A stretch of 64,000 nucleotides of DNA, taken from assembly GCA_019721075.1 (NCBI GenBank), contig JAHEAD010000003.1:62001-126000 (forward strand), written 5' to 3'. Under the pieces are notes generated by a model. That model saw only the letters and a list, made by a program, of their open reading frames with translations, was not told the DNA's origin and ran no database searches. The DNA is from Candidatus Sysuiplasma jiujiangense (GTDB taxonomy: Archaea > Thermoplasmatota > Thermoplasmata > Sysuiplasmatales > Sysuiplasmataceae). The translations under genes were made by a program, and so were the position numbers. Positions 1 to 64,000 of this stretch are shown here, piece after piece (positions within the stretch are counted from its first letter, which is position 1; each line of letters starts with the position of its first letter).

Positions 1-144
1 ATAATACAGACAGCCGATTCGGTGAAACCGGATCTGATCGTCCTGGGAAACAGGGGGAGGGGGTTCAGGAGAGGTATTTTCTTCGGTTCCGTTTCACAGA
101 GAGTTGCCGCCGATTCGCCTGTATCGGTGATGATCGTCAAGTGA
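1..144 (+). CDS. Universal stress protein (UspA family), C-terminal fragment
   Basis: The frame is open from the window edge and encodes the last 47 residues of a UspA-type protein, so the gene starts outside the window. The fragment has the family's ATP-binding signature G-x2-G-x9-G-S (GNRGRGFRRGIFFGSVSQRV), preceded by a hydrophobic strand ending in LIVLG and followed by the final strand PVSVMIVK. UspA domains bind ATP or related nucleotides in the cytoplasm and are linked to stress responses. The stop codon overlaps the convergent alcohol dehydrogenase gene by 8 bp. The family call is firm for a fragment; the specific role is unknown. Confidence 0.85.
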   Translation: MIQTADSVKPDLIVLGNRGRGFRRGIFFGSVSQRVAADSPVSVMIVK

Positions 145-1141
145 TGTCCAGTACTGCGGCACCGTTTATTCTCGATTCCCTGAGAGCGAGGAGCGCCTCA
201 TTTGCCCGGAGCATCGGATATTCCTCCAGGACGCTCCTGATTTTCAAACTACCTGCAAGTCTCATAAATTCATTCGCGTCTGCCCTCGTGTTTGCCTCTA
301 CCGTTATAACCTTCTTTTCATGGAACAGATGCTTCTCATAATCCATATCCGATACCGCATTCATATGAATCAGCGGTATCGAGAGCGTGCCGCCGGGCTT
401 CAGGCATTCAAGTGCATCTTTCATTGCAATACCGCTCGGTGCAAAGAGCAGGGCAGAATCAAGTTTTTCCCTGAGGGCTGAAGGGGCATCGCCCGATACA
501 AATGACCCGGAGGCACCAAGCCTCCGCGCTAGCTCCAGGTGTTCTTCGGATCTGGACACGGCGGCAACTTCATAGCCGAGCATGTATGCGACCTGGCAGA
601 TTATATGAGCCGAACTGCCAAAACCGAATATACCTATTTTCCCGCCGGGCGAGGGTCTTGCAATCTTGAATGCGCGGTAACCGATAATACCGGAACACAT
701 CAGCGGTGCAGCCTGCGCGGAGGAAATTTCATCCGGTATGCGCAATACATAGGAGGAACGGGCAAGAACAAACTCGGCGAATGCGCCGTTTACGGTATAG
801 CCGGTAAAAATCTTTTCCGGGCACAGATTTTCCCTTCCGGAAACACAGTATTCGCATCTGCCGCATGTGCCGTGAAGCCAGGGCACTCCGACCCTTTCAC
901 CCGCTTCAACCTCAGTAACACCGCTGCCTGTGGCAACGACCCGTCCGATGCCCTCATGCCCGGGAATCAGCCGTTTGTCTGTCACGCCGAGATCGCCCTC
1001 GGCGATGTGCAGGTCTGTTCTGCAGACACCGCAGTTTTCCACCTTCACAAGCACTTCCCCTTCCGCGGGATTGCCGATTTCGACATCTTCCTGCTCCAGC
1101 CAGTAACCCGTCTTTCTGCTCGCAAGAGTCATTGCCTTCAT
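137..1141 (-). CDS. Zinc-dependent alcohol dehydrogenase (MDR superfamily)
   Basis: This encodes a cytoplasmic NAD(P)-dependent alcohol/aldehyde oxidoreductase of about 334 residues. The catalytic-zinc motif CGVCRTDLH lies near residues 37-45, GHEGIGRV follows, and the structural zinc cysteines are in CGRCEYC plus a later Cys (about residues 87-101). The Rossmann turn reads GIFGFGSSAH, with Ala in the third Gly position, a known variation. The start used is ATG at 1141 (MKAMTLASRK); the frame is open about 58 codons further upstream, but that extension does not match the family start. A second ATG lies 3 codons in. The 3' end overlaps the UspA gene. Substrate cannot be inferred; similar enzymes use primary alcohols. 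Confidence 0.9.
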   Translation of the reverse strand: MKAMTLASRKTGYWLEQEDVEIGNPAEGEVLVKVENCGVCRTDLHIAEGDLGVTDKRLIPGHEGIGRVVATGSGVTEVEAGERVGVPWLHGTCGRCEYCVSGRENLCPEKIFTGYTVNGAFAEFVLARSSYVLRIPDEISSAQAAPLMCSGIIGYRAFKIARPSPGGKIGIFGFGSSAHIICQVAYMLGYEVAAVSRSEEHLELARRLGASGSFVSGDAPSALREKLDSALLFAPSGIAMKDALECLKPGGTLSIPLIHMNAVSDMDYEKHLFHEKKVITVEANTRADANEFMRLAGSLKIRSVLEEYPMLRANEALLALRESRINGAAVLDIT

Positions 1142-1171
1142 CGTAACACAGATAAAAATTAACAGTTCTGG

Positions 1172-1192
1172 AACTAATAGTTTTTTATCGGA
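1172..1192 (+). promoter_or_regulatory. AT-rich promoter element between divergent genes
   Basis: The 69-bp gap between the divergent alcohol dehydrogenase (start 1141, minus) and the GNAT gene (start 1211, plus) contains an AT-rich block with TTTTTTATC about 25 bp before the plus-strand ATG. This fits a TATA box for a leaderless or short-leader transcript of the GNAT gene. The same block read on the minus strand could serve the dehydrogenase. It is inferred from composition and spacing only. Confidence 0.4.
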
Positions 1193-1210
1193 TGGCTCAA
1201 TCCCCAATGC

Positions 1211-2140
1211 ATGATAGGCGTTCAGGAAGTCAACCCGGCTGTTACGGACATAAAGAAGTTCATAATCCAGTTCGGCGAGCTGGTAAGAGCTTCCGGAGAG
1301 GATCTTCCAGCGCAATGGGCAGAAGAAAAGATAGACTCGATAAAGAACAGGCAGGAATACTGCTATGCGGCCGTCGATGGGAACAGGATCCTGGGCATTG
1401 CCGTGTTCAGCCAGAAGGAGGGAAGGGGTTTCTCATTTGTGTCGTGGGAAAACGAGGAAGTTGACAGGGAAGCGCTGCTTTTGCTTGTCAGAGAATATGT
1501 CAGCCGGCTCTCCCCAAGCTCATGGCTGAGAATCAGCGGAATACATCCGAATATACCTGAAGAGACGATGACATCCGTATGCGCCGGCCTCGGATTTCAG
1601 AAGAAGAAAAGAATCGAAATGTCAAGGGGTCTGGCAGACATACCGGAGGCGACTGAGCCGGAAGGCTCGTTTGCTCTTGTCCCTATAACGGATTTCACTG
1701 AAAGCGTCCTTTCAAGACTCGACTGGGAAAGCTACAGGAACACGCCCGATGAGGGCCTCTTCGCGAACAGTGCAGAGGAAAATGAGAAGATGATGCATTC
1801 TCTTCTTACGGGGGACTACGGACCGGTGATAAAGAACGCATCCGTATGTGCAGTGAACGACGGTAACCCGATTGCGATGATTGCCGTTACCGACATGGGT
1901 GACAAGGCATTTCTTGCAGATCTGAGCGTATCGCAAAATTACAGGAGAAAGGGACTGGGACGTTTCCTGATAACCAGGGCAATGAAGGAGGCTGCTCTGC
2001 TCAGGAAGAAGGAGATGTCTCTCTGGGTGTCTGAAGAGAATCTCGGGGCATTTGCGCTCTATAAGCAGCTTGGCTTCAGTGAGTTGAGGTCCGGGACATA
2101 CTACGTAAGGAAGAGCATGGCGGAAAATGCGGTCAAATAA
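1211..2140 (+). CDS. GNAT-family N-acetyltransferase, probably with two GNAT domains
   Basis: This is a 309-residue cytoplasmic protein. The C-terminal half (about 165-305) has a clear acetyl-CoA-binding motif A, NYRRKGLGRFL near residues 244-254, followed by the usual ALYKQLGF motif near the end. The N-terminal half also shows an alternating strand/helix pattern with a GLGFQKKKRIEMSRG segment like a GNAT motif B, so it looks like a degenerate first GNAT domain, as in other tandem GNAT proteins. The ATG at 1211 sits about 25 bp after an AT-rich element. No operon partner is evident: gyrB begins about 180 bp downstream behind its own promoter-like sequence. The acceptor substrate is unknown. 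Confidence 0.85.
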   Translation: MIGVQEVNPAVTDIKKFIIQFGELVRASGEDLPAQWAEEKIDSIKNRQEYCYAAVDGNRILGIAVFSQKEGRGFSFVSWENEEVDREALLLLVREYVSRLSPSSWLRISGIHPNIPEETMTSVCAGLGFQKKKRIEMSRGLADIPEATEPEGSFALVPITDFTESVLSRLDWESYRNTPDEGLFANSAEENEKMMHSLLTGDYGPVIKNASVCAVNDGNPIAMIAVTDMGDKAFLADLSVSQNYRRKGLGRFLITRAMKEAALLRKKEMSLWVSEENLGAFALYKQLGFSELRSGTYYVRKSMAENAVK

Positions 2141-2172
2141 CTGTTCCGCGGAATATGTTTCCAGCCTTGTGG

Positions 2173-2235
2173 TATTTAAATATTACTAATTTCGTAAATT
2201 GTGCCGGATCGCCGTATTCCGATAGGTTATTTATA
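2173..2235 (+). promoter_or_regulatory. Promoter region upstream of gyrB
   Basis: Two TATA-like elements, TATTTAAATATT near 2173-2184 and TTATTTATA at 2227-2235, lie in the roughly 180-bp gap before gyrB. Either could drive the gyrB-gyrA operon, giving a leader of tens of bases. The call rests on composition and position. Confidence 0.45.
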
Positions 2236-2311
2236 GGCTCAGATTATAGTGTTGGCAGCCATCGAAAAATCGCGGTTTTCAGCCGGATAAGGGAAGGGAA
2301 AAAGGCTCTAA

Positions 2312-4249
<1,938 letters not shown>

Positions 4250-4258
4250 GTGTTTTAG

Positions 4259-6895
4259 ATGACAGACGGAAGCATTTCACCGGAGCCTGCACCGAACAGG
4301 ATAATCAACAGGCCGATTGAAATCGAGATGCGGAAGGCTTACATCGATTATGCGATGAGCGTCATTGTGGGAAGGGCACTGCCCGATGTACGGGACGGAC
4401 TGAAGCCCGTTCACAGGAAAATACTGTTTGGAATGAATGAGCTTGGCGCCAATGCGGGAAGGGCACACAAGAAAAGCGCGAGGATTGTCGGAGAGGTGCT
4501 CGGCAAGTATCATCCTCACAGTGACATCGCAATCTACGATGCGCTGGTCAGGATGGCACAGACCTTTTCAATGCGGTACCCTCTCATAGACGGCCAGGGA
4601 AACTTCGGCAGCATTGACGGTGATACGGCAGCCGCAATGAGATACACTGAGTGCAGGCTTTCGCGAATTGCGGAAGAAATGCTGCAGGACATAGAGAAGG
4701 AAACAGTCAGAATGGTTGACAATTTCGATGCAACGCTCAGGGAGCCGGAGATCCTGCCCTCAAAGTTCCCGAACCTGCTCGTGAACGGGACAAGCGGAAT
4801 TGCGGTCGGCATGGCGACCAACATGCCTCCGCACAACCTCGGAGAGGTAGTTGACGGAATGAAGCACCTCATAGATAATCCAGAGGCTGATCTTTCGCAG
4901 CTGATGCAATTCATCAAGGGACCCGACTTTCCGACCGGTGGCACAGTATACGGTCTCAGCGGACTTGTCGATGCCTACACTTCCGGCAGAGGCAGGATAA
5001 CAGTCAGGGCAAAGACACATATCGAGGAGGAGGAAGGCAGAAAGAAGATCATCGTGGACGAAATACCGTACCAGGTGAACAAGAGTGCAATGCTCGAGGA
5101 CATTGCGCGCCTTGTCAAGGAGAAACGTGTCGAGGGCATCTCCGATCTCAGGGACGAATCGGACAGAAGCGGGATGAGAATTGTAATCGAACTGAAGAGG
5201 GATGCGATAGAGGACGTTGTTCTGAATCAGCTTTTCACGCACAGCCAGATGGAAGTCACCTTTGGCATAATCAACATCGCACTTGTCAACAATGAGCCCA
5301 AGGTGCTTTCGCTAAGGGAGCTCATGCGCAACTTCATCGATTTCCGCAGGGAAATAGTGAGGAAGAGAACGGAATTCGAGCTGAAGCAGGCAAGGGCGAG
5401 GATGCACATTGTTGAAGGGCTGATGGTTGCGATAGAGAACATCGACAGGATGATAGACATCATCAGAAAATCAACTTCAGGCGAAGAGGCAAGACTCAGG
5501 CTGATGGATGTTTCAGACTGGTCCACAGTCCCGCTGATAAACCGGCCTGAGCAGACTCGGGGATTCAGCCTTTCGGAGGAACAGGCAAAGGCAATACTGG
5601 ACATGAGACTGCAGAAGCTCACTGGTCTTGAGATGGACGGGGTGCGGACGGAGTACAGCGGTCTGATCGCAAGGATAGAGGATTACACCAGAACGCTGGG
5701 CGATGAAACAAGGATACTCACAATCATAAAAACAGAACTGGACGAAATCAAGGAGAAGTACGGTGACAAACGCCTCACTGAAATAAATTCCGAGGGACTT
5801 GAGATGACCATAGAGGACCTCATTCCCGACGAGGAGGTTGTTGTCACAGTGACCAGCAGGGGTTACGTGAAACGCGTCCCTCTGGCAACATACGAACAGC
5901 AGCACAGAGGGGGCAAGGGTCTTGCCGGCGTGGATACACATGAAGAGGACTACGTTGTGGACATGTTCGTGGCATCAACGCACAATTACATACTGTTCAT
6001 AACAAACAGGGGCAGGGCCTACTGGCTTAAAACATATGCCATACCCGCAGGATCGCGCCACAGCCCGGGCAGACCGATCGTGAATCTTCTTCCACGCCTC
6101 GAGGAAGGCGAGAAGGTTATTGACAACATACCGCTCAAATCGTTCGACGAGGGGCACTATCTGCTGTTCGCCACAAAGAGAGGGAAGGTCAAGAAGACAT
6201 CACTGATGGCATATTCGCACGTGAGGGCCATGGGAATAATTGCGGTTGGCCTTGAGGAAGGAGACGAAGTTATCGGCACCGTTCTCACGGACGCCAGCCA
6301 GGACGTTGTGCTCGCCACAAGGAACGGTTACGTCATCAGGTTCGGAGAGAGAGACGTAAGACCGATGGGAAGACAGGCGGCAGGGGTCAGGGGCATAAGG
6401 CTGCGCGAAGGGGACGAGGTGGTGAGCATGGAATGCTCTTCCAGCGAAGGGAATGTGCTTCTCACGGTAACCGAAAACGGATACGGCAAACCGTCGTGGG
6501 TGGGCGAATACAGAAAGATGAGACGCGGCGGAAAGGGCGTAATAACAATAAAGACCACCGAGAGAAACGGGAAGGTCGTCGCTGTCAGGGCATTCAATTC
6601 CGGTGACGAAGTACTGCTCACATCGGAAAGCGGGATGGTCATACGTGTACCCATAGACGACATAAGGGTCATGGGGAGAAATACGCAGGGGGTGAGCATC
6701 ATGAAACTCGAAAGCGGCGACAGGGTCACGGCGATGACGCGGCTCGTCGGCTCGGAGATGGAGGAGAGGGTGATGAAGGAAGGGGAGCAGGAGGAGATGA
6801 TGAAGAAAACGCTTTCCCGGGAGCCTCCGGCAGACACAAAGCCGCTGCCGGACAGCAAACTCATTGAGCCGAAGGAAAAGGAAACGGATGAGTGA
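4259..6895 (+). CDS. gyrA: DNA gyrase subunit A
   Basis: This is the DNA cleavage/religation subunit, 878 residues. The catalytic tyrosine is in [11 protein letters not shown] (about Y128), preceded by the quinolone-region sequence [20 protein letters not shown]. The C-terminal domain has six-bladed pinwheel-type repeats and a GyrA box variant, QQHRGGKG (about 545-552, canonical QRRGGKG), supporting a gyrase able to wrap DNA rather than a topo IV. The last about 35 residues form a charged, Pro/Glu/Lys-rich tail. It lies 9 bp after gyrB with a GGTG-type ribosome site. The first-position R-to-H change in the GyrA box keeps the RGGKG core. Activity (supercoiling versus relaxation) cannot be read from sequence. 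Confidence 0.97.
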
Positions 6896-6934
6896 TTTTA
6901 ACAAATTAGTGCAGATGCAACTCGTCTGGTAATC

Positions 6935-6942
6935 TTTATATT
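6935..6942 (+). promoter_or_regulatory. TATA box of the RecA/KaiC-like ATPase gene
   Basis: TTTATATT lies 36 bp before the TTG start at 6978. A transcript starting about 25 bp downstream of it would have a leader of roughly 10-15 bases. It separates this gene from the gyr operon. Confidence 0.6.
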
Positions 6943-6977
6943 GAATGCGCCTGAATTGTTGAAACGGTGCATATTGA

Positions 6978-7682
6978 TTGCTCAGGGATACTGTTTCAGG
7001 TCTGGAAAAAATAATCAGGAATGACGTTGAGGCGCCGAAGGTTGTCCTTGTAATCGGGCCGCCCGGCTCGATGAAGACATCCTTCTGCTTTTCAGTAATG
7101 TCGAAACATCTTTCCGGAAGCGGCGAAATAGGGCTCTACCTCACGCTTGAGGAGACCACGGAAAGCCATACAAAGAACATGAAGAGTCTGGGAATAGACT
7201 TCGGCCGCAACCTGTTCGTTTCCGACTTCACGGATATCAGGGAACTGGAGCTCGTCGGCGACGATGCGGAAATGGACTACATATCACTGATTGAAAGGCT
7301 GGTAAAAAACTTCAAGCAGAAGCATGGAAAGGCATTCACGATGCTTACCATTGACTCGCTCGGAGCACTGTACTCACTGATGGAGGACGGCGTTTCCCTC
7401 AGGAAGAGCATGTATCACTTTTTCAAGAATCTGAGGGAAATGGGGCTGTTCACGATGCTTATCATGGAAGGGAGCATCGCAGAAGGCAGATTCTATGCGG
7501 GAACCGAAGCGTTCCTGAGTGACGGTGTTGTCTATCTGGGCATGGACAGCAACCGGGGCAAGATCACCAGATTCGTCCAGATTGGTAAAATGAGGGCATG
7601 CGACCACAGCATGGAGAGGCACGCGCTGGAAATCGGAAGAGGTGGTCTGCAGGTACTCGGACCGCTTCTCGGCAATATGTAG
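6978..7682 (+). CDS. RecA/KaiC-like (RAD55-type) ATPase
   Basis: This is a 234-residue single-domain RecA-superfamily ATPase. The Walker A motif GPPGSMKTS (about residues 26-34) has Met where the third Gly usually is; the Walker B strand is TMLTIDS (about 120-126). The C-terminal KMRACDHSMERHALEIGRGG closely follows the KaiC-family pattern of Lys-Met-Arg, His and a final L-x-I strand. The start must be TTG at 6978 or later, because an in-frame TGA immediately precedes it (6975-6977). The next genes on the strand are a coiled-coil/zinc-ribbon protein (from 7883) and a giant membrane protein, and a fused version of the first two is seen at 32238-33884. Function is not known; such proteins act as regulatory ATPases in archaea. 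Confidence 0.8.
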   Translation: MLRDTVSGLEKIIRNDVEAPKVVLVIGPPGSMKTSFCFSVMSKHLSGSGEIGLYLTLEETTESHTKNMKSLGIDFGRNLFVSDFTDIRELELVGDDAEMDYISLIERLVKNFKQKHGKAFTMLTIDSLGALYSLMEDGVSLRKSMYHFFKNLREMGLFTMLIMEGSIAEGRFYAGTEAFLSDGVVYLGMDSNRGKITRFVQIGKMRACDHSMERHALEIGRGGLQVLGPLLGNM

Positions 7683-7870
7683 GCTGATGACGCGAAAGTG
7701 ACGGCATACCGTGACTGAAAAACAGAGACGAAGAGAGTTGTTTGCTTAAACGATAAGCGGATGAAAAGTGCTTAATATAGTCAGTTCGTGTTATGAAACA
7801 GAATGAATAAACATATGTGCTTTCGGATCGTTGACTGGACATCCGGCCTGATGCACGCTTGTTTGTTTCC

Positions 7871-7879
7871 GGAGGAGTG
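7871..7879 (+). promoter_or_regulatory. Strong Shine-Dalgarno site that fixes the 7883 start
   Basis: GGAGGAGTG lies with its GGAGG core 7 bp before ATG 7883. A TTG 24 bp upstream (7859) is in the same frame but would put this site inside the gene, so ATG 7883 is preferred. A promoter-like CTTAATATAG is near 7769-7778. Confidence 0.7.
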
Positions 7880-7882
7880 GTA

Positions 7883-8815
7883 ATGGGTTCAAGTGAAACA
7901 CCTATATGGCAGGTAATCGAAGAAACTGCGACCAAGCTTAAGAAGCAGCACGAAGAGATGAACACCAGGCAGGAGAGTCTGGACAGAAAGGAACAGGAAT
8001 TGAATTCCAAGCAGGGACTGCTTGATGAGAAGGAAAGAGGTCTCAATGCAAAGGAAAGCAGCCTCAACGAACTGCAGTCCGTGCTGACGGGCAGGGAGAG
8101 CAAAATAGCCCAGAAGGAAAATGACATTCATGCAGCAGAGTCGGCTCTGAACACGAAAATAGCGGAAGTGCAGAGCAAGGAAATTGAGCTCAACGGTAAA
8201 GAGAAGCTTATGGCATTCAGAGAGCAGAATCTGGAGGCAAAGGCCTCCGAACTGAATACGCTTGAAAAGGATGTAAAGGAGAAGCAGTCTGCATTGAAGG
8301 GCAAGGAAGACGAACTGCTGAAGCAGGAGCAGGAACTCAAGCAGATAATCGAGCAGGTGGTTGCGAGGAGACAGTCCATTGTCATGCTTGAGGAGACGCT
8401 GAGAAAGGAGCTTCAGAATATGAGACCGGCGGATGCGACACTGCCGAAGGAGCAGGAAGCGCATGTGCGCCAGCAGCAGCCGCAGGCAAGACCTGAACCG
8501 GTTCATGCTGCACCGGATACGAAGAAACTTGCCGAAGACGAAATGTACTGCAGCAACTGCAATGCCATCATAAGCAGGGATGCGGTCATCTGCTACTCAT
8601 GCGGCGCAAAGGTGAACGAGACGGCACAATCCCAGAGTGATCTCGCCGAAGACGAAATGTACTGCAGCAACTGCAATGCCATCATAAGCAGGGATGCGGT
8701 CATCTGCTACTCATGCGGACAGCGAGTTACACCACAGGGGGAAAACGCCAATCACGGGACCCAGAACAGTGCAGGTGATGATTCCAGGAAGATCATAAAA
8801 AAGAAGATCGCCTGA
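7883..8815 (+). CDS. Coiled-coil protein with two C-terminal zinc ribbons
   Basis: This is a 310-residue soluble protein with no recognised enzyme domain. Residues about 15-185 form a long coiled coil of repeated short units rich in KE..L and EL..K. A Pro/Gln-rich linker follows (about 185-210). Two zinc ribbons of the form YCSNCN-x12-CYSCG sit near residues 222-241 and 260-279. The ribbons are an exact tandem duplication at DNA level: 74 identical bases at 8531-8604 and 8645-8718. The tail is basic (RKIIKKKIA). The neighbouring RecA-like ATPase and the giant membrane protein, which has the same type of ribbon in its cytoplasmic tail, suggest an adaptor or scaffold role. That is inference. 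Confidence 0.75.
   Translation: MGSSETPIWQVIEETATKLKKQHEEMNTRQESLDRKEQELNSKQGLLDEKERGLNAKESSLNELQSVLTGRESKIAQKENDIHAAESALNTKIAEVQSKEIELNGKEKLMAFREQNLEAKASELNTLEKDVKEKQSALKGKEDELLKQEQELKQIIEQVVARRQSIVMLEETLRKELQNMRPADATLPKEQEAHVRQQQPQARPEPVHAAPDTKKLAEDEMYCSNCNAIISRDAVICYSCGAKVNETAQSQSDLAEDEMYCSNCNAIISRDAVICYSCGQRVTPQGENANHGTQNSAGDDSRKIIKKKIA
8531..8604 (+). repeat. Direct repeat copy 1 (zinc-ribbon duplication)
   Basis: This 74-bp stretch is identical to 8645-8718. The offset of 114 bp is 38 codons, so the frame is kept. It encodes AEDEMYCSNCNAIISRDAVI followed by the CYSCG half of the ribbon. Complete identity at synonymous positions implies a recent duplication or ongoing gene conversion. 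Confidence 0.95.
8645..8718 (+). repeat. Direct repeat copy 2 (zinc-ribbon duplication)
   Basis: This is the second copy of the 74-bp zinc-ribbon repeat, identical to 8531-8604, inside the same coding region. The 40 bp between the copies encode the linker, which is not duplicated. Confidence 0.95.
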
Positions 8816-8921
8816 ATGCACTGAATGCATTGCCGAAACAAACCCTTTTAATATCCCCTTTTCCGGTATTTTTAAAAACAGCTGCGTCAAACCAGCACCT
8901 GTTTTGGACGCATTTTCGCTC

Positions 8922-8927
8922 TTTTTT
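8922..8927 (+). terminator. Possible T-rich terminator after the coiled-coil gene
   Basis: A run of six T follows the coiled-coil gene by about 105 bp, and further T-rich runs lie at about 8845-8875. Archaeal termination commonly uses T-tracts. No strong hairpin was seen. The call is tentative. Confidence 0.3.
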
Positions 8928-8972
8928 CAGGCAGCGGCAGTTGGGGATTGCTTTGATAATTACAGAAAAGCA

Positions 8973-9006
8973 TTTTTATATCGCACGATAACTCAAATTT
9001 TTTAAA
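8973..9006 (+). promoter_or_regulatory. Promoter of the giant surface protein gene
   Basis: TTTTTATATC at 8973-8982 is a good TATA box 55 bp before ATG 9037. A second AT-rich element (TTTTTTAAAC, about 8997-9006) is about 31 bp before the ATG and could give a leaderless message. The ribosome site before ATG 9037 is weak (GCGGGT). Confidence 0.5.
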
Positions 9007-9036
9007 CTGTTAATCGCGCTTGAAGCGGGTAAAATT

Positions 9037-12000
9037 ATGCAGAGATCCAGAGCAGAACTGATCAGACTTGCGTGCATGTCTGTTGTTGCGCTGTTTGTAA
9101 TGTCCGCAATGTTCGGAGGAATAGGGAATACCCCTGGAGCGAATGCTGCAAGGCCGGATGCCCTTATATCCTCGCAGCAGGGAGGCAATGTGACCGTCGG
9201 AACGGGATACAGCCTCACCAGCTGGAATTTGAGCGGAGGCACCCAGGTAATGCAGGGCAACCTCACGATCAGGGAAGGGGGCGTTGTCAGGCTGTCCAAC
9301 GAAACAATGATGTTCGACGAGTTTGCATCTAGCGGAACCTACCCGGGAGCATCGATATTCCACATCACTGTAGAGGACGGAGGCAGGCTCATAATGAGCC
9401 ATTCGACAGTGACGACCAATCTGCAGCTACTCAACGACATACCGGTGCTGGGCGTATTTGAGAGCAACGGAGCATCAATTCTGATGCAGGACAATTCATC
9501 CTTTGTTTTCCCCGGGCAGTTTGTCGTATACAGCTCAAACTTCACTATGATTGACTCATCGATAAGCGGTTTCAGTGCATCCCAGTTCAACCCCAACTAC
9601 ATCAACGAGAGTGTTTTCCCGCCCAATGTGTTTGCAAATCCTCCGGTGTCTTCGTTCTATTCCGCGAACGTACTGCTTCAAAATTCAAAGATTTACATGT
9701 ATTCACTGCACGGGCCATACAATCAGACTACGGTGTTCGTCGAACACTATCCCTTTGCATCTGACAGCGCACAGAAGAACAGCGTGTCTTACAGCCTTGA
9801 GGCCTTACCCACTTCGGTATTCAGGCAGGCACCCCTTGCCGATACAACAACCAACCAGAACATATTCAATCTCACGGCATTTGACCAGTCAAACTATGTG
9901 GTTCAGGCCGGACATCAGCTTTCGGTGACTAACTTCACGACCGGGGGCCTGAACGAGCCGCTGGGCGCGGTAACGCTTAATGTGGAATACGAAACGAGCG
10001 GAGCAACATCAGGGACACCGGCTACAGTCTACTGGGCATACGGAAACACCACGGATCCTGTGCAGCAGGCTTCACTCATCAATACTGCGACCTACTATGC
10101 TCCGAATGCCAACAACTATTACACCTCCTCCATAACCCTCCCTGGAGGGCTTACAGAAAATGATCTCAGCAGGATAATTGTCTGGATATACGTTTCATCT
10201 GGAACACTGCTTGTCAACAAGCTCTGGTTCCTGATGACTATTAACCAGCCGGCTTACAAGAATATGACAATAGGCGGTGCTTCAAGTTTCACAGCAATTG
10301 ACAGCTTCATCGACGCGAATTTCATAGACAGCGGAGCATTGCATGATGCTATTTCCGTTGCAGACACTGCTCATGCCTATCTCTATGGCGTCACGGTAAA
10401 TCAGTCAGTCACCTCCGGATACACCGGCCCGTTCGTGCCGGCCATAGTGGGACAGATTGCGTCGATGACAGCGAAGGCGGCGACTTTTGGACCTTCAAAC
10501 ACAGCAAGTCCGACGGAATTGAATCTGCTTGACTCCAACACATCCACCTACTACAACATAACCGCTGGAAGCGCTATGCAGACCTATGGAATGAATGTTT
10601 CAGGAGGCGTTTCGCTCAACACACAACTCAAGTCTGCGACACTATATTTGTATACAAACACGGTAACAGCGCAAGAAGTATTGATAGGCCAAATAGGAGA
10701 ACCTATTTCTAATTACGTTTCGACAGGCATTACTATAGGAAGCAACGGAATTGGTCAATATTCTGCGAATCTGAATTCCTTGGGCATAACCAATCTAAAT
10801 GAACTGAAAAACTTGGTTGTCTATATCGACAATAGCGGCGGTGTAACAATAAGCATAAAGGATCTCAGGGTGCAGGCCCAGATTCTGCCCCAGGCATACA
10901 TTTACAGATTTGCGGATGTCACCGTCCACAATGGACAGGGACTCCCTGTAAACAACAGCAGACTGAGTTTCAAATACAGCAGCAGCACCCCAACAAACGT
11001 TTCTGCGGGAACATCCGCAGGATATTATGTGGCACCTCTCAACAACTATCAGATGACGCCGCCTTCATCCGTCCTCTCATATCTTGGAAAAACATCTTCA
11101 AACTACAACGTGACCAACTACTTCGGAAATGCTGTAGTGCCGCTGCTTACAGATCTGATAGATTATTCCACATACCCGGACTCGATGTTTGTCGGAAACT
11201 ATACAATGACTGTCATTTACAATGGAGCTGATTTCGGTTTCTCAATGGCCTTTGAGCCGTTCCCGAATATTACGGCAGCTTCACAGCTTGTCTACTTTAA
11301 TGTGTCCATTCCTGTCACTGTACCGCTCCCGCTCGTTCTGGTGGGAAAGCCATATGTCACACCGTCATTTGTTTACCAGAACCAGACCGGACAGATTACT
11401 TTCAATATCACCGATGACGCTCAGACCGGAATTAATTCCATTACGATAAATGTATCAGACGGAGCGAACGGACAACTCGTTTCGAGCGAAAATGTAGTTA
11501 CATCATTAAGTCCGTTAGAGACCAAAACAATCACTCTTCCATGGACTTTTTCCGCTGCCGGCAACAATTCAATAAGCGTGAATGCCAACCCGAACAAGAC
11601 TGTTCCCGAGTCCAGCTATTCCGGAGACTTCAACTCGACACTCTTCTATGTTGAACCCAATTTACCCGAGCTTGTAGTATCATCTTCGGGAATAACGTTC
11701 AACCCGAGCCCGGCTTTCAGCGGAAAGGCTGTCGTGATAACTGCCACCATACAGAATACGCTTGGAAGAGCGGGAGTCAAAAATCTGACTGTCGGTTTCT
11801 ATTACGGTAACCCGCTCAGCGGCGGAACACTGATCGGCACCGGTATCACCAGCGTGTCAGCAGGCGGAACCAACACCACATCAATAAGCTGGATACCGAC
11901 AACAATAGGCTCAGTGCCAATCTATGTTTACATAGATCCGTCGCAGACAATCGTGCAATACAGCCACGCGGGAAACCTGAATTACAGCGTGTTGCTGATT

Positions 12001-14688
12001 TACCTCTCTGTCGGGCAGCAGGATCTTGTTATAAATGATTCAAATTCAGGACCGTCACAACCCTTCCAGATCATATCATCAATAAACATGTCATCGAACA
12101 TAGTGGTGACACAGAGCGGGTACCTGATGGTCTCAAACGGCGGCATCAACTTCATTGAGTCGTACAGCGGAGAATATGCATTCCTTGTGAATCAGACCGG
12201 AAGGACCGTAATTGAAAATTCACTGATAACCTCAAACTACCTTGTAAACCTGTACGTCTTCGGCAGTGCACAACTGGTCCTCATCAACTCGGTTCTGGGT
12301 CCCAATATCAACGTTGTAACCGGCGGAAGTGCTGCAGTGTGGATTAACAACAGTGCGGTGCAGGGCAGCCTTGTTACAGCAGCTTTCTCGGGTGCTGTCA
12401 TCAACTCATTCAACAGCGTATTCTCGAATCCCATATCACTCGGTTACAGCGAAGTTGCAAATCTTTACAATATCTCGGCACCCTCGGTCAGCGCACAGTC
12501 CGGTGCAGCCGCGTACATATACAGATGGCTGACGGTTGATGTATACGGGCAGTCAGGAACAACAATAGGAGGAGCGCTTGTATCTGTTTACACATTTGCA
12601 AACCTCACCGAACCGCACGGTACGCTGTTCTCGCAGGGCTACAGCAACTCAACGGGTGCGGTCGTGTTTGCCGGCCTGTCTGACATAATCAACTCGCACG
12701 GAGACACATACAGGGGAGACTATGTTGTAAACACAAGCTATGTGAATGCAGGCACCTGGTATGCTCCAAACGAGACAATATCACTCGCTCACTACTCAAT
12801 ACCGTTGATCCAGCAGAATTCAATGCTGAGAACAGTTCTTTTCATAAAACTGCCTGATCTTGAAATAAGCTCACAGAACATATTCGTAACGCCGTCGCTC
12901 GTGGTTGAAGAGAGCACGGTGAACATAACTGCACTGGTTTACAACATCGGATACGCTGCAGTTACACAGAATTTCACCGTAGAGTTCGGCATATCAGGCA
13001 ACAACTACAACACAGTCATAGATCAGACGGCAGTAGCGTCCGTCTCGCAGCCCCTGAGCGTCAGCAGCTCCATTCCGCTGCCGGTGATTGCAGAATGGGC
13101 CGTACCTCAACTGTCTGGAAATGTTACCGTGACAGTCAATGTAAATCCTGCCAACGCAACGGGAGTCAGGGCAGTTTCCGAAATAAGCTATACGAACAAT
13201 ATCGCGCAGACAGCTGTTGATGTCTATTCTCTCCCGTACCTGTCTCCGACAAGCATGACCGCATCGGGACCACTGCAGGAGGAGACGAACGTCACATTCA
13301 ATGTCACCGTCCGCAACACAGGGCAGCTGCCGGCAGATAACGTCCCTCTGACAATACTCGAGGGACCATCCGTCGGAAACATAACCACGGCTGTTGCCAA
13401 CACGACAATCCCTGTGATAGCCGCAGACTCTTCGCTGAATGTGGCGGTTGTCTGGACGGCTCCGGCACTTCCGAGCGGTGTTAAGCAGGAGACAATGCTC
13501 TTCCTTGCTGTGGTGAATCCGAATGAAACGATAAAGGAGACAAGTTATACCCAGGACATACTGTCCGCACCGCTTTCCATAAACATCACGATAGCAAAGG
13601 TGAATGCCGCGGTGTTGATTTCGAGCAGCTCGGTAAAAGCCGGAACATACATCGTTCTGACAGTAACCGTCACTTCCCAGGTGACACACAAGCCGATGAA
13701 GTCATTCCCTGTGAACATTGAGCTCTACAATATCAGGGGCCAGCCGCAGTCATCCACGACATTCAGCGGGACGACGAACTCCAACGGCGTCATGATTGCA
13801 AGAATATTCCTGCCCGCATCCCAGACACAGGGGGCATACCACTTCGAAGTGTTTTCCGGCGGCCAGTTCGTGAGCTCTTCACAGTCGTTTAATGTCATCT
13901 CACCGCAGACTTCGACAGGCATACCGCTGCTTTACTGGCTGCTTATCGGCATTGTCATAATAGCCGGATTTGTAGGCGTATCGCTATATCTCTACAGATA
14001 CGGTCTGGCAAGGGTTGTAGAATGCGGCAATTGCGGCGCTTTCATACCCGAGACCTCAAAGAAGTGCTCCTACTGTGGTGTGGAATTCGAGACAGGCACC
14101 GCGAAATGCAGCAACTGCAATTCCTGGATACCTGCCAATTCGAAGGACTGCCCGATATGCGGCGTCAGATTCGTGGACGAGGGAGTGGCTGACAAAGAGG
14201 ACGACACGAACGCCGAAATGAGAAAGGGATACATGGAATTCACCGACAAGTTCAAGGCGCAGGCAAGGGCAGAAATGGGAGGCAAATATTCGGACAAGGC
14301 ATTCCTTTCCTGGTGGAAGAAACAGCCCACTTACCTTTCGTTCGAGGACTGGCTGGCAAGGCAGCAGGAAATGAAGAAGGCAAAAATGATCCAGTGTCCT
14401 TCCTGCGGCGAAATGAATCCGGAGAATTCCATCGAATGCATGAAGTGCGGAACTGTGCTCAAACCTGCAAAGGGCGAGACACCGAAGGAAAAGCCGCCCG
14501 AGACACCGCCGCCGCAGAACATCGAGGGAAAGGCGCCGCCACAGGAGCCCAGGAGAATAGTCGTTCCGAAGCGGATAATAAGGAAGATAGAGGACAGGCC
14601 ACAGGATAAGCCACAACAGCAGGAAAGCCAGCAAACCGACGGTTCCGCAGGCGGGGATCAGCAGAGCAGCAGCGGCGGCAGCCAGTAA
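9037..14688 (+). CDS. Giant secreted/membrane protein: beta-helix and CARDB-like repeats outside, zinc ribbons inside
   Basis: This 1,883-residue protein has an N-terminal signal sequence (about 5-38) and a very long Ser/Thr/Asn-rich exterior. Residues about 60-320 and 1005-1170 have short repeated strands like parallel beta-helices. At least four CARDB-like modules begin near residues 768, 877, 1271 and 1397, with signatures such as PELVVSSSGITFNPSP. One transmembrane helix (about 1627-1652) is followed by a cytoplasmic tail with two adjacent ribbons (CGNCGAF..CSYCG and CSNCNSW..CPICG), a Trp-rich helical segment (SWWKKQPTYLSFEDW), a third ribbon (CPSCGEM..CMKCG) and a Pro/Gln-rich end. Surface adhesion or sensing is likely; the intracellular ribbons suggest contact with cytoplasmic partners such as the protein at 7883. 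Confidence 0.8.
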   Translation: MQRSRAELIRLACMSVVALFVMSAMFGGIGNTPGANAARPDALISSQQGGNVTVGTGYSLTSWNLSGGTQVMQGNLTIREGGVVRLSNETMMFDEFASSGTYPGASIFHITVEDGGRLIMSHSTVTTNLQLLNDIPVLGVFESNGASILMQDNSSFVFPGQFVVYSSNFTMIDSSISGFSASQFNPNYINESVFPPNVFANPPVSSFYSANVLLQNSKIYMYSLHGPYNQTTVFVEHYPFASDSAQKNSVSYSLEALPTSVFRQAPLADTTTNQNIFNLTAFDQSNYVVQAGHQLSVTNFTTGGLNEPLGAVTLNVEYETSGATSGTPATVYWAYGNTTDPVQQASLINTATYYAPNANNYYTSSITLPGGLTENDLSRIIVWIYVSSGTLLVNKLWFLMTINQPAYKNMTIGGASSFTAIDSFIDANFIDSGALHDAISVADTAHAYLYGVTVNQSVTSGYTGPFVPAIVGQIASMTAKAATFGPSNTASPTELNLLDSNTSTYYNITAGSAMQTYGMNVSGGVSLNTQLKSATLYLYTNTVTAQEVLIGQIGEPISNYVSTGITIGSNGIGQYSANLNSLGITNLNELKNLVVYIDNSGGVTISIKDLRVQAQILPQAYIYRFADVTVHNGQGLPVNNSRLSFKYSSSTPTNVSAGTSAGYYVAPLNNYQMTPPSSVLSYLGKTSSNYNVTNYFGNAVVPLLTDLIDYSTYPDSMFVGNYTMTVIYNGADFGFSMAFEPFPNITAASQLVYFNVSIPVTVPLPLVLVGKPYVTPSFVYQNQTGQITFNITDDAQTGINSITINVSDGANGQLVSSENVVTSLSPLETKTITLPWTFSAAGNNSISVNANPNKTVPESSYSGDFNSTLFYVEPNLPELVVSSSGITFNPSPAFSGKAVVITATIQNTLGRAGVKNLTVGFYYGNPLSGGTLIGTGITSVSAGGTNTTSISWIPTTIGSVPIYVYIDPSQTIVQYSHAGNLNYSVLLIYLSVGQQDLVINDSNSGPSQPFQIISSINMSSNIVVTQSGYLMVSNGGINFIESYSGEYAFLVNQTGRTVIENSLITSNYLVNLYVFGSAQLVLINSVLGPNINVVTGGSAAVWINNSAVQGSLVTAAFSGAVINSFNSVFSNPISLGYSEVANLYNISAPSVSAQSGAAAYIYRWLTVDVYGQSGTTIGGALVSVYTFANLTEPHGTLFSQGYSNSTGAVVFAGLSDIINSHGDTYRGDYVVNTSYVNAGTWYAPNETISLAHYSIPLIQQNSMLRTVLFIKLPDLEISSQNIFVTPSLVVEESTVNITALVYNIGYAAVTQNFTVEFGISGNNYNTVIDQTAVASVSQPLSVSSSIPLPVIAEWAVPQLSGNVTVTVNVNPANATGVRAVSEISYTNNIAQTAVDVYSLPYLSPTSMTASGPLQEETNVTFNVTVRNTGQLPADNVPLTILEGPSVGNITTAVANTTIPVIAADSSLNVAVVWTAPALPSGVKQETMLFLAVVNPNETIKETSYTQDILSAPLSINITIAKVNAAVLISSSSVKAGTYIVLTVTVTSQVTHKPMKSFPVNIELYNIRGQPQSSTTFSGTTNSNGVMIARIFLPASQTQGAYHFEVFSGGQFVSSSQSFNVISPQTSTGIPLLYWLLIGIVIIAGFVGVSLYLYRYGLARVVECGNCGAFIPETSKKCSYCGVEFETGTAKCSNCNSWIPANSKDCPICGVRFVDEGVADKEDDTNAEMRKGYMEFTDKFKAQARAEMGGKYSDKAFLSWWKKQPTYLSFEDWLARQQEMKKAKMIQCPSCGEMNPENSIECMKCGTVLKPAKGETPKEKPPETPPPQNIEGKAPPQEPRRIVVPKRIIRKIEDRPQDKPQQQESQQTDGSAGGDQQSSSGGSQ

Positions 14689-14721
14689 AACGGCGCAAAA
14701 TGAAATCTTTTCAGGGAGCGC

Positions 14722-15489
14722 TCAATAAGCGCTCCATCCGCCGTCTATGCTCACTGCAGAGCCGGTGATGAATGCGGCATCGCCTGAGGAGAGGTATATT
14801 ATCAGTTTCGCCACTTCCTCTGCCTTCCCGAATCTTCCGAGAGGATGCAGTGCCTTGTCCTTTTCCACGGCCATATTTTTGTCGTCCACCCTGTTCAGTG
14901 CCTCCCACATCATTGGCGTCTCGACGTCCCCGGGACAGACTGCATTTACCCGTATGCCGTCACTGGCATAATCAAGGGCCATTGCCTTTGTAAGCTGTAT
15001 GACACCGCCTTTTGAGGCGCAGTAGGCAGCCTCGTTTTTCACACCGACAAGACCGCTGACCGAGGCCACGTTGACTATGCAGCCGCTGCTCTTCCTGAGA
15101 AGAGGAATGGACTGCTTGCTTACAACATAAACTCCCTTGAGGTTGGTATTCATAATCCAGTCCCATTCCTCCTCGCTGGTCTCATCGATCTTCTTTGCGA
15201 TGTAGACGCCCGCATTGTTGACAAGTATGTCGAGGCCGCCGTGCTTCCGTTCAGAAAACGAAACAAGTCTTTCGGCATCGCTCTGGCTGCTCACATTGCC
15301 CTTGAAAAATTCGACACTGCCTTTTCCCCTGATCTGTGCCAGAGCCCTGTTCCCCTTTTCCCTGTTTTTGCCAGTGATTACGACGTTTGCACCCCTTGCC
15401 GCAAAGAGACTGGCGGTTGCCAGACCAATGCCTGATGTTCCTCCTGTTACGATTACCGACTTGCCGTTGAACTCATCTCTCGAGGGCAT
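14722..15489 (-). CDS. Short-chain dehydrogenase/reductase (SDR)
   Basis: This is a 255-residue classical SDR. It has the cofactor motif TGGTSGIG (about 13-20), NNAGVY (about 90) and the catalytic Tyr-Lys in YCASKGG (about 155-161) with an upstream VASVSG Ser. It ends in ITGSAVSIDGGWSAY, typical of FabG- and glucose-dehydrogenase-like SDRs. ATG 15489 is chosen because the frame upstream adds 29 residues unlike the family start and because a TATA-like TTATTTA lies about 25-30 bp before it, fitting a leaderless message. It faces the giant surface gene, 33 bp away. Substrate is unknown. Confidence 0.9.
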   Translation of the reverse strand: MPSRDEFNGKSVIVTGGTSGIGLATASLFAARGANVVITGKNREKGNRALAQIRGKGSVEFFKGNVSSQSDAERLVSFSERKHGGLDILVNNAGVYIAKKIDETSEEEWDWIMNTNLKGVYVVSKQSIPLLRKSSGCIVNVASVSGLVGVKNEAAYCASKGGVIQLTKAMALDYASDGIRVNAVCPGDVETPMMWEALNRVDDKNMAVEKDKALHPLGRFGKAEEVAKLIIYLSSGDAAFITGSAVSIDGGWSAY

Positions 15490-15510
15490 GATTGATAGTA
15501 ATTCAGAGGA

Positions 15511-15518
15511 GGTAAATA
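15511..15518 (-). promoter_or_regulatory. TATA-like element of the SDR gene
   Basis: On the minus strand, CTTATTTACC lies about 22-31 bp ahead of ATG 15489. This is consistent with transcription starting at or near the start codon. On the plus strand the same place reads GGAGGTAAATAAG, which precedes no usable gene. Confidence 0.45.
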
Positions 15519-15661
15519 AGCTGTCTGAATGTTTGCGACCGGGAAAGACTGTTTTGATGGATGACGTGCGGGGCACAGAAATACAGAATAAAACATGATA
15601 ACCAGAGCATCACAATTATATAACCAACTGAAGGCTTTTTAACCCCGGAACAGTGCAGTTG

Positions 15662-16594
15662 ATGCCCATTATAGAGAGAGGGAAGACAGCCATAAGGCCA
15701 TCGAAGAAGATGGCTGACAGGGAGGGAGTGGCCTCTGTAGTCGGAACAATACTGGCGTTACTTGTTTTTCTCTCAATACTTGGAATATTCACAAACCACT
15801 ATGTGCCTTCGATGATGGCCGGCAACGAGCACAACCATGACAGCCAGGTGATAACGCAGATATCGGAGCTCAAACAGGCGATAGACAACATGATGATGTA
15901 TTACATCAACTCCCACTCGAGCACTCTTTCAGCCTACACGCCGCTTACGCTTGGCTCATCCGGCGTGCCGATGTTTGCTACCGGGACCCAGGGACAGCTG
16001 GGCATAGTGCCTGAAGCTGGGATGCAGGATCCTTCATTCTCGGTTGTATTCAATTACACTGCTGACGGCCACAGTTTCTCTGAGAATTCAACGTCTGGAG
16101 GGGGTGTCGTCGTGAACATACCCAACAGGTACTATATCCCTCAGTCAATCCTCTATGAGAATGATGCTGTTATCCTAGGGCAGAGCAGCGGTCAGGTAAT
16201 GCTCGCGAATCCAGGCTTCAATGTCACTAGCAGCGGCAATACAGTTAGTATGCGTTTGCTGCAGTTGTCTGTGGAGACACCGACATCATCAAATGTCACT
16301 TATTCCGGAACAAATACCGTGGGCCTTACTTCGCAGCTGCTTGAATTCTCGCAGGGGACATACAGCGTGAATGGCTCCATCAGAATGCAGATAGTTACGC
16401 CATTCGCCTCAGCATGGGAGAATTTCATAAATTCAGCATTCAGACAGGCAGGACTGAGCCAGGGGCATGGATTGAAGGTGAGTGTCGGAAATCTTAGCTT
16501 TCAGAATTACATTCTGACAGTAACAGTGACACCCAGTAAGGGATTTCAGATTACACTTTCTACCGCGATTGTGAGTATCGCTGCGGAGGAGTGA
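15662..16594 (+). CDS. Pilin-like secreted protein at the head of a pilus/secretion operon
   Basis: This is a protein of about 310 residues with a short basic N-terminus (RPSKKMADREG) then a hydrophobic segment GVASVVGTILALLVFLSILG (about 23-42). That resembles archaeal type IV pilin and class III signal peptides, which are cut just before the hydrophobic helix. The rest is extracellular-type sequence rich in Ser, Thr, Asn and Gly. A GTG at 15653 is also in frame, and an internal ATG (MADREG) would bring the start close to the expected cleavage site. The ATPase gene follows directly, so this is probably a structural subunit or minor pilin of the encoded apparatus. Confidence 0.7.
   Translation: MPIIERGKTAIRPSKKMADREGVASVVGTILALLVFLSILGIFTNHYVPSMMAGNEHNHDSQVITQISELKQAIDNMMMYYINSHSSTLSAYTPLTLGSSGVPMFATGTQGQLGIVPEAGMQDPSFSVVFNYTADGHSFSENSTSGGGVVVNIPNRYYIPQSILYENDAVILGQSSGQVMLANPGFNVTSSGNTVSMRLLQLSVETPTSSNVTYSGTNTVGLTSQLLEFSQGTYSVNGSIRMQIVTPFASAWENFINSAFRQAGLSQGHGLKVSVGNLSFQNYILTVTVTPSKGFQITLSTAIVSIAAEE
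16585..16590 (+). promoter_or_regulatory. Shine-Dalgarno site of secretion ATPase 1
   Basis: GGAGGA lies at the end of the pilin-like gene, 6 bp before ATG 16597. This spacing favours ATG 16597 over the in-frame GTG 16591, which directly abuts the site. Confidence 0.65.
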
Positions 16595-16596
16595 AA

Positions 16597-18330
16597 ATGG
16601 CATCAACCGCAGAAACTTCACACGAGAGCGAGACACAGAGAAGGAGCATCCCATCACTCATAGGTGAAAGCTACAAACGCTTCCTTTCAAAGAGAGGGAA
16701 CAGGCGTGTCAAGATCAAAATGCCCAGGGATGAGGTTGACAGGAAGATGGACTGGGCTGAGGGCAAGGGCTCTCCGTACACCGTTATACCCCCCCTCCTC
16801 AAGCCGACTATGGAAGTTGTCGAAATATACCCTGTCAGGAAAATGTATTCCTATATCAGGGTCACATACGACAGCGAATCCAGCGAATACCTTCTTGAAG
16901 CAATCGAACCGCAGCTGACAGAGACCGAGACGAAACTTCTCTCACTGCTGAAGAATTCACTGCAGCGGACGCTCGATTATGAATACAAGCAGCTCTCGCA
17001 GATGGACAGGAAGGAATACCTGAAGCGCAGCATTGAGAGTTTCCTGAGCACAAGGGGCCTTAACCTGACACCCATTACAAAGGACAAGCTTGCATATTAC
17101 ATCATAAGGGACTTCATCGGATACGGTCCTGTGGACATTTTTATAAACGACGTCTTCGGAGAAGACGTGAGCTGTGATGGAGTGGATGTTCCGATATTTG
17201 TATTCCACAAGAAGTACGAGAGCGTCAAAACAAATGTTGTCTTCAGGGATGAAGAACAGCTGAACTCATTTGTTGTCTACATAGGCCAGAAATGCGGTAA
17301 GCAGATAAGCGTTTCAAATCCCATACTTGACGGCACCACCCCTGAAGGTCACAGACTTCAGGCGACCTATGCGAGAGAGGTGACAAGCAGGGGATCCTCA
17401 TTCACCTTCAGGCTGTTCAAGGAAAAGCCGTTCACTCCGGTGGACATGATAAACTACGGGACTGCGTCCCCAGAAATGATAGCATACCTCTGGATGAGCG
17501 TGGAAGCCGGGGAATCCGCAATGATAATAGGAGGAACGGGAAACGGCAAAACTTCCACACTCAACGCGATCTCCCTCTTCATTCCGCCGAGTGCAAAGAT
17601 CGTCACGATGGAGGACACGAGGGAAATAAATCTTCCCCATGAAAACTGGATACCTGGAAGCACAAGATCCGGCGTGGGAGAGAAAAACGCCCAGGGGAAG
17701 GCGCCCGGGGAAATAGACATGTTCGACCTTGTGAGGGCAGCTCTCAGACAGAGACCTAACTACATCATTGTCGGTGAAGTCAGGGGAAAGGAAGCCTACA
17801 CGATGTTTCAGGCAATGGCAACCGGGCACACGACCTACTCGACCATGCATGCAGACAGCGTCAAACTGATGATCAACAGGCTGGAGAATCCGCCAATCAA
17901 CATACCGAGGATACTGCTAACCGCGCTCAGGACGGTTGTGGTACAGCAGCAGGTCAGGGTCGGAAAGGAAAATGCAAGGCGCATCCGGAATATCGTTGAA
18001 CTCATAGGATTCGAGCCGGGCACCAACGAAATCATAACCAACGTTGTCTTTGAATGGGATCAGGTCAAAGATTATTTCAACTTCAAGGGGCACAGTGCCC
18101 TGTTTGACAAACTCATGGATCTGAAAAACTGGACCCACGAGGAGCTGAACGACGAGTTCAACAGAAGGATCGACATAGTGCGGTACATGGTTCTGAGAGA
18201 AATGAACAATCACATGGATATCTGGGCCCTCATCAATAAATATTACAGGGATCAGGAAGGAACGATGCAGATGGTGCGGTCGACACTCAGCAGGACTGTT
18301 AAAGTTGCGGAGGATGCGGTAGTTGTCTAG
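16597..18330 (+). CDS. Type IV pilus/Tad-type secretion ATPase, paralogue 1
   Basis: This is a 577-residue hexameric motor ATPase of the FlaI/TadA/GspE superfamily. An N-terminal domain (about 1-290) precedes the ATPase core: Walker A GGTGNGKTS (about 311-319), the Asp-box region MEDTREINLPHENW (about 337-350), Walker B IIVGEVRGKEA (about 389-399) and the His box GHTTYSTMHAD (about 409-419). It powers assembly of pilus-like filaments at the membrane platform. It lies 2 bp after the pilin-like gene and overlaps the next gene, so it is in the operon. The paralogue at 20317 shares the whole layout, but the two differ across the N-terminus and in the loop after the Asp box (SGVGEKNAQGKAPGEID here). 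Confidence 0.92.
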   Translation: MASTAETSHESETQRRSIPSLIGESYKRFLSKRGNRRVKIKMPRDEVDRKMDWAEGKGSPYTVIPPLLKPTMEVVEIYPVRKMYSYIRVTYDSESSEYLLEAIEPQLTETETKLLSLLKNSLQRTLDYEYKQLSQMDRKEYLKRSIESFLSTRGLNLTPITKDKLAYYIIRDFIGYGPVDIFINDVFGEDVSCDGVDVPIFVFHKKYESVKTNVVFRDEEQLNSFVVYIGQKCGKQISVSNPILDGTTPEGHRLQATYAREVTSRGSSFTFRLFKEKPFTPVDMINYGTASPEMIAYLWMSVEAGESAMIIGGTGNGKTSTLNAISLFIPPSAKIVTMEDTREINLPHENWIPGSTRSGVGEKNAQGKAPGEIDMFDLVRAALRQRPNYIIVGEVRGKEAYTMFQAMATGHTTYSTMHADSVKLMINRLENPPINIPRILLTALRTVVVQQQVRVGKENARRIRNIVELIGFEPGTNEIITNVVFEWDQVKDYFNFKGHSALFDKLMDLKNWTHEELNDEFNRRIDIVRYMVLREMNNHMDIWALINKYYRDQEGTMQMVRSTLSRTVKVAEDAVVV

Positions 18331-19399
18331 TCAGCAGGATGAGTCAAACCTGTTCAGCAGGTTCGAGGGTGTCAAGAAGAGCTACCTGGGAACAAAAACA
18401 GTAAAGTCAAAGAGGATGCTGGAAGGGCCGCATCCCATCAGGCTTCCTCATGGAACTGTCCCCGACTATGTGAAACTGACGCCCTACCAGCAGTTCTGCT
18501 GGAGAACGATGCACAGGTTTGTCGAGGCACGATTCAGGCAGAACCAGTCGCTTGAGGACAGCCTTATAAAGGCGCATATCAAGATCAGGCCCGAGGAGTA
18601 CACGGCGTACGTATGGATGTCCACAATCATCGTTTTCATTATCGGTATGGCCGTGGGCGTTGTATTCGGCGGTGTCATACTCGCGCTGCTCAACCAGATT
18701 GTTGTTCTCAGAATCTCTGCCCTGATTCTTCCCGCACTGCTGCCTCCGATAATCACTTATTTTGTCCTCAATTCCCTCCCGTCCTCAAAGGCAAACACCA
18801 GGGGAAGGGATATCAACAGGCACATCGGGAGCGCAATGAGCTTCATCTCCGCGCTTGCATCCGCGGATGTCAACATTGATGTAATATTCAGCGAGCTCGC
18901 AAAACAGCCAATTTACGGAGAGGTACAGAAGGAAGCCGAGTGGATTACTAGGGATACAACACTTCTGGGTGTGGACATACTGACAGCAATAAGAAATGCA
19001 GCCGCCAGGACACCCTCGACAAAATTCCAGGACTTCCTGCAGGGTGTTGTGACAACCGCCACTTCCGGAGGCCAGCTGAAGCCTTATTTCCTCGCAAAGG
19101 CCGAACAGTTCGAAAAGGAGGACAAACTCAACACAAAGAGGGATATGGAAACACTCGGCCTCTTTGCAGAGACATTTGTGACTGTTGTTGTGGCATTCCC
19201 CCTCTTCCTTGTCGTCATTATGGCGATAATGGCGATAGTCAACGGCGGCGGTTCCGCGGCACCTGTTGCAGTCCTGTTCGGAACACCGCTGACCTCCACC
19301 GTGCTCCTGCTGTTTGTCGTTGTGCTCCTGATGATACCGGCATCACAGGCAGGCTTCATCTTCTTTGTTTGGAACCTTAGTAAGGAGGCCGCACAATGA
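18323..19399 (+). CDS. TadC/T2SF-type membrane platform protein 1
   Basis: This is a 358-residue polytopic membrane protein with a soluble N-terminal part (about 1-90). Hydrophobic pairs lie at about 94-150 and 285-355, with a cytoplasmic T2SF-type loop between them (about 160-280, including SAMSFISALASADVNIDVIF). Such proteins form the inner-membrane platform that the secretion ATPase turns or moves. The start is TTG 18323, overlapping the ATPase stop by 8 bp; GGAGG at 18309-18313 supports it. The nearest ATG (18339) is out of frame. The last bases overlap the next gene as ATGA, indicating translational coupling. Confidence 0.88.
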   Translation: MSSQQDESNLFSRFEGVKKSYLGTKTVKSKRMLEGPHPIRLPHGTVPDYVKLTPYQQFCWRTMHRFVEARFRQNQSLEDSLIKAHIKIRPEEYTAYVWMSTIIVFIIGMAVGVVFGGVILALLNQIVVLRISALILPALLPPIITYFVLNSLPSSKANTRGRDINRHIGSAMSFISALASADVNIDVIFSELAKQPIYGEVQKEAEWITRDTTLLGVDILTAIRNAAARTPSTKFQDFLQGVVTTATSGGQLKPYFLAKAEQFEKEDKLNTKRDMETLGLFAETFVTVVVAFPLFLVVIMAIMAIVNGGGSAAPVAVLFGTPLTSTVLLLFVVVLLMIPASQAGFIFFVWNLSKEAAQ

Positions 19400-20313
19400 A
19401 CGCAACAGTCTCATCTTACGTTGATCTCAAGCCGCTGATGAACGTAAGGAAGGATCTGGGCAAGCAGATACTCGCTGTCTCGGTAGCAACAATGTTCATT
19501 TTCCTGCTCATCGGCATCGTAGGTGCCATGAACAGCCAGAATTACTTGGGATTCGGTTTTCTTGACTGGATTGTGCTGGCGCTGGCAGTAATGACCGGAC
19601 CGTACGGTATCTATGCAAGCATGCAGGTCAGGAAAATCGCACTGATTGAAGAAAGGGTGCCGGATTTCCTCAGGGATGTTGCGGAGGCTGGACGATTCGG
19701 AATGACACTGGCGCAGGCCATCCTCATTGCATCTTCGGGAAAGTACGGAAAACTCACGCCTGAGATCAGAAGGATGTCCGCACAGATTGACTGGGGGGTT
19801 CCGGCGACAGAGGCAATCAGGATGTTCTCCGAAAGGATGAACAGCGCACTGATAACAAGAATTTCAAACATAATCATCAAGGCAAGTGACGCGGGAGGGA
19901 ATGTTTCAGATGTACTGAACATGGTTGCGCACGATGCAAGAGAGAGGATACTCGACAGAAAGGAACGGACAATTGCAATGAGCACATACATGGTTGTAAT
20001 CTACATATCATTTGCAGTGTTCCTTGCAACCATATTCATACTCGAGGCAACATTCATACCCGAGATAAAGAAGGCAGGCACGCAGCTCCAGAATGCCGGG
20101 GGGGTCCTCACCACAAGCGGCATATCGCAGGTCAATGTCCTGGCAATAGGACCGGTAACACTCGCGTTCTACATAGCAGTCATTGTTCATGCAACAGGTG
20201 ACGGTATTATGGCTGGAGTAATACAGGACGGGAAGATTACGAACGGAATGAGGCACAGCGCCATCATGCTTGTAATCGGGCTTGTCTTCATGCATTTCCT
20301 GCTGGGGGTCTGA
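19396..20313 (+). CDS. TadC/T2SF-type membrane platform protein 2
   Basis: This is a 305-residue membrane protein with hydrophobic segments at about 25-47, 53-74, 198-217 and 245-303. Between them is a T2SF-type cytoplasmic region with VPDFLRDVAEAGRFGMTLAQAI and a second GGNVSDVLNMVAHDARERI stretch. It is a second, shorter platform protein. Archaeal pilus loci often carry two such proteins, as in the Methanococcus Epd system (established knowledge). Its ATG overlaps the stop of the preceding gene (ATGA), and the second ATPase starts 3 bp after its stop. The four genes are clearly one transcription unit. Confidence 0.88.
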   Translation: MNATVSSYVDLKPLMNVRKDLGKQILAVSVATMFIFLLIGIVGAMNSQNYLGFGFLDWIVLALAVMTGPYGIYASMQVRKIALIEERVPDFLRDVAEAGRFGMTLAQAILIASSGKYGKLTPEIRRMSAQIDWGVPATEAIRMFSERMNSALITRISNIIIKASDAGGNVSDVLNMVAHDARERILDRKERTIAMSTYMVVIYISFAVFLATIFILEATFIPEIKKAGTQLQNAGGVLTTSGISQVNVLAIGPVTLAFYIAVIVHATGDGIMAGVIQDGKITNGMRHSAIMLVIGLVFMHFLLGV

Positions 20314-20316
20314 GAA

Positions 20317-22041
20317 ATGGTAAGCGCGGAAGAGCAGAAACAGCAGGAAGAGGAACAGCAGAAAAGACACATGGGAATGAAATCCAGATACATCCGTTTC
20401 CTGAATTCCCTCGGAAACAAGCCCGTGCGTGTCAGGATAACCGAGGAAGAATTTAAGGAAGGACGCAACGAGAAAATAACCCCGGTTCCGCTGATTAACG
20501 AGAAGACGGTGGAAGAGGTGGAGCTCATACCTCTGAAGGAGCCCTATTCTTACGCACGCATAAAGTACGACACCATACCGAATGAATACATATACGAGCT
20601 CATAGAACCCCCGCTATCCCTGGATGAGCGCAGCGTACTGACTAAACTGAAGGAAGCGCTGGTCTCGACGCTCAACTTGTCCGAACAGGATGAAAAGGAG
20701 GAGAGGGAAAAGGTTCTCAAAAAGGCAACCCTTGAAGTAATGCGTGCCCTCGATATTTCACTCAACCCCATATCAATGGAGAGAATATTCTATTACCTGA
20801 GCAGGGATTTGGTCGGACTGGGCACAATAGAGGGCGTTATGCTCGACAGCAACGTGGAGGACGTTTCCTGCGACGGCGTCAACATACCGCTGTTCATTTT
20901 CCACAGGAAATACGGCTCAATAAAGTCGAACATCAGATTTGAGAAGGAGACCGACCTCGATGCATTTGTTGTCTGGCTTGCACAGCGCTCTGGGAAGACC
21001 ATATCGGTGGCAAACCCGATGCTGGACGCCACGCTTCCAGACGGCTCAAGGCTGAATGCGACACTGGGAAAGCATGTTACAAAGAAGGGCTCCTCGTTTA
21101 CAATCAGGCGGTTCAAGGACGACCCGTTCACACCGATAGACCTCGTTCGCTTCAAGACAATGAGCATCGAGATGATGGCCTATCTCTGGCTCTGTATAGA
21201 ATATGGCAGCTCGATGATGGTCTGCGGAGGTACAGCAAGCGGCAAGACCACTACACTCAATGCTGTTCTGCTCTTCATACCGCCGCAGATGAAGATAATA
21301 AGCATCGAGGACACCAGGGAGCTTAACCTTCCGCACGAGAACTGGATTGCATCCGTGACAAGGGAAGGTTTTGGCGGCAAGTCTTCAGGCCAGATGGCCG
21401 GAGCTGTTGACATGTTCGACCTGCTGACCGCAGCAATGAGACAGAGACCCCAGTACCTGATGGTGGGAGAAGTCAGGGGCAAGGAGGCGTATGTGGTGTT
21501 TCAGGCAATGGCCACAGGCACAATAGCCTATTCGACATTCCATGCCGACGATCTGAGTGCAATGATACACAGGATGGAAAGTGAGCCGATAAATCTCCCG
21601 AGGTCACTCATGACGGCACTGAACATAATGCTCCTCCAGGGGCAGGTGAAGGTCGGCACCAAGATGACAAGAAGGGTCAAGTCGCTCACCGAGATCGTCG
21701 GTCTTGATCCGGAAACAAACGAGATCATATACAACTCGGTGTTTAACTGGAATCCGGCCGATGACCGCTTCCACTTCTCAGGGCACAGCTACATATTTGA
21801 AAAGATAAGATTGTCCAGAGGATGGTCCCCGAGGCAGATGGAGAACGAGATGCGCAGAAGGGTTCTCGTCCTCGAATACATGAGGAAGAAGAACTACAAC
21901 AACTACAAGAAGGTCGCATCCCTGATATCTGCATACTACAGGGACCCCGACAGGACAACAGAAATGATTGAGAAGGAATTGACTGATGTGGGCCAGCCGG
22001 GCGGCCAGGGACAGCCCGGGCAGCCCACAACAAAGGCATAG
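20317..22041 (+). CDS. Type IV pilus/Tad-type secretion ATPase, paralogue 2
   Basis: This is a 574-residue second motor ATPase of the same family as 16597-18330. The core has Walker A GGTASGKTT (about 304-312), the Asp-box region IEDTRELNLPHENW (about 329-342), Walker B YLMVGEVRGKEA (about 380-391) and the His box GTIAYSTFHAD (about 402-412). The N-terminus is Gln/Glu-rich and highly charged, and the C-terminus ends in a Gly/Pro/Gln tail (QPGGQGQPGQPTT). It is 3 bp downstream of platform protein 2. Two complete, divergent ATPases in one archaeal pilus operon could mean separate extension and retraction motors or a mixed hexamer. Neither can be proved from sequence. Confidence 0.92.
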   Translation: MVSAEEQKQQEEEQQKRHMGMKSRYIRFLNSLGNKPVRVRITEEEFKEGRNEKITPVPLINEKTVEEVELIPLKEPYSYARIKYDTIPNEYIYELIEPPLSLDERSVLTKLKEALVSTLNLSEQDEKEEREKVLKKATLEVMRALDISLNPISMERIFYYLSRDLVGLGTIEGVMLDSNVEDVSCDGVNIPLFIFHRKYGSIKSNIRFEKETDLDAFVVWLAQRSGKTISVANPMLDATLPDGSRLNATLGKHVTKKGSSFTIRRFKDDPFTPIDLVRFKTMSIEMMAYLWLCIEYGSSMMVCGGTASGKTTTLNAVLLFIPPQMKIISIEDTRELNLPHENWIASVTREGFGGKSSGQMAGAVDMFDLLTAAMRQRPQYLMVGEVRGKEAYVVFQAMATGTIAYSTFHADDLSAMIHRMESEPINLPRSLMTALNIMLLQGQVKVGTKMTRRVKSLTEIVGLDPETNEIIYNSVFNWNPADDRFHFSGHSYIFEKIRLSRGWSPRQMENEMRRRVLVLEYMRKKNYNNYKKVASLISAYYRDPDRTTEMIEKELTDVGQPGGQGQPGQPTTKA

Positions 22042-22143
22042 ATTGTATTTTGTAATCTGCAAGAGTGAATATGACCTGAACATCAGTTTCCATTCTCTGA
22101 ACAATGCTGAAATATCAGGCGCGGCTATCCCGGAATTGATAAA

Positions 22144-22425
22144 ATGCTGACAGTAGGGCTCTATTACGACGTCGTGCCGGGAAAGGAAAATGATTTTGAA
22201 AGCTACTTCAACCTGGTCGTCGCGGAAATCAAGAAAAAGAAAGGTTTCGTTTCCGCTCTTCTTTACAAACGGGTGGATAAACCGGGCAGCTATCTCATTT
22301 ATTCGGAATGGAAGGACAGAGAATCGTTTGAAGAATTCATCAAGTCAAGAGACTTCAGCAGCGCAAAGGAAGGCGGATCCGATATGCTCGCCGGAAGACC
22401 ATCTCACAAGATTTACAACGCCTGA
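22144..22425 (+). CDS. ABM (antibiotic biosynthesis monooxygenase-like) domain protein
   Basis: This is a 93-residue protein that fills a single dimeric alpha/beta-barrel ABM domain. The pattern is typical: a first strand with VGLYYDVVPGKENDFESYF, a helix, then GFVSALLYKRVDKPGSYLIYSEWKDRESFEEFIKS, ending in GRPSHKIYNA. Members include small monooxygenases and haem-degrading enzymes, but many are of unknown function, and no haem-binding His/Asn set is evident here. It is about 100 bp after the pilus operon and could be cotranscribed, though the gap holds an AT-rich stretch that may be its own promoter. Confidence 0.8.
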   Translation: MLTVGLYYDVVPGKENDFESYFNLVVAEIKKKKGFVSALLYKRVDKPGSYLIYSEWKDRESFEEFIKSRDFSSAKEGGSDMLAGRPSHKIYNA

Positions 22426-22992
22426 TGAGGAAGCCGTCGCATCATGTGTTCATAAAGTCGAAAACGTTGCCCTTTTCGTGCCTATATTCTTGTTTTTCGG
22501 GAATGACCAGCCTCCATGATGAAGAGTCCAGATGGAAGGGGGATGGTTGTGGCGGATTTTCTCATTTTCATTGTTCTGCCTCCTTCTCCTTCAACTCGAT
22601 GAACTCACCTGACGTCAACGTCACATGGCGAGGGAAGAGGAACGCATTTATCCGTTGTAACCGAGGTTCTACAATGTGAATTGCCTCCCTGGTGAAATGA
22701 TGATTTTGCGTTGGTAATTTCGATTTATCGTGCATGTGTGTATTGAGTATACGAAACACAATAAATCTACCATTGTTTCTCCGGAAAAGCATTCTTGATG
22801 GGGGCTAATTACACCATTGAAGAAACGTACAGAACAGAGCGCATAATGCTGCAGAGAACGTTCAGACAGCGGAACAACTAAGCGACGACAAGGCCAGCAG
22901 GCAATTGTTGGTTTAGAGCCTCCAATTTCATCAGGATGAAAGTTCCCAGTATCCACCCTATTGAGACAAGTTTTACTCCGACAAAAATGACA
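22426..22992. other. Gene-poor stretch, no supported gene
   Basis: There is no ORF of recognisable family on either strand. A short minus-strand frame (22568-22792) reads well near its end (VTLTSGEFIELKEKEAEQ), but it has no clear start signal or relative. The base use is more AT-rich than the neighbouring pilus operon. The stretch ends in a transposase relic. Confidence 0.6.
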
Positions 22993-23261
22993 AAAATTGA
23001 AATGTCATTTCCAAATTAAGATCATCGCTCGATGTCAGGCCTGTCGGTTACAGGCCTTGTGACAGGATTGCTGAACACATATGGATCTGCGTGCTTGCGT
23101 ATCTCATCGAACGCATTGCCGAGATCGATGTGAAGACAATGCACGAACGTAATAGCCCGGACAGGCAGCTGCCAGCAATAAGTGCTGAAAGCGTCTTCAG
23201 TTCATTCGGCAACATAGTTCTCAGCGAACATGCGGTGAAGGATGATTCGGCACGCAGGTGA
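22993..23261 (+). pseudogene. Relic of an IS4/IS1634-type transposase C-terminus
   Basis: The plus strand encodes KIEMSF, a frameshift in the CCAAATTAAGA region, then LRSSLDVRPVGYRP and DRIAEHIWICVLAYLIERIA, followed by SAESVFSSFGNIVLSEHAV before a stop. This matches the C-terminal signature of IS4/IS1634-type DDE transposases: the Y-IE-x-FR-x-LK-S-L-x-(V/I)RPV-(Y/F)H motif, RI-x-(A/G)HI-x-(I/V)CFLA, and a late S-A-x-x-(V/A)-L segment. The catalytic N-terminal and central regions are missing, no flanking terminal repeats were found, and at least one frameshift is present. It is therefore an old remnant. Confidence 0.6.
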
Positions 23262-23620
23262 TTCACCGCAACACAGCGCACAGGATGGCAGACCGCACTC
23301 GCAGAGTCGCGGGACATCGGAGAGAAGGTGTTTACGGAAGAGAAGAATGTTCAGTTTGTCTAAACAGACTTCTCTTCTCGATTACCACTACAAACGAAAG
23401 TGAAATTCCCGAACAATCACGCAAAAAATCCTGTCGAACTTGGGTAATAAAAGTCGATAACACATGCCAGCAGTTGAGAGATGCAAAGTCTTTCACGAAA
23501 GAGGCAAGAAGGATGGATGTTCTCTGTCGAGAATGTCATATCCATTCCTTTTGCGAGAAGTCAGGTTAAACGAGTCTCACGAAAGTGCAGTTCACAAATT
23601 GACACCATGATAGACTTCAT
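23262..23620. other. Gene-poor stretch after the transposase relic
   Basis: A 103-codon plus-strand frame (23258-23569) exists, but its composition (many Arg, Cys, His and Ser) does not resemble the genes around it and no family is recognised. No terminal inverted repeat or RNA gene was identified. It is probably decayed insertion DNA. Confidence 0.5.
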
Positions 23621-25561
23621 TCAGTACCAGTAAATTCCAGTGAAAGGAAGCGATTGCCCATATGGTATCCCAGTTGTTGTCAGAGTTGTAGGTGGAGTTT
23701 CCGCCGGCCATTGATACCCGAAAAGTATCAGGAAATCAGCAGATACCGCTGGCGTGCCTACACCACTTGACCCGCTACCAAATGCGCCGGTTATAAAAGG
23801 ACCGCCAGTTGATGTTGGCGGTGGAATCGATGGTTTGGTGCCTAATGATGATTCGGATATTCCAAAACTCACGTTTACTGAAACGGCAACCCCTCCAATC
23901 GCTGCTGGAAGGAGTATATAATTTGACGGATTATAGGAGGAAGGACTCCCAAGAGCAGGATAAGTAGCACTGCTTTGACTTACTGTGGTCTGATGGTATC
24001 CAGGCGTGCCGGATGAGTTGACGAACCATTCAGTGGCTCCTGCAGATTCGTTCATTACTATGAATGACATATCAGCATAGAATTTATTGGGCGTGGAAAA
24101 ACTGAAAAACACAAAAGCAATTTGGGAGAAACCATCAAGGTAGATATCATGCGAAGTCGTCACACTTCCAGACCAGTTGTGATTTTCAAGGACGAGATTG
24201 AAATAAACGCCTGCGCTTGATTTATGCGGAGTAGATGAATATATCACATCACTGGTAGGTATGCTATATCCGGAATTATAACTCGGATTTGCGCCTGTAC
24301 TCATGTTTCTCCAGCTGAACTGTGAAAAGCTCATGCTTGTATCTCCAAGATATTTCGATGGGTAAGACTGATTCAATAAGGAGCTCGAATTGAGGGATTG
24401 AAGCACCACCAACTCCACAGTGAAGTAAGCTTTATTGCCACTCGAATCGGTCGCTGTTATCAGGAATGGTTCCACGCCAGAAGCTGAGGAGTTTACTTTA
24501 CCGGACAGGGTGTATATTCCAGGATAGTCCGTGGTATTCATTGGTTTTGGAGAACCGCTGACGGATATGTTCGTCAATGACGGACTGAGAGCCCTCACTG
24601 TAATGCTTCCAACACCTTTGCCGTTATTAAGAGGATCAAATGCCAGTTGATTATTGTCAACAACATACGCGGTTATGCTGAACTTACCTCCCATTGTCGT
24701 CGGGGTTGTCGGATTCGGGTTAATGCTCGCGGTTACAATATTAGGACCTGTGTTTTCCACTGACACCATAAAAGTGTAATTGGAGGATGTATGAGAGTTC
24801 CCGACTGTGTCATTGACAGTTACCGTCACCGGATAAGAACTGCCCACCTGGACCATGGTTGCATTCACACGAAAGGATGTTGTATTATAGAGACCACCCG
24901 AAGAGCCTGCTGTGAGCATTGGCATCCACTTTGCCTTGCTGGAGTCATTGAGAAGACTTACGTTCGCGGTAACAGTGATCGCATGGTTGCTTCCATATAT
25001 ACTTGCATACACAGTGATGTTGCTTCCAGGACTTACCGGATTGGGCAAAGCCCAGGCGCTCTGAATTACTGGCCGAACATGTGAAGGTTTTCCTTGAAGA
25101 ACAGAGCTCCAGACAAGATAGTTATTGGCCTTGTCAATAATTGATACCATTACAACGCTTGTGCTCGTAACGGCTAAAGATCCGGTCAGATTTACTCCCC
25201 ACAGTATATCTATTGTCCATCGGACAGAATTCCAATGTGAGAAATTCTGGCCATATCCCTCATCCAGGGAAAAAACAGATGTGTTCTGGTTCACCTGCAC
25301 AACAACGGCCGTAAGGGAGCTTGTGAGTGCCTGGCCCCCTTCATGCGTAATGTTCAGATAAGTGGGAGAGGTGGTGTTAGACAGTGTAGCATTGAAGTCG
25401 GCATAGGTCTGGGCATTCGGCGTCGGAAAGGCATTCACATAGAGGAATATTGTCGAAAACAGGGTTACCGTTATTCCCAGTATCAGTATGTCGCCAATGA
25501 TTTCAGAAACGCCCGAGTCCTTCCTTCCCTTCCTTGAAGTACTCTTCCTCGAATTAATCAT
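23621..25561 (-). CDS. Large pilin-like surface protein
   Basis: This is a 646-residue secreted protein. The basic N-terminus (SRKSTSRKGRKDSG) is followed by VSEIIGDILILGITVTLFST (about 18-37), which fits the archaeal pilin N-terminal domain and a class III signal peptide. The rest is Ser/Thr/Asn-rich and beta-sandwich-like, with an Ig-like stretch near residues 190-300 and repeated Pro/Thr patches (NPNPTTPTTMG). ATG 25561 is preferred to the in-frame GTG at 25573. Base use is more AT-rich than in the pilus operon. It lies next to the transposase relic and on the opposite strand from the operon. It may be a filament or surface subunit exported by that apparatus; this is inference. Confidence 0.7.
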   Translation of the reverse strand: MINSRKSTSRKGRKDSGVSEIIGDILILGITVTLFSTIFLYVNAFPTPNAQTYADFNATLSNTTSPTYLNITHEGGQALTSSLTAVVVQVNQNTSVFSLDEGYGQNFSHWNSVRWTIDILWGVNLTGSLAVTSTSVVMVSIIDKANNYLVWSSVLQGKPSHVRPVIQSAWALPNPVSPGSNITVYASIYGSNHAITVTANVSLLNDSSKAKWMPMLTAGSSGGLYNTTSFRVNATMVQVGSSYPVTVTVNDTVGNSHTSSNYTFMVSVENTGPNIVTASINPNPTTPTTMGGKFSITAYVVDNNQLAFDPLNNGKGVGSITVRALSPSLTNISVSGSPKPMNTTDYPGIYTLSGKVNSSASGVEPFLITATDSSGNKAYFTVELVVLQSLNSSSLLNQSYPSKYLGDTSMSFSQFSWRNMSTGANPSYNSGYSIPTSDVIYSSTPHKSSAGVYFNLVLENHNWSGSVTTSHDIYLDGFSQIAFVFFSFSTPNKFYADMSFIVMNESAGATEWFVNSSGTPGYHQTTVSQSSATYPALGSPSSYNPSNYILLPAAIGGVAVSVNVSFGISESSLGTKPSIPPPTSTGGPFITGAFGSGSSGVGTPAVSADFLILFGYQWPAETPPTTLTTTGIPYGQSLPFTGIYWY

Positions 25562-25740
25562 GAAACTCAACACCGGTCTGGTTACAATTACCCTCAGAAC
25601 TGAATATAAAACAGAGCGACATGAGTTTCATAGTTTGATAACATCGGCTGGCATCGGCTGAGGCAACGGTCTGGCCGGTTAAACAGTTTCAATGCATGCA
25701 ATGTAACGAATATCGTAATTTCCTGTCTGCGGCATAATCG

Positions 25741-25751
25741 ACTTTATAAAC
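25741..25751 (+). promoter_or_regulatory. TATA box ahead of the phosphate-uptake operon
   Basis: ACTTTATAAAC lies 57 bp before ATG 25808, giving a predicted leader of about 35 bases. It is in the divergent gap between the pilin-like gene and the DUF47 gene. Confidence 0.5.
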
Positions 25752-25807
25752 TTCACCAGTGTAAGGGCATTTTCACTCAGCTTTGAAAAATTGAACAGGG
25801 CGGACCG

Positions 25808-26482
25808 ATGAACTTACGCGATTTGAAGGGAATGCTCATAATAGGCGAAAGAAAGGTGTTCGGAGAGGTGGCAGAGATCATAGACACTGCCAGGGAAGCG
25901 GACAGCATAATAACCGCCATGTTCGTCAATCCCCGCGGAGATTCGATACAGCAGGAAAATGAGAAGATAAGGCTTCTCGAGAAGAAGTCGGACAATTTGA
26001 GTTTCCGTATTAAAAACGAAATAACAAACGGTGCAATAAGCTCCAACATTATCGACAATCTCCTTGAATGCGTGGAGATGGCCGACAGCGTGATGGACGA
26101 CTTCTACTACATCAGCAGGGAAATGAACCGCATGAGAACGGTTGATACCCAGAAAGAAGACGGCAAACTTTCAGTTTTCAACGAAATGGCCCTCTCGATG
26201 ATGAAACTTGCAGATCAGGCTATGGAACTGCTGACAAGGATGCTGAAGTCAAAGGACATAGGCGAAATGAAGGAGGACAGGAAGAGCATCGAGAAACTTG
26301 AGGAAGACGGCGACAACATAAAGGATGCGGCATTTGACAAACTTTACAGCATTGCCGCGGAGATCAATTTCCTCCAGTTCAACCACGTAAGCAACATGAT
26401 ACACAAAATTGATGACATACTGGACGGCTGCGAGGATGTCTCCGACCTGGTGCTGGCAATAGCGACATCGATCTCGAAGTGA
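25808..26482 (+). CDS. DUF47 family protein (PhoU-like, partner of phosphate permease)
   Basis: This is a 224-residue all-helical cytoplasmic protein of the DUF47/PhoU-like family. The pattern of long amphipathic helices with acidic metal-binding motifs is visible: EADSIITAMFVNPRGDSI, EDGDNIKDAAFDKL (about 162-175), and the closing DDILDGCEDVSDLVLAIATS. The family is usually encoded directly before a PiT-type phosphate permease and is thought to modulate it. That is the case here: the permease starts inside this gene's stop codon. Regulation by phosphate is plausible, but no specific site was identified. Confidence 0.9.
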   Translation: MNLRDLKGMLIIGERKVFGEVAEIIDTAREADSIITAMFVNPRGDSIQQENEKIRLLEKKSDNLSFRIKNEITNGAISSNIIDNLLECVEMADSVMDDFYYISREMNRMRTVDTQKEDGKLSVFNEMALSMMKLADQAMELLTRMLKSKDIGEMKEDRKSIEKLEEDGDNIKDAAFDKLYSIAAEINFLQFNHVSNMIHKIDDILDGCEDVSDLVLAIATSISK

Positions 26483-27387
26483 TGCAGACGTTCTACATTA
26501 CCACGGCAATCGCGCTGCTGGCAGCAGTCTCGCTTGTGGCGGGAAACAACCTGAGCGCCTGCGTGGGCACAACAATCGGGTCAGGCATCCTGGGCAGGAA
26601 ATCAGGAATTGCGCTCGGAACACTGGGATACATTCTGGGCCTGCTGATACAGGGCTCATATCTGGAAAAGGCTGCCTCAAGGCTTCTGCCGTTCCCGACT
26701 CCCGCAATTGTGACGGAAGCCCTCGCGGTCACAGTCATTGTTTTCCTGATAGGTCATTTTCTGAAGGCGCCACTGTCCCTGACTATGTCCCTGGTCGGAC
26801 TGATGGCCGGCATTTCATATGCACACCACCAGTCGATAGACCTCCATTACTTCGGGGAAGTTGCGGCAATGTGGGTTGTGGCTCCGCTGGTTGCGCTAGT
26901 TTCCGCATTCATTCTGACGAAGGCTGTAAACAGATCCGATCCGCGGGACATCTGGAATCGTGTGGCCGTTTACAAAGTCATGCTCATCGCAGCCTCCTTC
27001 TTCGCCTCCTATGTTCTCGGCGCAAACACCATTGGCCTAATGGTTTCCGTTGCCGGCTACAGTCTGCCAAACCTCATTGTCGCGATAGCTGCAATTGTAA
27101 TCGGCACCGTCCTCCTCAGCTCCAGGGAACTCAGGCGTGTCGGTCATGAACTCTTTTCTCTGCGATACTCGAATGCACTCATCACGCTTGCGAATTCCAT
27201 ACTGCTTGTTGAACTTGCCACGCTGTTCGGCATACCGCTCTCCAGCACGCAGACACTGTCCGCAGGTCTCTTTGGCTCCGGTCTTTCATATAAGCAGAGA
27301 TACATTTCGATGAAGCCCTTTGCAGTCATCGTGCTGGGATGGATCATTGCTCCTGCTGCGAGTTTTCTGGCCGGATACTTGATATAA
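26482..27387 (+). CDS. PiT-family inorganic phosphate permease
   Basis: This is a 301-residue membrane transporter of the PHO4/PiT family, which takes up phosphate with H+ or Na+. It is almost entirely hydrophobic with about 8-10 membrane segments. The duplicated PiT signature is visible as AGNNLSACVGTTIGSGILGRKSGIALG near the N-terminus and GIPLSSTQTLSAGLFGSGLSY near the C-terminus. The ATG overlaps the DUF47 stop (TGATG); a GTG one codon upstream is the alternative. A Gly/Ala-rich repeat of the two halves is expected in the family. It works with the upstream DUF47 protein. Confidence 0.93.
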   Translation: MQTFYITTAIALLAAVSLVAGNNLSACVGTTIGSGILGRKSGIALGTLGYILGLLIQGSYLEKAASRLLPFPTPAIVTEALAVTVIVFLIGHFLKAPLSLTMSLVGLMAGISYAHHQSIDLHYFGEVAAMWVVAPLVALVSAFILTKAVNRSDPRDIWNRVAVYKVMLIAASFFASYVLGANTIGLMVSVAGYSLPNLIVAIAAIVIGTVLLSSRELRRVGHELFSLRYSNALITLANSILLVELATLFGIPLSSTQTLSAGLFGSGLSYKQRYISMKPFAVIVLGWIIAPAASFLAGYLI

Positions 27388-27413
27388 GCGGAGGACTGTG
27401 TAAAGATTTTGAA

Positions 27414-27428
27414 AATAGTTAAACTATT
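27414..27428 (+). promoter_or_regulatory. Perfect palindrome next to the TATA box of the HTH regulator gene
   Basis: AATAGTT-A-AACTATT is a perfect 7+1+7 inverted repeat. It ends a few bases before a TATA element (CTTATAAAA, 27432-27440) and about 50 bp before the regulator's ATG. Its position overlaps the BRE/TATA region, where a bound repressor would block TFB/TBP. Autoregulation by the encoded HTH protein is a natural inference. Confidence 0.55.
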
Positions 27429-27477
27429 AAGCTTATAAAAGATAGGGCTCCCGCCGTAACTGTGCCAAAGGAGAGAA

Positions 27478-28170
27478 ATGATGCCCGGAAGAAAACATTA
27501 CGAGATTGACAACGAGCTGGTCAGGACAGATCTGATGGACAAGGCCAGCCATTCAACACGCAATGCGATTATCGCCATAGTGAAGCAGAACGGAGAGACG
27601 AGCATGAAAAACGTAGCCGCATCACTGGGCATCAGCAAAATGGCGGTGAGCAAGCATCTTTCAAATCTGGAGAGAGACAGGCTTGTCCAGAAACGGGTAA
27701 TGAGGTCAGGTGTCGGCAGGCCGGAGTACAGATATTCACTGACGCCCAGCGCACACTATCTTTTCCCTACATCGTACCCGTACATTGCGTTGTCGGCACT
27801 GTCATTTATAGAGGAAAAGGTGGGAAAGGAGGGCATCACGGAGTTCTTTGAAAGGAGGAAGAACGAACTCCAGGAAAGATATTCGGCCAGGCTTTCAGGC
27901 CTGTCGTTCGAAGACAGGGTGAAGGAACTTGCACGGATAAGGGAGGAGGAAGGTTTCCTTGCAGAATCCGGGAAGCTCGATGACGGGACAGATGTGCTCG
28001 CAGAACACAACTGCCCCCTAATGCAGGTCGCATCAAAATACGGCGCGGCGTGCACAAAGGAACTGGAGCTCTTCAGGGCTCTTCTCGGAGACAGTGTTGA
28101 GCGGACTCACTGGATGGTTGAAGGAAAACACATGTGCCGCTATCTGATCAGACCGAAGAAGACAGAATGA
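27478..28170 (+). CDS. Winged-helix transcription regulator with a SufR-like cysteine cluster
   Basis: This is a 230-residue DNA-binding protein. An ArsR/MarR-like winged helix lies at about 20-95 (TRNAIIAIVKQNGETSMKNV, then ISKMAVSKHLSNL and a wing KRVMRSGVGRPEY). The C-terminal domain has cysteines spaced C-x12-C-x27-C (HNCPL..GAAC..HMCRY). The first spacing equals that of the iron-sulfur regulator SufR, and the overall pattern matches the COG2345 group of predicted Fe-S or thiol-responsive regulators. AAAGGAGAG ahead of tandem ATGs (27478/27481) is a good ribosome site. A perfect palindrome sits at its promoter. Its targets are unknown; the adjacent M20 gene has its own start region. Confidence 0.85.
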   Translation: MMPGRKHYEIDNELVRTDLMDKASHSTRNAIIAIVKQNGETSMKNVAASLGISKMAVSKHLSNLERDRLVQKRVMRSGVGRPEYRYSLTPSAHYLFPTSYPYIALSALSFIEEKVGKEGITEFFERRKNELQERYSARLSGLSFEDRVKELARIREEEGFLAESGKLDDGTDVLAEHNCPLMQVASKYGAACTKELELFRALLGDSVERTHWMVEGKHMCRYLIRPKKTE

Positions 28171-28242
28171 AGCATTTCTTTGTGCCGGATATTGTGCGGC
28201 ATGAATTCATGATAAATATGATCTCAGGCATGCGGTTTCACT

Positions 28243-29397
28243 ATGCCTGACGCCAGATACCTCAGCGAGCTTCAATCGCATGTCAGGAAAATACTTCCCG
28301 AATGCATAGAGCTCAGAAGGAAAATACACACCCGTCCTGAACTTTCATTGAAGGAGAATGATACAGCTGCGGCAATTTCAGCATTCCTGAGCGGACACGG
28401 CCTGAACCCTCACAGTTACGGGTTCCCGTCCGTTGTCTGCGATTCCGGCGACCCGCCGGTTATCGCGCTGAGAGCCGACATGGACGCCCTCCCCATCATT
28501 GAGAATTCCGGAGAGGAATTTTCGAGCAGGGTGGAAGGAGTTATGCATGCATGCGGTCATGATGCGCACTCTTCGATGCTGGCGGGAGCGGCTGCCGTCA
28601 TACACGACAGGAAGAGGGCTCATGCCAGGTTCCTTTTCCAGCCGGCGGAGGAAATTGGAAGGGGTGCGAAGATGATGATTGAGGCGGGAGCACTCGAAGG
28701 AGTGGAAAGGGTTTTCGGTCTGCATGTATGGCCATCGCTTGATACCGGAACTGTTGCAATCCTGGACGGCCCGGCAATGGCCGCACCGGACGAGTTCTCA
28801 ATTACAGTCAGGGGCGCGGGAGGGCATGGCGCATATCCCCATCTCGCGAAGGACACGATACTTGCATCCTCATCCATCATAGACAGCGTTAACTGGCTTG
28901 TTTCCAGGACACTGGATCCGCTGCAGAGCGGGGTGGTATCGTTCGGCGAAATAAAGGGAGGAAATGCAGCAAACGTCATACCTTCCGAGGTTGTGATGAA
29001 AGGGACGATGAGAAGTTTTTCAGAGGATGTCAGGAAAAGGCTTTATGAGGGTATGAAGAGAGCCTGTTCGGCAGCGGAGACAAATTTTGGAGTGAGCGCA
29101 GAAATCAAATTGCTGAACAGCGGACCGGCTGTGATAAACGACCGTGAATTCGCAGAAAAATGCAGAACTCTTGCCGGCGGATTCATGGGCAATGCAGCCT
29201 GCAGTCCCACCATGGGCAGCGAGGACTTTGCATACTATCTCAAAAAAGTGAAGGGGGCATTCGCATTTCTGGGCACCGGAGGGGACTTATCGACAAGGGC
29301 TTCCAAGCACAGTGCTGTCTTCCGTTTCGATGAGAATGCCATGTTCTATGGCATCATGCTGGAGGTAATCATTGCAGAGAACTGGAACAGTCCATAG
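28243..29397 (+). CDS. M20-family metallopeptidase / amidohydrolase (hippurate-hydrolase-like)
   Basis: This is a 384-residue di-zinc hydrolase of the M20D group, which deacylates N-acyl amino acids. The zinc motifs are HACGHDAHSSML (about 102-113), PAEEIGRGAKMM (about 134-145) and GLHVWP (about 162-167), with the late SEDFAYYL motif near 325-332 and the dimerisation domain between. The N-terminus has the typical IELRRKIHTRPELS sequence. Start ATG 28243 follows the regulator by 72 bp. The physiological substrate is not evident. It may be co-transcribed with the acetyltransferase gene that follows within about 70 bp, or overlaps it if that gene starts earlier. Confidence 0.92.
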   Translation: MPDARYLSELQSHVRKILPECIELRRKIHTRPELSLKENDTAAAISAFLSGHGLNPHSYGFPSVVCDSGDPPVIALRADMDALPIIENSGEEFSSRVEGVMHACGHDAHSSMLAGAAAVIHDRKRAHARFLFQPAEEIGRGAKMMIEAGALEGVERVFGLHVWPSLDTGTVAILDGPAMAAPDEFSITVRGAGGHGAYPHLAKDTILASSSIIDSVNWLVSRTLDPLQSGVVSFGEIKGGNAANVIPSEVVMKGTMRSFSEDVRKRLYEGMKRACSAAETNFGVSAEIKLLNSGPAVINDREFAEKCRTLAGGFMGNAACSPTMGSEDFAYYLKKVKGAFAFLGTGGDLSTRASKHSAVFRFDENAMFYGIMLEVIIAENWNSP

Positions 29398-29468
29398 AAC
29401 TGAGATGCACGAAACCCACTGGAGATGATCTGCTGGTCGAAATATGTGAAATAAACGATCCGGAAAAA

Positions 29469-30260
29469 ATGAAGGAGGTATTAGCCGTTGCTGAAAGCGC
29501 CTGGGGAATGGAGGAGCCGGAGTCGTTTGTAGGAGATCTGCTGAATGCAGTCAGATACCACGGCGGACTCGTTCTTGGTGCGTACGATGGCGCAGAACTC
29601 GTCGGCTTCCTCTTCGGGATAATAGGAAGGGCCGGGGACAGGTATTACGTTTATTCACACATGACTGGTGTCATAGAGCAAAAGAAATATTCAGGCATTG
29701 GCCGCAGACTTAAACTGAGGCAGAGGGAGTGGGCCAGAGAGCATGGTTATGAGCTGGTCGCATGGACTTTTGATCCCCTGATGAGCCTTAACGGCAATTT
29801 CAATATCAGAAAACTGGGCGCAATAAGCAGAACATATCTTGTGAACTTCTACGGGACGATGACCGACAGGCTGAACGCAGGCATTGAAACAGACAGACTC
29901 ATAGCCGAATGGTGGACAGGCGAAGAAAGAGAATCGGAAACATTCAGGCCGGAAGATTACGAGACTTTAACCGAAACCAGGATTGGAAGAAGCGGGATGA
30001 GGGAGATTGCCTCGGTGCACGAGCCGGCCGGCGACAGGGTGACTGTCGAAATACCCTATGACTTTGTGCGATTGAAACAAGAAAAGATGGATGCGGCAAT
30101 CAGATGGAGGATGGAGACAAGAAAATTATTCAGAGAGCTGTTCAGCGGCGGTTATGTCGTGACATCGTTTGTGTCGGAGGGCGGGAGGAGCTATTATCTG
30201 CTCGACAGAAAATATCCGATGCCGCCTGCGTGGAAGGATCGCGTCTTCAAACAGGAGTGA
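29469..30260 (+). CDS. GNAT-superfamily acetyltransferase (COG3375-like)
   Basis: This is a 263-residue protein with an N-terminal GNAT domain: AWGMEEPESFVGDLLNAVRY, GGLVLGAYDGAELVGFLFG (about 29-47), HMTGVIEQKKYSGIGRRLKL with acetyl-CoA motif A (about 61-79), and a WTFDPLMSLNGNFNIRKLGA segment. These are characteristic of the COG3375 group of predicted acetyltransferases. ATG 29469 is the first standard start, but the frame is open back to 29334 and upstream codons encode a convincing first strand (DDLLVEICEIND). This raises the possibility of a CTG start at 29400, 29430 or 29433. The function is unknown beyond acyl transfer. Confidence 0.85.
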   Translation: MKEVLAVAESAWGMEEPESFVGDLLNAVRYHGGLVLGAYDGAELVGFLFGIIGRAGDRYYVYSHMTGVIEQKKYSGIGRRLKLRQREWAREHGYELVAWTFDPLMSLNGNFNIRKLGAISRTYLVNFYGTMTDRLNAGIETDRLIAEWWTGEERESETFRPEDYETLTETRIGRSGMREIASVHEPAGDRVTVEIPYDFVRLKQEKMDAAIRWRMETRKLFRELFSGGYVVTSFVSEGGRSYYLLDRKYPMPPAWKDRVFKQE

Positions 30261-30278
30261 GCGGTGCCGGGGAGCATG

Positions 30279-30367
30279 TGCCGCAGACCGGATTTGAACC
30301 GGCGACTTTGAGATTTCCGTGTTGAAACACTTCAGTCTCACACTCTCCCAGGCTGAGTTACTGCGGC
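30279..30367 (-). tRNA. tRNA-Phe (GAA) with an intron in the anticodon loop
   Basis: The minus strand folds as a complete tRNA. The acceptor stem GCCGCAG pairs with CTGCGGC, with discriminator A. The D arm is ACTC/GAGT, the anticodon stem TGAGA/TCTCA, and the T arm GCCGG-TTCAAAT-CCGGT. The anticodon loop is 22 nt instead of 7. Removing 15 nt at the canonical 37/38 site leaves CTGAAGA, the normal Phe loop with GAA anticodon. CCA is not encoded. A TATA element lies about 30 bp upstream. It converges on the acetyltransferase gene. Confidence 0.93.
30315..30329 (-). other. 15-nt archaeal tRNA intron (position 37/38)
   Basis: The intron sits directly after G37 of tRNA-Phe and contains a small hairpin (TGTT/AACA). 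Intron bases CGG can pair with exon CUG, so a relaxed bulge-helix-bulge with AAG and AAA bulges can be drawn. This is what the archaeal splicing endonuclease cuts. The exact boundary could shift by one base. Confidence 0.75.
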
Positions 30368-30390
30368 GCGTCGAGAAGGTAAACGCTGCC

Positions 30391-30406
30391 ATTATTTAAT
30401 TTAAAT
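30391..30406 (-). promoter_or_regulatory. TATA region of the tRNA-Phe gene
   Basis: On the minus strand, ATTTAAATTAAATAAT lies 24-39 bp upstream of the tRNA 5' end, the expected distance for an archaeal TATA box. Confidence 0.65.
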
Positions 30407-30584
30407 TGCGCGATGACCTGCAGGACGCACATGAATTATGCGACAGATCATCTCAGCACAGGCGACTCGCTTTCTGGAAATACATTCGGAAATCATCTGT
30501 TTCACAGGCCATTCCTTTGCAGCTAAAGGGGAAAGCTAAATCTGCCATTGCCATCGGAATGATGAAAAAATGCAAAAATTAAGC

Positions 30585-30602
30585 CTCAGATTTTAATCTG
30601 AG
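30585..30602. terminator. Perfect 18-bp palindrome downstream of the SSB gene
   Basis: CTCAGATT-TT-AATCTGAG is a perfect inverted repeat 65 bp beyond the SSB stop. A run of A on the plus strand (30565-30570) would be U in the SSB transcript just past it, so this could act as a terminator or RNA-stability hairpin. The remaining bases between the tRNA promoter and the SSB gene (30407-30666) show no gene. Confidence 0.45.
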
Positions 30603-30666
30603 ACGATAAAATTAAAGGATTTGGTAGCCGCATATGCAGCAAAGTCAAAACCTGCGGGTCAGTTAT

Positions 30667-31116
30667 TCAGTATCTGTCTCTGTCGTCCCGCCTGCCGCCA
30701 CCGCCGCCGCCAAATGACCTGCGCCTGTTGTTGAACGGGCGCCTTTCCGGCTGCTCGTATTCCTTGTCGCTTACGTTTACACCGGTGCTCGGGTCAGCTA
30801 TGTCCACTTCGCTCTTCGCTATCTTTCCGTACTTCCCAACGTTTACTCTTATGTGTCCTTTTACAAGCGATACGTATCCATTTTCAATCTGGATCGTTTC
30901 GCCCTCAGAGACTGTTCCAATCTGATCCTGCCAAAGGCTTAGGACCACGCTACCGGACTCGTCTGCTATAGGCACTTCAGCGACCTTTCTCGAAGGTCCA
31001 AACTTGGAGGGAATCTCTTTCGGCTCCCCCACTGAGAGTACTTTTGCTATCACATTGACGCTCTTTGATTCGGGCGTCAAATCGGCTATTTTTGTCAATT
31101 CCTTGCTCTGTTCCAT
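30667..31116 (-). CDS. Single-stranded DNA-binding protein, OB fold with Arg/Gly-rich tail
   Basis: This is a 149-residue archaeal SSB/RPA-like protein that protects ssDNA during replication and repair. One OB fold spans about residues 10-110 (VNVIAKVLSVGEPKEI, VPIADESGSVVLSLWQDQI, GYVSLVKGHIRVNVGKYGKI), the pattern of archaeal single-OB SSBs. The C-terminal tail is disordered and basic (RRPFNNRRRSFGGGGGG RRDDRDRY), comparable to RGG-type tails, and could bind nucleic acid or partners. The ATG follows AAGGAAGA by about 7 bp, and a TATA element lies about 65-75 bp upstream. It is a single-gene unit. Confidence 0.9.
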   Translation of the reverse strand: MEQSKELTKIADLTPESKSVNVIAKVLSVGEPKEIPSKFGPSRKVAEVPIADESGSVVLSLWQDQIGTVSEGETIQIENGYVSLVKGHIRVNVGKYGKIAKSEVDIADPSTGVNVSDKEYEQPERRPFNNRRRSFGGGGGGRRDDRDRY

Positions 31117-31180
31117 CTATATTCTTCCTTGTTTACGCTTTTTGTCCCCTTATTCGGAGACTAACATTCAATTTACGGTG

Positions 31181-31191
31181 CTTTATTTAAA
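31181..31191 (-). promoter_or_regulatory. TATA box of the SSB gene
   Basis: CTTTAAATAAAG on the minus strand lies about 65-75 bp before the SSB start, predicting a leader of about 40 bases that contains its Shine-Dalgarno site. Confidence 0.5.
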
Positions 31192-31785
31192 GTATCGCTT
31201 CGCAGGGGAGCAAAACAAAAGATACTTTATAACGTGCTATTACAGCTCAATAATGAACATTTATGGCGAATGCACATTCAGAACAGCCGAATTCGAGGCA
31301 GCGGAAGCGTTTCGCAAACTTACGAAAAACGAAATTAAACAACTGTTTTGCAACGCGTGTTAATGTAGTTCCCTTCCGGACACTGTTATTTCAGCCCATG
31401 TCTTGCAGGCCATGTCCGTATCCGGTTAATGCCTGATTTCTACAGCTACATACAGCTATGTTCATGGAAGTGATGTCCGCGGGGAGAGGTCAATGCCTCA
31501 AAACATGATCGGCAACGGTGTACCGGCTGCACGCTGCAAAGCTGGATGACACTCCCTTCAGGGAGTACATATGCCGGATGACATTCAAATGCCAATTTAC
31601 GATAATCATGGGTTTGGACGGAAATCAGAAATTAAGCAGACCCTGTCGATGGCCAAATGGATTTATAAGCGGGGACATGTCTATGACAATATACTGCCGC
31701 AGGAAAAAGGAAGACAGATGCCGGTAATCGTGCACTCTGACGGTTGCCGGAGTCTGCTTCAATTTCAAAGGCGGAGGGATATTTC
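31192..31785. other. Intergenic stretch without a supported gene
   Basis: This about 590-bp stretch lies between the SSB promoter and the gene at 31786. Several short frames exist, but none has a recognisable family or good start signal. It has TATA-like sequences near 31230 (ACTTTATAACG) and a small perfect hairpin at 31551-31566 (ACTCCC-TTCA-GGGAGT). An uncharacterised small RNA or leader is possible but unsupported. Confidence 0.5.
31773..31778 (+). promoter_or_regulatory. Shine-Dalgarno site that fixes the 31786 start
   Basis: GGAGGG lies 7 bp before ATG 31786. The in-frame start 14 codons earlier (31744) would include this site and adds a segment unlike the rest, so ATG 31786 is preferred. 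Confidence 0.6.
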
Positions 31786-32226
31786 ATGTTGGGAATAAAG
31801 GGCTGGGAAGTCAATACACTTGAAGCAAAGAGATTTTCTCAGCTTGGTGAAAAGATGGTAAATGTCAGGATAGACCACAACAGTACCGTGACGGCGATGA
31901 ATGCAGTAAGCAACACGGATGTCTCAATCGAATTCCGTTTTACAGCCAATTATACCGGAATGGGCTTCATCAAAATCGAAGGCAAGATAACAGTCAGCGA
32001 TGATTCCAGATCACCGGAATCGGTCGTGAAGGAATGGAGACAGACGGGCAACATGCCGACAGACTTTGCCAATGCTGTCCATAATGCGGTCATGGCCAAC
32101 TGCATCCCCACAGCGCTGCTGGTATCAAGGGATTTGCAGTTGCCGCCGCCTGTTCCGCTGCCGCAGGTTGACGTGGGACAGCAGAAACAGGGAAACAAGT
32201 CGGTCAAGGGGATGGAAGTGGCATAA
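31786..32226 (+). CDS. Conserved-looking archaeal protein of unknown function
   Basis: This is a 146-residue soluble protein I do not recognise. It shows a series of amphipathic strands (KMVNVRIDHNSTVTAMN, DVSIEFRFTANYTGMGFIKI, EGKITVSDD), then a helical segment (PESVVKEWRQTGNMPTDFAN, with following residues to about 118) and a Pro/Gln-rich tail (LPPPVPLPQVDVGQQKQ). The strand pattern with a long closing helix is reminiscent of SecB-like folds, but this is a weak impression. The start is set by GGAGGG 7 bp upstream. It converges on the zinc ribbon-coiled coil-ATPase gene, whose stop is 11 bp away. Confidence 0.6.
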   Translation: MLGIKGWEVNTLEAKRFSQLGEKMVNVRIDHNSTVTAMNAVSNTDVSIEFRFTANYTGMGFIKIEGKITVSDDSRSPESVVKEWRQTGNMPTDFANAVHNAVMANCIPTALLVSRDLQLPPPVPLPQVDVGQQKQGNKSVKGMEVA

Positions 32227-32237
32227 ACAGAAGGCGC

Positions 32238-33884
32238 TTATTTAATGTGGCCCAGAGTAAAGGACCCTATCGTCAGTGAGCGCTTTGAAGCCGTGTATTT
32301 TATCTTATCCCTTGTCTGTGTTTCGCATATACCCTGAATTGAGATGAAGTTGTTCTGCCCGTCCGTCATGAATTCCATGACACCGTCCATTATCGAACTG
32401 ATTATCTGGACATCCTGATCGTTCATTATCCCCTTCTCCACACTGTACATACCGACGCTTCTGTCCTTCTTCCTCTTTGCGACGAAAGGCCTCATCAGCC
32501 TGAAAATGCTCCTGACGTCGTAGCTCGCACTCAGGCTCGAAATTGATCTGAAAACAAGACGGTAGCTCTTCTTCTCGACAATGTCGTTTATCGTCTTGAG
32601 GTGCTCCTCGACCATTGTGTTTATGCGCTCAATATCGGCACCATTCTCCAGGTATGCGGCGTTCTTGACTGATGTATTGTCTCCGATGGAACGGGAATAT
32701 GCATCTATGTAGAAAACCAGACCGAGTTCCTCATACTGGTCGTAGCCATTGATAACAACAGACATCTCCTCCCTTATCTCTGCAACTGTCTTGTCTGTTG
32801 TCACCCAGATCAGCGGTATTCCCTTCCTGAGTCCCTCAGCGGCAAAGGAGTTCATCGCAATTTCCTTCCCGACGAATGACGGACCGAAGATGATAACCTG
32901 GGCGCTTACCGGCAACCCGCCAAGGAGCAGATCGTCCAGACGCGGAGTTCCTGTCTTGACCTTCTCCTGCCTCAATTCGGAAACTGCAAGTTCCTCCATC
33001 GCCACGATCTCCTTTCCTATGAGAGCGTTTTCCCGGTTCCTGATTTCTGCTTCCTTCTGGGAAAGATATTTTTCCGTGGCCCTCAGTTTTTCTTCCTTTT
33101 CTTTTATCTGCTCTCTGAGATCCTCAAGGGCCTTCTTCAATTCCACCTCCTTCATCGAGCCGAGCTGCTGCTTCTTTATTTCTATCTGCCTCAATTGCTC
33201 CTTCATCAGCTCCTCCCGGTGCTGCAGATCCACCTCATGCCTGTTGAATTCTTCCTCCTTGAAGCGCAGCTTTTCCTCGAGTTCCCTGGATTTTTCATCC
33301 TTGAACTTCATTTCGTTTCTCAATTCGTCAATGGTCTTCTCGTAGTCCTTCAGTTTATTTTCATAAACAACCCTGTCTCTGACGAGTTCCTTGACTTTAT
33401 CCTCGAGATTACCAGAACCCATGACAGATACTGCTTCTATCGCCTTTATTTCAGTCCTCAGACTGTTCACTGTCGATTCGGCCTCTGAAAGTTTCTTCCG
33501 GAGCTGAATAACTTCGCTTTCATCCACGGAATTGGGCAAGTCGGCAGTTGACTCATTCTTATGTTCTGTTTGCGTACCTTCGGATGCCGGAGTAGCCGGA
33601 GTGCCGGTTTCATCTTCGACAACTGAAACAAAGTGTTCCGAATTGCCCGAGAGCCACTGCAGTATGGGTTCGAGATCCTCCTCGCCGTTTTCAGTGACAG
33701 TGGGAGGGTACACTCCAAAACTCGCACTATCATCTCCATTCCGGTGAAATGAGGAATCGCCCAGTGGCCCGCCCGTGCTGATGGAGACTCTATTGCCGCA
33801 GTACGTGCAGGAGCCTGACTGATCGAGCTCATTGCCGCATACGCTGCACTTTCCACGTGTCTGCAGACCGCCTTCTCCGTTCAA
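32238..33884 (-). CDS. Zinc ribbon - coiled coil - RecA/KaiC-like ATPase fusion protein
   Basis: This is a 548-residue soluble protein with three parts. Residues about 10-33 form a zinc ribbon (KCSVCGNE..SCTYCGNR). Residues about 120-310 form a long coiled coil (many E/K/L heptads, e.g. KEVELKKALEDLREQIKEKE). Residues about 315-548 form a RecA/KaiC-like domain starting TGTPRLDDLLLGGLP. The Walker A is degenerate (GPSFVGKEIAM), so ATP binding may be altered. The domain set equals that of the separate adjacent proteins at 6978 and 7883. The start is TTG 33884; no ATG precedes the zinc ribbon. Function is unknown; a structural or regulatory ATPase role is inferred. Confidence 0.78.
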   Translation of the reverse strand: MNGEGGLQTRGKCSVCGNELDQSGSCTYCGNRVSISTGGPLGDSSFHRNGDDSASFGVYPPTVTENGEEDLEPILQWLSGNSEHFVSVVEDETGTPATPASEGTQTEHKNESTADLPNSVDESEVIQLRKKLSEAESTVNSLRTEIKAIEAVSVMGSGNLEDKVKELVRDRVVYENKLKDYEKTIDELRNEMKFKDEKSRELEEKLRFKEEEFNRHEVDLQHREELMKEQLRQIEIKKQQLGSMKEVELKKALEDLREQIKEKEEKLRATEKYLSQKEAEIRNRENALIGKEIVAMEELAVSELRQEKVKTGTPRLDDLLLGGLPVSAQVIIFGPSFVGKEIAMNSFAAEGLRKGIPLIWVTTDKTVAEIREEMSVVINGYDQYEELGLVFYIDAYSRSIGDNTSVKNAAYLENGADIERINTMVEEHLKTINDIVEKKSYRLVFRSISSLSASYDVRSIFRLMRPFVAKRKKDRSVGMYSVEKGIMNDQDVQIISSIMDGVMEFMTDGQNNFISIQGICETQTRDKIKYTASKRSLTIGSFTLGHIK

Positions 33885-34268
33885 GAATATTCACTGGCAG
33901 AGGATTACCCGATAAGTCCGTATTTAACCGTTCGCTGTAAATTTTCAATAAAAGCATTATTGCATACTCAATAATCTGGACAGGCAATACGCATTCCCGC
34001 CCGGCCCTGACACTCCTGACAGCGTGTTTTTGTCTGAAAGGCCCTGCATGCCGCAGAAATTTGCCGATTGAAAAGAGCATGGATGATGTGGTTCAGGTCA
34101 TTGAGTGGCACCCGGATCCTGGAAACAATCAATACGCATCCAGTTCAGATTAACCGCCACTTCGGTATCCGGGGCGCTATGCAAACCAGGTATTGCATCC
34201 GGGCCCTGTCTAATCCTTCTGAGCCCTGGCCTGAAACAGCGTTAAACGGCAGGTGACGCCCGTCTCTC
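33885..34268. other. Intergenic stretch without a supported gene
   Basis: On the minus strand it holds a TATA-like TTAAATAC about 35-45 bp ahead of TTG 33884, the likely promoter of the fusion ATPase. The remainder (33960-34268) has no family-recognisable frame, no tRNA-like T-loop and no repeat that I could see. Confidence 0.5.
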
Positions 34269-35507
34269 TCACTTCGGTTTCCTGTAATCCATGATAGACT
34301 TTGGCATAGCAAAATCCTTCATATTCAGTTCCGTAGCGGTCTTCCAGTAGACGGTGGGGTATATGAGCTTCTTCATCGCAGAAGCCCTCTTCTTGTTCTG
34401 TATGACCGCGTCGAATATCTCGTGTATTACTTCATCCATGCTCTTTTCCCTTCTGAATCCCAGCGAAGGAAGTATTTTGTGTTCAACCTCGTAAATATGC
34501 TCCTCCTTCTCCACCCTCGGATTCTCAACGTACTCCATGCCCGCATCTATGCCGTATTCCCTGCCGATCTTCTGCACCTTTTCCGCCAGCTGGAGCGTAT
34601 CGTATATTTCATCTATCTGGTTGACCACCCTGTATTTTCCCTTCTCAGGCGGATTGTCCAGCAGAAGCGTGAGGCAGTTAACGCTGTCATAAAGGGAAAG
34701 GAAGCCACGCGTCTGCCTTCCCTTGCCGTATATGAGCAGCTTGTTGAGCAGGACCGACTGAACCACATACTTGTTTATCACGGTCCCCCATATCGAGTCG
34801 AAATCGAAGCGTGTGGCGAGTGCGTCGTTTGTGATCTCGTCGACCCTGGTGCCGAATACGACACCCTGCATCACGTCCGTTGCGGTTATGTCGTACACCC
34901 TGTTTGCCATTGCCACATTATACGTATCGAATATCTTGCTGAGGTGGTACCAGCTGCCTCCCATCCTCGGAAACATGAGCCTGGCTTTTTTCCCATTCCT
35001 TTCCAGCTCTATGTCCCCTTCTGTAATCTCTATTCCGGGTGTTCCGTACTCTCCCATGCTTCCCATCTTCAGCAGATGCGCATCAGGCACGTGCCTCACC
35101 ATTGAGAAAAGCACGTTGAGGTTTGTTGCTATGTTGTTCAGCTCGGTATAGAGCACATGCTCCTGATCCACCATACTGAAGGGCGCAGATCTCTGCTGTG
35201 CAAGGTGGACAATATTTTCCGGTTTATATTTCTCGATTATCCTGTCAACCGCCTTCGGGTCGCGTGCATCGGCCTCCACGAAGGTGATGTTCCTCTTCCC
35301 GGTCTCCTTCGTGTATGCTGAAAGCCTCTCCTTCATTGACCGTATGGGGACAAGGGTGTCGGACTTAACCGATTTGACCAGTTTCCTGGTGCACAGGTTG
35401 TCAACAATGATTATTCTGTCGTCCCTGCGAGCACCAAGATGAATCGCGAGGGGCCATCCGATATATCCGTCTCCACCAAATATAACAGTATTTGACGTAA
35501 TGAACAC
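34269..35507 (-). CDS. UDP-sulfoquinovose synthase-like NAD-dependent epimerase (SQD1/Agl3 type)
   Basis: This is a 412-residue extended SDR. It would convert UDP-glucose and sulfite to UDP-sulfoquinovose, a donor of sulfosugar for lipids in plants and for S-layer N-glycans in Sulfolobus (Agl3). The Rossmann motif FGGDGYIGWPLA is at about 9-20. MGSMGEYGTPGIEITEGDIE (about 148-167) carries the catalytic Thr, and YHLSKIFDTYNVA (about 187-199) carries the Tyr-Lys pair. MQGVVFGTRVDEI follows. These SQD1-specific stretches are longer than generic epimerase motifs. GmhA-like and glycosyltransferase genes in the window support a surface-glycan role. Sulfite specificity is inferred from family match. 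Confidence 0.85.
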   Translation of the reverse strand: MFITSNTVIFGGDGYIGWPLAIHLGARRDDRIIIVDNLCTRKLVKSVKSDTLVPIRSMKERLSAYTKETGKRNITFVEADARDPKAVDRIIEKYKPENIVHLAQQRSAPFSMVDQEHVLYTELNNIATNLNVLFSMVRHVPDAHLLKMGSMGEYGTPGIEITEGDIELERNGKKARLMFPRMGGSWYHLSKIFDTYNVAMANRVYDITATDVMQGVVFGTRVDEITNDALATRFDFDSIWGTVINKYVVQSVLLNKLLIYGKGRQTRGFLSLYDSVNCLTLLLDNPPEKGKYRVVNQIDEIYDTLQLAEKVQKIGREYGIDAGMEYVENPRVEKEEHIYEVEHKILPSLGFRREKSMDEVIHEIFDAVIQNKKRASAMKKLIYPTVYWKTATELNMKDFAMPKSIMDYRKPK

Positions 35508-35606
35508 CAGCCGGGATTAAATTCGACAGAATCATGGCACTAATAAACCTTTCCGGTGTCTGCGGCTCCGGCACTCATAAACGGATGAATTGAGGCAGTT
35601 CGTCTC

Positions 35607-35616
35607 ATTTTTATAC
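35607..35616 (+). promoter_or_regulatory. TATA box of the GmhA-like gene
   Basis: ATTTTTATAC lies about 30 bp before ATG 35646, with an AAGGAGTT ribosome site between (about 35634-35641). The two elements together support the chosen start. Confidence 0.6.
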
Positions 35617-35645
35617 TGACTTCACAATGACTTGAAGGAGTTAGG

Positions 35646-36218
35646 ATGACCGGAGAACTGGAAAGGGAAATTGCCGCGGAGATCGAAGAATCGCTCAATG
35701 TCCACAGAATGCTCCTATCCGTCACAAAGGAGATTGCACAGGCTGCGGCAATTTTAATCGGATCTTACAAATCCGGAGGCAGGATGGTCATTTTCGGCAA
35801 CGGCGGAAGTGCTGCCGACGCCCAGCATATTGCAGGCGAACTGGTAGGAAGATTCAAGAAAGAGAGGAGGGCCATCGACGCAATTGCACTCACAACCAAT
35901 ACGTCGATACTCACGGCAATTGCTAACGACTATTCATATGAGGAAATATTTGCCAGGCAGGTGGAGGCAAACTGCAGCAAAAATGACACGGCAGTCGGCA
36001 TTTCCACAAGCGGAAAATCAAAAAATGTACTAAAGGCGCTTGATTCGGCAAGGAAAATAGGATGCAGGACGATAGGTCTTGCAGGGGAGAACGGTTTCCC
36101 GGCTGGCAAAACCGATATCGACATAAAGGTACCGTCGAAGAATACCCAGCGGATACAGGAATGCCACATACTCATCGGCCACATACTGTCCGGGCTGGTG
36201 GAGGATGCGCTGGCATAA
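35646..36218 (+). CDS. gmhA: SIS-domain phosphoheptose isomerase (GmhA/DiaA type)
   Basis: This is a 190-residue SIS-domain protein. GmhA converts sedoheptulose-7-phosphate to D-glycero-manno-heptose-7-phosphate for heptose-containing surface sugars. The family signature is clear: FGNGGSAADAQHIAGELVGR (about 45-64), ALTTNTSILTAIANDYSYEE (about 79-98), VGISTSGKSKNVLKAL (about 117-132) and the late CHILIGHIL helix. The paralogous bacterial DiaA (a replication factor) is close in sequence and cannot be excluded, but the neighbouring sulfosugar enzyme favours a sugar role. ATG 35646 is supported by AAGGAGTT just upstream. No other heptose genes were seen in this window. Confidence 0.87.
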   Translation: MTGELEREIAAEIEESLNVHRMLLSVTKEIAQAAAILIGSYKSGGRMVIFGNGGSAADAQHIAGELVGRFKKERRAIDAIALTTNTSILTAIANDYSYEEIFARQVEANCSKNDTAVGISTSGKSKNVLKALDSARKIGCRTIGLAGENGFPAGKTDIDIKVPSKNTQRIQECHILIGHILSGLVEDALA

Positions 36219-36333
36219 GGGATTGCACTGAGCAGGGCCGTATGCGCAGGGGCAGGCAAGAACAGACACAAAAGATAATATCATCACAAATCAATTAATC
36301 TTACAGAGGCCGATACTTGAAGCTGGTGCAGGC

Positions 36334-36540
36334 TTGAACAAAAACGAGAAGAAAATACACGTCAAAATCAAGAAGGGAAGCAAGCTGACGTTGAAGGACG
36401 TGTTGAAGAAGATAAAGGAAATTCAGGCCTCGAATCCGGATCTTGATGTTTTCTTTGACGGTGACGAATACGCAATCTGCAGCAGGCCGATAAAGAAAGA
36501 AGGACAGTTGACTGAAGCGAGAAACGGAGAAAGAAAATAG
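36334..36540 (+). CDS. Small basic protein of unknown function
   Basis: This is a 68-residue protein with a Lys-rich N-terminus (NKNEKKIHVKIKKGSKLTLK) then a helix (DVLKKIKEIQASNPDLDVFF) and a strand pair (DGDEYAICSRPIKKEG). It is not a family I recognise. The start is TTG 36334. An AT-rich element at about 36288-36300 could be its promoter. It is 115 bp after the GmhA-like gene. Codon pattern and composition look like a real gene, but a start codon error is possible. Confidence 0.5.
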   Translation: MNKNEKKIHVKIKKGSKLTLKDVLKKIKEIQASNPDLDVFFDGDEYAICSRPIKKEGQLTEARNGERK

Positions 36541-36679
36541 CCGGGCTGTTCAAACTGTGGAATACACCACGCCTGCGGACATGGACAGTTTTTCTCCGCG
36601 ATTCCGCTTCCGAAATGGGTTGTTCATTCCGATCTTAAACAACCGGAATGAAATACGGGTTTTTCCTGACACCGGGATT

Positions 36680-37150
36680 TCAGGCTTCCTGGGCTGCGGT
36701 CTCCTGATAGTTTCCAGCGCTTTCCTGATGTACCGGATTTGCGATGTCCTCGACCGACTGGATATATTTTTCAACAAAAGACTGCATTACTCTCTGGAAC
36801 GGAGCAAATTCATGCGTCTTCACATACCCTGGATATGTGTTCTCTATCCATTCCTTCTGGTTGTATGTCAGTTTTACGACAAACTCCTGGCCGCCCGGGC
36901 TTCCTCTCTTCAGTTTCGGAGGTTCGTTTGCCAGTAATGCCGCGATCTTGTTCAGAGTGTCGTTAGCCTCCGCCTCAATTCTCTGCGAGGGAAGCTCGGC
37001 AGCACTTGCGAGCGCAGTAACAACCGCCTCTTCTGCAGCGAGTGTCTCCTCAGGTGTGGGCGAGGTCACAACAGAACTTTCCGCAGATACGGCTGCTGCC
37101 GTCACATTGCCTTTTCTCCGACCGAACGCACGTTTCAATCTGTCAAACAT
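36680..37150 (-). CDS. Unknown protein with an Ala-rich N-terminal linker
   Basis: This is a 156-residue protein. ATG 37150 (MFDRLKRAFGRRKG) is preferred because GAGGATGGG lies just upstream; a frame extension of 19 residues to 37207 is poorer. Residues about 15-75 are Ala/Glu/Thr-rich and probably disordered. Residues about 80-150 form a compact region (KLTYNQKEWIENTYPGYVKT and EFAPFQRVMQSFVEKYIQSV) that looks like a helical DNA- or protein-binding domain, but I cannot name the family. It stands alone on its strand. Confidence 0.5.
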   Translation of the reverse strand: MFDRLKRAFGRRKGNVTAAAVSAESSVVTSPTPEETLAAEEAVVTALASAAELPSQRIEAEANDTLNKIAALLANEPPKLKRGSPGGQEFVVKLTYNQKEWIENTYPGYVKTHEFAPFQRVMQSFVEKYIQSVEDIANPVHQESAGNYQETAAQEA

Positions 37151-37207
37151 TTTCCCATCCTCTTCTTCGTTTTGTTTCACCGAATAGGGAAATCTTCCGA
37201 TTTCCAA

Positions 37208-37668
37208 TTCCAGCAGGCATATTGCATTTCAAGTATAAAATATTGTCTGACGATCGTATGACATATCTGGAAATTGGTAAAAAAGCGGAAACTGCAGGGT
37301 TATTTTCATTTCTGTCAGGCATACACAATATAAATAATGAATTTATTATTAAAATATATTTCGATGACCAGCTGCTGATTTATTTTAATCGCAAATTGTG
37401 GTTGAGCACACGGTGAAATATCCCTGATCCTGGCATTGGGAGGGGGTGTCATTCAATCTCCGGGCGGAATGCCCTCCACTCACCGTAAGAATTCCGGAAA
37501 GCGGAATCCAGAGCAGGTTTCGCCGCAGTCAGGGCGTATTGTGATTGAGTCCCGTGACTCCCGCAATCTCAAAATGTAAGCAAAAAGACTTAAAGCAAAA
37601 GGAATTGAATCAGTAGCGATCGAAGGAATGCTTTGAACCGTTCGGGAGAATTGCAGAGTGATTGAAAA
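37208..37668. other. Upstream region of cdc48, no supported gene
   Basis: The first half is AT-rich (for example, near 37325-37385) and the second half mixed. A TATA-like GACTTAAAGCAAAA lies near 37587-37600, about 70-80 bp before cdc48. No tRNA, repeat or protein-coding frame was recognised. Confidence 0.5.
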
Positions 37669-39879
37669 ATGAGTGAAGGAATTACGCTGAAGGTTGCGCG
37701 TGCACACCATCAATCGGAAGTCGGCCTGGGAAGGGCCAGAATAGACACTGCGACAAGAAAGGAACTCCAGATTGAAGTCGGGGACATCATAGAAATCATA
37801 GGAAAGAGGAGGACAGCGGCAAAAGTCTTCAGGGCTTCGCATGAGGATGAGAACAAGGGCATAATCAGGATAGACGGCATGATCAGGGGCAATGCCGGCG
37901 TCAGCATTGGCGAGAAAGTGGTTGCCAAAAAGGCAGACGTGCAGAAAGCCGGAAAAGTGGTTGTCGCTCCGAAGATACCGCAGGGCAAAAAGGTGAAATT
38001 CGGCCAGGGCGTGGAAGAGCTGTTCAAAAAGGGGCTGATGAACCGGCCGCTTGTCAAGGGCGATGAAATAATAATTCCGAATATAGCGCTGATAGGCGAC
38101 TTCCTTCCGTTTGTTGTAATCTCGACAACACCGGCAGGTGTTGTCCTCGTTGTTGACACGACTGAACTCGTAGTCAAAAGCGAGGCTGTCGAGGTAAGCG
38201 AGTCGGCAGCGCCAATGATAACATATGATGACATCGGAGGGCTCGAAAATGAACTTCAGAGAGTCCGTGAGATGATAGAGCTCCCGCTGAAGCATCCCGA
38301 GCTCTTTGAGAGACTCGGTATTGATCCGCCGAAGGGTGTCCTGCTTTACGGTCCGCCCGGTACGGGCAAAACACTGATTGCCAGGGCTGTGGCGAGCGAG
38401 GCAGGTGCCAGCTTTTACTCGATTCAGGGACCGGAGATAATGAGCAAATATTACGGCCAGAGCGAGGAAAAACTGAGGGAGAAGTTTGAGGAGGCGGAGA
38501 AAAATGCGCCAAGCATCGTATTCATAGATGAGCTCGACTCCATCGCTCCGAAGAGAGAAGAGGTACAGGGCGAGGTGGAAAGGAGGGTTGTTGCGCAACT
38601 GCTCACGTTAATGGACGGACTGAGCAAGAGGGGCCATGTGATAGTCATAGGGGCGACAAACAGGGAGGATGCAATTGATCCTGCTCTCAGGAGACCCGGA
38701 CGTTTCGACAGGGAAATAGAGATCGGAGTTCCGACGAGGGACGGCAGGAAAGAGATAATGCTCATACACACCAGAAGGATGCCTCTTGAAGAAGGATTCG
38801 ACCTGAATAAATTCATTGATCTTACATACGGTTTTGTCGGAGCAGATCTCGCCGCCCTTGCGCGTGAGGCGGCAATGAAGACGCTTGTGAGATATATTCC
38901 GGAGATTGATCTCGATAAGCCGATTCCCGCCGACATGCTGGAAAAGATGAAGGTTACTGAACTTGATTTCATGAACGCACTCAAAGAGGTCGAGCCCAGC
39001 GCCATGAGGGAAGTGCAGATCGAAATACCGACGGTTGCCTGGAAGGATGTCGGAGGGCTTGAAGCAATCAAAAGACAGCTGTGGGAGGCAATAGAAATGC
39101 CGCTGAAATCGCCGGAAAAGCTGCAGAGACTTGGGATAACACCACCCAGGGGTATACTTCTTTACGGTCCGCCCGGTACGGGAAAAACACTGATTGCCCG
39201 GGCTCTGGCGAATGAGTCCAAGGCAAATTTCATAGCTATAAAGGGCCCGGAAGTAATGAGCAAATGGGTCGGCGAGAGCGAAAAAGCTGTCAGGCAGATA
39301 TTCAAGAAGGCAAAACAGGTTTCCCCGAGTATCATATTCCTGGATGAGCTGGACGCAATCGCGCCGCAGAGAGGAATGAGTTTCGATTCCGGTGCAAGCG
39401 AGAGAGTGGTTGATCAGATACTCACATCCCTTGACGGCCTGGAGTCGCTTGGTTCGGTTACAGTACTTGCGGCCACGAACAGGCCCGACATTGTTGACAA
39501 GGCTCTTCTCAGGCCGGGACGATTTGACAAGATTGTGCTCGTGCCGGTGCCTGACAAGGAGGACAGGCTGGATATTCTCAGGGTTCACACCTCAGGAATG
39601 CCTCTGAAAAACGTGGATCTTGAGGATCTGGCAGAAAGAACCGAAGGCTTTGTCGGAGCAGACATTGAAGCGCTGTGCAGGGAAGCCGCATTCAATGCCA
39701 TCAGGGAAAATCCTGATGCCAGGGAGGTGAAAATGTCAGATTTTGAGAAGGCTCTGACAACAGTATTCCCCTCGACAAATGAAGAAACAATGCGCTACTA
39801 TGAGCGCTTTGGCCATGACCTCAGGTCTGCTCTCATAAGAAAGGGAGAGAGTGCCGGAGGATACGGATACTACAGATAG
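37669..39879 (+). CDS. cdc48: Cdc48/VCP-type AAA+ ATPase (VAT)
   Basis: This is a 736-residue double-AAA+ unfoldase that remodels or unfolds proteins, often ahead of degradation. The N-domain with a double-psi barrel spans about residues 1-180. D1 has Walker A GPPGTGKT (about 227-234), Walker [15 protein letters not shown] and [21 protein letters not shown]2 has Walker A GPPGTGKT (about 500-507), [15 protein letters not shown] and [20 protein letters not shown]. The C-terminus ends Gly-Tyr-Gly-Tyr-Tyr-Arg, and Tyr-Tyr-Arg fits the HbYX motif by which archaeal Cdc48 can dock on the 20S proteasome. ATG 37669 is a good fit to the family start. It appears to be monocistronic. Confidence 0.97.
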
Positions 39880-39944
39880 GAAATATCCCGCAGTTAGCCA
39901 CCTCTTCCGGCATGTTTCAGTATTGAAACCGCAAAACGCAAAAC

Positions 39945-39951
39945 TTTTTTT
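39945..39951 (+). terminator. T-tract terminator after cdc48
   Basis: Seven T follow the cdc48 stop by about 65 bp, consistent with archaeal oligo-T termination. No strong stem precedes it. Confidence 0.4.
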
Positions 39952-40054
39952 CCCTGCGAATGAGCGGTTGGCGAAAATAACCTGTACCTGGCAGCTGAAT
40001 GCCTGAAGCGGAATAACTTGAAATATCAGAAAATCGAAGCGGAAACGAAGCAGA

Positions 40055-40660
40055 ATGAAGCTTGAAGTACCGTTCTACAGACAGACAATGGATTTCACAT
40101 GCGGAGCAGCCTGCCTTGTCATGGTACTCTCTTTTTTCGACAGCGGCTTCGTGATGGGAAGGGACTCGGAGATGGATCTCTGGCGGGAGGGAACGAGTGT
40201 TCTTGCACTCGGAATGGGAAGATACGGCATTTCGCTGCCGCTTCTCAGACGGGGTTGCACAGTAAAAATCAGAACAAACGTGAAGGGAATAGAGTTCCTT
40301 GAGAGGATCAGCAGAAGACTGGGACCGCATGAAATGTCGATTTTCAGGGAAATCTACATGGAAAGGAAGGACAGGGCAATCAGGATGGGACTTGTCGAGG
40401 AAGAGACGGATGATTTTGGCGAAAAGGAGATCCTTGAGGCTTTCCATGAAGGAAGGGTTCCTGTACTTCTAACCGATGCTTCAGCGCTCGGTGATGACGA
40501 GGCACCTCACTGGATTGTCATTACAGGCATTGAGGACAGCATGCTGTATTTCAACAATCCACTCGACAGAAAGGAAAGTATGCTGCCACTCTCCGAATTA
40601 AAGCGAATCAACGGTTTCCACGGGGAGAAGATACTCCTGGTAACAGGGCCGCGGAAGTGA
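40055..40660 (+). CDS. Peptidase C39-like papain-fold protein
   Basis: This is a 201-residue soluble protein. The N-terminus VPFYRQTMDFTCGAACLVMV (about 5-24) carries a Cys in the C39 catalytic context (TCGAACLVM). HWIVITGIED (about 152-161) supplies the His, and the Asn/Asp of FNNPLD (about 167-172) completes a probable triad. Bacterial C39 domains process bacteriocin leaders; stand-alone archaeal homologues have unknown substrates and some are transglutaminase-like or inactive. There is no membrane transporter gene next to it. ATG 40055 is the first start in frame. Confidence 0.75.
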   Translation: MKLEVPFYRQTMDFTCGAACLVMVLSFFDSGFVMGRDSEMDLWREGTSVLALGMGRYGISLPLLRRGCTVKIRTNVKGIEFLERISRRLGPHEMSIFREIYMERKDRAIRMGLVEEETDDFGEKEILEAFHEGRVPVLLTDASALGDDEAPHWIVITGIEDSMLYFNNPLDRKESMLPLSELKRINGFHGEKILLVTGPRK

Positions 40661-40683
40661 CAGGGCGCAGTCACTTCACGCAG

Positions 40684-40929
40684 TCACTTCATATTCATGA
40701 CAACAACGTCCTTGACTGCCCTCATTTCACTGAATGGCAGGACGAGTCTTCCCTGATCGTCTGTCCGGAAGAGTCTTGGTTCTATTTCCTCCGCAGGTAT
40801 TACAAGAACGTTTTCTATCATACCAGTTGCAGTCTCAATTATGAAATTGTCAATCAGACCGAGAATCTGCCCGTCCTCGGTCATCACAGTCTTACCCTTA
40901 AGTTCGGTTATGAATTTTCTTGAAGGCAT
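40684..40929 (-). CDS. Small PRC-barrel domain protein
   Basis: This is an 81-residue protein that is a single PRC-barrel: KFITELKGKTVMTEDGQILG, LIDNFIIETATGMIENVLVI, then EIEPRLF and the closing LPFSEMRAVKDVVVMNM. Small archaeal PRC-barrels include the CdpB proteins that bind SepF at the FtsZ ring. FtsZ is in this window, about 5 kb away, so a division role is possible but unproven. Others act in RNA metabolism. It converges with the C39-like gene. Confidence 0.85.
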   Translation of the reverse strand: MPSRKFITELKGKTVMTEDGQILGLIDNFIIETATGMIENVLVIPAEEIEPRLFRTDDQGRLVLPFSEMRAVKDVVVMNMK

Positions 40930-41111
40930 TCCGGCACCATCACTGTCGTTCCGATACCCTGAAGACCATATTTAATCATGTCGAACTGCTCCACGAGCGT
41001 ATCGGAGCAGGCTTTGCATGGCCTCCGGCAGCGTCCTGTCCAGCTCACCGGGAACCGCCGCAGAGAGCGGTAAATTCTTGACCATGCAGATTATGCGTGA
41101 GAGGGACCACT

Positions 41112-41768
41112 ATGCCGAAAACGGTTACCGCAAGACTGGTCGAGTGGAAGGAAATAGTCCAATGGTGTTCGGCCATAGCCGAGAAAGTTATGAACAGCGA
41201 ATTCAGGCCGGATGTAATCGTAGGCATGGCCCGGGGCGGCTGGGTTCCCTCCAGACTCGTGTGTGATGAACTGGTCGTCAAGAATCTCATTTCGGTGAAG
41301 ACGCAGCACTGGGGAATGACAGCAACGAGAGACGGGAAAGCTGTCTTATCCTCCGGAATAAGCGAGAATCTTCAGGGAAAGAGGGTTCTGATAGTCGATG
41401 ATATCACGGATACCGGGGAAAGCATCAGGCTCGCTTTTGAGCATGTGAAGTCACTTGGACCGGAAGAAACAAAATGCGCCGCGATGCTTCACATAAGCCA
41501 TTCGAAATTTGTTCCGGACTATTATGCAGAGGAGGTTAACGCGGCGAACTGGAAATGGTTTGTATTCCCCTGGAATTACAATGAGGATATGGCTGCATTC
41601 ATCACCGGAATACTGTCAGACTCACAAAAAACACTCAGTGAAATATCCGAACTCCTCCGGGCTGACAACGGCATAACATTGTCTGAAAAGCAGCTGCTGA
41701 CTACCCTGGTGCGTTTTTCCAAACTCGGGATAGTGTCCAGGACCGGCGGTCTGTGGCGCAAAAACTGA
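41112..41768 (+). CDS. Purine phosphoribosyltransferase-like protein with C-terminal helical extension
   Basis: This is a 218-residue cytoplasmic type I phosphoribosyltransferase. The PRPP-binding motif VLIVDDITDTGES (about 93-105) and the GMARGGWVPSRLVCDEL segment (about 38-54) are typical of COG2236-type (xanthine/hypoxanthine-like) enzymes. Residues about 155-218 form an additional helix-rich part (SEISELLRADNGITLSEKQL, followed by LVRFSKLGIVSR) resembling a winged helix, which could bind DNA or dimerise. ATG 41112 is chosen over the in-frame GTG 41097 (15 bp upstream) because GAGAGGGA lies before it. The base specificity cannot be read. Confidence 0.85.
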   Translation: MPKTVTARLVEWKEIVQWCSAIAEKVMNSEFRPDVIVGMARGGWVPSRLVCDELVVKNLISVKTQHWGMTATRDGKAVLSSGISENLQGKRVLIVDDITDTGESIRLAFEHVKSLGPEETKCAAMLHISHSKFVPDYYAEEVNAANWKWFVFPWNYNEDMAAFITGILSDSQKTLSEISELLRADNGITLSEKQLLTTLVRFSKLGIVSRTGGLWRKN

Positions 41769-41783
41769 TTCGGCAGGAGCACA

Positions 41784-43025
41784 TTATCTGAAAGCGCCGC
41801 TGAAGATTTCTGCGCTCCTCCTCAGATCTTCCAGAACATCGAGTTTCTTTCCTGACAGAAGTGCCTCCAGGGCACCTCCGCCCGTGCTGACGTATGAGAA
41901 GTGCCCCGTAAAACCGAGACTTGAGACGGCCGATGCCGTATGGCCTCCGCCGACAATGCTGTATTTATCTCCTTCAGTTGCGGCTCTGAAGATTGCACTT
42001 GTGCCCTTCCCGAAGCCCTCCTTCTCGTAAACTCCCGCAGGACCGGAAATGAAAACAGTCCTTGCGGATGAAATAATTCCCGAGTACCGGGAAATGGTCT
42101 CATCACCTATGTCCCATGCCTCCCTGCCCTGAATCCACTGATCGGCTTTCGCATTCACCCTTCTGCCGTCCACATTGAATGCAAGGTCAGTGGGCAGATA
42201 TATCCTGTCCGAGGCTTCAAGCAGTTCGGCTGCCGCGGATACAAAGTCGTCACCCGACTCTGCCAGTATGTAGTCACGCGTTTTTTTGTCTGCTTTTACA
42301 CCCTTTGCGACAAGAAAAGCGACAGAAAGGAGTCCGGAGAGAAGAATACTGTCCGCGTGTCTGCCGGAACTGACGCTGTTCAGCACCGGAAGAAAATCGG
42401 AAAATTTCTTTCCTCCGAAGACGTAAACGGCCGGTCTCTCCGGATTGTCCAGAAGACCGGAAATATGGGAAAGTTCATCCTGCATGAGCCGCCCTATGGA
42501 AGAAGGGAGCGTTCTGGTAAACCCCACCATGGAACAGTGGGCCCTGTGTATTGCTGCAAATGCATCGTTTACGAAATAGTCGAAGAGGGGAGAAAGCACA
42601 GTAACAAGTTCACGCATTGAATGTTCTTCCGCACTTGCATTCTTCTGCTCATAATCCAGCCCTCTGACGTTGTCAAGCACAAGCGCATGTCCCGCTGACA
42701 GACTGTGAATGGCATCCGCAGCAGATTTACCGCAAATATCAGGAACAAAACGGACATCTGCGCCCGCAGCCTCTCCGAGAATCCGGCTGTGCTGCTCGAG
42801 AGATATGAAGTCGTAACCACCTGGTCTTCCCTGATGTGCGATAACGGCTACCGAGGCGCCCTTCTCCAGAAGTTCGCGGAGCGTACGTGAGGCGGCAACT
42901 ATCTTCTCCCTTCCCTCGATCCTGCCCGTTTTCCTGTCCACAGGTGAGTTGAGATCCAGGCGGAGAAGGATCCTTTTACCGCGTGGTGAGAAGGAGTCGA
43001 TAGTTTTTATGCCGTCCAGGAGCAT
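41784..43025 (-). CDS. pgk: Phosphoglycerate kinase
   Basis: This is a 413-residue glycolytic/gluconeogenic enzyme that converts 1,3-bisphosphoglycerate and ADP to 3-phosphoglycerate and ATP. It has the N-terminal ILLRLDLNSPVDRKTGRIEG, the substrate His/Arg region AHQGRPGG, the C-domain VFGGKKFSD, and the Gly-rich late segment VGGGHTASAV. The ORF starts at ATG 43025, 9 bp after the GAPDH stop, so gap and pgk are one operon, a common archaeal arrangement. The size is normal. It converges on the phosphoribosyltransferase gene 15 bp away. Confidence 0.97.
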   Translation of the reverse strand: MLLDGIKTIDSFSPRGKRILLRLDLNSPVDRKTGRIEGREKIVAASRTLRELLEKGASVAVIAHQGRPGGYDFISLEQHSRILGEAAGADVRFVPDICGKSAADAIHSLSAGHALVLDNVRGLDYEQKNASAEEHSMRELVTVLSPLFDYFVNDAFAAIHRAHCSMVGFTRTLPSSIGRLMQDELSHISGLLDNPERPAVYVFGGKKFSDFLPVLNSVSSGRHADSILLSGLLSVAFLVAKGVKADKKTRDYILAESGDDFVSAAAELLEASDRIYLPTDLAFNVDGRRVNAKADQWIQGREAWDIGDETISRYSGIISSARTVFISGPAGVYEKEGFGKGTSAIFRAATEGDKYSIVGGGHTASAVSSLGFTGHFSYVSTGGGALEALLSGKKLDVLEDLRRSAEIFSGAFR

Positions 43026-43034
43026 GCAACCACT

Positions 43035-44051
43035 TCATACAATTCCAAGAGATTTGTCTGTCTTCCTGATGCTTCTTGACGCATCCTTCTCTATCTCCAT
43101 CATGGAACGGATACAGTCTATATTTTCAGGTATTACATCACTCTCCTGGTGGACTGCCTGATAGTAATACAGGCTGTTTCCTTCGACATGAGTGCCGTCC
43201 TCCCAGACTATTGTTTCCGCAAAATCACCCCCGTGCCTGCCCAGATCCCTTGCTATTTCCATTATCTGGCCGCTGGTCTTTATTCCATGCTTGCCGCTGA
43301 CAAACTTTATTCTCGGCATCTGATCCCAGAGTGAAAGGACGTCCGCAGTTGTAACGCCCTGTTTTCTGAGCCTGACATACAGGCAGTGGACATGCATGTT
43401 GGTCGTCGGAACCTTGGCTGCCATAGTGCTTATCTTCAGATCAGGCAGGACCGTCCGGACATCCTGACCGTGATGAGTGGGAACATGGAGCGACGGTTCG
43501 ACAGCGTTAAGTGCGCTTCCCCTGGATTCGGCAGGATCCGCGCCCCGCCTGATTATGGCCGCAAAGGCATCTTCCACCTTGAACATTCTGTCCAGAGGAT
43601 AGAGAGTTCTTATCAGTCCCGTGGTGTTGCATGAGACAACCCTCGAATATTTCCTTCCAAGTGCCATTTCGTAGGAGGCAAATGCATTGAAGGAAAAACC
43701 TGCCACTTCATGTTTCTCACCGCCCTGGAATATCGCCTTGACACCGGCCTCCTCGTACAGTTTCTTGTTTTCACTGCCTACGCCCTCGGGGGTGCAGTCT
43801 ACGATCAGATCGGTTTTTGTCAGAAGATCGTGGATATCGCCCTCGACATCTATGCCCTGTTTCCTGAATTCATCCACATTTGCGCTGTCTGCCACATAAA
43901 GGGGAAAACCTTCCCTGTTAGCAAGCCTTGCCTCGTAGCTCGGCTTTGTCTTCGTAACACCGATGAGTTCCATATCGTCCTGGAGCTTGACAGCCCTGGC
44001 TACTCTCTTCCCGATGGTGCCGAAACCGTTGACTGCAATTCTCGCGGTCAT
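43035..44051 (-). CDS. gap: Glyceraldehyde-3-phosphate dehydrogenase, archaeal type II
   Basis: This is a 338-residue NAD(P)-dependent enzyme of central carbon metabolism. The nucleotide-binding start is ARIAVNGFGTIGKRVARAV, the catalytic Cys is in VVSCNTTGLIRTL (about residue 140), and the archaeal insertion PTHHGQDVRTVLPDL and RIKFVSGKHGIKT follow. ATG 44051 is used; an in-frame TTG three codons upstream is poorer. It heads the gap-pgk operon. Its promoter probably lies in the 363-bp divergent gap to the L10e gene. Confidence 0.97.
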   Translation of the reverse strand: MTARIAVNGFGTIGKRVARAVKLQDDMELIGVTKTKPSYEARLANREGFPLYVADSANVDEFRKQGIDVEGDIHDLLTKTDLIVDCTPEGVGSENKKLYEEAGVKAIFQGGEKHEVAGFSFNAFASYEMALGRKYSRVVSCNTTGLIRTLYPLDRMFKVEDAFAAIIRRGADPAESRGSALNAVEPSLHVPTHHGQDVRTVLPDLKISTMAAKVPTTNMHVHCLYVRLRKQGVTTADVLSLWDQMPRIKFVSGKHGIKTSGQIMEIARDLGRHGGDFAETIVWEDGTHVEGNSLYYYQAVHQESDVIPENIDCIRSMMEIEKDASRSIRKTDKSLGIV

Positions 44052-44414
44052 AACGTACAACTCAAGCAGACCCGCCGGTCATCTTGACATGAATGCGCCA
44101 TTCCGGCACTATGACACTGTGCCACAATGCAAAACGCCGGACATCTGCATGTTGGTACCTGCTCAGGGATTAAAAAACTTATAGCTTGCCATAATTGAGC
44201 ATGCGTCGCAGAAACTTATGAAGCAGTCATGCAGATAATATCGCCCGCCGTGAGTTCGGTGCCTGGTGACAGTGACTGAGGTGCGGCGCACATTTCCAAA
44301 TTCCGGACAATACCATCAGGCAGGCAGGATGGCGTCTCAGGAGCCGGTTATTTCTGTCAAAACTGTTATATAATTATCGTATGTAGGCTCACAGGAAGCA
44401 GAGTTGGTGTGTAA
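44052..44414. promoter_or_regulatory. Divergent promoter region between gap and L10e genes
   Basis: The gap holds a strong TATA box for the L10e gene (TTATATAATT, 44366-44375, 40 bp before the ATG). A TATA-like AAACTTATAGC near 44167-44177, which could serve either strand, lies about 120 bp from the gap start. No other gene or RNA was recognised in it. Confidence 0.55.
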
Positions 44415-44924
44415 ATGGCGAGAAAACCGGCCAGAATGTACAGTCGAATACGCGGACAGTCGTACACGCGAAAAGAATACATGGGCGGCGTACCTGCGCC
44501 ACGGATAAATCAGTTTGAGCAGGGCGATCTGCGTTCGAGCTTTCCGGTATCTCTGAGCCTGAATGTAAAGGAAGCCTGCCAGATAAGGCATACGGCACTT
44601 GAGGCCGCAAGGATTTCCGCAAACAGGGCGCTCTCCAAAAAGGCGGGGGCAAACGGCTTCTTCATGAAAGTGAGAGTCTATCCACACAACGTTCTGAGGG
44701 AGAACAAACTTGCAACGGGAGCAGGAGCAGACAGGGTATCCGACGGAATGAGGGCTGCTTTCGGAAAAGCCGTCGGAACGGCAGCAAGGGTAAAGAGAAA
44801 TCAGACGATTATGACCATCAAGGTCGGCAAACAGCACATCGATGCAGCAAAAGAGGCGCTGAACAGGGCTGCCGTCAAACTGCCGAGTCCATGCTACATT
44901 ACAGTCGAAGGAGCTACAGCCTGA
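44415..44924 (+). CDS. rpl10e: 50S ribosomal protein L10e (uL16)
   Basis: This is a 169-residue large-subunit ribosomal protein of the L16/L10e family, near the peptidyl transferase centre. It opens with the diagnostic [24 protein letters not shown] sequence and has [11 protein letters not shown] and [18 protein letters not shown]. The size is normal. ATG 44415 follows a TATA box at 44366 and no SD-type site, suggesting a short leader. It is alone in the window: no other ribosomal genes adjoin. Confidence 0.97.
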
Positions 44925-44956
44925 AGTTCCTGTCAGCTTCAATCACAAATTTCGCC

Positions 44957-45529
44957 TCAGACCTCCAGACAGGTTCCGTCAGGCTGCTGGCCGGCAATAC
45001 TTCTTATAAAATCGTTCGCCTCATTTCTGCTATGAAGGATATATATGGTCTTCCCTCGGGATCTTTCAGAGTGCAGCATTGCTACAGTTTCCCTCCTCCC
45101 TGTTGACGGATAGAACCAGATGAACTGAAGAAATTTGAGGAACTCTCTATTGAATCTTTCTTCACATCCTTCTGTCATATCTTTCCTATCCCTCCAGCCG
45201 GCTGGGAAAAGCCTCCTGAGAGCGCCGGCAATGCATACAATCCGGTTGAAGTCGAGGAAAATCACTGTGTCTGCCGCTTCGAATCTTTCATTCAGCGTTG
45301 ACTGATAGTTGCCATCTATTATCCATGAAGGAGAGGAAATAACCTCCCTGAGTTGTTCCAGGAATTTTTCCCTGTCCACTGGAACCCATCCTGGCTTCCA
45401 GTACAATCTGTCGAGATGGCAGAGCGGTAATCCGGTTATACAGGAAATGGCCGCGGAGAAGGTTGATTTTCCTGCTCCTGGCGATCCTATGACAATAATC
45501 CTTTGACCTGATGCAATGTTCACTTTCAT
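44957..45529 (-). CDS. P-loop nucleotide kinase-like protein (FlaR/topology-modulation type)
   Basis: This is a 190-residue protein. Walker A GSPGAGKSTFSAAI (about 15-28) is followed by a P(L)CHLDRLYWKPGW segment (about 35-47), SPSWIIDGNYQSTLNERFEA (about 65-84) and VIFLDFNRIVC. This is the set shared by adenylate-kinase-like proteins annotated as DNA topology modulation proteins (FlaR). ATG 45529 (MKVNIASGQ) is preferred; the frame extends 31 codons further but that part looks non-coding. A kinase activity on a nucleotide or small molecule is likely; the historic topology label does not establish function. Confidence 0.82.
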   Translation of the reverse strand: MKVNIASGQRIIVIGSPGAGKSTFSAAISCITGLPLCHLDRLYWKPGWVPVDREKFLEQLREVISSPSWIIDGNYQSTLNERFEAADTVIFLDFNRIVCIAGALRRLFPAGWRDRKDMTEGCEERFNREFLKFLQFIWFYPSTGRRETVAMLHSERSRGKTIYILHSRNEANDFIRSIAGQQPDGTCLEV

Positions 45530-45707
45530 GGAAAACGGATACTTTTCGAAGCATCGGTATGCAATAAAACCTTTTGTTCCGGCACGGGAACAGGATTGCG
45601 CGGTATGGCAGCGCATGGTCACATGATAAAAGTTGATTTAAGGTGTTTGAGACAGCGAATAAGGTGCTGAAGGCGGGCAGTTACGGTCCGCGGTCTGCGC
45701 AGTCCTT

Positions 45708-46889
45708 TTACCTTATGGTGTCTATGCCGTCGTCCACATTATGGGAAGAGTACCCGGTGGCGTGAACCGCACGGCTCACTTCGGGAACATTCTCCACATT
45801 GTCCTCCTTTGCAAGCATGTACTTGGACCTTGCACCGGTGACTATGAGAAGAACCCTGACAGTGCCGTCGAGTCCGTCGTCAACCGAACATCCCCAGATG
45901 ATCCTTGCATTCCTGCTTATCGTGGAACTTACAATTTCCGCAGCCTTTTCAGCCTCGGAAATTGTGAGGTCATGACCGCCCGTAACCCTTATCAGGCATC
46001 CAGCCGATTCTGACAGGTTTATCTCGCCGAGCAGAGGGGAATTGAGCGCTTCACTGACTGCCTCCTCTATTCTCTTGTCGTCCGAAGTACTCTCTCCTAT
46101 GCCGACGAACGCCACCCCGCCTTCATTCATCACCGTCATTATGTCGGCATAATCCAGATTCACCAGCCCGGGCTTGGTGACAATCTCGGTCAGGCCCTTA
46201 AGCGTCTGCATCAGGACTTCGTCCGCGACCTTGAAGGCAGCTTCAATCGGCAATTTCGGAACTAGGTCGAGCAGTTTGTCATTCGGTATGACTATCGTTG
46301 TGTCGCAGATGCGTCTGAGTTTCTCAAGACCGGCCATGGCATTCTCCATTCTCAGATCGCCCTCTGCCTTGAACGGCAGAGTTACGACGCCTATCGTAAG
46401 TGCCTTCATCTCTTTGGCGAGTCTGGCCACGTAATGCGCCGAGCCCGTTCCTGTTCCTCCGCCCATCCCGGCGGTAATGAAGACTATCTGTCCTCCCTGA
46501 AGAAAGGATCTGATGTCAGGATCTGCTTCCCTTGCTGCCTCTTCCCCGACTTCCGGAATAGCTCCCGCACCGAGCCCCTGCGTGAGGCGCTTTCCTATCA
46601 GTATCTTCCTTGGCGAATGGACAGAGAGCAGATGTTTTGCATCTGTGTTCACTGCACACATCTGGGCGCCCTGTATTTGAGAGTCGTAGCAGCGGGTGAT
46701 TGTATTCGTGCCGCCCCCGCCGCAGCCTATGATCTTTATACATACGTCCAGAGCGGAGGCTATTTTGGCCAGCTCTTCGTCGTCCTTGCTCACAGGAGGT
46801 GTATCCGTCGCAGACTGAGAATACGCCACCTTTTCTACGGGTACGGAAAATTCCGAACCCAGTGCATTCTTTACTAGAGAATTCGGCAT
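45708..46889 (-). CDS. ftsZ: Cell division protein FtsZ
   Basis: This is a 393-residue tubulin-like GTPase that forms the division ring. The nucleotide-binding features are IIGCGGGGTNTITRC (about 54-68), the tubulin signature GMGGGTGTGSAHYVA (about 139-153) and the T7-loop region NLDYADIMTVM. ATG 46889 (MPNSLVKNAL) is chosen because the N-terminus resembles archaeal FtsZ starts and because the TATA box at 46923-46936 would put transcription near 46905. The in-frame GTG 46907 is then at the transcript's very start. An about 45-residue N-terminal extension is polar and probably flexible. No partner division gene (SepF, MinD) adjoins it. Confidence 0.96.
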   Translation of the reverse strand: MPNSLVKNALGSEFSVPVEKVAYSQSATDTPPVSKDDEELAKIASALDVCIKIIGCGGGGTNTITRCYDSQIQGAQMCAVNTDAKHLLSVHSPRKILIGKRLTQGLGAGAIPEVGEEAAREADPDIRSFLQGGQIVFITAGMGGGTGTGSAHYVARLAKEMKALTIGVVTLPFKAEGDLRMENAMAGLEKLRRICDTTIVIPNDKLLDLVPKLPIEAAFKVADEVLMQTLKGLTEIVTKPGLVNLDYADIMTVMNEGGVAFVGIGESTSDDKRIEEAVSEALNSPLLGEINLSESAGCLIRVTGGHDLTISEAEKAAEIVSSTISRNARIIWGCSVDDGLDGTVRVLLIVTGARSKYMLAKEDNVENVPEVSRAVHATGYSSHNVDDGIDTIR

Positions 46890-46922
46890 AAGTGCATCCC
46901 TTGGCACTCCTTATAGACAGCT

Positions 46923-46936
46923 GGTATTATAAATTT
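46923..46936 (-). promoter_or_regulatory. TATA box of ftsZ
   Basis: On the minus strand AAATTTATAATACC lies 34-47 bp before ATG 46889. It predicts a leader of about 15 bases, which helps decide between the two candidate ftsZ starts. Confidence 0.6.
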
Positions 46937-47127
46937 TTCTACACTGTCTAACCAAAAGAGGGGTTTTGTACGCCAATTGTCAGACGAACAGAATATGTAA
47001 TTTGCTGCAAATCGGCAAAAACAGAAGACACGGCAGCACATTCGGCCGCACGGATTCCGGAAGTCCCGGGAAGGTGTAAGTTTTAGGCGGGAGCGAAAAC
47101 CGCTGATCTGTCCGTTTCCATGAACAT

Positions 47128-50100
47128 CTACGGACGCGGAGGATGTCTTCCTCTTCGTGATTTCTCGAAGAATAAACCGATCAGGACGCCGGCAATGAAT
47201 GTAAGGGCCGCTATGACGCCAGCCAGGGGAGAGACAGCTGTCAGATTTGAGGCGGCAGTCTGAGAGGGTGTCGAAACAATTACGAATGCAACGGAAGAGG
47301 TGGCATTTGAACCGTCGGAACTTTTCACCGTATATAGAAGATGATATGTTCCGCTGGAAAGTTTTCCCACGGTCAGGGAATATTTACCTGTTACATTGAA
47401 AAGCAGTTTCCCCGAAGGGCCTGTGATCTGCAGTGTTTCGCCGCTCAGATATTCGCCTGAAAAGGACAGGCCCACTGTCACCGAACCCGTTGAGTTGAAG
47501 CGTTCCCCCTCTGACGGCGAGGTTATATGAGCGGAAGGAACCGGATGCGGTGCGGCGTAAAGCGTTATGGACCGCTGCGAAGATGCGCCGTTGTAGTTTA
47601 CAGCTGTGAGTGTGATGGACAGAGGGCCATAACCGAACGAACTTGCATTGAAGGTGAATGCCCGCAAACCCATGACATCGTATGTGAACTGGTTTACTGC
47701 AAGCAGTTCAGACAGAAGATAATGTGACTGCGTAACGCTGAAATCGATGGTCGTCTGTCCGCTCACATAGGAACCTGAAGAGGGGGAAACAAAGCTGACG
47801 CCGGGTGCCGGATCCGTGCCATTGCCTATTACATAAAAGACGCCATAGACAGAATAACTGAATCCGAAGGAGTCATTGAAGTCTACAGTCAGGTTGTGTT
47901 CTCCGGCAGGAAGGCCGTCCAGCGGGAAGGACCAGTAGAAGGACTCCTGCCCTGTGGCAGGCAGGGGCACGGAGACCTGAGACCGGTTGTCAATCCGGTA
48001 GGAGAGGTTTGTTATGTTGTTATATCTCATAAACGGCGAAACCACAGGCGTTGAGACGTAAAGCGCGCCCAACGCATTTTTTGTGCCTATGTAAGAGGTG
48101 GACAGTACTGCGCCGGAACTGAGACGTATTCCCGTGAGAACGGCACCGGTAACACCCTGAACAAGCAGAAGTGCAGCGTTGCTGTCGTTTGTCAGGAACG
48201 GAATGGAGCCCGCAGCAGTTGTTACATACTCCGAAGAGTAGCTGCTGTTAAAGGCCTGTATGAGGAGTATGCCGTAAGGCTGGGCAAGCGACGAAATCTG
48301 GTAGTTTACAGTCAGTTCTGCGATGCCGAACGCATCCGTTGTTGTCTGTGTGCCTGCTATCGATACAGGAGAAAACGGCGGCGAAACGAGATTTGGCACC
48401 GCAATATCCACATGGACGAATGCAGCCGCCGTCCCGTTCCAGTATGTCACCCGGACAAAGAGCGGATAACTTACTCCCGGGGATGCGACAGACGGAGCCA
48501 TCATAGTGCTGTTGGCACCGCTTCCGACATACCCTTTCAATCCACCGTAAAGTGTGGAATACATCGAGGAGAATGCATTCAGCGTCTGAATATCAAAATG
48601 GGGTGTGACAGTCAGCACAGTACTGTTTGAAAGGCCCAGATAGGATGCCGAAACAGTGTAATTCTCATTCGACAGGACATTCCAGGTTTCCACATAGGCT
48701 ATACCTGAGATGTTGGTGAAACTCAGTGATCTCTTCTGCGTGTAATTGAGCGCTCCGTATGAGGTGTAGTTGGCATTTGCATAAAAGGGAGGGGAGGAAA
48801 CAGGATCATAGGGTGATGAAGCTGTGACAAGCGCATTGTATACCGGCAGGTCGGGGGAGGACGGCCCCGCCCGGTACATGACCCTGACGGCAACAGTGTT
48901 TGGCATCAGACTGCCGAGAGCAGGGGAGGCACTGTCCATAAAACCGTTGAAAAAGTCGAAGCCGCCCATCACTGAACTTTCCCCGACGACGGAGACTGTC
49001 AGCTGGCCGGAAGTGAGATTTGGACGTGATATCCATAAGAACTGAAAACCGCTTCCAATTCCGGTTGCGTTGCTATACAGCGAAAGATAGCCATGTTTCG
49101 ATGTCGCGTTGAAGCTGAAGTTCCCCCTGACACCTGTTGTGACAAGGGACGACTCGGTGATACCCCCCGACCCCGTGAAGGTGAGGTTGACCGTCGCACC
49201 GGCCACTGTGGATCCGGTTGTCGTGTTTATCAGTGTCAGATTATAATTTCTTCCTCCCTGAAGCACCGTAAGCGGCTGACCGTTCAATTCGGCAGCAAGC
49301 CTGTCAGACGTTGACTTGCTGTTCAGCAGGAGTTCGGCATCGAATGCGAGATTCGACGCTTCCGGAACACCCCAGCCGTCAAGCGGGTTCCAGTTTTTTC
49401 CTGCACCCTGGAAGTCTGAAGTCCAGTTCTGACCGCCCGGCCAGCCGAAATTCTTCGAAATGGCATACTGATCCCATAAGTTGCCGGCCGGCCCGATCTG
49501 CGTGTATGGTGCATACGGCAGATACGGATCGTTTCCAATACGGTATAGAAGCGGTTGGGCAAGGCCGAGATAGAAGCCCGTTCTCCCTGTGGTCGGTCCA
49601 ATCGTCATATTGAGGTATGTGTCAAGAAGCGCAATTTCGCCTGCCACCGTAGGGGAGGCAAAACTGGTACCTCCCCAGAAGAAATTCCATGCGCCGTCAA
49701 AATAGACAGTTTCATTGAAGTTTGCTTCTGCGGAAATGTCAGGCACCATTCTTCTACCGCTGTCCGGGACACCGATTCCATGCTGCCACCAGGGCTGCAG
49801 GAACCAGTAGCTCAGGCCCGTACCTCCTGATGCATAATCAGGCTGTCCTGAAGAGGAGGGCGTGTACCAGTATGATTCGGATATGGCATTTCCCGCAGAG
49901 GAACCGTTGAGCGGATAGTCAGGAAACCAGACGGGGTAGGAATTAATTTCACTGTAGCCGTAAGGCGCAACGGTCTGGTTGACGACATATTGCGGACTGG
50001 CAGGGAACTGAATTCCTGTCATGTTTCCGACGGCAGTGCCGACTCCGCCGACAGCCACAACATAAGGGGAAGATGCCGGAAATGATACAGAGAGAAGTCC

Positions 50101-51444
50101 GGAAAGCGAATCGTAACCGCCGGAGTCACCGGATGATGACAGTATCGTCGCGCCCATGCTGGTAAGCTCCATGAAATAGTTTTCGAGTGCTCTCGCACTC
50201 TGCCAGGAAGGACCGTAGAGGTTCCACCAGATATCTTCTGAACCACCCCAGCTGTTTGTTATCACGTTCGGAACGGGACTGAGGGTGGTGAGCTTCGCAT
50301 AAGCGCTGACCAGTGATGCAGTGCTCAGGGACGGGCCGTAGACCGCATCTATGTGAGCCTTGGGAGCCATCGTGCTTGAATACTCTATGTCCAGACTGAA
50401 CTCAAATGCACCGGCGCTCGTGAGAAGCGAGGATCCCGGTGAGGATGCGTTTCCGGTAGCTCCCGCCACAGGATAGGCTGTCAGCCTGCCGGGAATCTGG
50501 CTTGAATTACCGAAGACCATCCGGGAATAGTTTGCAATATCGGCCGGATTGTAACCACCTGCCATAACAACTGCAATTGTTGAGCCCTGCCCCATATCAC
50601 CAGCGGAGTACAGCGCCCGAGCCCCGTACGCCCTGGTCATTGTTGACGGATTGAGAAACTGCCACTGCCCCAGCGGAAAGGAGGAGTTTGTATAAAGATA
50701 ACCGGGGGAGGAGAAATTCACCGCATCCGACATGGATGCAAAGGAAACGGAGCCGGCAGCAGTCGAGTTTTGGCCGGCGGATGATGAAATGGAGTATGCC
50801 AGCGGTGCGCGGACAATATCTGTGTGCACCTTTACAATGCTGGTGATGCCGTTAACCGAGGCTATTGAGCCGGCAATGGGCGCAGGAAGATAGAGAGGGC
50901 CGGAATTGGCGTAAACGACTGTGCCGTTGGAAAGTTTGTAAAGGTCCATGTGTGTCCTGAAGGCGGATGAAACGGCTGAGGCAGTGGAAAGAAACGCGAG
51001 TGTCGTTGTTGTGCCCGTGGGTACAGGGACTAAACCCATCGACCGGAAATAGAGTTCTGTTTCATTGTATATTTGAGGCGCCGGGCCAAAAGATTTCTCA
51101 AACCCGTTAAGCGTCAGATAATGGTGGTACATCGGTGAGCCCGGGGTTTGCTGTTCAGATATGACGGCAGACAGTTCCACGGTGTCCCTTAAATTAAAAC
51201 TGACGGTGACATACATTGGCATTGAAGAGGGCGCCTGGCCAATCTCATGAGCGTGACCGAGCATTGGCAATTCGGTGCTTCCGGAAGACACGAACGGCCC
51301 GTTAATCAGCCGACTCAGTGCCGTCTGCTGGTCCAGCGGTCTGCCGCCGGCAAAAGTTCCCAGAATGTAGGAAAAGGAGGAAGTTACAACCAGAATTGAA
51401 GCTGTTATGACAATGAATAACCGGAAAAATTCCATCATCCTCAT
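47128..51444 (-). CDS. Membrane-anchored sedolisin (S53) surface protease
   Basis: This is a 1,438-residue exported serine-carboxyl protease. A signal/anchor helix (about 6-30) is followed by a pro-kumamolisin activation domain (about 60-210) and the S53 catalytic domain (about 225-700). It has Glu/Asp of FEFSLDIE (about 344-351), SSGDSGGYDS (about 434-443, oxyanion Asp) and the Ser of GGTSFASPTVAG (about 591-602). A long Ser/Thr/Asn-rich beta region follows with a CNA/Ig-like module near 720-800, then a C-terminal membrane helix (VIAALTFIAGVLIGLFF) and a basic tail. Sedolisins usually work at acid pH, so this suggests an acidic environment. It is probably anchored with the catalytic domain outside. 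Confidence 0.88.
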   Translation of the reverse strand: MRMMEFFRLFIVITASILVVTSSFSYILGTFAGGRPLDQQTALSRLINGPFVSSGSTELPMLGHAHEIGQAPSSMPMYVTVSFNLRDTVELSAVISEQQTPGSPMYHHYLTLNGFEKSFGPAPQIYNETELYFRSMGLVPVPTGTTTTLAFLSTASAVSSAFRTHMDLYKLSNGTVVYANSGPLYLPAPIAGSIASVNGITSIVKVHTDIVRAPLAYSISSSAGQNSTAAGSVSFASMSDAVNFSSPGYLYTNSSFPLGQWQFLNPSTMTRAYGARALYSAGDMGQGSTIAVVMAGGYNPADIANYSRMVFGNSSQIPGRLTAYPVAGATGNASSPGSSLLTSAGAFEFSLDIEYSSTMAPKAHIDAVYGPSLSTASLVSAYAKLTTLSPVPNVITNSWGGSEDIWWNLYGPSWQSARALENYFMELTSMGATILSSSGDSGGYDSLSGLLSVSFPASSPYVVAVGGVGTAVGNMTGIQFPASPQYVVNQTVAPYGYSEINSYPVWFPDYPLNGSSAGNAISESYWYTPSSSGQPDYASGGTGLSYWFLQPWWQHGIGVPDSGRRMVPDISAEANFNETVYFDGAWNFFWGGTSFASPTVAGEIALLDTYLNMTIGPTTGRTGFYLGLAQPLLYRIGNDPYLPYAPYTQIGPAGNLWDQYAISKNFGWPGGQNWTSDFQGAGKNWNPLDGWGVPEASNLAFDAELLLNSKSTSDRLAAELNGQPLTVLQGGRNYNLTLINTTTGSTVAGATVNLTFTGSGGITESSLVTTGVRGNFSFNATSKHGYLSLYSNATGIGSGFQFLWISRPNLTSGQLTVSVVGESSVMGGFDFFNGFMDSASPALGSLMPNTVAVRVMYRAGPSSPDLPVYNALVTASSPYDPVSSPPFYANANYTSYGALNYTQKRSLSFTNISGIAYVETWNVLSNENYTVSASYLGLSNSTVLTVTPHFDIQTLNAFSSMYSTLYGGLKGYVGSGANSTMMAPSVASPGVSYPLFVRVTYWNGTAAAFVHVDIAVPNLVSPPFSPVSIAGTQTTTDAFGIAELTVNYQISSLAQPYGILLIQAFNSSYSSEYVTTAAGSIPFLTNDSNAALLLVQGVTGAVLTGIRLSSGAVLSTSYIGTKNALGALYVSTPVVSPFMRYNNITNLSYRIDNRSQVSVPLPATGQESFYWSFPLDGLPAGEHNLTVDFNDSFGFSYSVYGVFYVIGNGTDPAPGVSFVSPSSGSYVSGQTTIDFSVTQSHYLLSELLAVNQFTYDVMGLRAFTFNASSFGYGPLSITLTAVNYNGASSQRSITLYAAPHPVPSAHITSPSEGERFNSTGSVTVGLSFSGEYLSGETLQITGPSGKLLFNVTGKYSLTVGKLSSGTYHLLYTVKSSDGSNATSSVAFVIVSTPSQTAASNLTAVSPLAGVIAALTFIAGVLIGLFFEKSRRGRHPPRP

Positions 51445-51714
51445 TTCAATCTTCCATTAATCGCTGCACATATCGCCCGGCAGCATAGAAACACAAATTC
51501 AGTATATGCTTATGTCGAACAGACATTGCCTGCCTGAACACCTGCCATTGTTTATCAATATGGCCATTTAGCATGGTGAAGCAGCTATTTAAGTGAATTA
51601 TCACGGCAGACTGATGTGTGCCCGTCGCCCTGAATACTTGTCGGCGGAGGATGCAGGAGGTCTGCATTTTCCATCAGAAAGATTAATGACGGTCGAAGCG
51701 TAAGGCTGATCATA
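51445..51714. other. Divergent promoter gap between the sedolisin and ThiI-like genes
   Basis: The sequence is AT-rich with no reliable gene. Overlapping minus-strand frames (51446-51882) are shadows of the ThiI-like gene. TATA-like sequences are present near 51575-51600 (AGCTATTTAAG), which would suit the plus-strand gene. Confidence 0.45.
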
Positions 51715-52413
51715 ATGTCGTTCATTGAGGTTGATACAGAAAGCTGTACAGAAAATTCCGTTTTGACCGGGAATGCGGAAGGCCAAAGGGGAATGGCTCT
51801 CATATCCGGAGGCATAGACTCTCCGGTCGCATCCTGGATCATGCTGAGAAGCGGCAAAACCCTGGATTTTGTGCACTTCCACAGCTACCCTTTTTCATGC
51901 TCTGCTTCAATAGAGAAAGCAAAAGATCTCTTTCTTTCCATCGGTAAGAAAGGGCAGTGCCGTCTCTATATGGTTCCATTCCTTCCTCTCCAGGAAGCAG
52001 TGCTGAGAAACATTCCCAACAGGCTGAGAATCGTCGTATACAGGAGGGCGATGGCGATGATAGCTGAAAGGATTGCATCCGCGAACGGTTCCTCATTTCT
52101 TGTTACAGGTGACAGTCTCGGCCAGGTTTCATCCCAGACACTGCAGAATCTTGCGACTGTAGATCAGGCTGTTTCGATGCCCATAATCAGGCCGCTGATA
52201 GGTTTCGACAAGACGGAAATCATTGAAATCGCCAAGAGTATAGGAACATACGATATCTCGATCAGGCCTCATGAGGACTGCTGCACCCTCTTTTCCTCCG
52301 GCAACCCCGCTACGAAAACATCCCCTGGCCAGGTTGAGGCTGAAGAGAAGAGAATGGGCATTGAGAAACTGGTTGAAGAGTGCCTGGGAAAAGCGGAACT
52401 CGCCGATTTCTGA
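51715..52413 (+). CDS. ThiI-like PP-loop sulfurtransferase domain, without a THUMP domain
   Basis: This is a 232-residue protein matching only the PP-loop domain of the tRNA 4-thiouridine synthase ThiI. It has the pyrophosphatase loop SGGIDSPVASW (about 32-42), the FVHFHSYPFSC segment, TGDSLGQVSSQTLQNLATVD (about 139-158), PIIRPLIGFDKTEII and the cysteine cluster PHEDCCTLF (about 185-193) with GNPATK. The normal N-terminal THUMP and ferredoxin-like domains, which bind tRNA, are absent and no upstream gene supplies them (the neighbour is on the other strand). It may act with a separate THUMP protein or on another substrate such as thiamine precursors. ATG 51715 is the first start. Confidence 0.85.
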   Translation: MSFIEVDTESCTENSVLTGNAEGQRGMALISGGIDSPVASWIMLRSGKTLDFVHFHSYPFSCSASIEKAKDLFLSIGKKGQCRLYMVPFLPLQEAVLRNIPNRLRIVVYRRAMAMIAERIASANGSSFLVTGDSLGQVSSQTLQNLATVDQAVSMPIIRPLIGFDKTEIIEIAKSIGTYDISIRPHEDCCTLFSSGNPATKTSPGQVEAEEKRMGIEKLVEECLGKAELADF

Positions 52414-52477
52414 TAAGGCGACAGGCAGACAGCGTCCCTGTGCATCAAAGATATAGTGCTTCTGAGAATCCTCGGGC

Positions 52478-53221
52478 ATGGAAGAGAAGAAAACGGCTGT
52501 TGTCACAGGTGCTTCGAGAGGGATAGGGAAGGCGGTAGCACTGGCGCTTGCGGGCGCGGGTTACAACCTTTGCCTCAATGCATTCTCTGACAGGGAGGAA
52601 CTGGGCAGGGTGGCCGGACAGGCCCATCGTGCATCGACTGAAGTTATGTACAGGACAGGGGATATTTCAGATGAGGAATTTGTAAGATCATTTTTCCGGC
52701 AGGTGGACGAAAAGTTCGGAGGGACGGACATACTGGTAAACAATGCGGGAATTTACATCCGGAAATCGGTTCTGGAACTGGATCTGCAGGATTGGAAGAA
52801 AACGATAGACGTCAATCTTACAGGCGCGTTTCTCTGCTCGAAAGCATCCATTCCGCATATGATCGAGAGGAGATGGGGAAGGATAATCAACATCTCCTCA
52901 CAGCTTGCGGTAAAGGGATCGAGGCATGGCGCTCATTATGCCGCTTCAAAAGCGGGACTGCTGGGGCTTACGAAGTCCATGGCGATAGAACTGGGGGAAT
53001 ACGGAATTAACGTTAACGCGATTCTCCCGGGGACCATAAGGACAAGAATACTGGAACATTACAGCGAGAAGGAACTGCAGGACATGGCTTCAGCCGTTCC
53101 CCTGAAGCGCATCGGAACACCTGAAGATGTCGCAGGTGCGGTCCTTTTCCTTGCCTCTGCGCAAGCCTCGTACATAAGCGGTGCATCAATCAACGTTTCC
53201 GGGGGCCTGCTGATCTGCTGA
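52478..53221 (+). CDS. FabG-like short-chain dehydrogenase/reductase
   Basis: This is a 247-residue classical SDR. It has VTGASRGIGKAVALALA (about 9-25), the NNAGIYIRKS motif (about 87-96), INISSQ (about 138) and YAASKAGLLGLTKSMA with catalytic Tyr-Lys (about 154-169), plus the INVNAILPGTIRT loop and the C-terminal ISGASINVSGGLLIC. This pattern fits 3-oxoacyl-ACP reductase (FabG), but archaea do not generally make fatty acids by that route, so the true substrate is open. It follows the ThiI-like gene by 64 bp and ends 2 bp before the convergent thrS stop. Confidence 0.88.
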   Translation: MEEKKTAVVTGASRGIGKAVALALAGAGYNLCLNAFSDREELGRVAGQAHRASTEVMYRTGDISDEEFVRSFFRQVDEKFGGTDILVNNAGIYIRKSVLELDLQDWKKTIDVNLTGAFLCSKASIPHMIERRWGRIINISSQLAVKGSRHGAHYAASKAGLLGLTKSMAIELGEYGINVNAILPGTIRTRILEHYSEKELQDMASAVPLKRIGTPEDVAGAVLFLASAQASYISGASINVSGGLLIC

Positions 53222-53223
53222 GG

Positions 53224-55065
53224 CTAAGTCGAGAAATCCACCCTTTTTGACAGCTCGCGCGGGACGTATGGCGGACGCTTCGGATAGCCCGCAGTTCTCG
53301 ATTCAGCCTCATTCGCGAGTTCGTCAAAGGTCATATCCCTGTTGGCGTCCGTCTGCCTGTCGTATACCTTCAGCACTTCGGACGAAAGCTCCCTGTCTCC
53401 GATAACGATGACATAGCCGGCCCATTCCTGTTTGGCTTCCCTGACCTTCTTGGAAATCGTCAGATCCCTGTCGTCTATTCCCGTCCTGAAGCCCAGCCCG
53501 GTCAGTCTCTCAGCTATGTCCCGTGACTTCGGAAGGTGCTTTTCGGAGATGGGCAGGATACGGAACTGCTCAGGCGTGAACCAGAGAGGGAGATAGCCGG
53601 GCTTGCCTGATTCCGATGCCCTGCCGATAGCACGGTCGAACATGGCATACATGAAGCGTTCGATTGTTCCCACTATTGCAGTGTGAAGTATAATCGGATA
53701 GTTTTTCTTTCCGTCCGCGTCAACATATGTTATATTGAAGCGTCTGGCGTTGCCCGTATCTATCTGCACCGTGCCGATTTCCCTGGCTCTTCCCATCTGG
53801 TCAAGGAGGTGATATTCAAGATTTACAGTCCAGTAGAAATTTGCACCTTCAGGATAGACATGAACGAGACAGTCCTTCCCCCTTTCATTTAACAGCGCAA
53901 GGATGAACTCCCTGTTGTCCTCGAATGCTTTCATGGAAGACACATTTACAAGCATCTCGTAATCTGTGCCGATCTTTCCAATCTCCGCATATATCCTTTC
54001 ATGTATCCTCCTGAACCACTCATATGCTTCATCCATGTTTCTGCATAAAACGTGCAGATCCGGCATATTGAGCCTGCGCAGTCTGAAGAGAAGCATGGTC
54101 TCACCGGACTGCTCGTACCTGTAGGCATCCGCGATCTCGAATGCGGCAACAGGCATCTGCCTGTAGCTGATATTCCACCCGCTCATCATTGAGAACTGCT
54201 GGTGGCATGCTGCGTATCGCAGCACATATTCCCTGTTATCCGATTCAAGGGTATACAGGCGATCGCCGAAAAGCTGTGCGTGCTCCCTGACAGCCGGCTC
54301 GGCGAGATTGAACATGTTCGTTCCCCTTACTGAGAAAACGGAAAGGCCCAAATCTGTAACAACCTGCCGCGCATAATCCATGCTGATATCAAACATCAGG
54401 GCTGCATTGGGATGATATACCTCATGTCCCACGTCGCTCATTCTTTCCCATTCAATGCCGAATTTCCTGCAAAGTTTCAGGTATTCGGGGGAAGAACTGA
54501 TGCCCACCTGCTCTTTCATTGCCTCCTTCCGGACCATAGACATAAAACACCTGTTGTCTGATCTGTAATCGGCCGGATCAACCCTGCTGCCATCCCTGAG
54601 GAGAACGAAATATCTGTCGCTTCCTTTCTTTGCTGCCACCGCATTCCCGGCAACGACAGTGCGGGATAATTCCGATAGCGGATGACCCTTGCATGCGATG
54701 GTAAACGACTTGTACCAGCCGAAGGGAGCCCTTGATGATTCATATTTCGCCTCGACCGCCCGCTCAAAGGAGTCCAGTATTTTCACGGCCTCTTCCGGAG
54801 GGGCGAGCGATGAAGAAAGATGAGCATACGGATAAATGAGAATTTTAGATGCATTGACCGAGCGAGCGACATCGAAAACCTCTCCGGCCGCCTTGCCTGC
54901 AATATCTTCCCCTTTCCCTACGTCTTCACGTTCAACAGCGGTAAAACAGACAAGAAGATCATGGGCATCATACTTTTTTTTGTCGTCACCGATATCCTCA
55001 GCGGCCTTCGTCCTGCTCTTTACCTCGTAGCTCATTCTGTCGGCATGTATGAAAAGCAGTTTCAA
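53224..55065 (-). CDS. thrS: Threonyl-tRNA synthetase, archaeal type
   Basis: This is a class II synthetase of about 613 residues. It has the archaeal N-terminal editing domain (LLFIHADRMSYEVKSRTK and APFGWYKSFTIACKGHPLSE, related to D-aminoacyl-tRNA deacylase) instead of the bacterial TGS/editing module. The catalytic core has the class II motifs (MFDISMDYARQ, GTNMFNLAEP, EYVLRYAACHQQFSMMSGWN) and an anticodon-binding end. The start is uncertain: the family normally begins with MKLLFIH, and TTG 55065 gives this. Upstream in-frame TTG 55074 and GTG 55083 are alternatives. It converges on the SDR gene with a 2-bp gap. Confidence 0.94.
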   Translation of the reverse strand: MKLLFIHADRMSYEVKSRTKAAEDIGDDKKKYDAHDLLVCFTAVEREDVGKGEDIAGKAAGEVFDVARSVNASKILIYPYAHLSSSLAPPEEAVKILDSFERAVEAKYESSRAPFGWYKSFTIACKGHPLSELSRTVVAGNAVAAKKGSDRYFVLLRDGSRVDPADYRSDNRCFMSMVRKEAMKEQVGISSSPEYLKLCRKFGIEWERMSDVGHEVYHPNAALMFDISMDYARQVVTDLGLSVFSVRGTNMFNLAEPAVREHAQLFGDRLYTLESDNREYVLRYAACHQQFSMMSGWNISYRQMPVAAFEIADAYRYEQSGETMLLFRLRRLNMPDLHVLCRNMDEAYEWFRRIHERIYAEIGKIGTDYEMLVNVSSMKAFEDNREFILALLNERGKDCLVHVYPEGANFYWTVNLEYHLLDQMGRAREIGTVQIDTGNARRFNITYVDADGKKNYPIILHTAIVGTIERFMYAMFDRAIGRASESGKPGYLPLWFTPEQFRILPISEKHLPKSRDIAERLTGLGFRTGIDDRDLTISKKVREAKQEWAGYVIVIGDRELSSEVLKVYDRQTDANRDMTFDELANEAESRTAGYPKRPPYVPRELSKRVDFST

Positions 55066-55320
55066 CTCACTCAACCTGCACACGCTAGGATGAGTGTCAT
55101 TAAAATTCTTTGTATTTCAGGCGTCTGCTTTTCAGCCCCGCCGGATACGGAAGCACTGGAAACATGATCACATTGCATCTGAGATCGCATGGTATCTGAA
55201 ATGCACGAGGCTAGCGGGCCGCGTGGAAAGAAATTCAGGCGTATCCCCGTCTCCTGCACGTTCTTCGCTGCATCGACTGAACCGTTGCGCCATACAGGTG
55301 AACAGGAATGGATCTGCCTG

Positions 55321-56268
55321 TCAGAGCTCAGCCCCAATGGAAAGAACGGAGGTTATATCCTTGAACCTGTTTCTCAGTGTCACTTCCGTAACGCCGGAAA
55401 CTGTTGCAATTTCCTCCTGAGTCCTTTTCCTGCCGCAAAGTATAGCGGAAATGTAAATGGCGGCTGCTGCAATCCCCGTAGGACCCTTTCCTACCGTAGA
55501 CGAGCCTGCCTCCATGTTCTTGAGCAGTTCAAGCGCCTTCGCTTCCACATCCGTTCCAAGGCTGAGTTCGCTGCAGAACCTCGATATATAGTCCTGTGGT
55601 GTCGTGGGCAGCAGTGACAGTTTCAGTTCCCTGACGAGTGTCCTGTAATTTCTGCCTATTTCCTTCCTGCCTACGCGGCTGGCACGCGCCACTTCCTCGA
55701 TGGCCCTCGGAAAATTCAGCTGCCTTGCCGCCGCATATATGGAGGCTGCGACAACGCCTTCAATACTTCTGCCGCGTATAAGATCCCTGGAGGCTGCCTT
55801 CCTGTATATTACGGCTGACTCCTCCCTTACGTTCTTTGGCAGCCCCATATTCGAACTTATCCGTTCTATAGAGCCAAGTGCCACCATGAGATTCCTTTCG
55901 ACCGCATTGGCTGCCCTAAGTCTCTTCTGCCACTTCCTCATCCTGTACAGCTGAGGCTTGTTTCTTGCAGGCACGCTTTTTCCGTATATATCGACGTTCT
56001 TCCAGGATATCTCGGTCGACAGTCCCTTGTCATGGACTGTATAGGTGATGGGCGCACCTGTTCGCGCCCTCTTTTCATTCTGCTCTGCATCGAAACCGCG
56101 CCATTCCTGGCCCGGATCAATCAGATTCTCGCTGATTACGAGTCCGCAGTCCGCACATACAAGCTCACCCCTTTCATAATCCTCTTCCAGATGCGAACTG
56201 TTACACTCGGGACAAAGTTCTATCTCGTCAACCTCTATCTTTTGTTTTGCTTTGTTAACCGCGGTCAT
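55321..56268 (-). CDS. tfb: Transcription initiation factor IIB (TFB)
   Basis: This is a 315-residue archaeal general transcription factor that joins TBP and the BRE to recruit RNA polymerase. The N-terminal zinc ribbon is CPECNSSHLEEDYERGELVC with a following ADCG (about 19-42). The B-reader region (DPGQEWRGFDAEQNEKRAR) follows, then two cyclin folds (GLPKNVREESAVIYRKAAS at about 147, GPTGIAAAAIYISAI at about 258) with TQEEIATVSGVTEVTLRNR as the C-terminal recognition helix. ATG 56268 fits the family. The 360-bp AT-rich region before it probably holds its promoter. Confidence 0.97.
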   Translation of the reverse strand: MTAVNKAKQKIEVDEIELCPECNSSHLEEDYERGELVCADCGLVISENLIDPGQEWRGFDAEQNEKRARTGAPITYTVHDKGLSTEISWKNVDIYGKSVPARNKPQLYRMRKWQKRLRAANAVERNLMVALGSIERISSNMGLPKNVREESAVIYRKAASRDLIRGRSIEGVVAASIYAAARQLNFPRAIEEVARASRVGRKEIGRNYRTLVRELKLSLLPTTPQDYISRFCSELSLGTDVEAKALELLKNMEAGSSTVGKGPTGIAAAAIYISAILCGRKRTQEEIATVSGVTEVTLRNRFKDITSVLSIGAEL

Positions 56269-56628
56269 TGTATCACATTCCTTCAGGCAGTGTACGGTGG
56301 GAATGCTAACCGCTTTGTGGAATTTTCGCTCACTGGAATACAGGCCTCCTGGCCAATCCCGTGAAACCTCCGATCCTTTTTACGACCACCATATTCTGTC
56401 TTTTTCTGATGTTTGTAGGTTTTGAAACTATATAATATTTTTGTGATTTAAGAATACTAAAAGTTTAAAAATATAATTAATAGCACGCGACAACAATTTG
56501 TGTCATACTCGCTTTAGTAATGGTGGCAGTCGAAAAAACCGTGCGAAAAACCGTGCATCACAGGTCCTGTAGACAGTACTGGCGATAATGTTAACTCTAA
56601 ATCGCCCGTTCACGCAGTCGGTGAAAGC
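56269..56628. promoter_or_regulatory. AT-rich divergent region between tfb and thpR
   Basis: A 90-bp AT-rich core (about 56400-56490) holds several TATA-like sequences on both strands. A near-exact short tandem repeat (CGAAAAAACCGTG then CGAAAAACCGTG) lies at about 56531-56555. The half nearest thpR has no recognisable gene. It could hold a small RNA or regulatory sites, but nothing specific is supported. Confidence 0.5.
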
Positions 56629-57180
56629 ATGCGGGTCTTCATAGCGGTGGATGTTGAAGACAGGAGCTCATTCGGACTCCTTCTCAACAATCCGTTTTTC
56701 GGTTCCAGATGTGTCAGGAGGGTTCGGCCGGCAAACCTGCATTACACGCTCGCATTCATCGGTGAAATTGAGGACTCCGTAATACAGTCAATTTCAGACA
56801 TGCTTGACAGTATCTGCAGATCACACGGTTCATTCGATGTCACTTATTCCGGCCTGGGCATATTCGGCACGACGGAAAGACCCAGGGTTCTGTGGTCCGG
56901 CGTTGCGGATATGGGGGAAAATGCGGCAATAGGCAGCGAAATAGCATCCTCACTTGCCCGGATGGAAGTTGGATTTGACAGCCGGGACCTGAAACCACAT
57001 GTCACTCTTGCAAGGTTCTCATGCGTCCCCGACAGGGAAGCGCTGCAATTGCTTCTTTCGGAGTACGGAGGGAAGGAATTTGTTAGAGAACGGGTGAGAA
57101 AGATATCGATTAAAAGGAGCGTGCCCGGGAAGTACGGAGCGGAGTACGAAACACTGCATGAGTCGTTTCTTGGATTATGA
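56629..57180 (+). CDS. thpR: RNA 2',3'-cyclic phosphodiesterase / 2'-5' RNA ligase
   Basis: This is a 183-residue 2H-phosphoesterase. The two H-x-T/S-x motifs are HYTL (about residues 43-46) and HVTL (about 124-127) in the expected contexts (RPANLHYTLAFIGE and LKPHVTLARFS). It opens with RVFIAVDVED as in archaeal ThpR. The family hydrolyses 2',3'-cyclic phosphates and can ligate tRNA halves in vitro. In many archaea it is next to the CCA-adding enzyme, but here no such gene adjoins. ATG 56629 is the first start. A minus-strand gene of unknown function converges on it 13 bp away. Confidence 0.95.
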   Translation: MRVFIAVDVEDRSSFGLLLNNPFFGSRCVRRVRPANLHYTLAFIGEIEDSVIQSISDMLDSICRSHGSFDVTYSGLGIFGTTERPRVLWSGVADMGENAAIGSEIASSLARMEVGFDSRDLKPHVTLARFSCVPDREALQLLLSEYGGKEFVRERVRKISIKRSVPGKYGAEYETLHESFLGL

Positions 57181-57193
57181 ATATTGGCGGCAG

Positions 57194-57565
57194 TTAGAGA
57201 TTCTTCGCAAACTGATCCCATTCCACCGTGTTCTTTATTCCCTTCTTCTGAAGCATTTTGCTCAATCTTTCGGTAACCCGGACAATTTCGGTGCTGGAGG
57301 AGTTTCCGGAAATATACATTTCCTTTCTGCCTATGGGAAACAGCAGACGCATCCTTCCCTTTCTGTTGTAACCTTCGGGTTTCCTGTTCGCCCGCAAATC
57401 CGTCATGTTTATTTCGATGAACATGGAGAGTATTTCCTTCTCCTCCGGCATCTGATCACTCTCCTGAAGGAAAACAGTCATAAGTTCAGGAAAGATGTCC
57501 TTCAGCTGCCTGTATCTGAAGCCTGAACTGAATATTATGTGCCCTGTTTCTGCTTTCACGGTCAC
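57194..57565 (-). CDS. Small conserved-looking protein of unknown function
   Basis: This is a 123-residue soluble protein not recognised as a known family. It reads as alternating strands and helices: IIFSSGFRYRQLKDIFPELM, EEKEILSMFIEINMTDLRAN, GRMRLLFPIGRKEMYI, and a final helix TEIVRVTERLSKMLQKKGIK. The N-terminal strand-helix with a Gly-Phe-Arg-Tyr turn recalls small RNA- or nucleotide-binding folds, but this is only an impression. It lies convergent to thpR and has its own possible promoter in the 450-bp region upstream (57566-58014). Confidence 0.55.
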   Translation of the reverse strand: MTVKAETGHIIFSSGFRYRQLKDIFPELMTVFLQESDQMPEEKEILSMFIEINMTDLRANRKPEGYNRKGRMRLLFPIGRKEMYISGNSSSTEIVRVTERLSKMLQKKGIKNTVEWDQFAKNL

Positions 57566-58014
57566 TCCTATCGAAGATCTGGATATAATCCCTTCGTAAT
57601 CCGCTGCAACCTGCGGCAGCGGTAAAATTCAAACACGGTAACTGCCGGGCGCGATTTCGGCACCCAAATTCCTCCCGAACTCTGGTGCAGAAAATGAAGG
57701 TTTTTCCGGCAGATAAAATGCACATATGTGTACAATGACTCATCCTCATGTGCAATCGACAGTTTAAAATACCCGTCAGCGAAATGCTTCGGTGCCTATA
57801 AAGACAAATTCAAACTGGAACAGAGGGCGGGATTTGTCAATGCAGGGAAAGTGTTTCCGTCAGTTCATCGATATGATTGAACTGCCGGATTGAACAAGCC
57901 GTTTGCGGTTGGAAATGAAAAGCAGCATGGAAGTGTAAGCCTGATGACCATAAATCGGACCGATTGCATGCGAAAAATACCCCTGCCTGACACGGACGCC
58001 GGGTGGCGGTTCCG
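57566..58014. other. Intergenic region upstream of the glycosyltransferase operon
   Basis: There is no supported gene. TATA-like elements occur at about 57757-57766 (TTTAAAATAC), 57797 (CCTATAAAG) and 57951-57958 (CATAAATC). The last, about 60 bp before ATG 58015, is the best candidate promoter for the glycosyltransferase operon. No RNA signature or repeat was seen. Confidence 0.5.
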
Positions 58015-59172
58015 ATGAAGATCGCAATGTTCACCGACTCCTACTACCCCACGGTAGACGGAGTGGTCAACTCGGTTTCCATAGTGTCCAGGGAGCTTGA
58101 GAAAATAGGACACGAAGTGATGATTTTCGCACCTGAATCGGCAGATGGACAGAAGGTTGACGACATTACAAGAGGTGGGACTTTTCTGTTCAAGTCGTTC
58201 AAATTCAGGCATTATCCGCAGTACAGGACTGCATTTCTTCCTTCAAAGAAAACCAGGATGGTGAGGGAACTTGGTGTGGACATCATACACACCCATGGAA
58301 TCACGACAGTGGGCCTGAAGGGCCTGAGGGCAGCAAAACAGTTTGATGTCCCGGTTGCGACCACATACCATACAATGGTCCATGAGGCAATGAATTACTA
58401 CAAACCCGTTCCGGTCCCAACAAGCATTATTGTCAATCTTGCGGTCCGTTACATGCGCTTCTTCCTGACAAAGGCAAATGCCGTCGTTGCGCCGACCAGA
58501 TCGATCCTGGAGGAGCTCGTCAAGATCGCCCCGAGGATGCCGTATGCTACCGTAATACCGACGGGCGTGGACACCAGGCGTTTCTATCCGTCAATGAAGG
58601 GGGACAACGTCAGAGAACGGTATGGCATCGGTGATAATCCCCTGCTGCTTTATGTCGGAAGGGTTGCTTACGAAAAGAATATAGACTCCATAATCAGGAA
58701 TATACCCGGCATCAGGGACAGGAATCTGAAAATGCTGATAGTCGGCGAGGGGCCGGCACGAAGGGAACTTGAATTGCTCGTGCGTTCACTTAATCTGCAG
58801 GACAGGGTGATATTCACCGGTTTCGTTCCTGACGACGAGCTGATCGACTACTACTCGGCTGCGGATGCCTTTGTTTCCGCCTCCAAATTCGAAACGCAGG
58901 GAATTTCAATGCTCGAGGCAATGTCATGCGGCAAGCCCGTGGTCAGCATAAATTTCAGGGCATCGGCTGATTTCATAGTCAGCGGTGTCAACGGTTTCCT
59001 CTATGACGATGACAGGGGCAATATGGCCGAAACCATCATGAAGGCGATTCATGCGGATCCCCACATCTCCAGAAACGCGAGAAGAACTGCAGAAATATAC
59101 TCAAAGGAGAACTGCGCAAGATCGCTGAGTCAGCTGTATTCGAAACTGGTTAGAATGGATCTGTCCAGGTGA
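58015..59172 (+). CDS. Glycosyltransferase family 4 (first of a GT4-VTT-GT4 operon)
   Basis: This is a 385-residue GT-B glycosyltransferase. The N-terminal Rossmann half begins KIAMFTDSYYPTVDGVVNSV (about 2-21), the usual GT4 acceptor-side glycine-rich region. The C-terminal half has LLYVGRVAYEKNIDSIIRNI (about 211-230) and FVSASKFETQGISMLEAMSCGKPV (motif E-x7-E, about 287-310), binding the sugar nucleotide. It resembles enzymes that add sugars to diacylglycerol-type lipids. ATG 58015 is used in preference to GTG 58003. The VTT gene overlaps its stop. It acts in the cytoplasm at the membrane surface. Confidence 0.9.
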   Translation: MKIAMFTDSYYPTVDGVVNSVSIVSRELEKIGHEVMIFAPESADGQKVDDITRGGTFLFKSFKFRHYPQYRTAFLPSKKTRMVRELGVDIIHTHGITTVGLKGLRAAKQFDVPVATTYHTMVHEAMNYYKPVPVPTSIIVNLAVRYMRFFLTKANAVVAPTRSILEELVKIAPRMPYATVIPTGVDTRRFYPSMKGDNVRERYGIGDNPLLLYVGRVAYEKNIDSIIRNIPGIRDRNLKMLIVGEGPARRELELLVRSLNLQDRVIFTGFVPDDELIDYYSAADAFVSASKFETQGISMLEAMSCGKPVVSINFRASADFIVSGVNGFLYDDDRGNMAETIMKAIHADPHISRNARRTAEIYSKENCARSLSQLYSKLVRMDLSR

Positions 59173-59768
59173 TCCGCACGATCACCGTCGGGCAGTTTGT
59201 TTATGCCTTTTTCAGGCCGTACGGAGAATCAGGCCTTCTGCTCGCTCTGTTCGTCATATTCTATCTCGATGCCACATTCTTTCCCACACTGCCCGAGCTG
59301 TTCACCGTTATAATATTCCTGGCCATGCCGAAACCGGAGTTCGGCCTGCTTATGCTGGTCACAATCAGCATTGCAGAATTTTCCGGTATTACCAGTCTCT
59401 ATTTTATCGTGAAATATTACGATCTTCCTAACTGGATAAAAAACAAGATGGTTTCATATTCGAAACTGTTTATCGTGAAAGATGAAAAGGTCATTCTGCT
59501 CAACCGCATTGCCCCGGTAATACCGTTTCTCGGTGCATTCATAGCGACATGCAGGTGGCCCTACGCAAAGAGCATATTTTACAATTTTCTGGGTGGATTG
59601 AGCAAGTATCTTCTGATAATACTGCTCGCCACGCTGCTCCTGAGCGTATTTTCCAACCAGCTGGAGGCTGAGCTCATAACACTTGCTGCAATCGGCACAG
59701 TCATAGGAATAAGCGCATACCTATCGTCAAGGGAGAGAAAAAAACTCGGAGTGAAGGCTGGGTTCTGA
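59169..59768 (+). CDS. VTT/DedA-like membrane protein
   Basis: This is a 199-residue membrane protein of the VTT (SNARE-associated/DedA-like) type, with 4-6 hydrophobic segments: about 18-50, 55-80, 110-120, 135-160 and 165-185. It has a re-entrant-like FYLDATFFPTLPELFTVI segment and AVPIIPF-like sequence (LNRIAPVIPFLGAFIATCRWP), typical of the family. DedA/VTT proteins help move lipids across membranes in several organisms. Its GTG start overlaps the upstream stop, and a second GT4 follows by 1 bp, so the three genes are translated together. Role in glycolipid flipping is inferred from context. Confidence 0.8.
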   Translation: MIRTITVGQFVYAFFRPYGESGLLLALFVIFYLDATFFPTLPELFTVIIFLAMPKPEFGLLMLVTISIAEFSGITSLYFIVKYYDLPNWIKNKMVSYSKLFIVKDEKVILLNRIAPVIPFLGAFIATCRWPYAKSIFYNFLGGLSKYLLIILLATLLLSVFSNQLEAELITLAAIGTVIGISAYLSSRERKKLGVKAGF

Positions 59769-59769
59769 G

Positions 59770-60825
59770 TTGAAGATCGTTGAACTGAATCCTTTTTTCC
59801 TGCCATATGACGGTGGAATCGAAAAAAGGATTGCAGCGATTGCCTACAGACTGTCGAAAAGGCATGAAGTCACGGTAATAACATCAAAGCTGCCTGGCAC
59901 GCCGGACAAGGAACAGATTGCTGGCGCAAATGTGATACGATTGCCAAGCAGGTTCTTCGGAAACTACAATCCGCCATGGGTTATTAGCCGGGACGTGGAG
60001 AAAACGCTGATTGAAACCGGAGCCGATGTCGTCGATTATCACTACCGCTGGTCTCCGTCCTACAATCGTGCCTTCTTCAGATATGGCGGAAACAGGGTTG
60101 TAACATTCCATAATCAGTTCGGCGAAGGAACAGGTATGCTCGGGTTTGCCAGCAGAATCAACGACTCCCTGTATATCAGGAGAGCGGGGATGCTCCCTAT
60201 AATGACCATTTCGGATTTTGTCAGGAGACAGTTGCTTGCAAGGGGGTGCAGGGAGAGCAGCGTTGAAGTGGTTTACAACGGAATAGATATGCCGGAATCA
60301 GAAACGACGGATGAAGGTTTCGCCCTGTTTATCGGCAGACTCGTCTCCACCAAGGGCGTGGATAGAGCGGTTAAGGCATGCATGAGAAGCGGCGTCCCGC
60401 TGAAAGTGGCAGGAACCGGCCCTCTGATGAAAAAGCTGCGAAGCGTGGCAGGCGGCAGCGGGACTGTTGAATTCCTTGGACATGTGAGCGAGGCGGAAAA
60501 GGAAAGACTGCTGTCGTCATGCTCTTTTTTCATACTCCCTTCGGTTCAGGAGGCGTTCGGTATAGCCGCGCTGGAGGCAATGGCTCATGGAAAGGCTGTA
60601 GTGGCATCGAATACCGGAGGACTGGCGGAAGTAATAGGAGAGACGGGAATCCTGGTGGACTGCGGCAGCGAAATCGGGCTGTCGGATGCCGTGTCTGATT
60701 TGTGGAAGAATGAGGAAAGGAGACGGGAGATGGGTGCAATGGCCCTACAGCGAGCCAGGCAGTTTTCCTGGGATTCCTCTGTCAGGAATGTGGAGAAGTT
60801 CTACCTCCGCGCCGTTGAACGTTGA
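59770..60825 (+). CDS. Glycosyltransferase family 4 (second of the operon)
   Basis: This is a 351-residue GT-B enzyme. The N-terminus KIVELNPFFLPYDGGIEKRI (about 2-21), the FALFIGRLVSTKGVDRAVKA stretch (about 185-204) and FILPSVQEAFGIAALEAMAHGKAV (about 256-279) are GT4 hallmarks with the E-x7-E motif. The start is TTG 59770, one base after the VTT stop. The 3' end overlaps the convergent FKBP gene by 81 bp. Its partner GT4 is 1.1 kb upstream with VTT between. A disaccharide head group on a lipid or a short surface glycan is plausible. Confidence 0.88.
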   Translation: MKIVELNPFFLPYDGGIEKRIAAIAYRLSKRHEVTVITSKLPGTPDKEQIAGANVIRLPSRFFGNYNPPWVISRDVEKTLIETGADVVDYHYRWSPSYNRAFFRYGGNRVVTFHNQFGEGTGMLGFASRINDSLYIRRAGMLPIMTISDFVRRQLLARGCRESSVEVVYNGIDMPESETTDEGFALFIGRLVSTKGVDRAVKACMRSGVPLKVAGTGPLMKKLRSVAGGSGTVEFLGHVSEAEKERLLSSCSFFILPSVQEAFGIAALEAMAHGKAVVASNTGGLAEVIGETGILVDCGSEIGLSDAVSDLWKNEERRREMGAMALQRARQFSWDSSVRNVEKFYLRAVER

Positions 60826-61791
60826 ACGTTCCGGAGAAACGAGCGAATAGGATGGCGTTCCGGCGCTCTTTGAAGTGTTGGGATTGTATATGTACGTCAC
60901 AGTGACGGTAAAAATCAGCGTTCTGCCGACGACCGGTCTGTTGAAATTCAGTGTAGCCGTACCGTTTGAGTTCAGCGACCACACCGTGAAAGTGTCTGCT
61001 GTTTCGTTCCTTCCTCCGGCGTTCTTTACCATTGAAATGGGGATTTCGTTGTAAAGGGTTATTCTGCCGGTTCCATTGTTTGCCGAGCTGTCAACCGATA
61101 TAACCTTGACGGGCCATCCGGCATAACCCGGCTGGACAGTCGAATTGTAGGTGTAGGGGTAAATGGTCTGACCCTGATAGGGCAGGTAATCATATGTAAC
61201 CGTCCCGCTGACGTTATAGACTACACTGTCTTTCCAGTGCCAGAAGGGATCGGTGAAGCTCACTCCCGGATTCGGCTCCTGTCCGAATGTGTTCGAAAAA
61301 ACAGTACTGTTCATCGTATGGACAATGGTAATATTCTGGTATATCGGCAGATACAACAGGAGAGAGGCATTCAGCGCGCCGTAGCCTTCCGAAGGAGGGA
61401 TCACAAGTGTCCTTGTCTCGTTGACGTGCATTCCTATTATGCCCTGATCCATGCCCTTTATGACCTGTCCTGTCCCGACGTTACTGACGTTCAGTGGCGT
61501 GTAGGCGGAAGCATTACCTCGCCACTGAAAACCCGGACCCTTGACATAGGAGCCGTTGTTTATCGCTACGGAATGGATGGATGTGTCAAAAACCTGACCG
61601 TTCGTATACTGGCCAATATAGTTGAGCAGCACGCTGTCGCCATTCTGCACAGTAAGCTGCCTGACAGCCTTAGACGAAGTGAAATACTGATATCCGGAAT
61701 ATCCGACAAGCGCAAGGCCGATAAGCAGCAGCACGACTACTGTCGCGCCGGCTTTTGAAATCCTCCGTACCCTGCCGGATGTGTCGTTCAT
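60745..61791 (-). CDS. Membrane-anchored FKBP-type peptidyl-prolyl isomerase
   Basis: This is a 348-residue protein. An N-terminal membrane anchor (AGATVVVLLLIGLALVGYSG, about 14-33) places the rest outside the cell. The FKBP domain includes VQNGDSVLLNYIGQYTNGQV (about 48-67), GTGQVIKGMDQGIIGMHVNE (about 106-125) and IPPSEGYGALN, where the usual catalytic-pocket pattern is visible. A second part (about 160-330) is Asn/Thr-rich. It probably folds exported proteins such as the surface proteins in this window. The last 26 codons overlap the end of the GT4 gene on the other strand. ATG 61791 is the first start. Confidence 0.88.
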   Translation of the reverse strand: MNDTSGRVRRISKAGATVVVLLLIGLALVGYSGYQYFTSSKAVRQLTVQNGDSVLLNYIGQYTNGQVFDTSIHSVAINNGSYVKGPGFQWRGNASAYTPLNVSNVGTGQVIKGMDQGIIGMHVNETRTLVIPPSEGYGALNASLLLYLPIYQNITIVHTMNSTVFSNTFGQEPNPGVSFTDPFWHWKDSVVYNVSGTVTYDYLPYQGQTIYPYTYNSTVQPGYAGWPVKVISVDSSANNGTGRITLYNEIPISMVKNAGGRNETADTFTVWSLNSNGTATLNFNRPVVGRTLIFTVTVTYIYNPNTSKSAGTPSYSLVSPERSTFNGAEVELLHIPDRGIPGKLPGSL

Positions 61792-61847
61792 GGCGGACCT
61801 TTTAAATTCATCATGCTAATAAAGCTTCTCTGCAATCCCTTCCGGGC

Positions 61848-63176
61848 GTGCAGGCAGCAGGGGTGCGAATCGGTTTGAAAGAATTGTTTTCATCGGTCAG
61901 CAGCATATTCGATGCCGGCGAAGAGGGCAGGACATACAGGTTGCGCGGCTGGATATACAGGACTCGCAGCAGCGGATCTATCGTATTCGTCGTAGTGAGG
62001 GATGCTACCGGCATAATTCAGTGCACGGTTAAAAAGTCGGAGCTTCCCGAAGCAGATTTTCAGAATGCAACACGGGCACTGATCGAGTCCTCGGTTGAAG
62101 CCGAAGGCGTACTGAGGAAGGATAAAAGGGCGCCGGGGGGTTATGAGCTGGTTGCAAGATCGTTTAAGGTTGTTTCATTTTCGGAACCGTTCCCGATAAC
62201 CGAGAACCAGAGCGAGCCGTTTCTGCTCGACAACAGACATCTCTGGATAAGATCAAGGGAACAGATCGCCATAATGAAAGTGAAGGAGGAGGTTTTGCGT
62301 TCGGCGAGGGAATGGTTTCATGAAAACAGATTCACAGAGGTGACGCCGCCGATACTCACAACTAATGCCTGCGAGGGGGGAACCACACTTTTTTCACTGA
62401 AATATTTCGATGAAAATGCATACCTCAGCCAGAGTGCGCAGATGTACCTTGAGGCCATAACCTTCAGCCTGGAAAGGGTTTTTGCGGTAACGCCTTCATT
62501 CAGGGCGGAGAAATCGAGAACGCCGAGACATCTGACAGAATACTGGCATCTCGAGGGAGAGGAGGCATGGGTCAGAAACGATGAAAACATGGATATACAG
62601 GAGGAACTGGTCTCATACATCGTCCAGAATGCCGTTGCAAGGAAAAGGGAGGAGCTTGAACTGCTGAAAAGAGATACGGCGGACCTCCTTCTTGTCAGGC
62701 CGCCGTTCGCAAGGATTACCTATGCAAAGGCAATAGAAATACTGCGGGATAAGGGAATGAAAGCAGAATGGGGGGACGACTTCGGGACAGAGGAAGAGAG
62801 AAAGCTGACTGAGGACAGCAGAATACCTGTATTCATAACAAATTTTCCGAAGGAGGTCAAAGCTTTCTATATGAAGGAGGACGAAGAGGATCCAAGAACA
62901 TACAGATGCGCAGATCTTATCGCGCCCGGCGGATTCGGCGAAATTATAGGGGGCAGCGAAAGAGAGACCGACGTGAAAAAGATGCTGGAGAGAATGAACG
63001 CGCAGTCCATACCGCTCGAACCCTACCGGTGGTATCTGGATTTGAGAAAGTACGGTTCGGTACCGCATTCAGGTTTCGGACTTGGTGTCGAAAGGATCGT
63101 GAGATGGATTTGCGGACTTGAACATATAAGGGATGCTGTTCCGTTTCCCCGTACTCCTTCCAGAATCTATCCGTAA
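61848..63176 (+). CDS. asnS: Asparaginyl-tRNA synthetase
   Basis: This is a 442-residue class IIb synthetase. The N-terminal OB anticodon-binding domain is at about 20-120 (RLRGWIYRTRSSGSIVFVVV). The catalytic core has EVTPPILTTNACEGGTTLFS (about 164-183), FRAEKSRTPRHLTEYWHLEG (motif 2, about 222-241) and the late motif 3 GFGLGVERIVRWICGL. The ACEGGTTLF sequence favours AsnRS over AspRS. The frame begins with GTG 61848, about 30 bp after a TATA-like TAATAAAG (61816-61823), which fits a leaderless start; GTG 61863 is an alternative. Divergent FKBP starts 56 bp away. Confidence 0.93.
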   Translation: MQAAGVRIGLKELFSSVSSIFDAGEEGRTYRLRGWIYRTRSSGSIVFVVVRDATGIIQCTVKKSELPEADFQNATRALIESSVEAEGVLRKDKRAPGGYELVARSFKVVSFSEPFPITENQSEPFLLDNRHLWIRSREQIAIMKVKEEVLRSAREWFHENRFTEVTPPILTTNACEGGTTLFSLKYFDENAYLSQSAQMYLEAITFSLERVFAVTPSFRAEKSRTPRHLTEYWHLEGEEAWVRNDENMDIQEELVSYIVQNAVARKREELELLKRDTADLLLVRPPFARITYAKAIEILRDKGMKAEWGDDFGTEEERKLTEDSRIPVFITNFPKEVKAFYMKEDEEDPRTYRCADLIAPGGFGEIIGGSERETDVKKMLERMNAQSIPLEPYRWYLDLRKYGSVPHSGFGLGVERIVRWICGLEHIRDAVPFPRTPSRIYP

Positions 63177-63183
63177 GTATGCT

Positions 63184-64000
63184 CTATCGCCTTACGAAGG
63201 GCGGCTTTACTATTTCCGCAGGTATGCTTTTCCCCCTGGTATCGATTGAAACAGCTGTTCCGACAGGCGGCGGGGGTTTCGCATAGCCCATGGCGACCGG
63301 AGCTGAGAGTACAGGCGAAAAACCTCCGCTTGTTATCTGACCGGAGCCGCCTTCGAATGTGAACCTGTCCCCATGCCGTGGAATCGATTTGCCTCTGACG
63401 AGAAGGCAGGTCAGACGGCTGTAACCGCCCGCATTCTTCTGCTCCAGGAGAGCTTCCCTGCCTATGAAATCATGATCCCACTTGACGACCCAGCTGTATC
63501 CGGTCTCAAGCGTAGTCTGGGAGCCGTCAAAATCCGTTCCGGAGAGCAGATATCCCTTCTCAAGTCTGAGCGAGTCCCTGGCACCAAGACCTGCAGGACG
63601 CATCCCGGTTGCCGCACCCTGGGCAAGTATACCGTTCCAGAGTTTCGGTCCATCGCGGTCTGAAGTGAACAATTCAAAACCGTCTTCGCCGGTGTAGCCG
63701 GTCCTTGACACATAAAATCCGGACGAACCGACTGCTTTCTCGAAGCCGCCTGTCCAGTTGTCCGAAAAGGCGCCATGAAAAGAGGGAAGGGAACGGGCGG
63801 AGGGCATGAACCTGGACACAGATTCGACTGCGCGCGGTCCCTGAACGGCAATGCAGCATACACTGCTGCTCAGATTCAACACATCGCAGTCCGCATTCCT
63901 GGATACCCAGCTGAAGACTTCGTCTGTTTTCGAGGCATTGGGAACGATGAGGAATTCCTCTTCGCCCGTACGGGTTGCGATCGTATCATCGATTATCCTG
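63184..64000 (-). CDS. gcvT: Aminomethyltransferase GcvT (glycine cleavage T protein), N-terminus outside the window
   Basis: The open frame covers the C-terminal 271 residues of a GcvT-type protein and continues past the window edge, where the true start lies. The edge encodes RIIDDTIATRTGEEEFLIVP, matching the family's early VIDDT(I)V and E-x-E-F-L-(I/L)V strands. It then has SRTGYTGEDGFELF (the tetrahydrofolate-site signature), MRPAGLGARDSLRLEKGYLL, and a C-terminal barrel ending VAMGYAKPPPPVGTAVSI. It transfers a methylene group from the H protein lipoyl arm to tetrahydrofolate. Other glycine-cleavage genes are not in the window. Confidence 0.92.
   Translation of the reverse strand, partial: RIIDDTIATRTGEEEFLIVPNASKTDEVFSWVSRNADCDVLNLSSSVCCIAVQGPRAVESVSRFMPSARSLPSFHGAFSDNWTGGFEKAVGSSGFYVSRTGYTGEDGFELFTSDRDGPKLWNGILAQGAATGMRPAGLGARDSLRLEKGYLLSGTDFDGSQTTLETGYSWVVKWDHDFIGREALLEQKNAGGYSRLTCLLVRGKSIPRHGDRFTFEGGSGQITSGGFSPVLSAPVAMGYAKPPPPVGTAVSIDTRGKSIPAEIVKPPFVRR

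Follow-up and report, generated by a model that had tools for sequence, protein, structure and literature searches.

A KaiC-like ATPase, a coiled-coil/zinc-ribbon protein, a giant envelope protein and a RecA-like pseudo-ATPase as candidate accessory parts of a two-ATPase type IV pilus in Thermoplasmata

Does a RecA-like ATPase encoded beside a coiled-coil/zinc-ribbon protein and a giant envelope protein work with them as one device, and how is a second RecA-like protein encoded in the same stretch of DNA related to them? We addressed this question in a 64,000-nucleotide stretch (the window), which is part of the metagenome-assembled genome of a Sysuiplasma-like Thermoplasmata archaeon having Candidatus Sysuiplasma superficiale as a close named relative (ATPase A 88% identical). 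All four proteins of the preliminary description, here called A, B, C and F, were found, and the coordinates given for them held; as for the layout, only A, B and C lie on the plus strand, F being encoded on the minus strand (Table 1). The relatives used for comparison are mostly draft genomes in which genes were called by a simple longest-ORF script, and their families carry anonymous labels (f1-f31).

Table 1. Features of the window discussed in the text. Model NF004704 (ArlJ) has 555 positions.
Feature	Position	Strand	Basis
A: single-domain KaiC-family RecA ATPase	6978..7682	+	Pfam PF06745, orthologue alignment
B: long coiled coil, two C-terminal zinc ribbons, basic-hydrophobic end RKIIKKKIA	7883..8815	+	Pfam, position after A
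C: giant envelope protein, 1883 aa; signal peptide, CARDB ectodomain, one C-terminal TM helix, cytoplasmic tail	9037..14688	+	Pfam, ORF reading, tail conservation
C tail: TM helix, double zinc ribbon, four-helix WW..QPTY domain, third zinc ribbon, disordered end with VPKRIIRK	13873..14685	+	Alignment, AlphaFold model
Pilin-like secreted protein, hydrophobic N-terminus GVASVVGTILALLVFLSILGIF	15653..16594	+	Weak DUF7289 match
Pilus ATPase 1 (T2SSE, PilB3-like)	16591..18330	+	T2SSE and FlaI-type models
Platform protein, N-terminal half (T2SSF)	18323..19399	+	ArlJ model NF004704 positions 5-242
Platform protein, C-terminal half (T2SSF)	19396..20313	+	ArlJ model NF004704 positions 268-543
Pilus ATPase 2	20317..22041	+	FlaI-type models
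S: conserved protein of ~145 aa, no known family	31744..32226	+	Convergent with F
F: N-terminal zinc ribbon, WLxG motif, coiled coil, RecA-like pseudo-ATPase (GPSFVGKE)	32238..33884	-	Pfam, family alignment

The ATPase A matched the Pfam KaiC model PF06745 with 116.3 bits (cut-off 26.6, 1.8e-33), a model that was also matched by all 28 of its orthologues. KaiC proteins are defined by the Walker A lysine, a catalytic glutamate pair, the Walker B aspartate and a KMR finger. In the alignment of the 28 orthologues, K33, E58-E59, D126 and K204-M205-R206 were invariant, and the sequence GPPGSMKTS was nearly so, its P-loop lysine and threonine being kept. The preliminary description had quoted the unusual P-loops of both ATPases correctly; however, since A retains the P-loop K and T, the glutamate pair, the Walker B aspartate and the KMR finger, GPPGSMKTS does not represent a defective P-loop. 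A falls outside the ArlH family, scoring 19.8 bits with the ArlH model (cut-off 215) and 23.4 bits with the FlaH model (cut-off 194), and neither is it a two-domain circadian KaiC, as it has a single domain and reached 51.2 bits against the 546 required by the TIGR02655 equivalog. Orthologues scoring above 230 bits were present in 36 of 60 sampled relatives.

We then considered F, which had been interpreted as a fused counterpart of the split pair A and B, and hence as evidence that the parts work together. A search of the same genome with A (E<=1e-3) returned seven other KaiC-like loci and not F; in addition, F carries its ribbon at the opposite end and its RecA domain is degenerate, so that the split/fused pair was abandoned. 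Relatives of the RecA-like domain of F were found in 136 of 201 genomes of the class, those of a second, more distant group of paralogues being counted in. Members of full length share WLxG motifs, a coiled coil and a RecA-like domain with GP-x-x-x-GKE in which the Walker B strand has an FRSIS-type sequence without the aspartate, and about half of those read also have the N-terminal zinc ribbon. The glutamate following the P-loop lysine was present in every F found by the P-loop pattern, with the exception of that at locus L143 (GKY). Because the family keeps GP-x-x-x-GKE, the GPSFVGKE of the window is a conserved degenerate P-loop, and F is, as judged from its sequences, a class-wide conserved pseudo-ATPase family of zinc ribbon-coiled coil-RecA architecture. 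A divergent zinc-ribbon protein, D, encoded upstream of A in several families, was tried as an F orthologue and showed no homology; it forms a separate family with a probable homologue on another contig of the window's own genome.

F stands tail-to-tail with S in the window and its relatives, and also in several loci away from the pilus cluster. For S, we found no sequence relative in Pfam or the PDB and no significant NCBIfam match, and its single-sequence model (pLDDT 46) gave no significant fold match. By its appearance, the sequence had suggested a SecB-like chaperone, an idea that the Pfam, PDB, NCBIfam and fold searches left unsupported.

Is the gene order A-B-C a peculiarity of this genome? 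A and C were encoded on the same strand and at most 20 kb apart in 35 of the 36 genomes having both on one contig, which represent 12 families, and A-B-C with B in between was read directly in nine of them (f1, f3, f14, f18, f19, f20, f21, f29 and f30), the distance between A and C alone being measured in f23, f24 and f26. The order therefore extends well beyond this genome, to nine families of the class or more. B follows A directly in nearly all loci read, the exception being L058, where A occurs without B. Departures were also seen in one f24 genome (G090, locus L103), where C lies upstream of A, in f7, where A-B is apart from C and the pilus, and in f12 (L073), where A-B is found by gyrA without C. 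Indeed, the gene next to A on its upstream side is gyrA in f1, f3, f12, f19, f20, f29 and f30, and this arrangement, together with the RecA fold of A, could mean that A-B is a module for chromosome functions or DNA topology whose true operon is gyrB-gyrA-A-B, with C as a chance neighbour. Families f14, f18 and f21, however, carry A-B-C without gyrase, nearly all genomes devoid of the pilus also lack A, and the best family matches of A are all to KaiC and none to DNA recombinases, which makes a topology module quite improbable.

The cluster following C in the window (15653-22041) encodes a type IV pilus. Its pilin-like gene scored 24.2 bits with DUF7289, below the cut-off of 27, and holds the same position in other loci. 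C was found within 12 kb of pilus ATPase 2 in all 58 genomes having both on one contig, from at least 18 families, and the two genes were convergent in 50 of these; in the 44 other genomes having both, they lie on different contigs, which is uninformative where assemblies are fragmented. No pilus genes were seen around C in the f9 neighborhoods read (L096-L098). F, in turn, was encoded at most 20 kb from C, always on the opposite strand, in 21 of the 27 genomes having these two on one contig (families f1, f3, f6, f20, f29 and f30). The window's own family differs in that the pilus genes, convergent with C in most other families, are inverted relative to it, F being 16 to 29 kb from C (G000, G002 and G004). 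Part or all of a superlocus of the form (gyrA) A B C / ATPase2 F2 F1 ATPase1 pilin / S / F was read in L085-L088, L125-L128, L141 and L142, and it is unbroken in the last two. Both A and F are thus syntenic with one type IV pilus cluster. With the A-B-C order conserved and neighbors shared by the two ATPases, neither of the outcomes that would have refuted the preliminary proposal was observed. It is synteny around the pilus cluster, not fusion, that joins A-B and F, and the preliminary description had not linked this cluster to them.

Presence and absence across the 201 genomes gave a similar picture. Pilus ATPase 2 was matched in 135 genomes, the C tail was found in 116, S in 84 and A in 69 (genomes >=85% complete), by searches whose thresholds differed (1e-130, 1e-20, 1e-10 and 1e-60). 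The pilus was present in 67 of the 69 genomes with A, in 112 of the 116 with C and, as judged by its ATPase, in 81 of the 84 with S; C was present in 64 of the 69 genomes with A. Neither C nor the pilus occurred in 62 genomes, and 68 had the pilus without A. Fisher tests of these co-occurrences ignore shared ancestry, and their values are not to be taken as probabilities. Presence is thus nested, the pilus being the most widespread, then C, then A, a pattern that would suit accessories of a single machine. These data also bear on the preliminary proposal in its original form, an independent sensory complex with no tie to the pilus, whose zinc ribbons would pass signals from the ectodomain of C to a RecA-like ATPase. 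The conserved A-B-C order and the build of C, with its ectodomain, TM helix and zinc-ribbon tail, would suit such a complex, but the proximity of C to the pilus ATPase in every same-contig case and the near confinement of A and C to genomes with a pilus render it improbable.

We then examined what might connect B with C. The start of B was placed at 7883 because its orthologues begin with M(T)S..TPIWQVIEE, and an xIWxVIEE motif is conserved at its N terminus. Its two C-terminal ribbons are nearly identical to each other (Pfam Zn_ribbon_3, 9.7e-12), and C has three zinc ribbons, all located after the TM helix. A striking likeness between the CSNCN-type ribbons of the two proteins had been reported. 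We could confirm it in the close relatives of the window, but it does not extend to other families, where the ribbons of B read CPxCGTMISxDAxMCYACG and those of C read CSxCxAWIPxxxxxCPxCG. A better connection between B and C is a C-terminal motif of the [VIL]-x-KK-[VIL]-x-KK type. Of 38 C proteins, 28 had it within their final 110 residues (8 of 525 other proteins), and of 36 B proteins, 18 had it in the same strict form within their final 40 (5 of 525 others), counts that overstate the weight of the motif since the pattern was composed after viewing the sequences. Most of the remaining B proteins end in a looser KKxxKKxx form, and most of the non-C proteins with the motif in their last 60 residues turned out to be B. 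The motif provides indirect support, at the level of sequence, for a contact between B and C or with a common partner.

The tail of C is also its most conserved part, sharing 32 to 57% identity with all relatives beyond the window's family, compared to 22 to 32% for the ectodomain, often over partial alignments. In the AlphaFold model of the tail, the four-helix part reached a pLDDT of 78 to 87 (overall 62), and a fold search with the tail gave no significant match, the hits being mostly short zinc fingers. Such a tail, and a C-terminal motif common to C and B, would be needless in a plain adhesin. This argues against a reading in which A and B regulate the expression of pilus and surface genes as a KaiC-type signal hub, C being merely a co-encoded S-layer-like protein or adhesin, with no common complex. 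In its favor, A is a soluble protein that by itself has no tie to the membrane, and the part of the literature on archaeal type IV pilus loci available to us describes KaiC family ATPases as proposed pilus regulators and known regulators of gas vesicle expression, and S-layer-like proteins as common neighbors of the pili (PMC4858521). On balance, we consider such an expression hub rather unlikely.

Taken together, the gene order, the nested presence and the conserved C tail led us to propose that S and the four proteins A, B, C and F constitute an accessory regulatory and anchoring module of a type IV pilus with two ATPases and a split platform, a proposal to which we give about even chances. 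Speaking against it are the A-B pairs beside gyrA or apart from C, the pilus-bearing genomes that lack A, the f9 loci in which C has no pilus genes around it, the A without B at L058 and the low ArlH scores of A. We infer physical contacts, hexamer formation, a switch role and an anchoring role for this module. C would sit in the membrane beside the pilus, with its long extracellular arm in the envelope and its zinc-ribbon/helical tail in the cytoplasm. The soluble B may be a cytoplasmic scaffold that holds a hexamer of the KaiC-like A together with the C tail, or that binds some partner shared by both. The active site of A is intact, and A could switch the pilus ATPases in an ATP-dependent manner, on the model of ArlH in the archaellum; since A is not an ArlH, it would work like ArlH rather than be one. 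F, a presumed non-hydrolysing pseudo-ATPase with a coiled coil, might serve as a second scaffold subunit. A more specific version, which we advance tentatively and regard as doubtful, is an envelope-spanning pilus control, in which C would reach through the membrane with its zinc ribbons onto B and a ring of the KaiC-type A, along with the RecA pseudo-ATPase F, so that surface contact or the state of the envelope would set extension and retraction by the two motor ATPases.

These findings suggest that a hair-like appendage is controlled or anchored by a device undescribed in the literature searched; within the partial coverage of that search, we found no description of A, B, C and F together with pili. 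They offer a proposal for the anchoring and regulation of a pilus in the class Thermoplasmata, which includes members without a crystalline S-layer. They would also attach a process to S and to the helical domain of the C tail, for neither of which we found a family match.

Several known systems share features with this locus. KaiC-like ATPases are known neighbors of archaeal type IV pilus loci, according to the part of the survey consulted (PMC4858521). In the archaellum, the partners bound by ArlH are the motor ATPase ArlI and the scaffold/ring of ArlX or ArlCDE, and autophosphorylation is thought to switch ArlH (PMC8978795); a single-domain KaiC-like ATPase thus stands by a type IV pilus-type motor along with a separate scaffold, as A and B do here. 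However, A is far below the ArlH cut-off and keeps the KaiC-type glutamate pair, the machine beside it is a pilus, and we saw nothing in the sequences of B and C that would relate them to ArlX or ArlCDE. B itself resembles HP0958 (FlgZ), which has a coiled coil and a zinc ribbon and is associated with a filament machine, and the coiled-coil protein arCOG07564 of archaeal type IV pilus loci, as far as the same survey's consulted part describes them (PMC4858521). The likeness is one of architecture, B having a pair of DZR-type ribbons and ending in KKxxKK. As in the window, the pilus locus of Aciduliprofundum boonei has two distinct secretion ATPases and one pilin gene, but the consulted part of its description mentions no A-B-C-F accessory module (PMC4858521). 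The CdiP pilus of Cuniculiplasma divulgatum and the window (16591-22041) have in common, at the level of gene content, two T2SSE-type ATPases within a single machinery operon and a platform split into two genes, whereas the part of the CdiP report at hand names no KaiC-like ATPase, coiled-coil/zinc-ribbon protein, ribbon-tailed envelope protein or RecA pseudo-ATPase, all of which are present in the window (PMC12448462). A pilus of the CdiP type also assembles a pilin with a class III signal; what the window offers here is the pilin-like protein with its hydrophobic N-terminus and sub-threshold DUF7289 match. Why the CdiP pilus has two motor ATPases is, in the consulted part of that report, "enigmatic" to its discoverers (PMC12448462), and for this puzzle we offer A, B, C and F, together with S, as class-wide candidate partners.

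The adjacency of the gyrase genes to A, the KaiC-family ATPase, is conserved in at least seven families of Thermoplasmata. In families f2, f11, f14, f16, f18 and f21, the gene divergent from A encodes D, a protein that has about three zinc ribbons and a long helical C-terminus, and a locus on another contig of the window's genome probably encodes its homologue. Three KaiC-like loci of this genome (L004, L008 and L010) are clustered away from A.

F, the zinc ribbon-coiled coil-RecA-like pseudo-ATPase, shares 52% identity with a second protein of the same genome across the coiled coil and the RecA part, an unrelated domain occupying the N-terminus of the latter where F has its zinc ribbon. The small protein S, found in 84 of the 201 genomes of the class, has invariant EG and LP-P-P-P residues and usually ends in MEVA; searches of Pfam and PDB gave no match, and NCBIfam no significant one.

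In family f9, proteins carrying the zinc-ribbon tail of the giant envelope protein C (1109 to 1243 aa; L096 to L098) are encoded apart from pilus genes, the pilus ATPase nonetheless being present in these genomes. In the window, the 650-aa protein with a pilin-like N-terminus, which had no match in NCBIfam, is possibly an additional pilus component.

Features and their coordinates
Feature	Location	Strand	Remarks
gyrB-gyrA	window 2321-6895		directly upstream of A
650-aa protein	window 23621-25573	-	pilin-like N-terminus (SGVSEIIGDIL)
S	window 31744-32226		conserved, ~145 aa; convergent with F
Second very large protein	window 47128-51444	-	1438 aa; signal-like N-terminus
Second F-like protein	L002:802-2667 (G000:C14)		same genome as F
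KaiC-like cluster	G000:C8:84567-87198		three loci
D	L059:7181-8650; L080:7787-9319; other loci		divergent from A
Probable D homologue	G000:C5:105532-106947 (L145)
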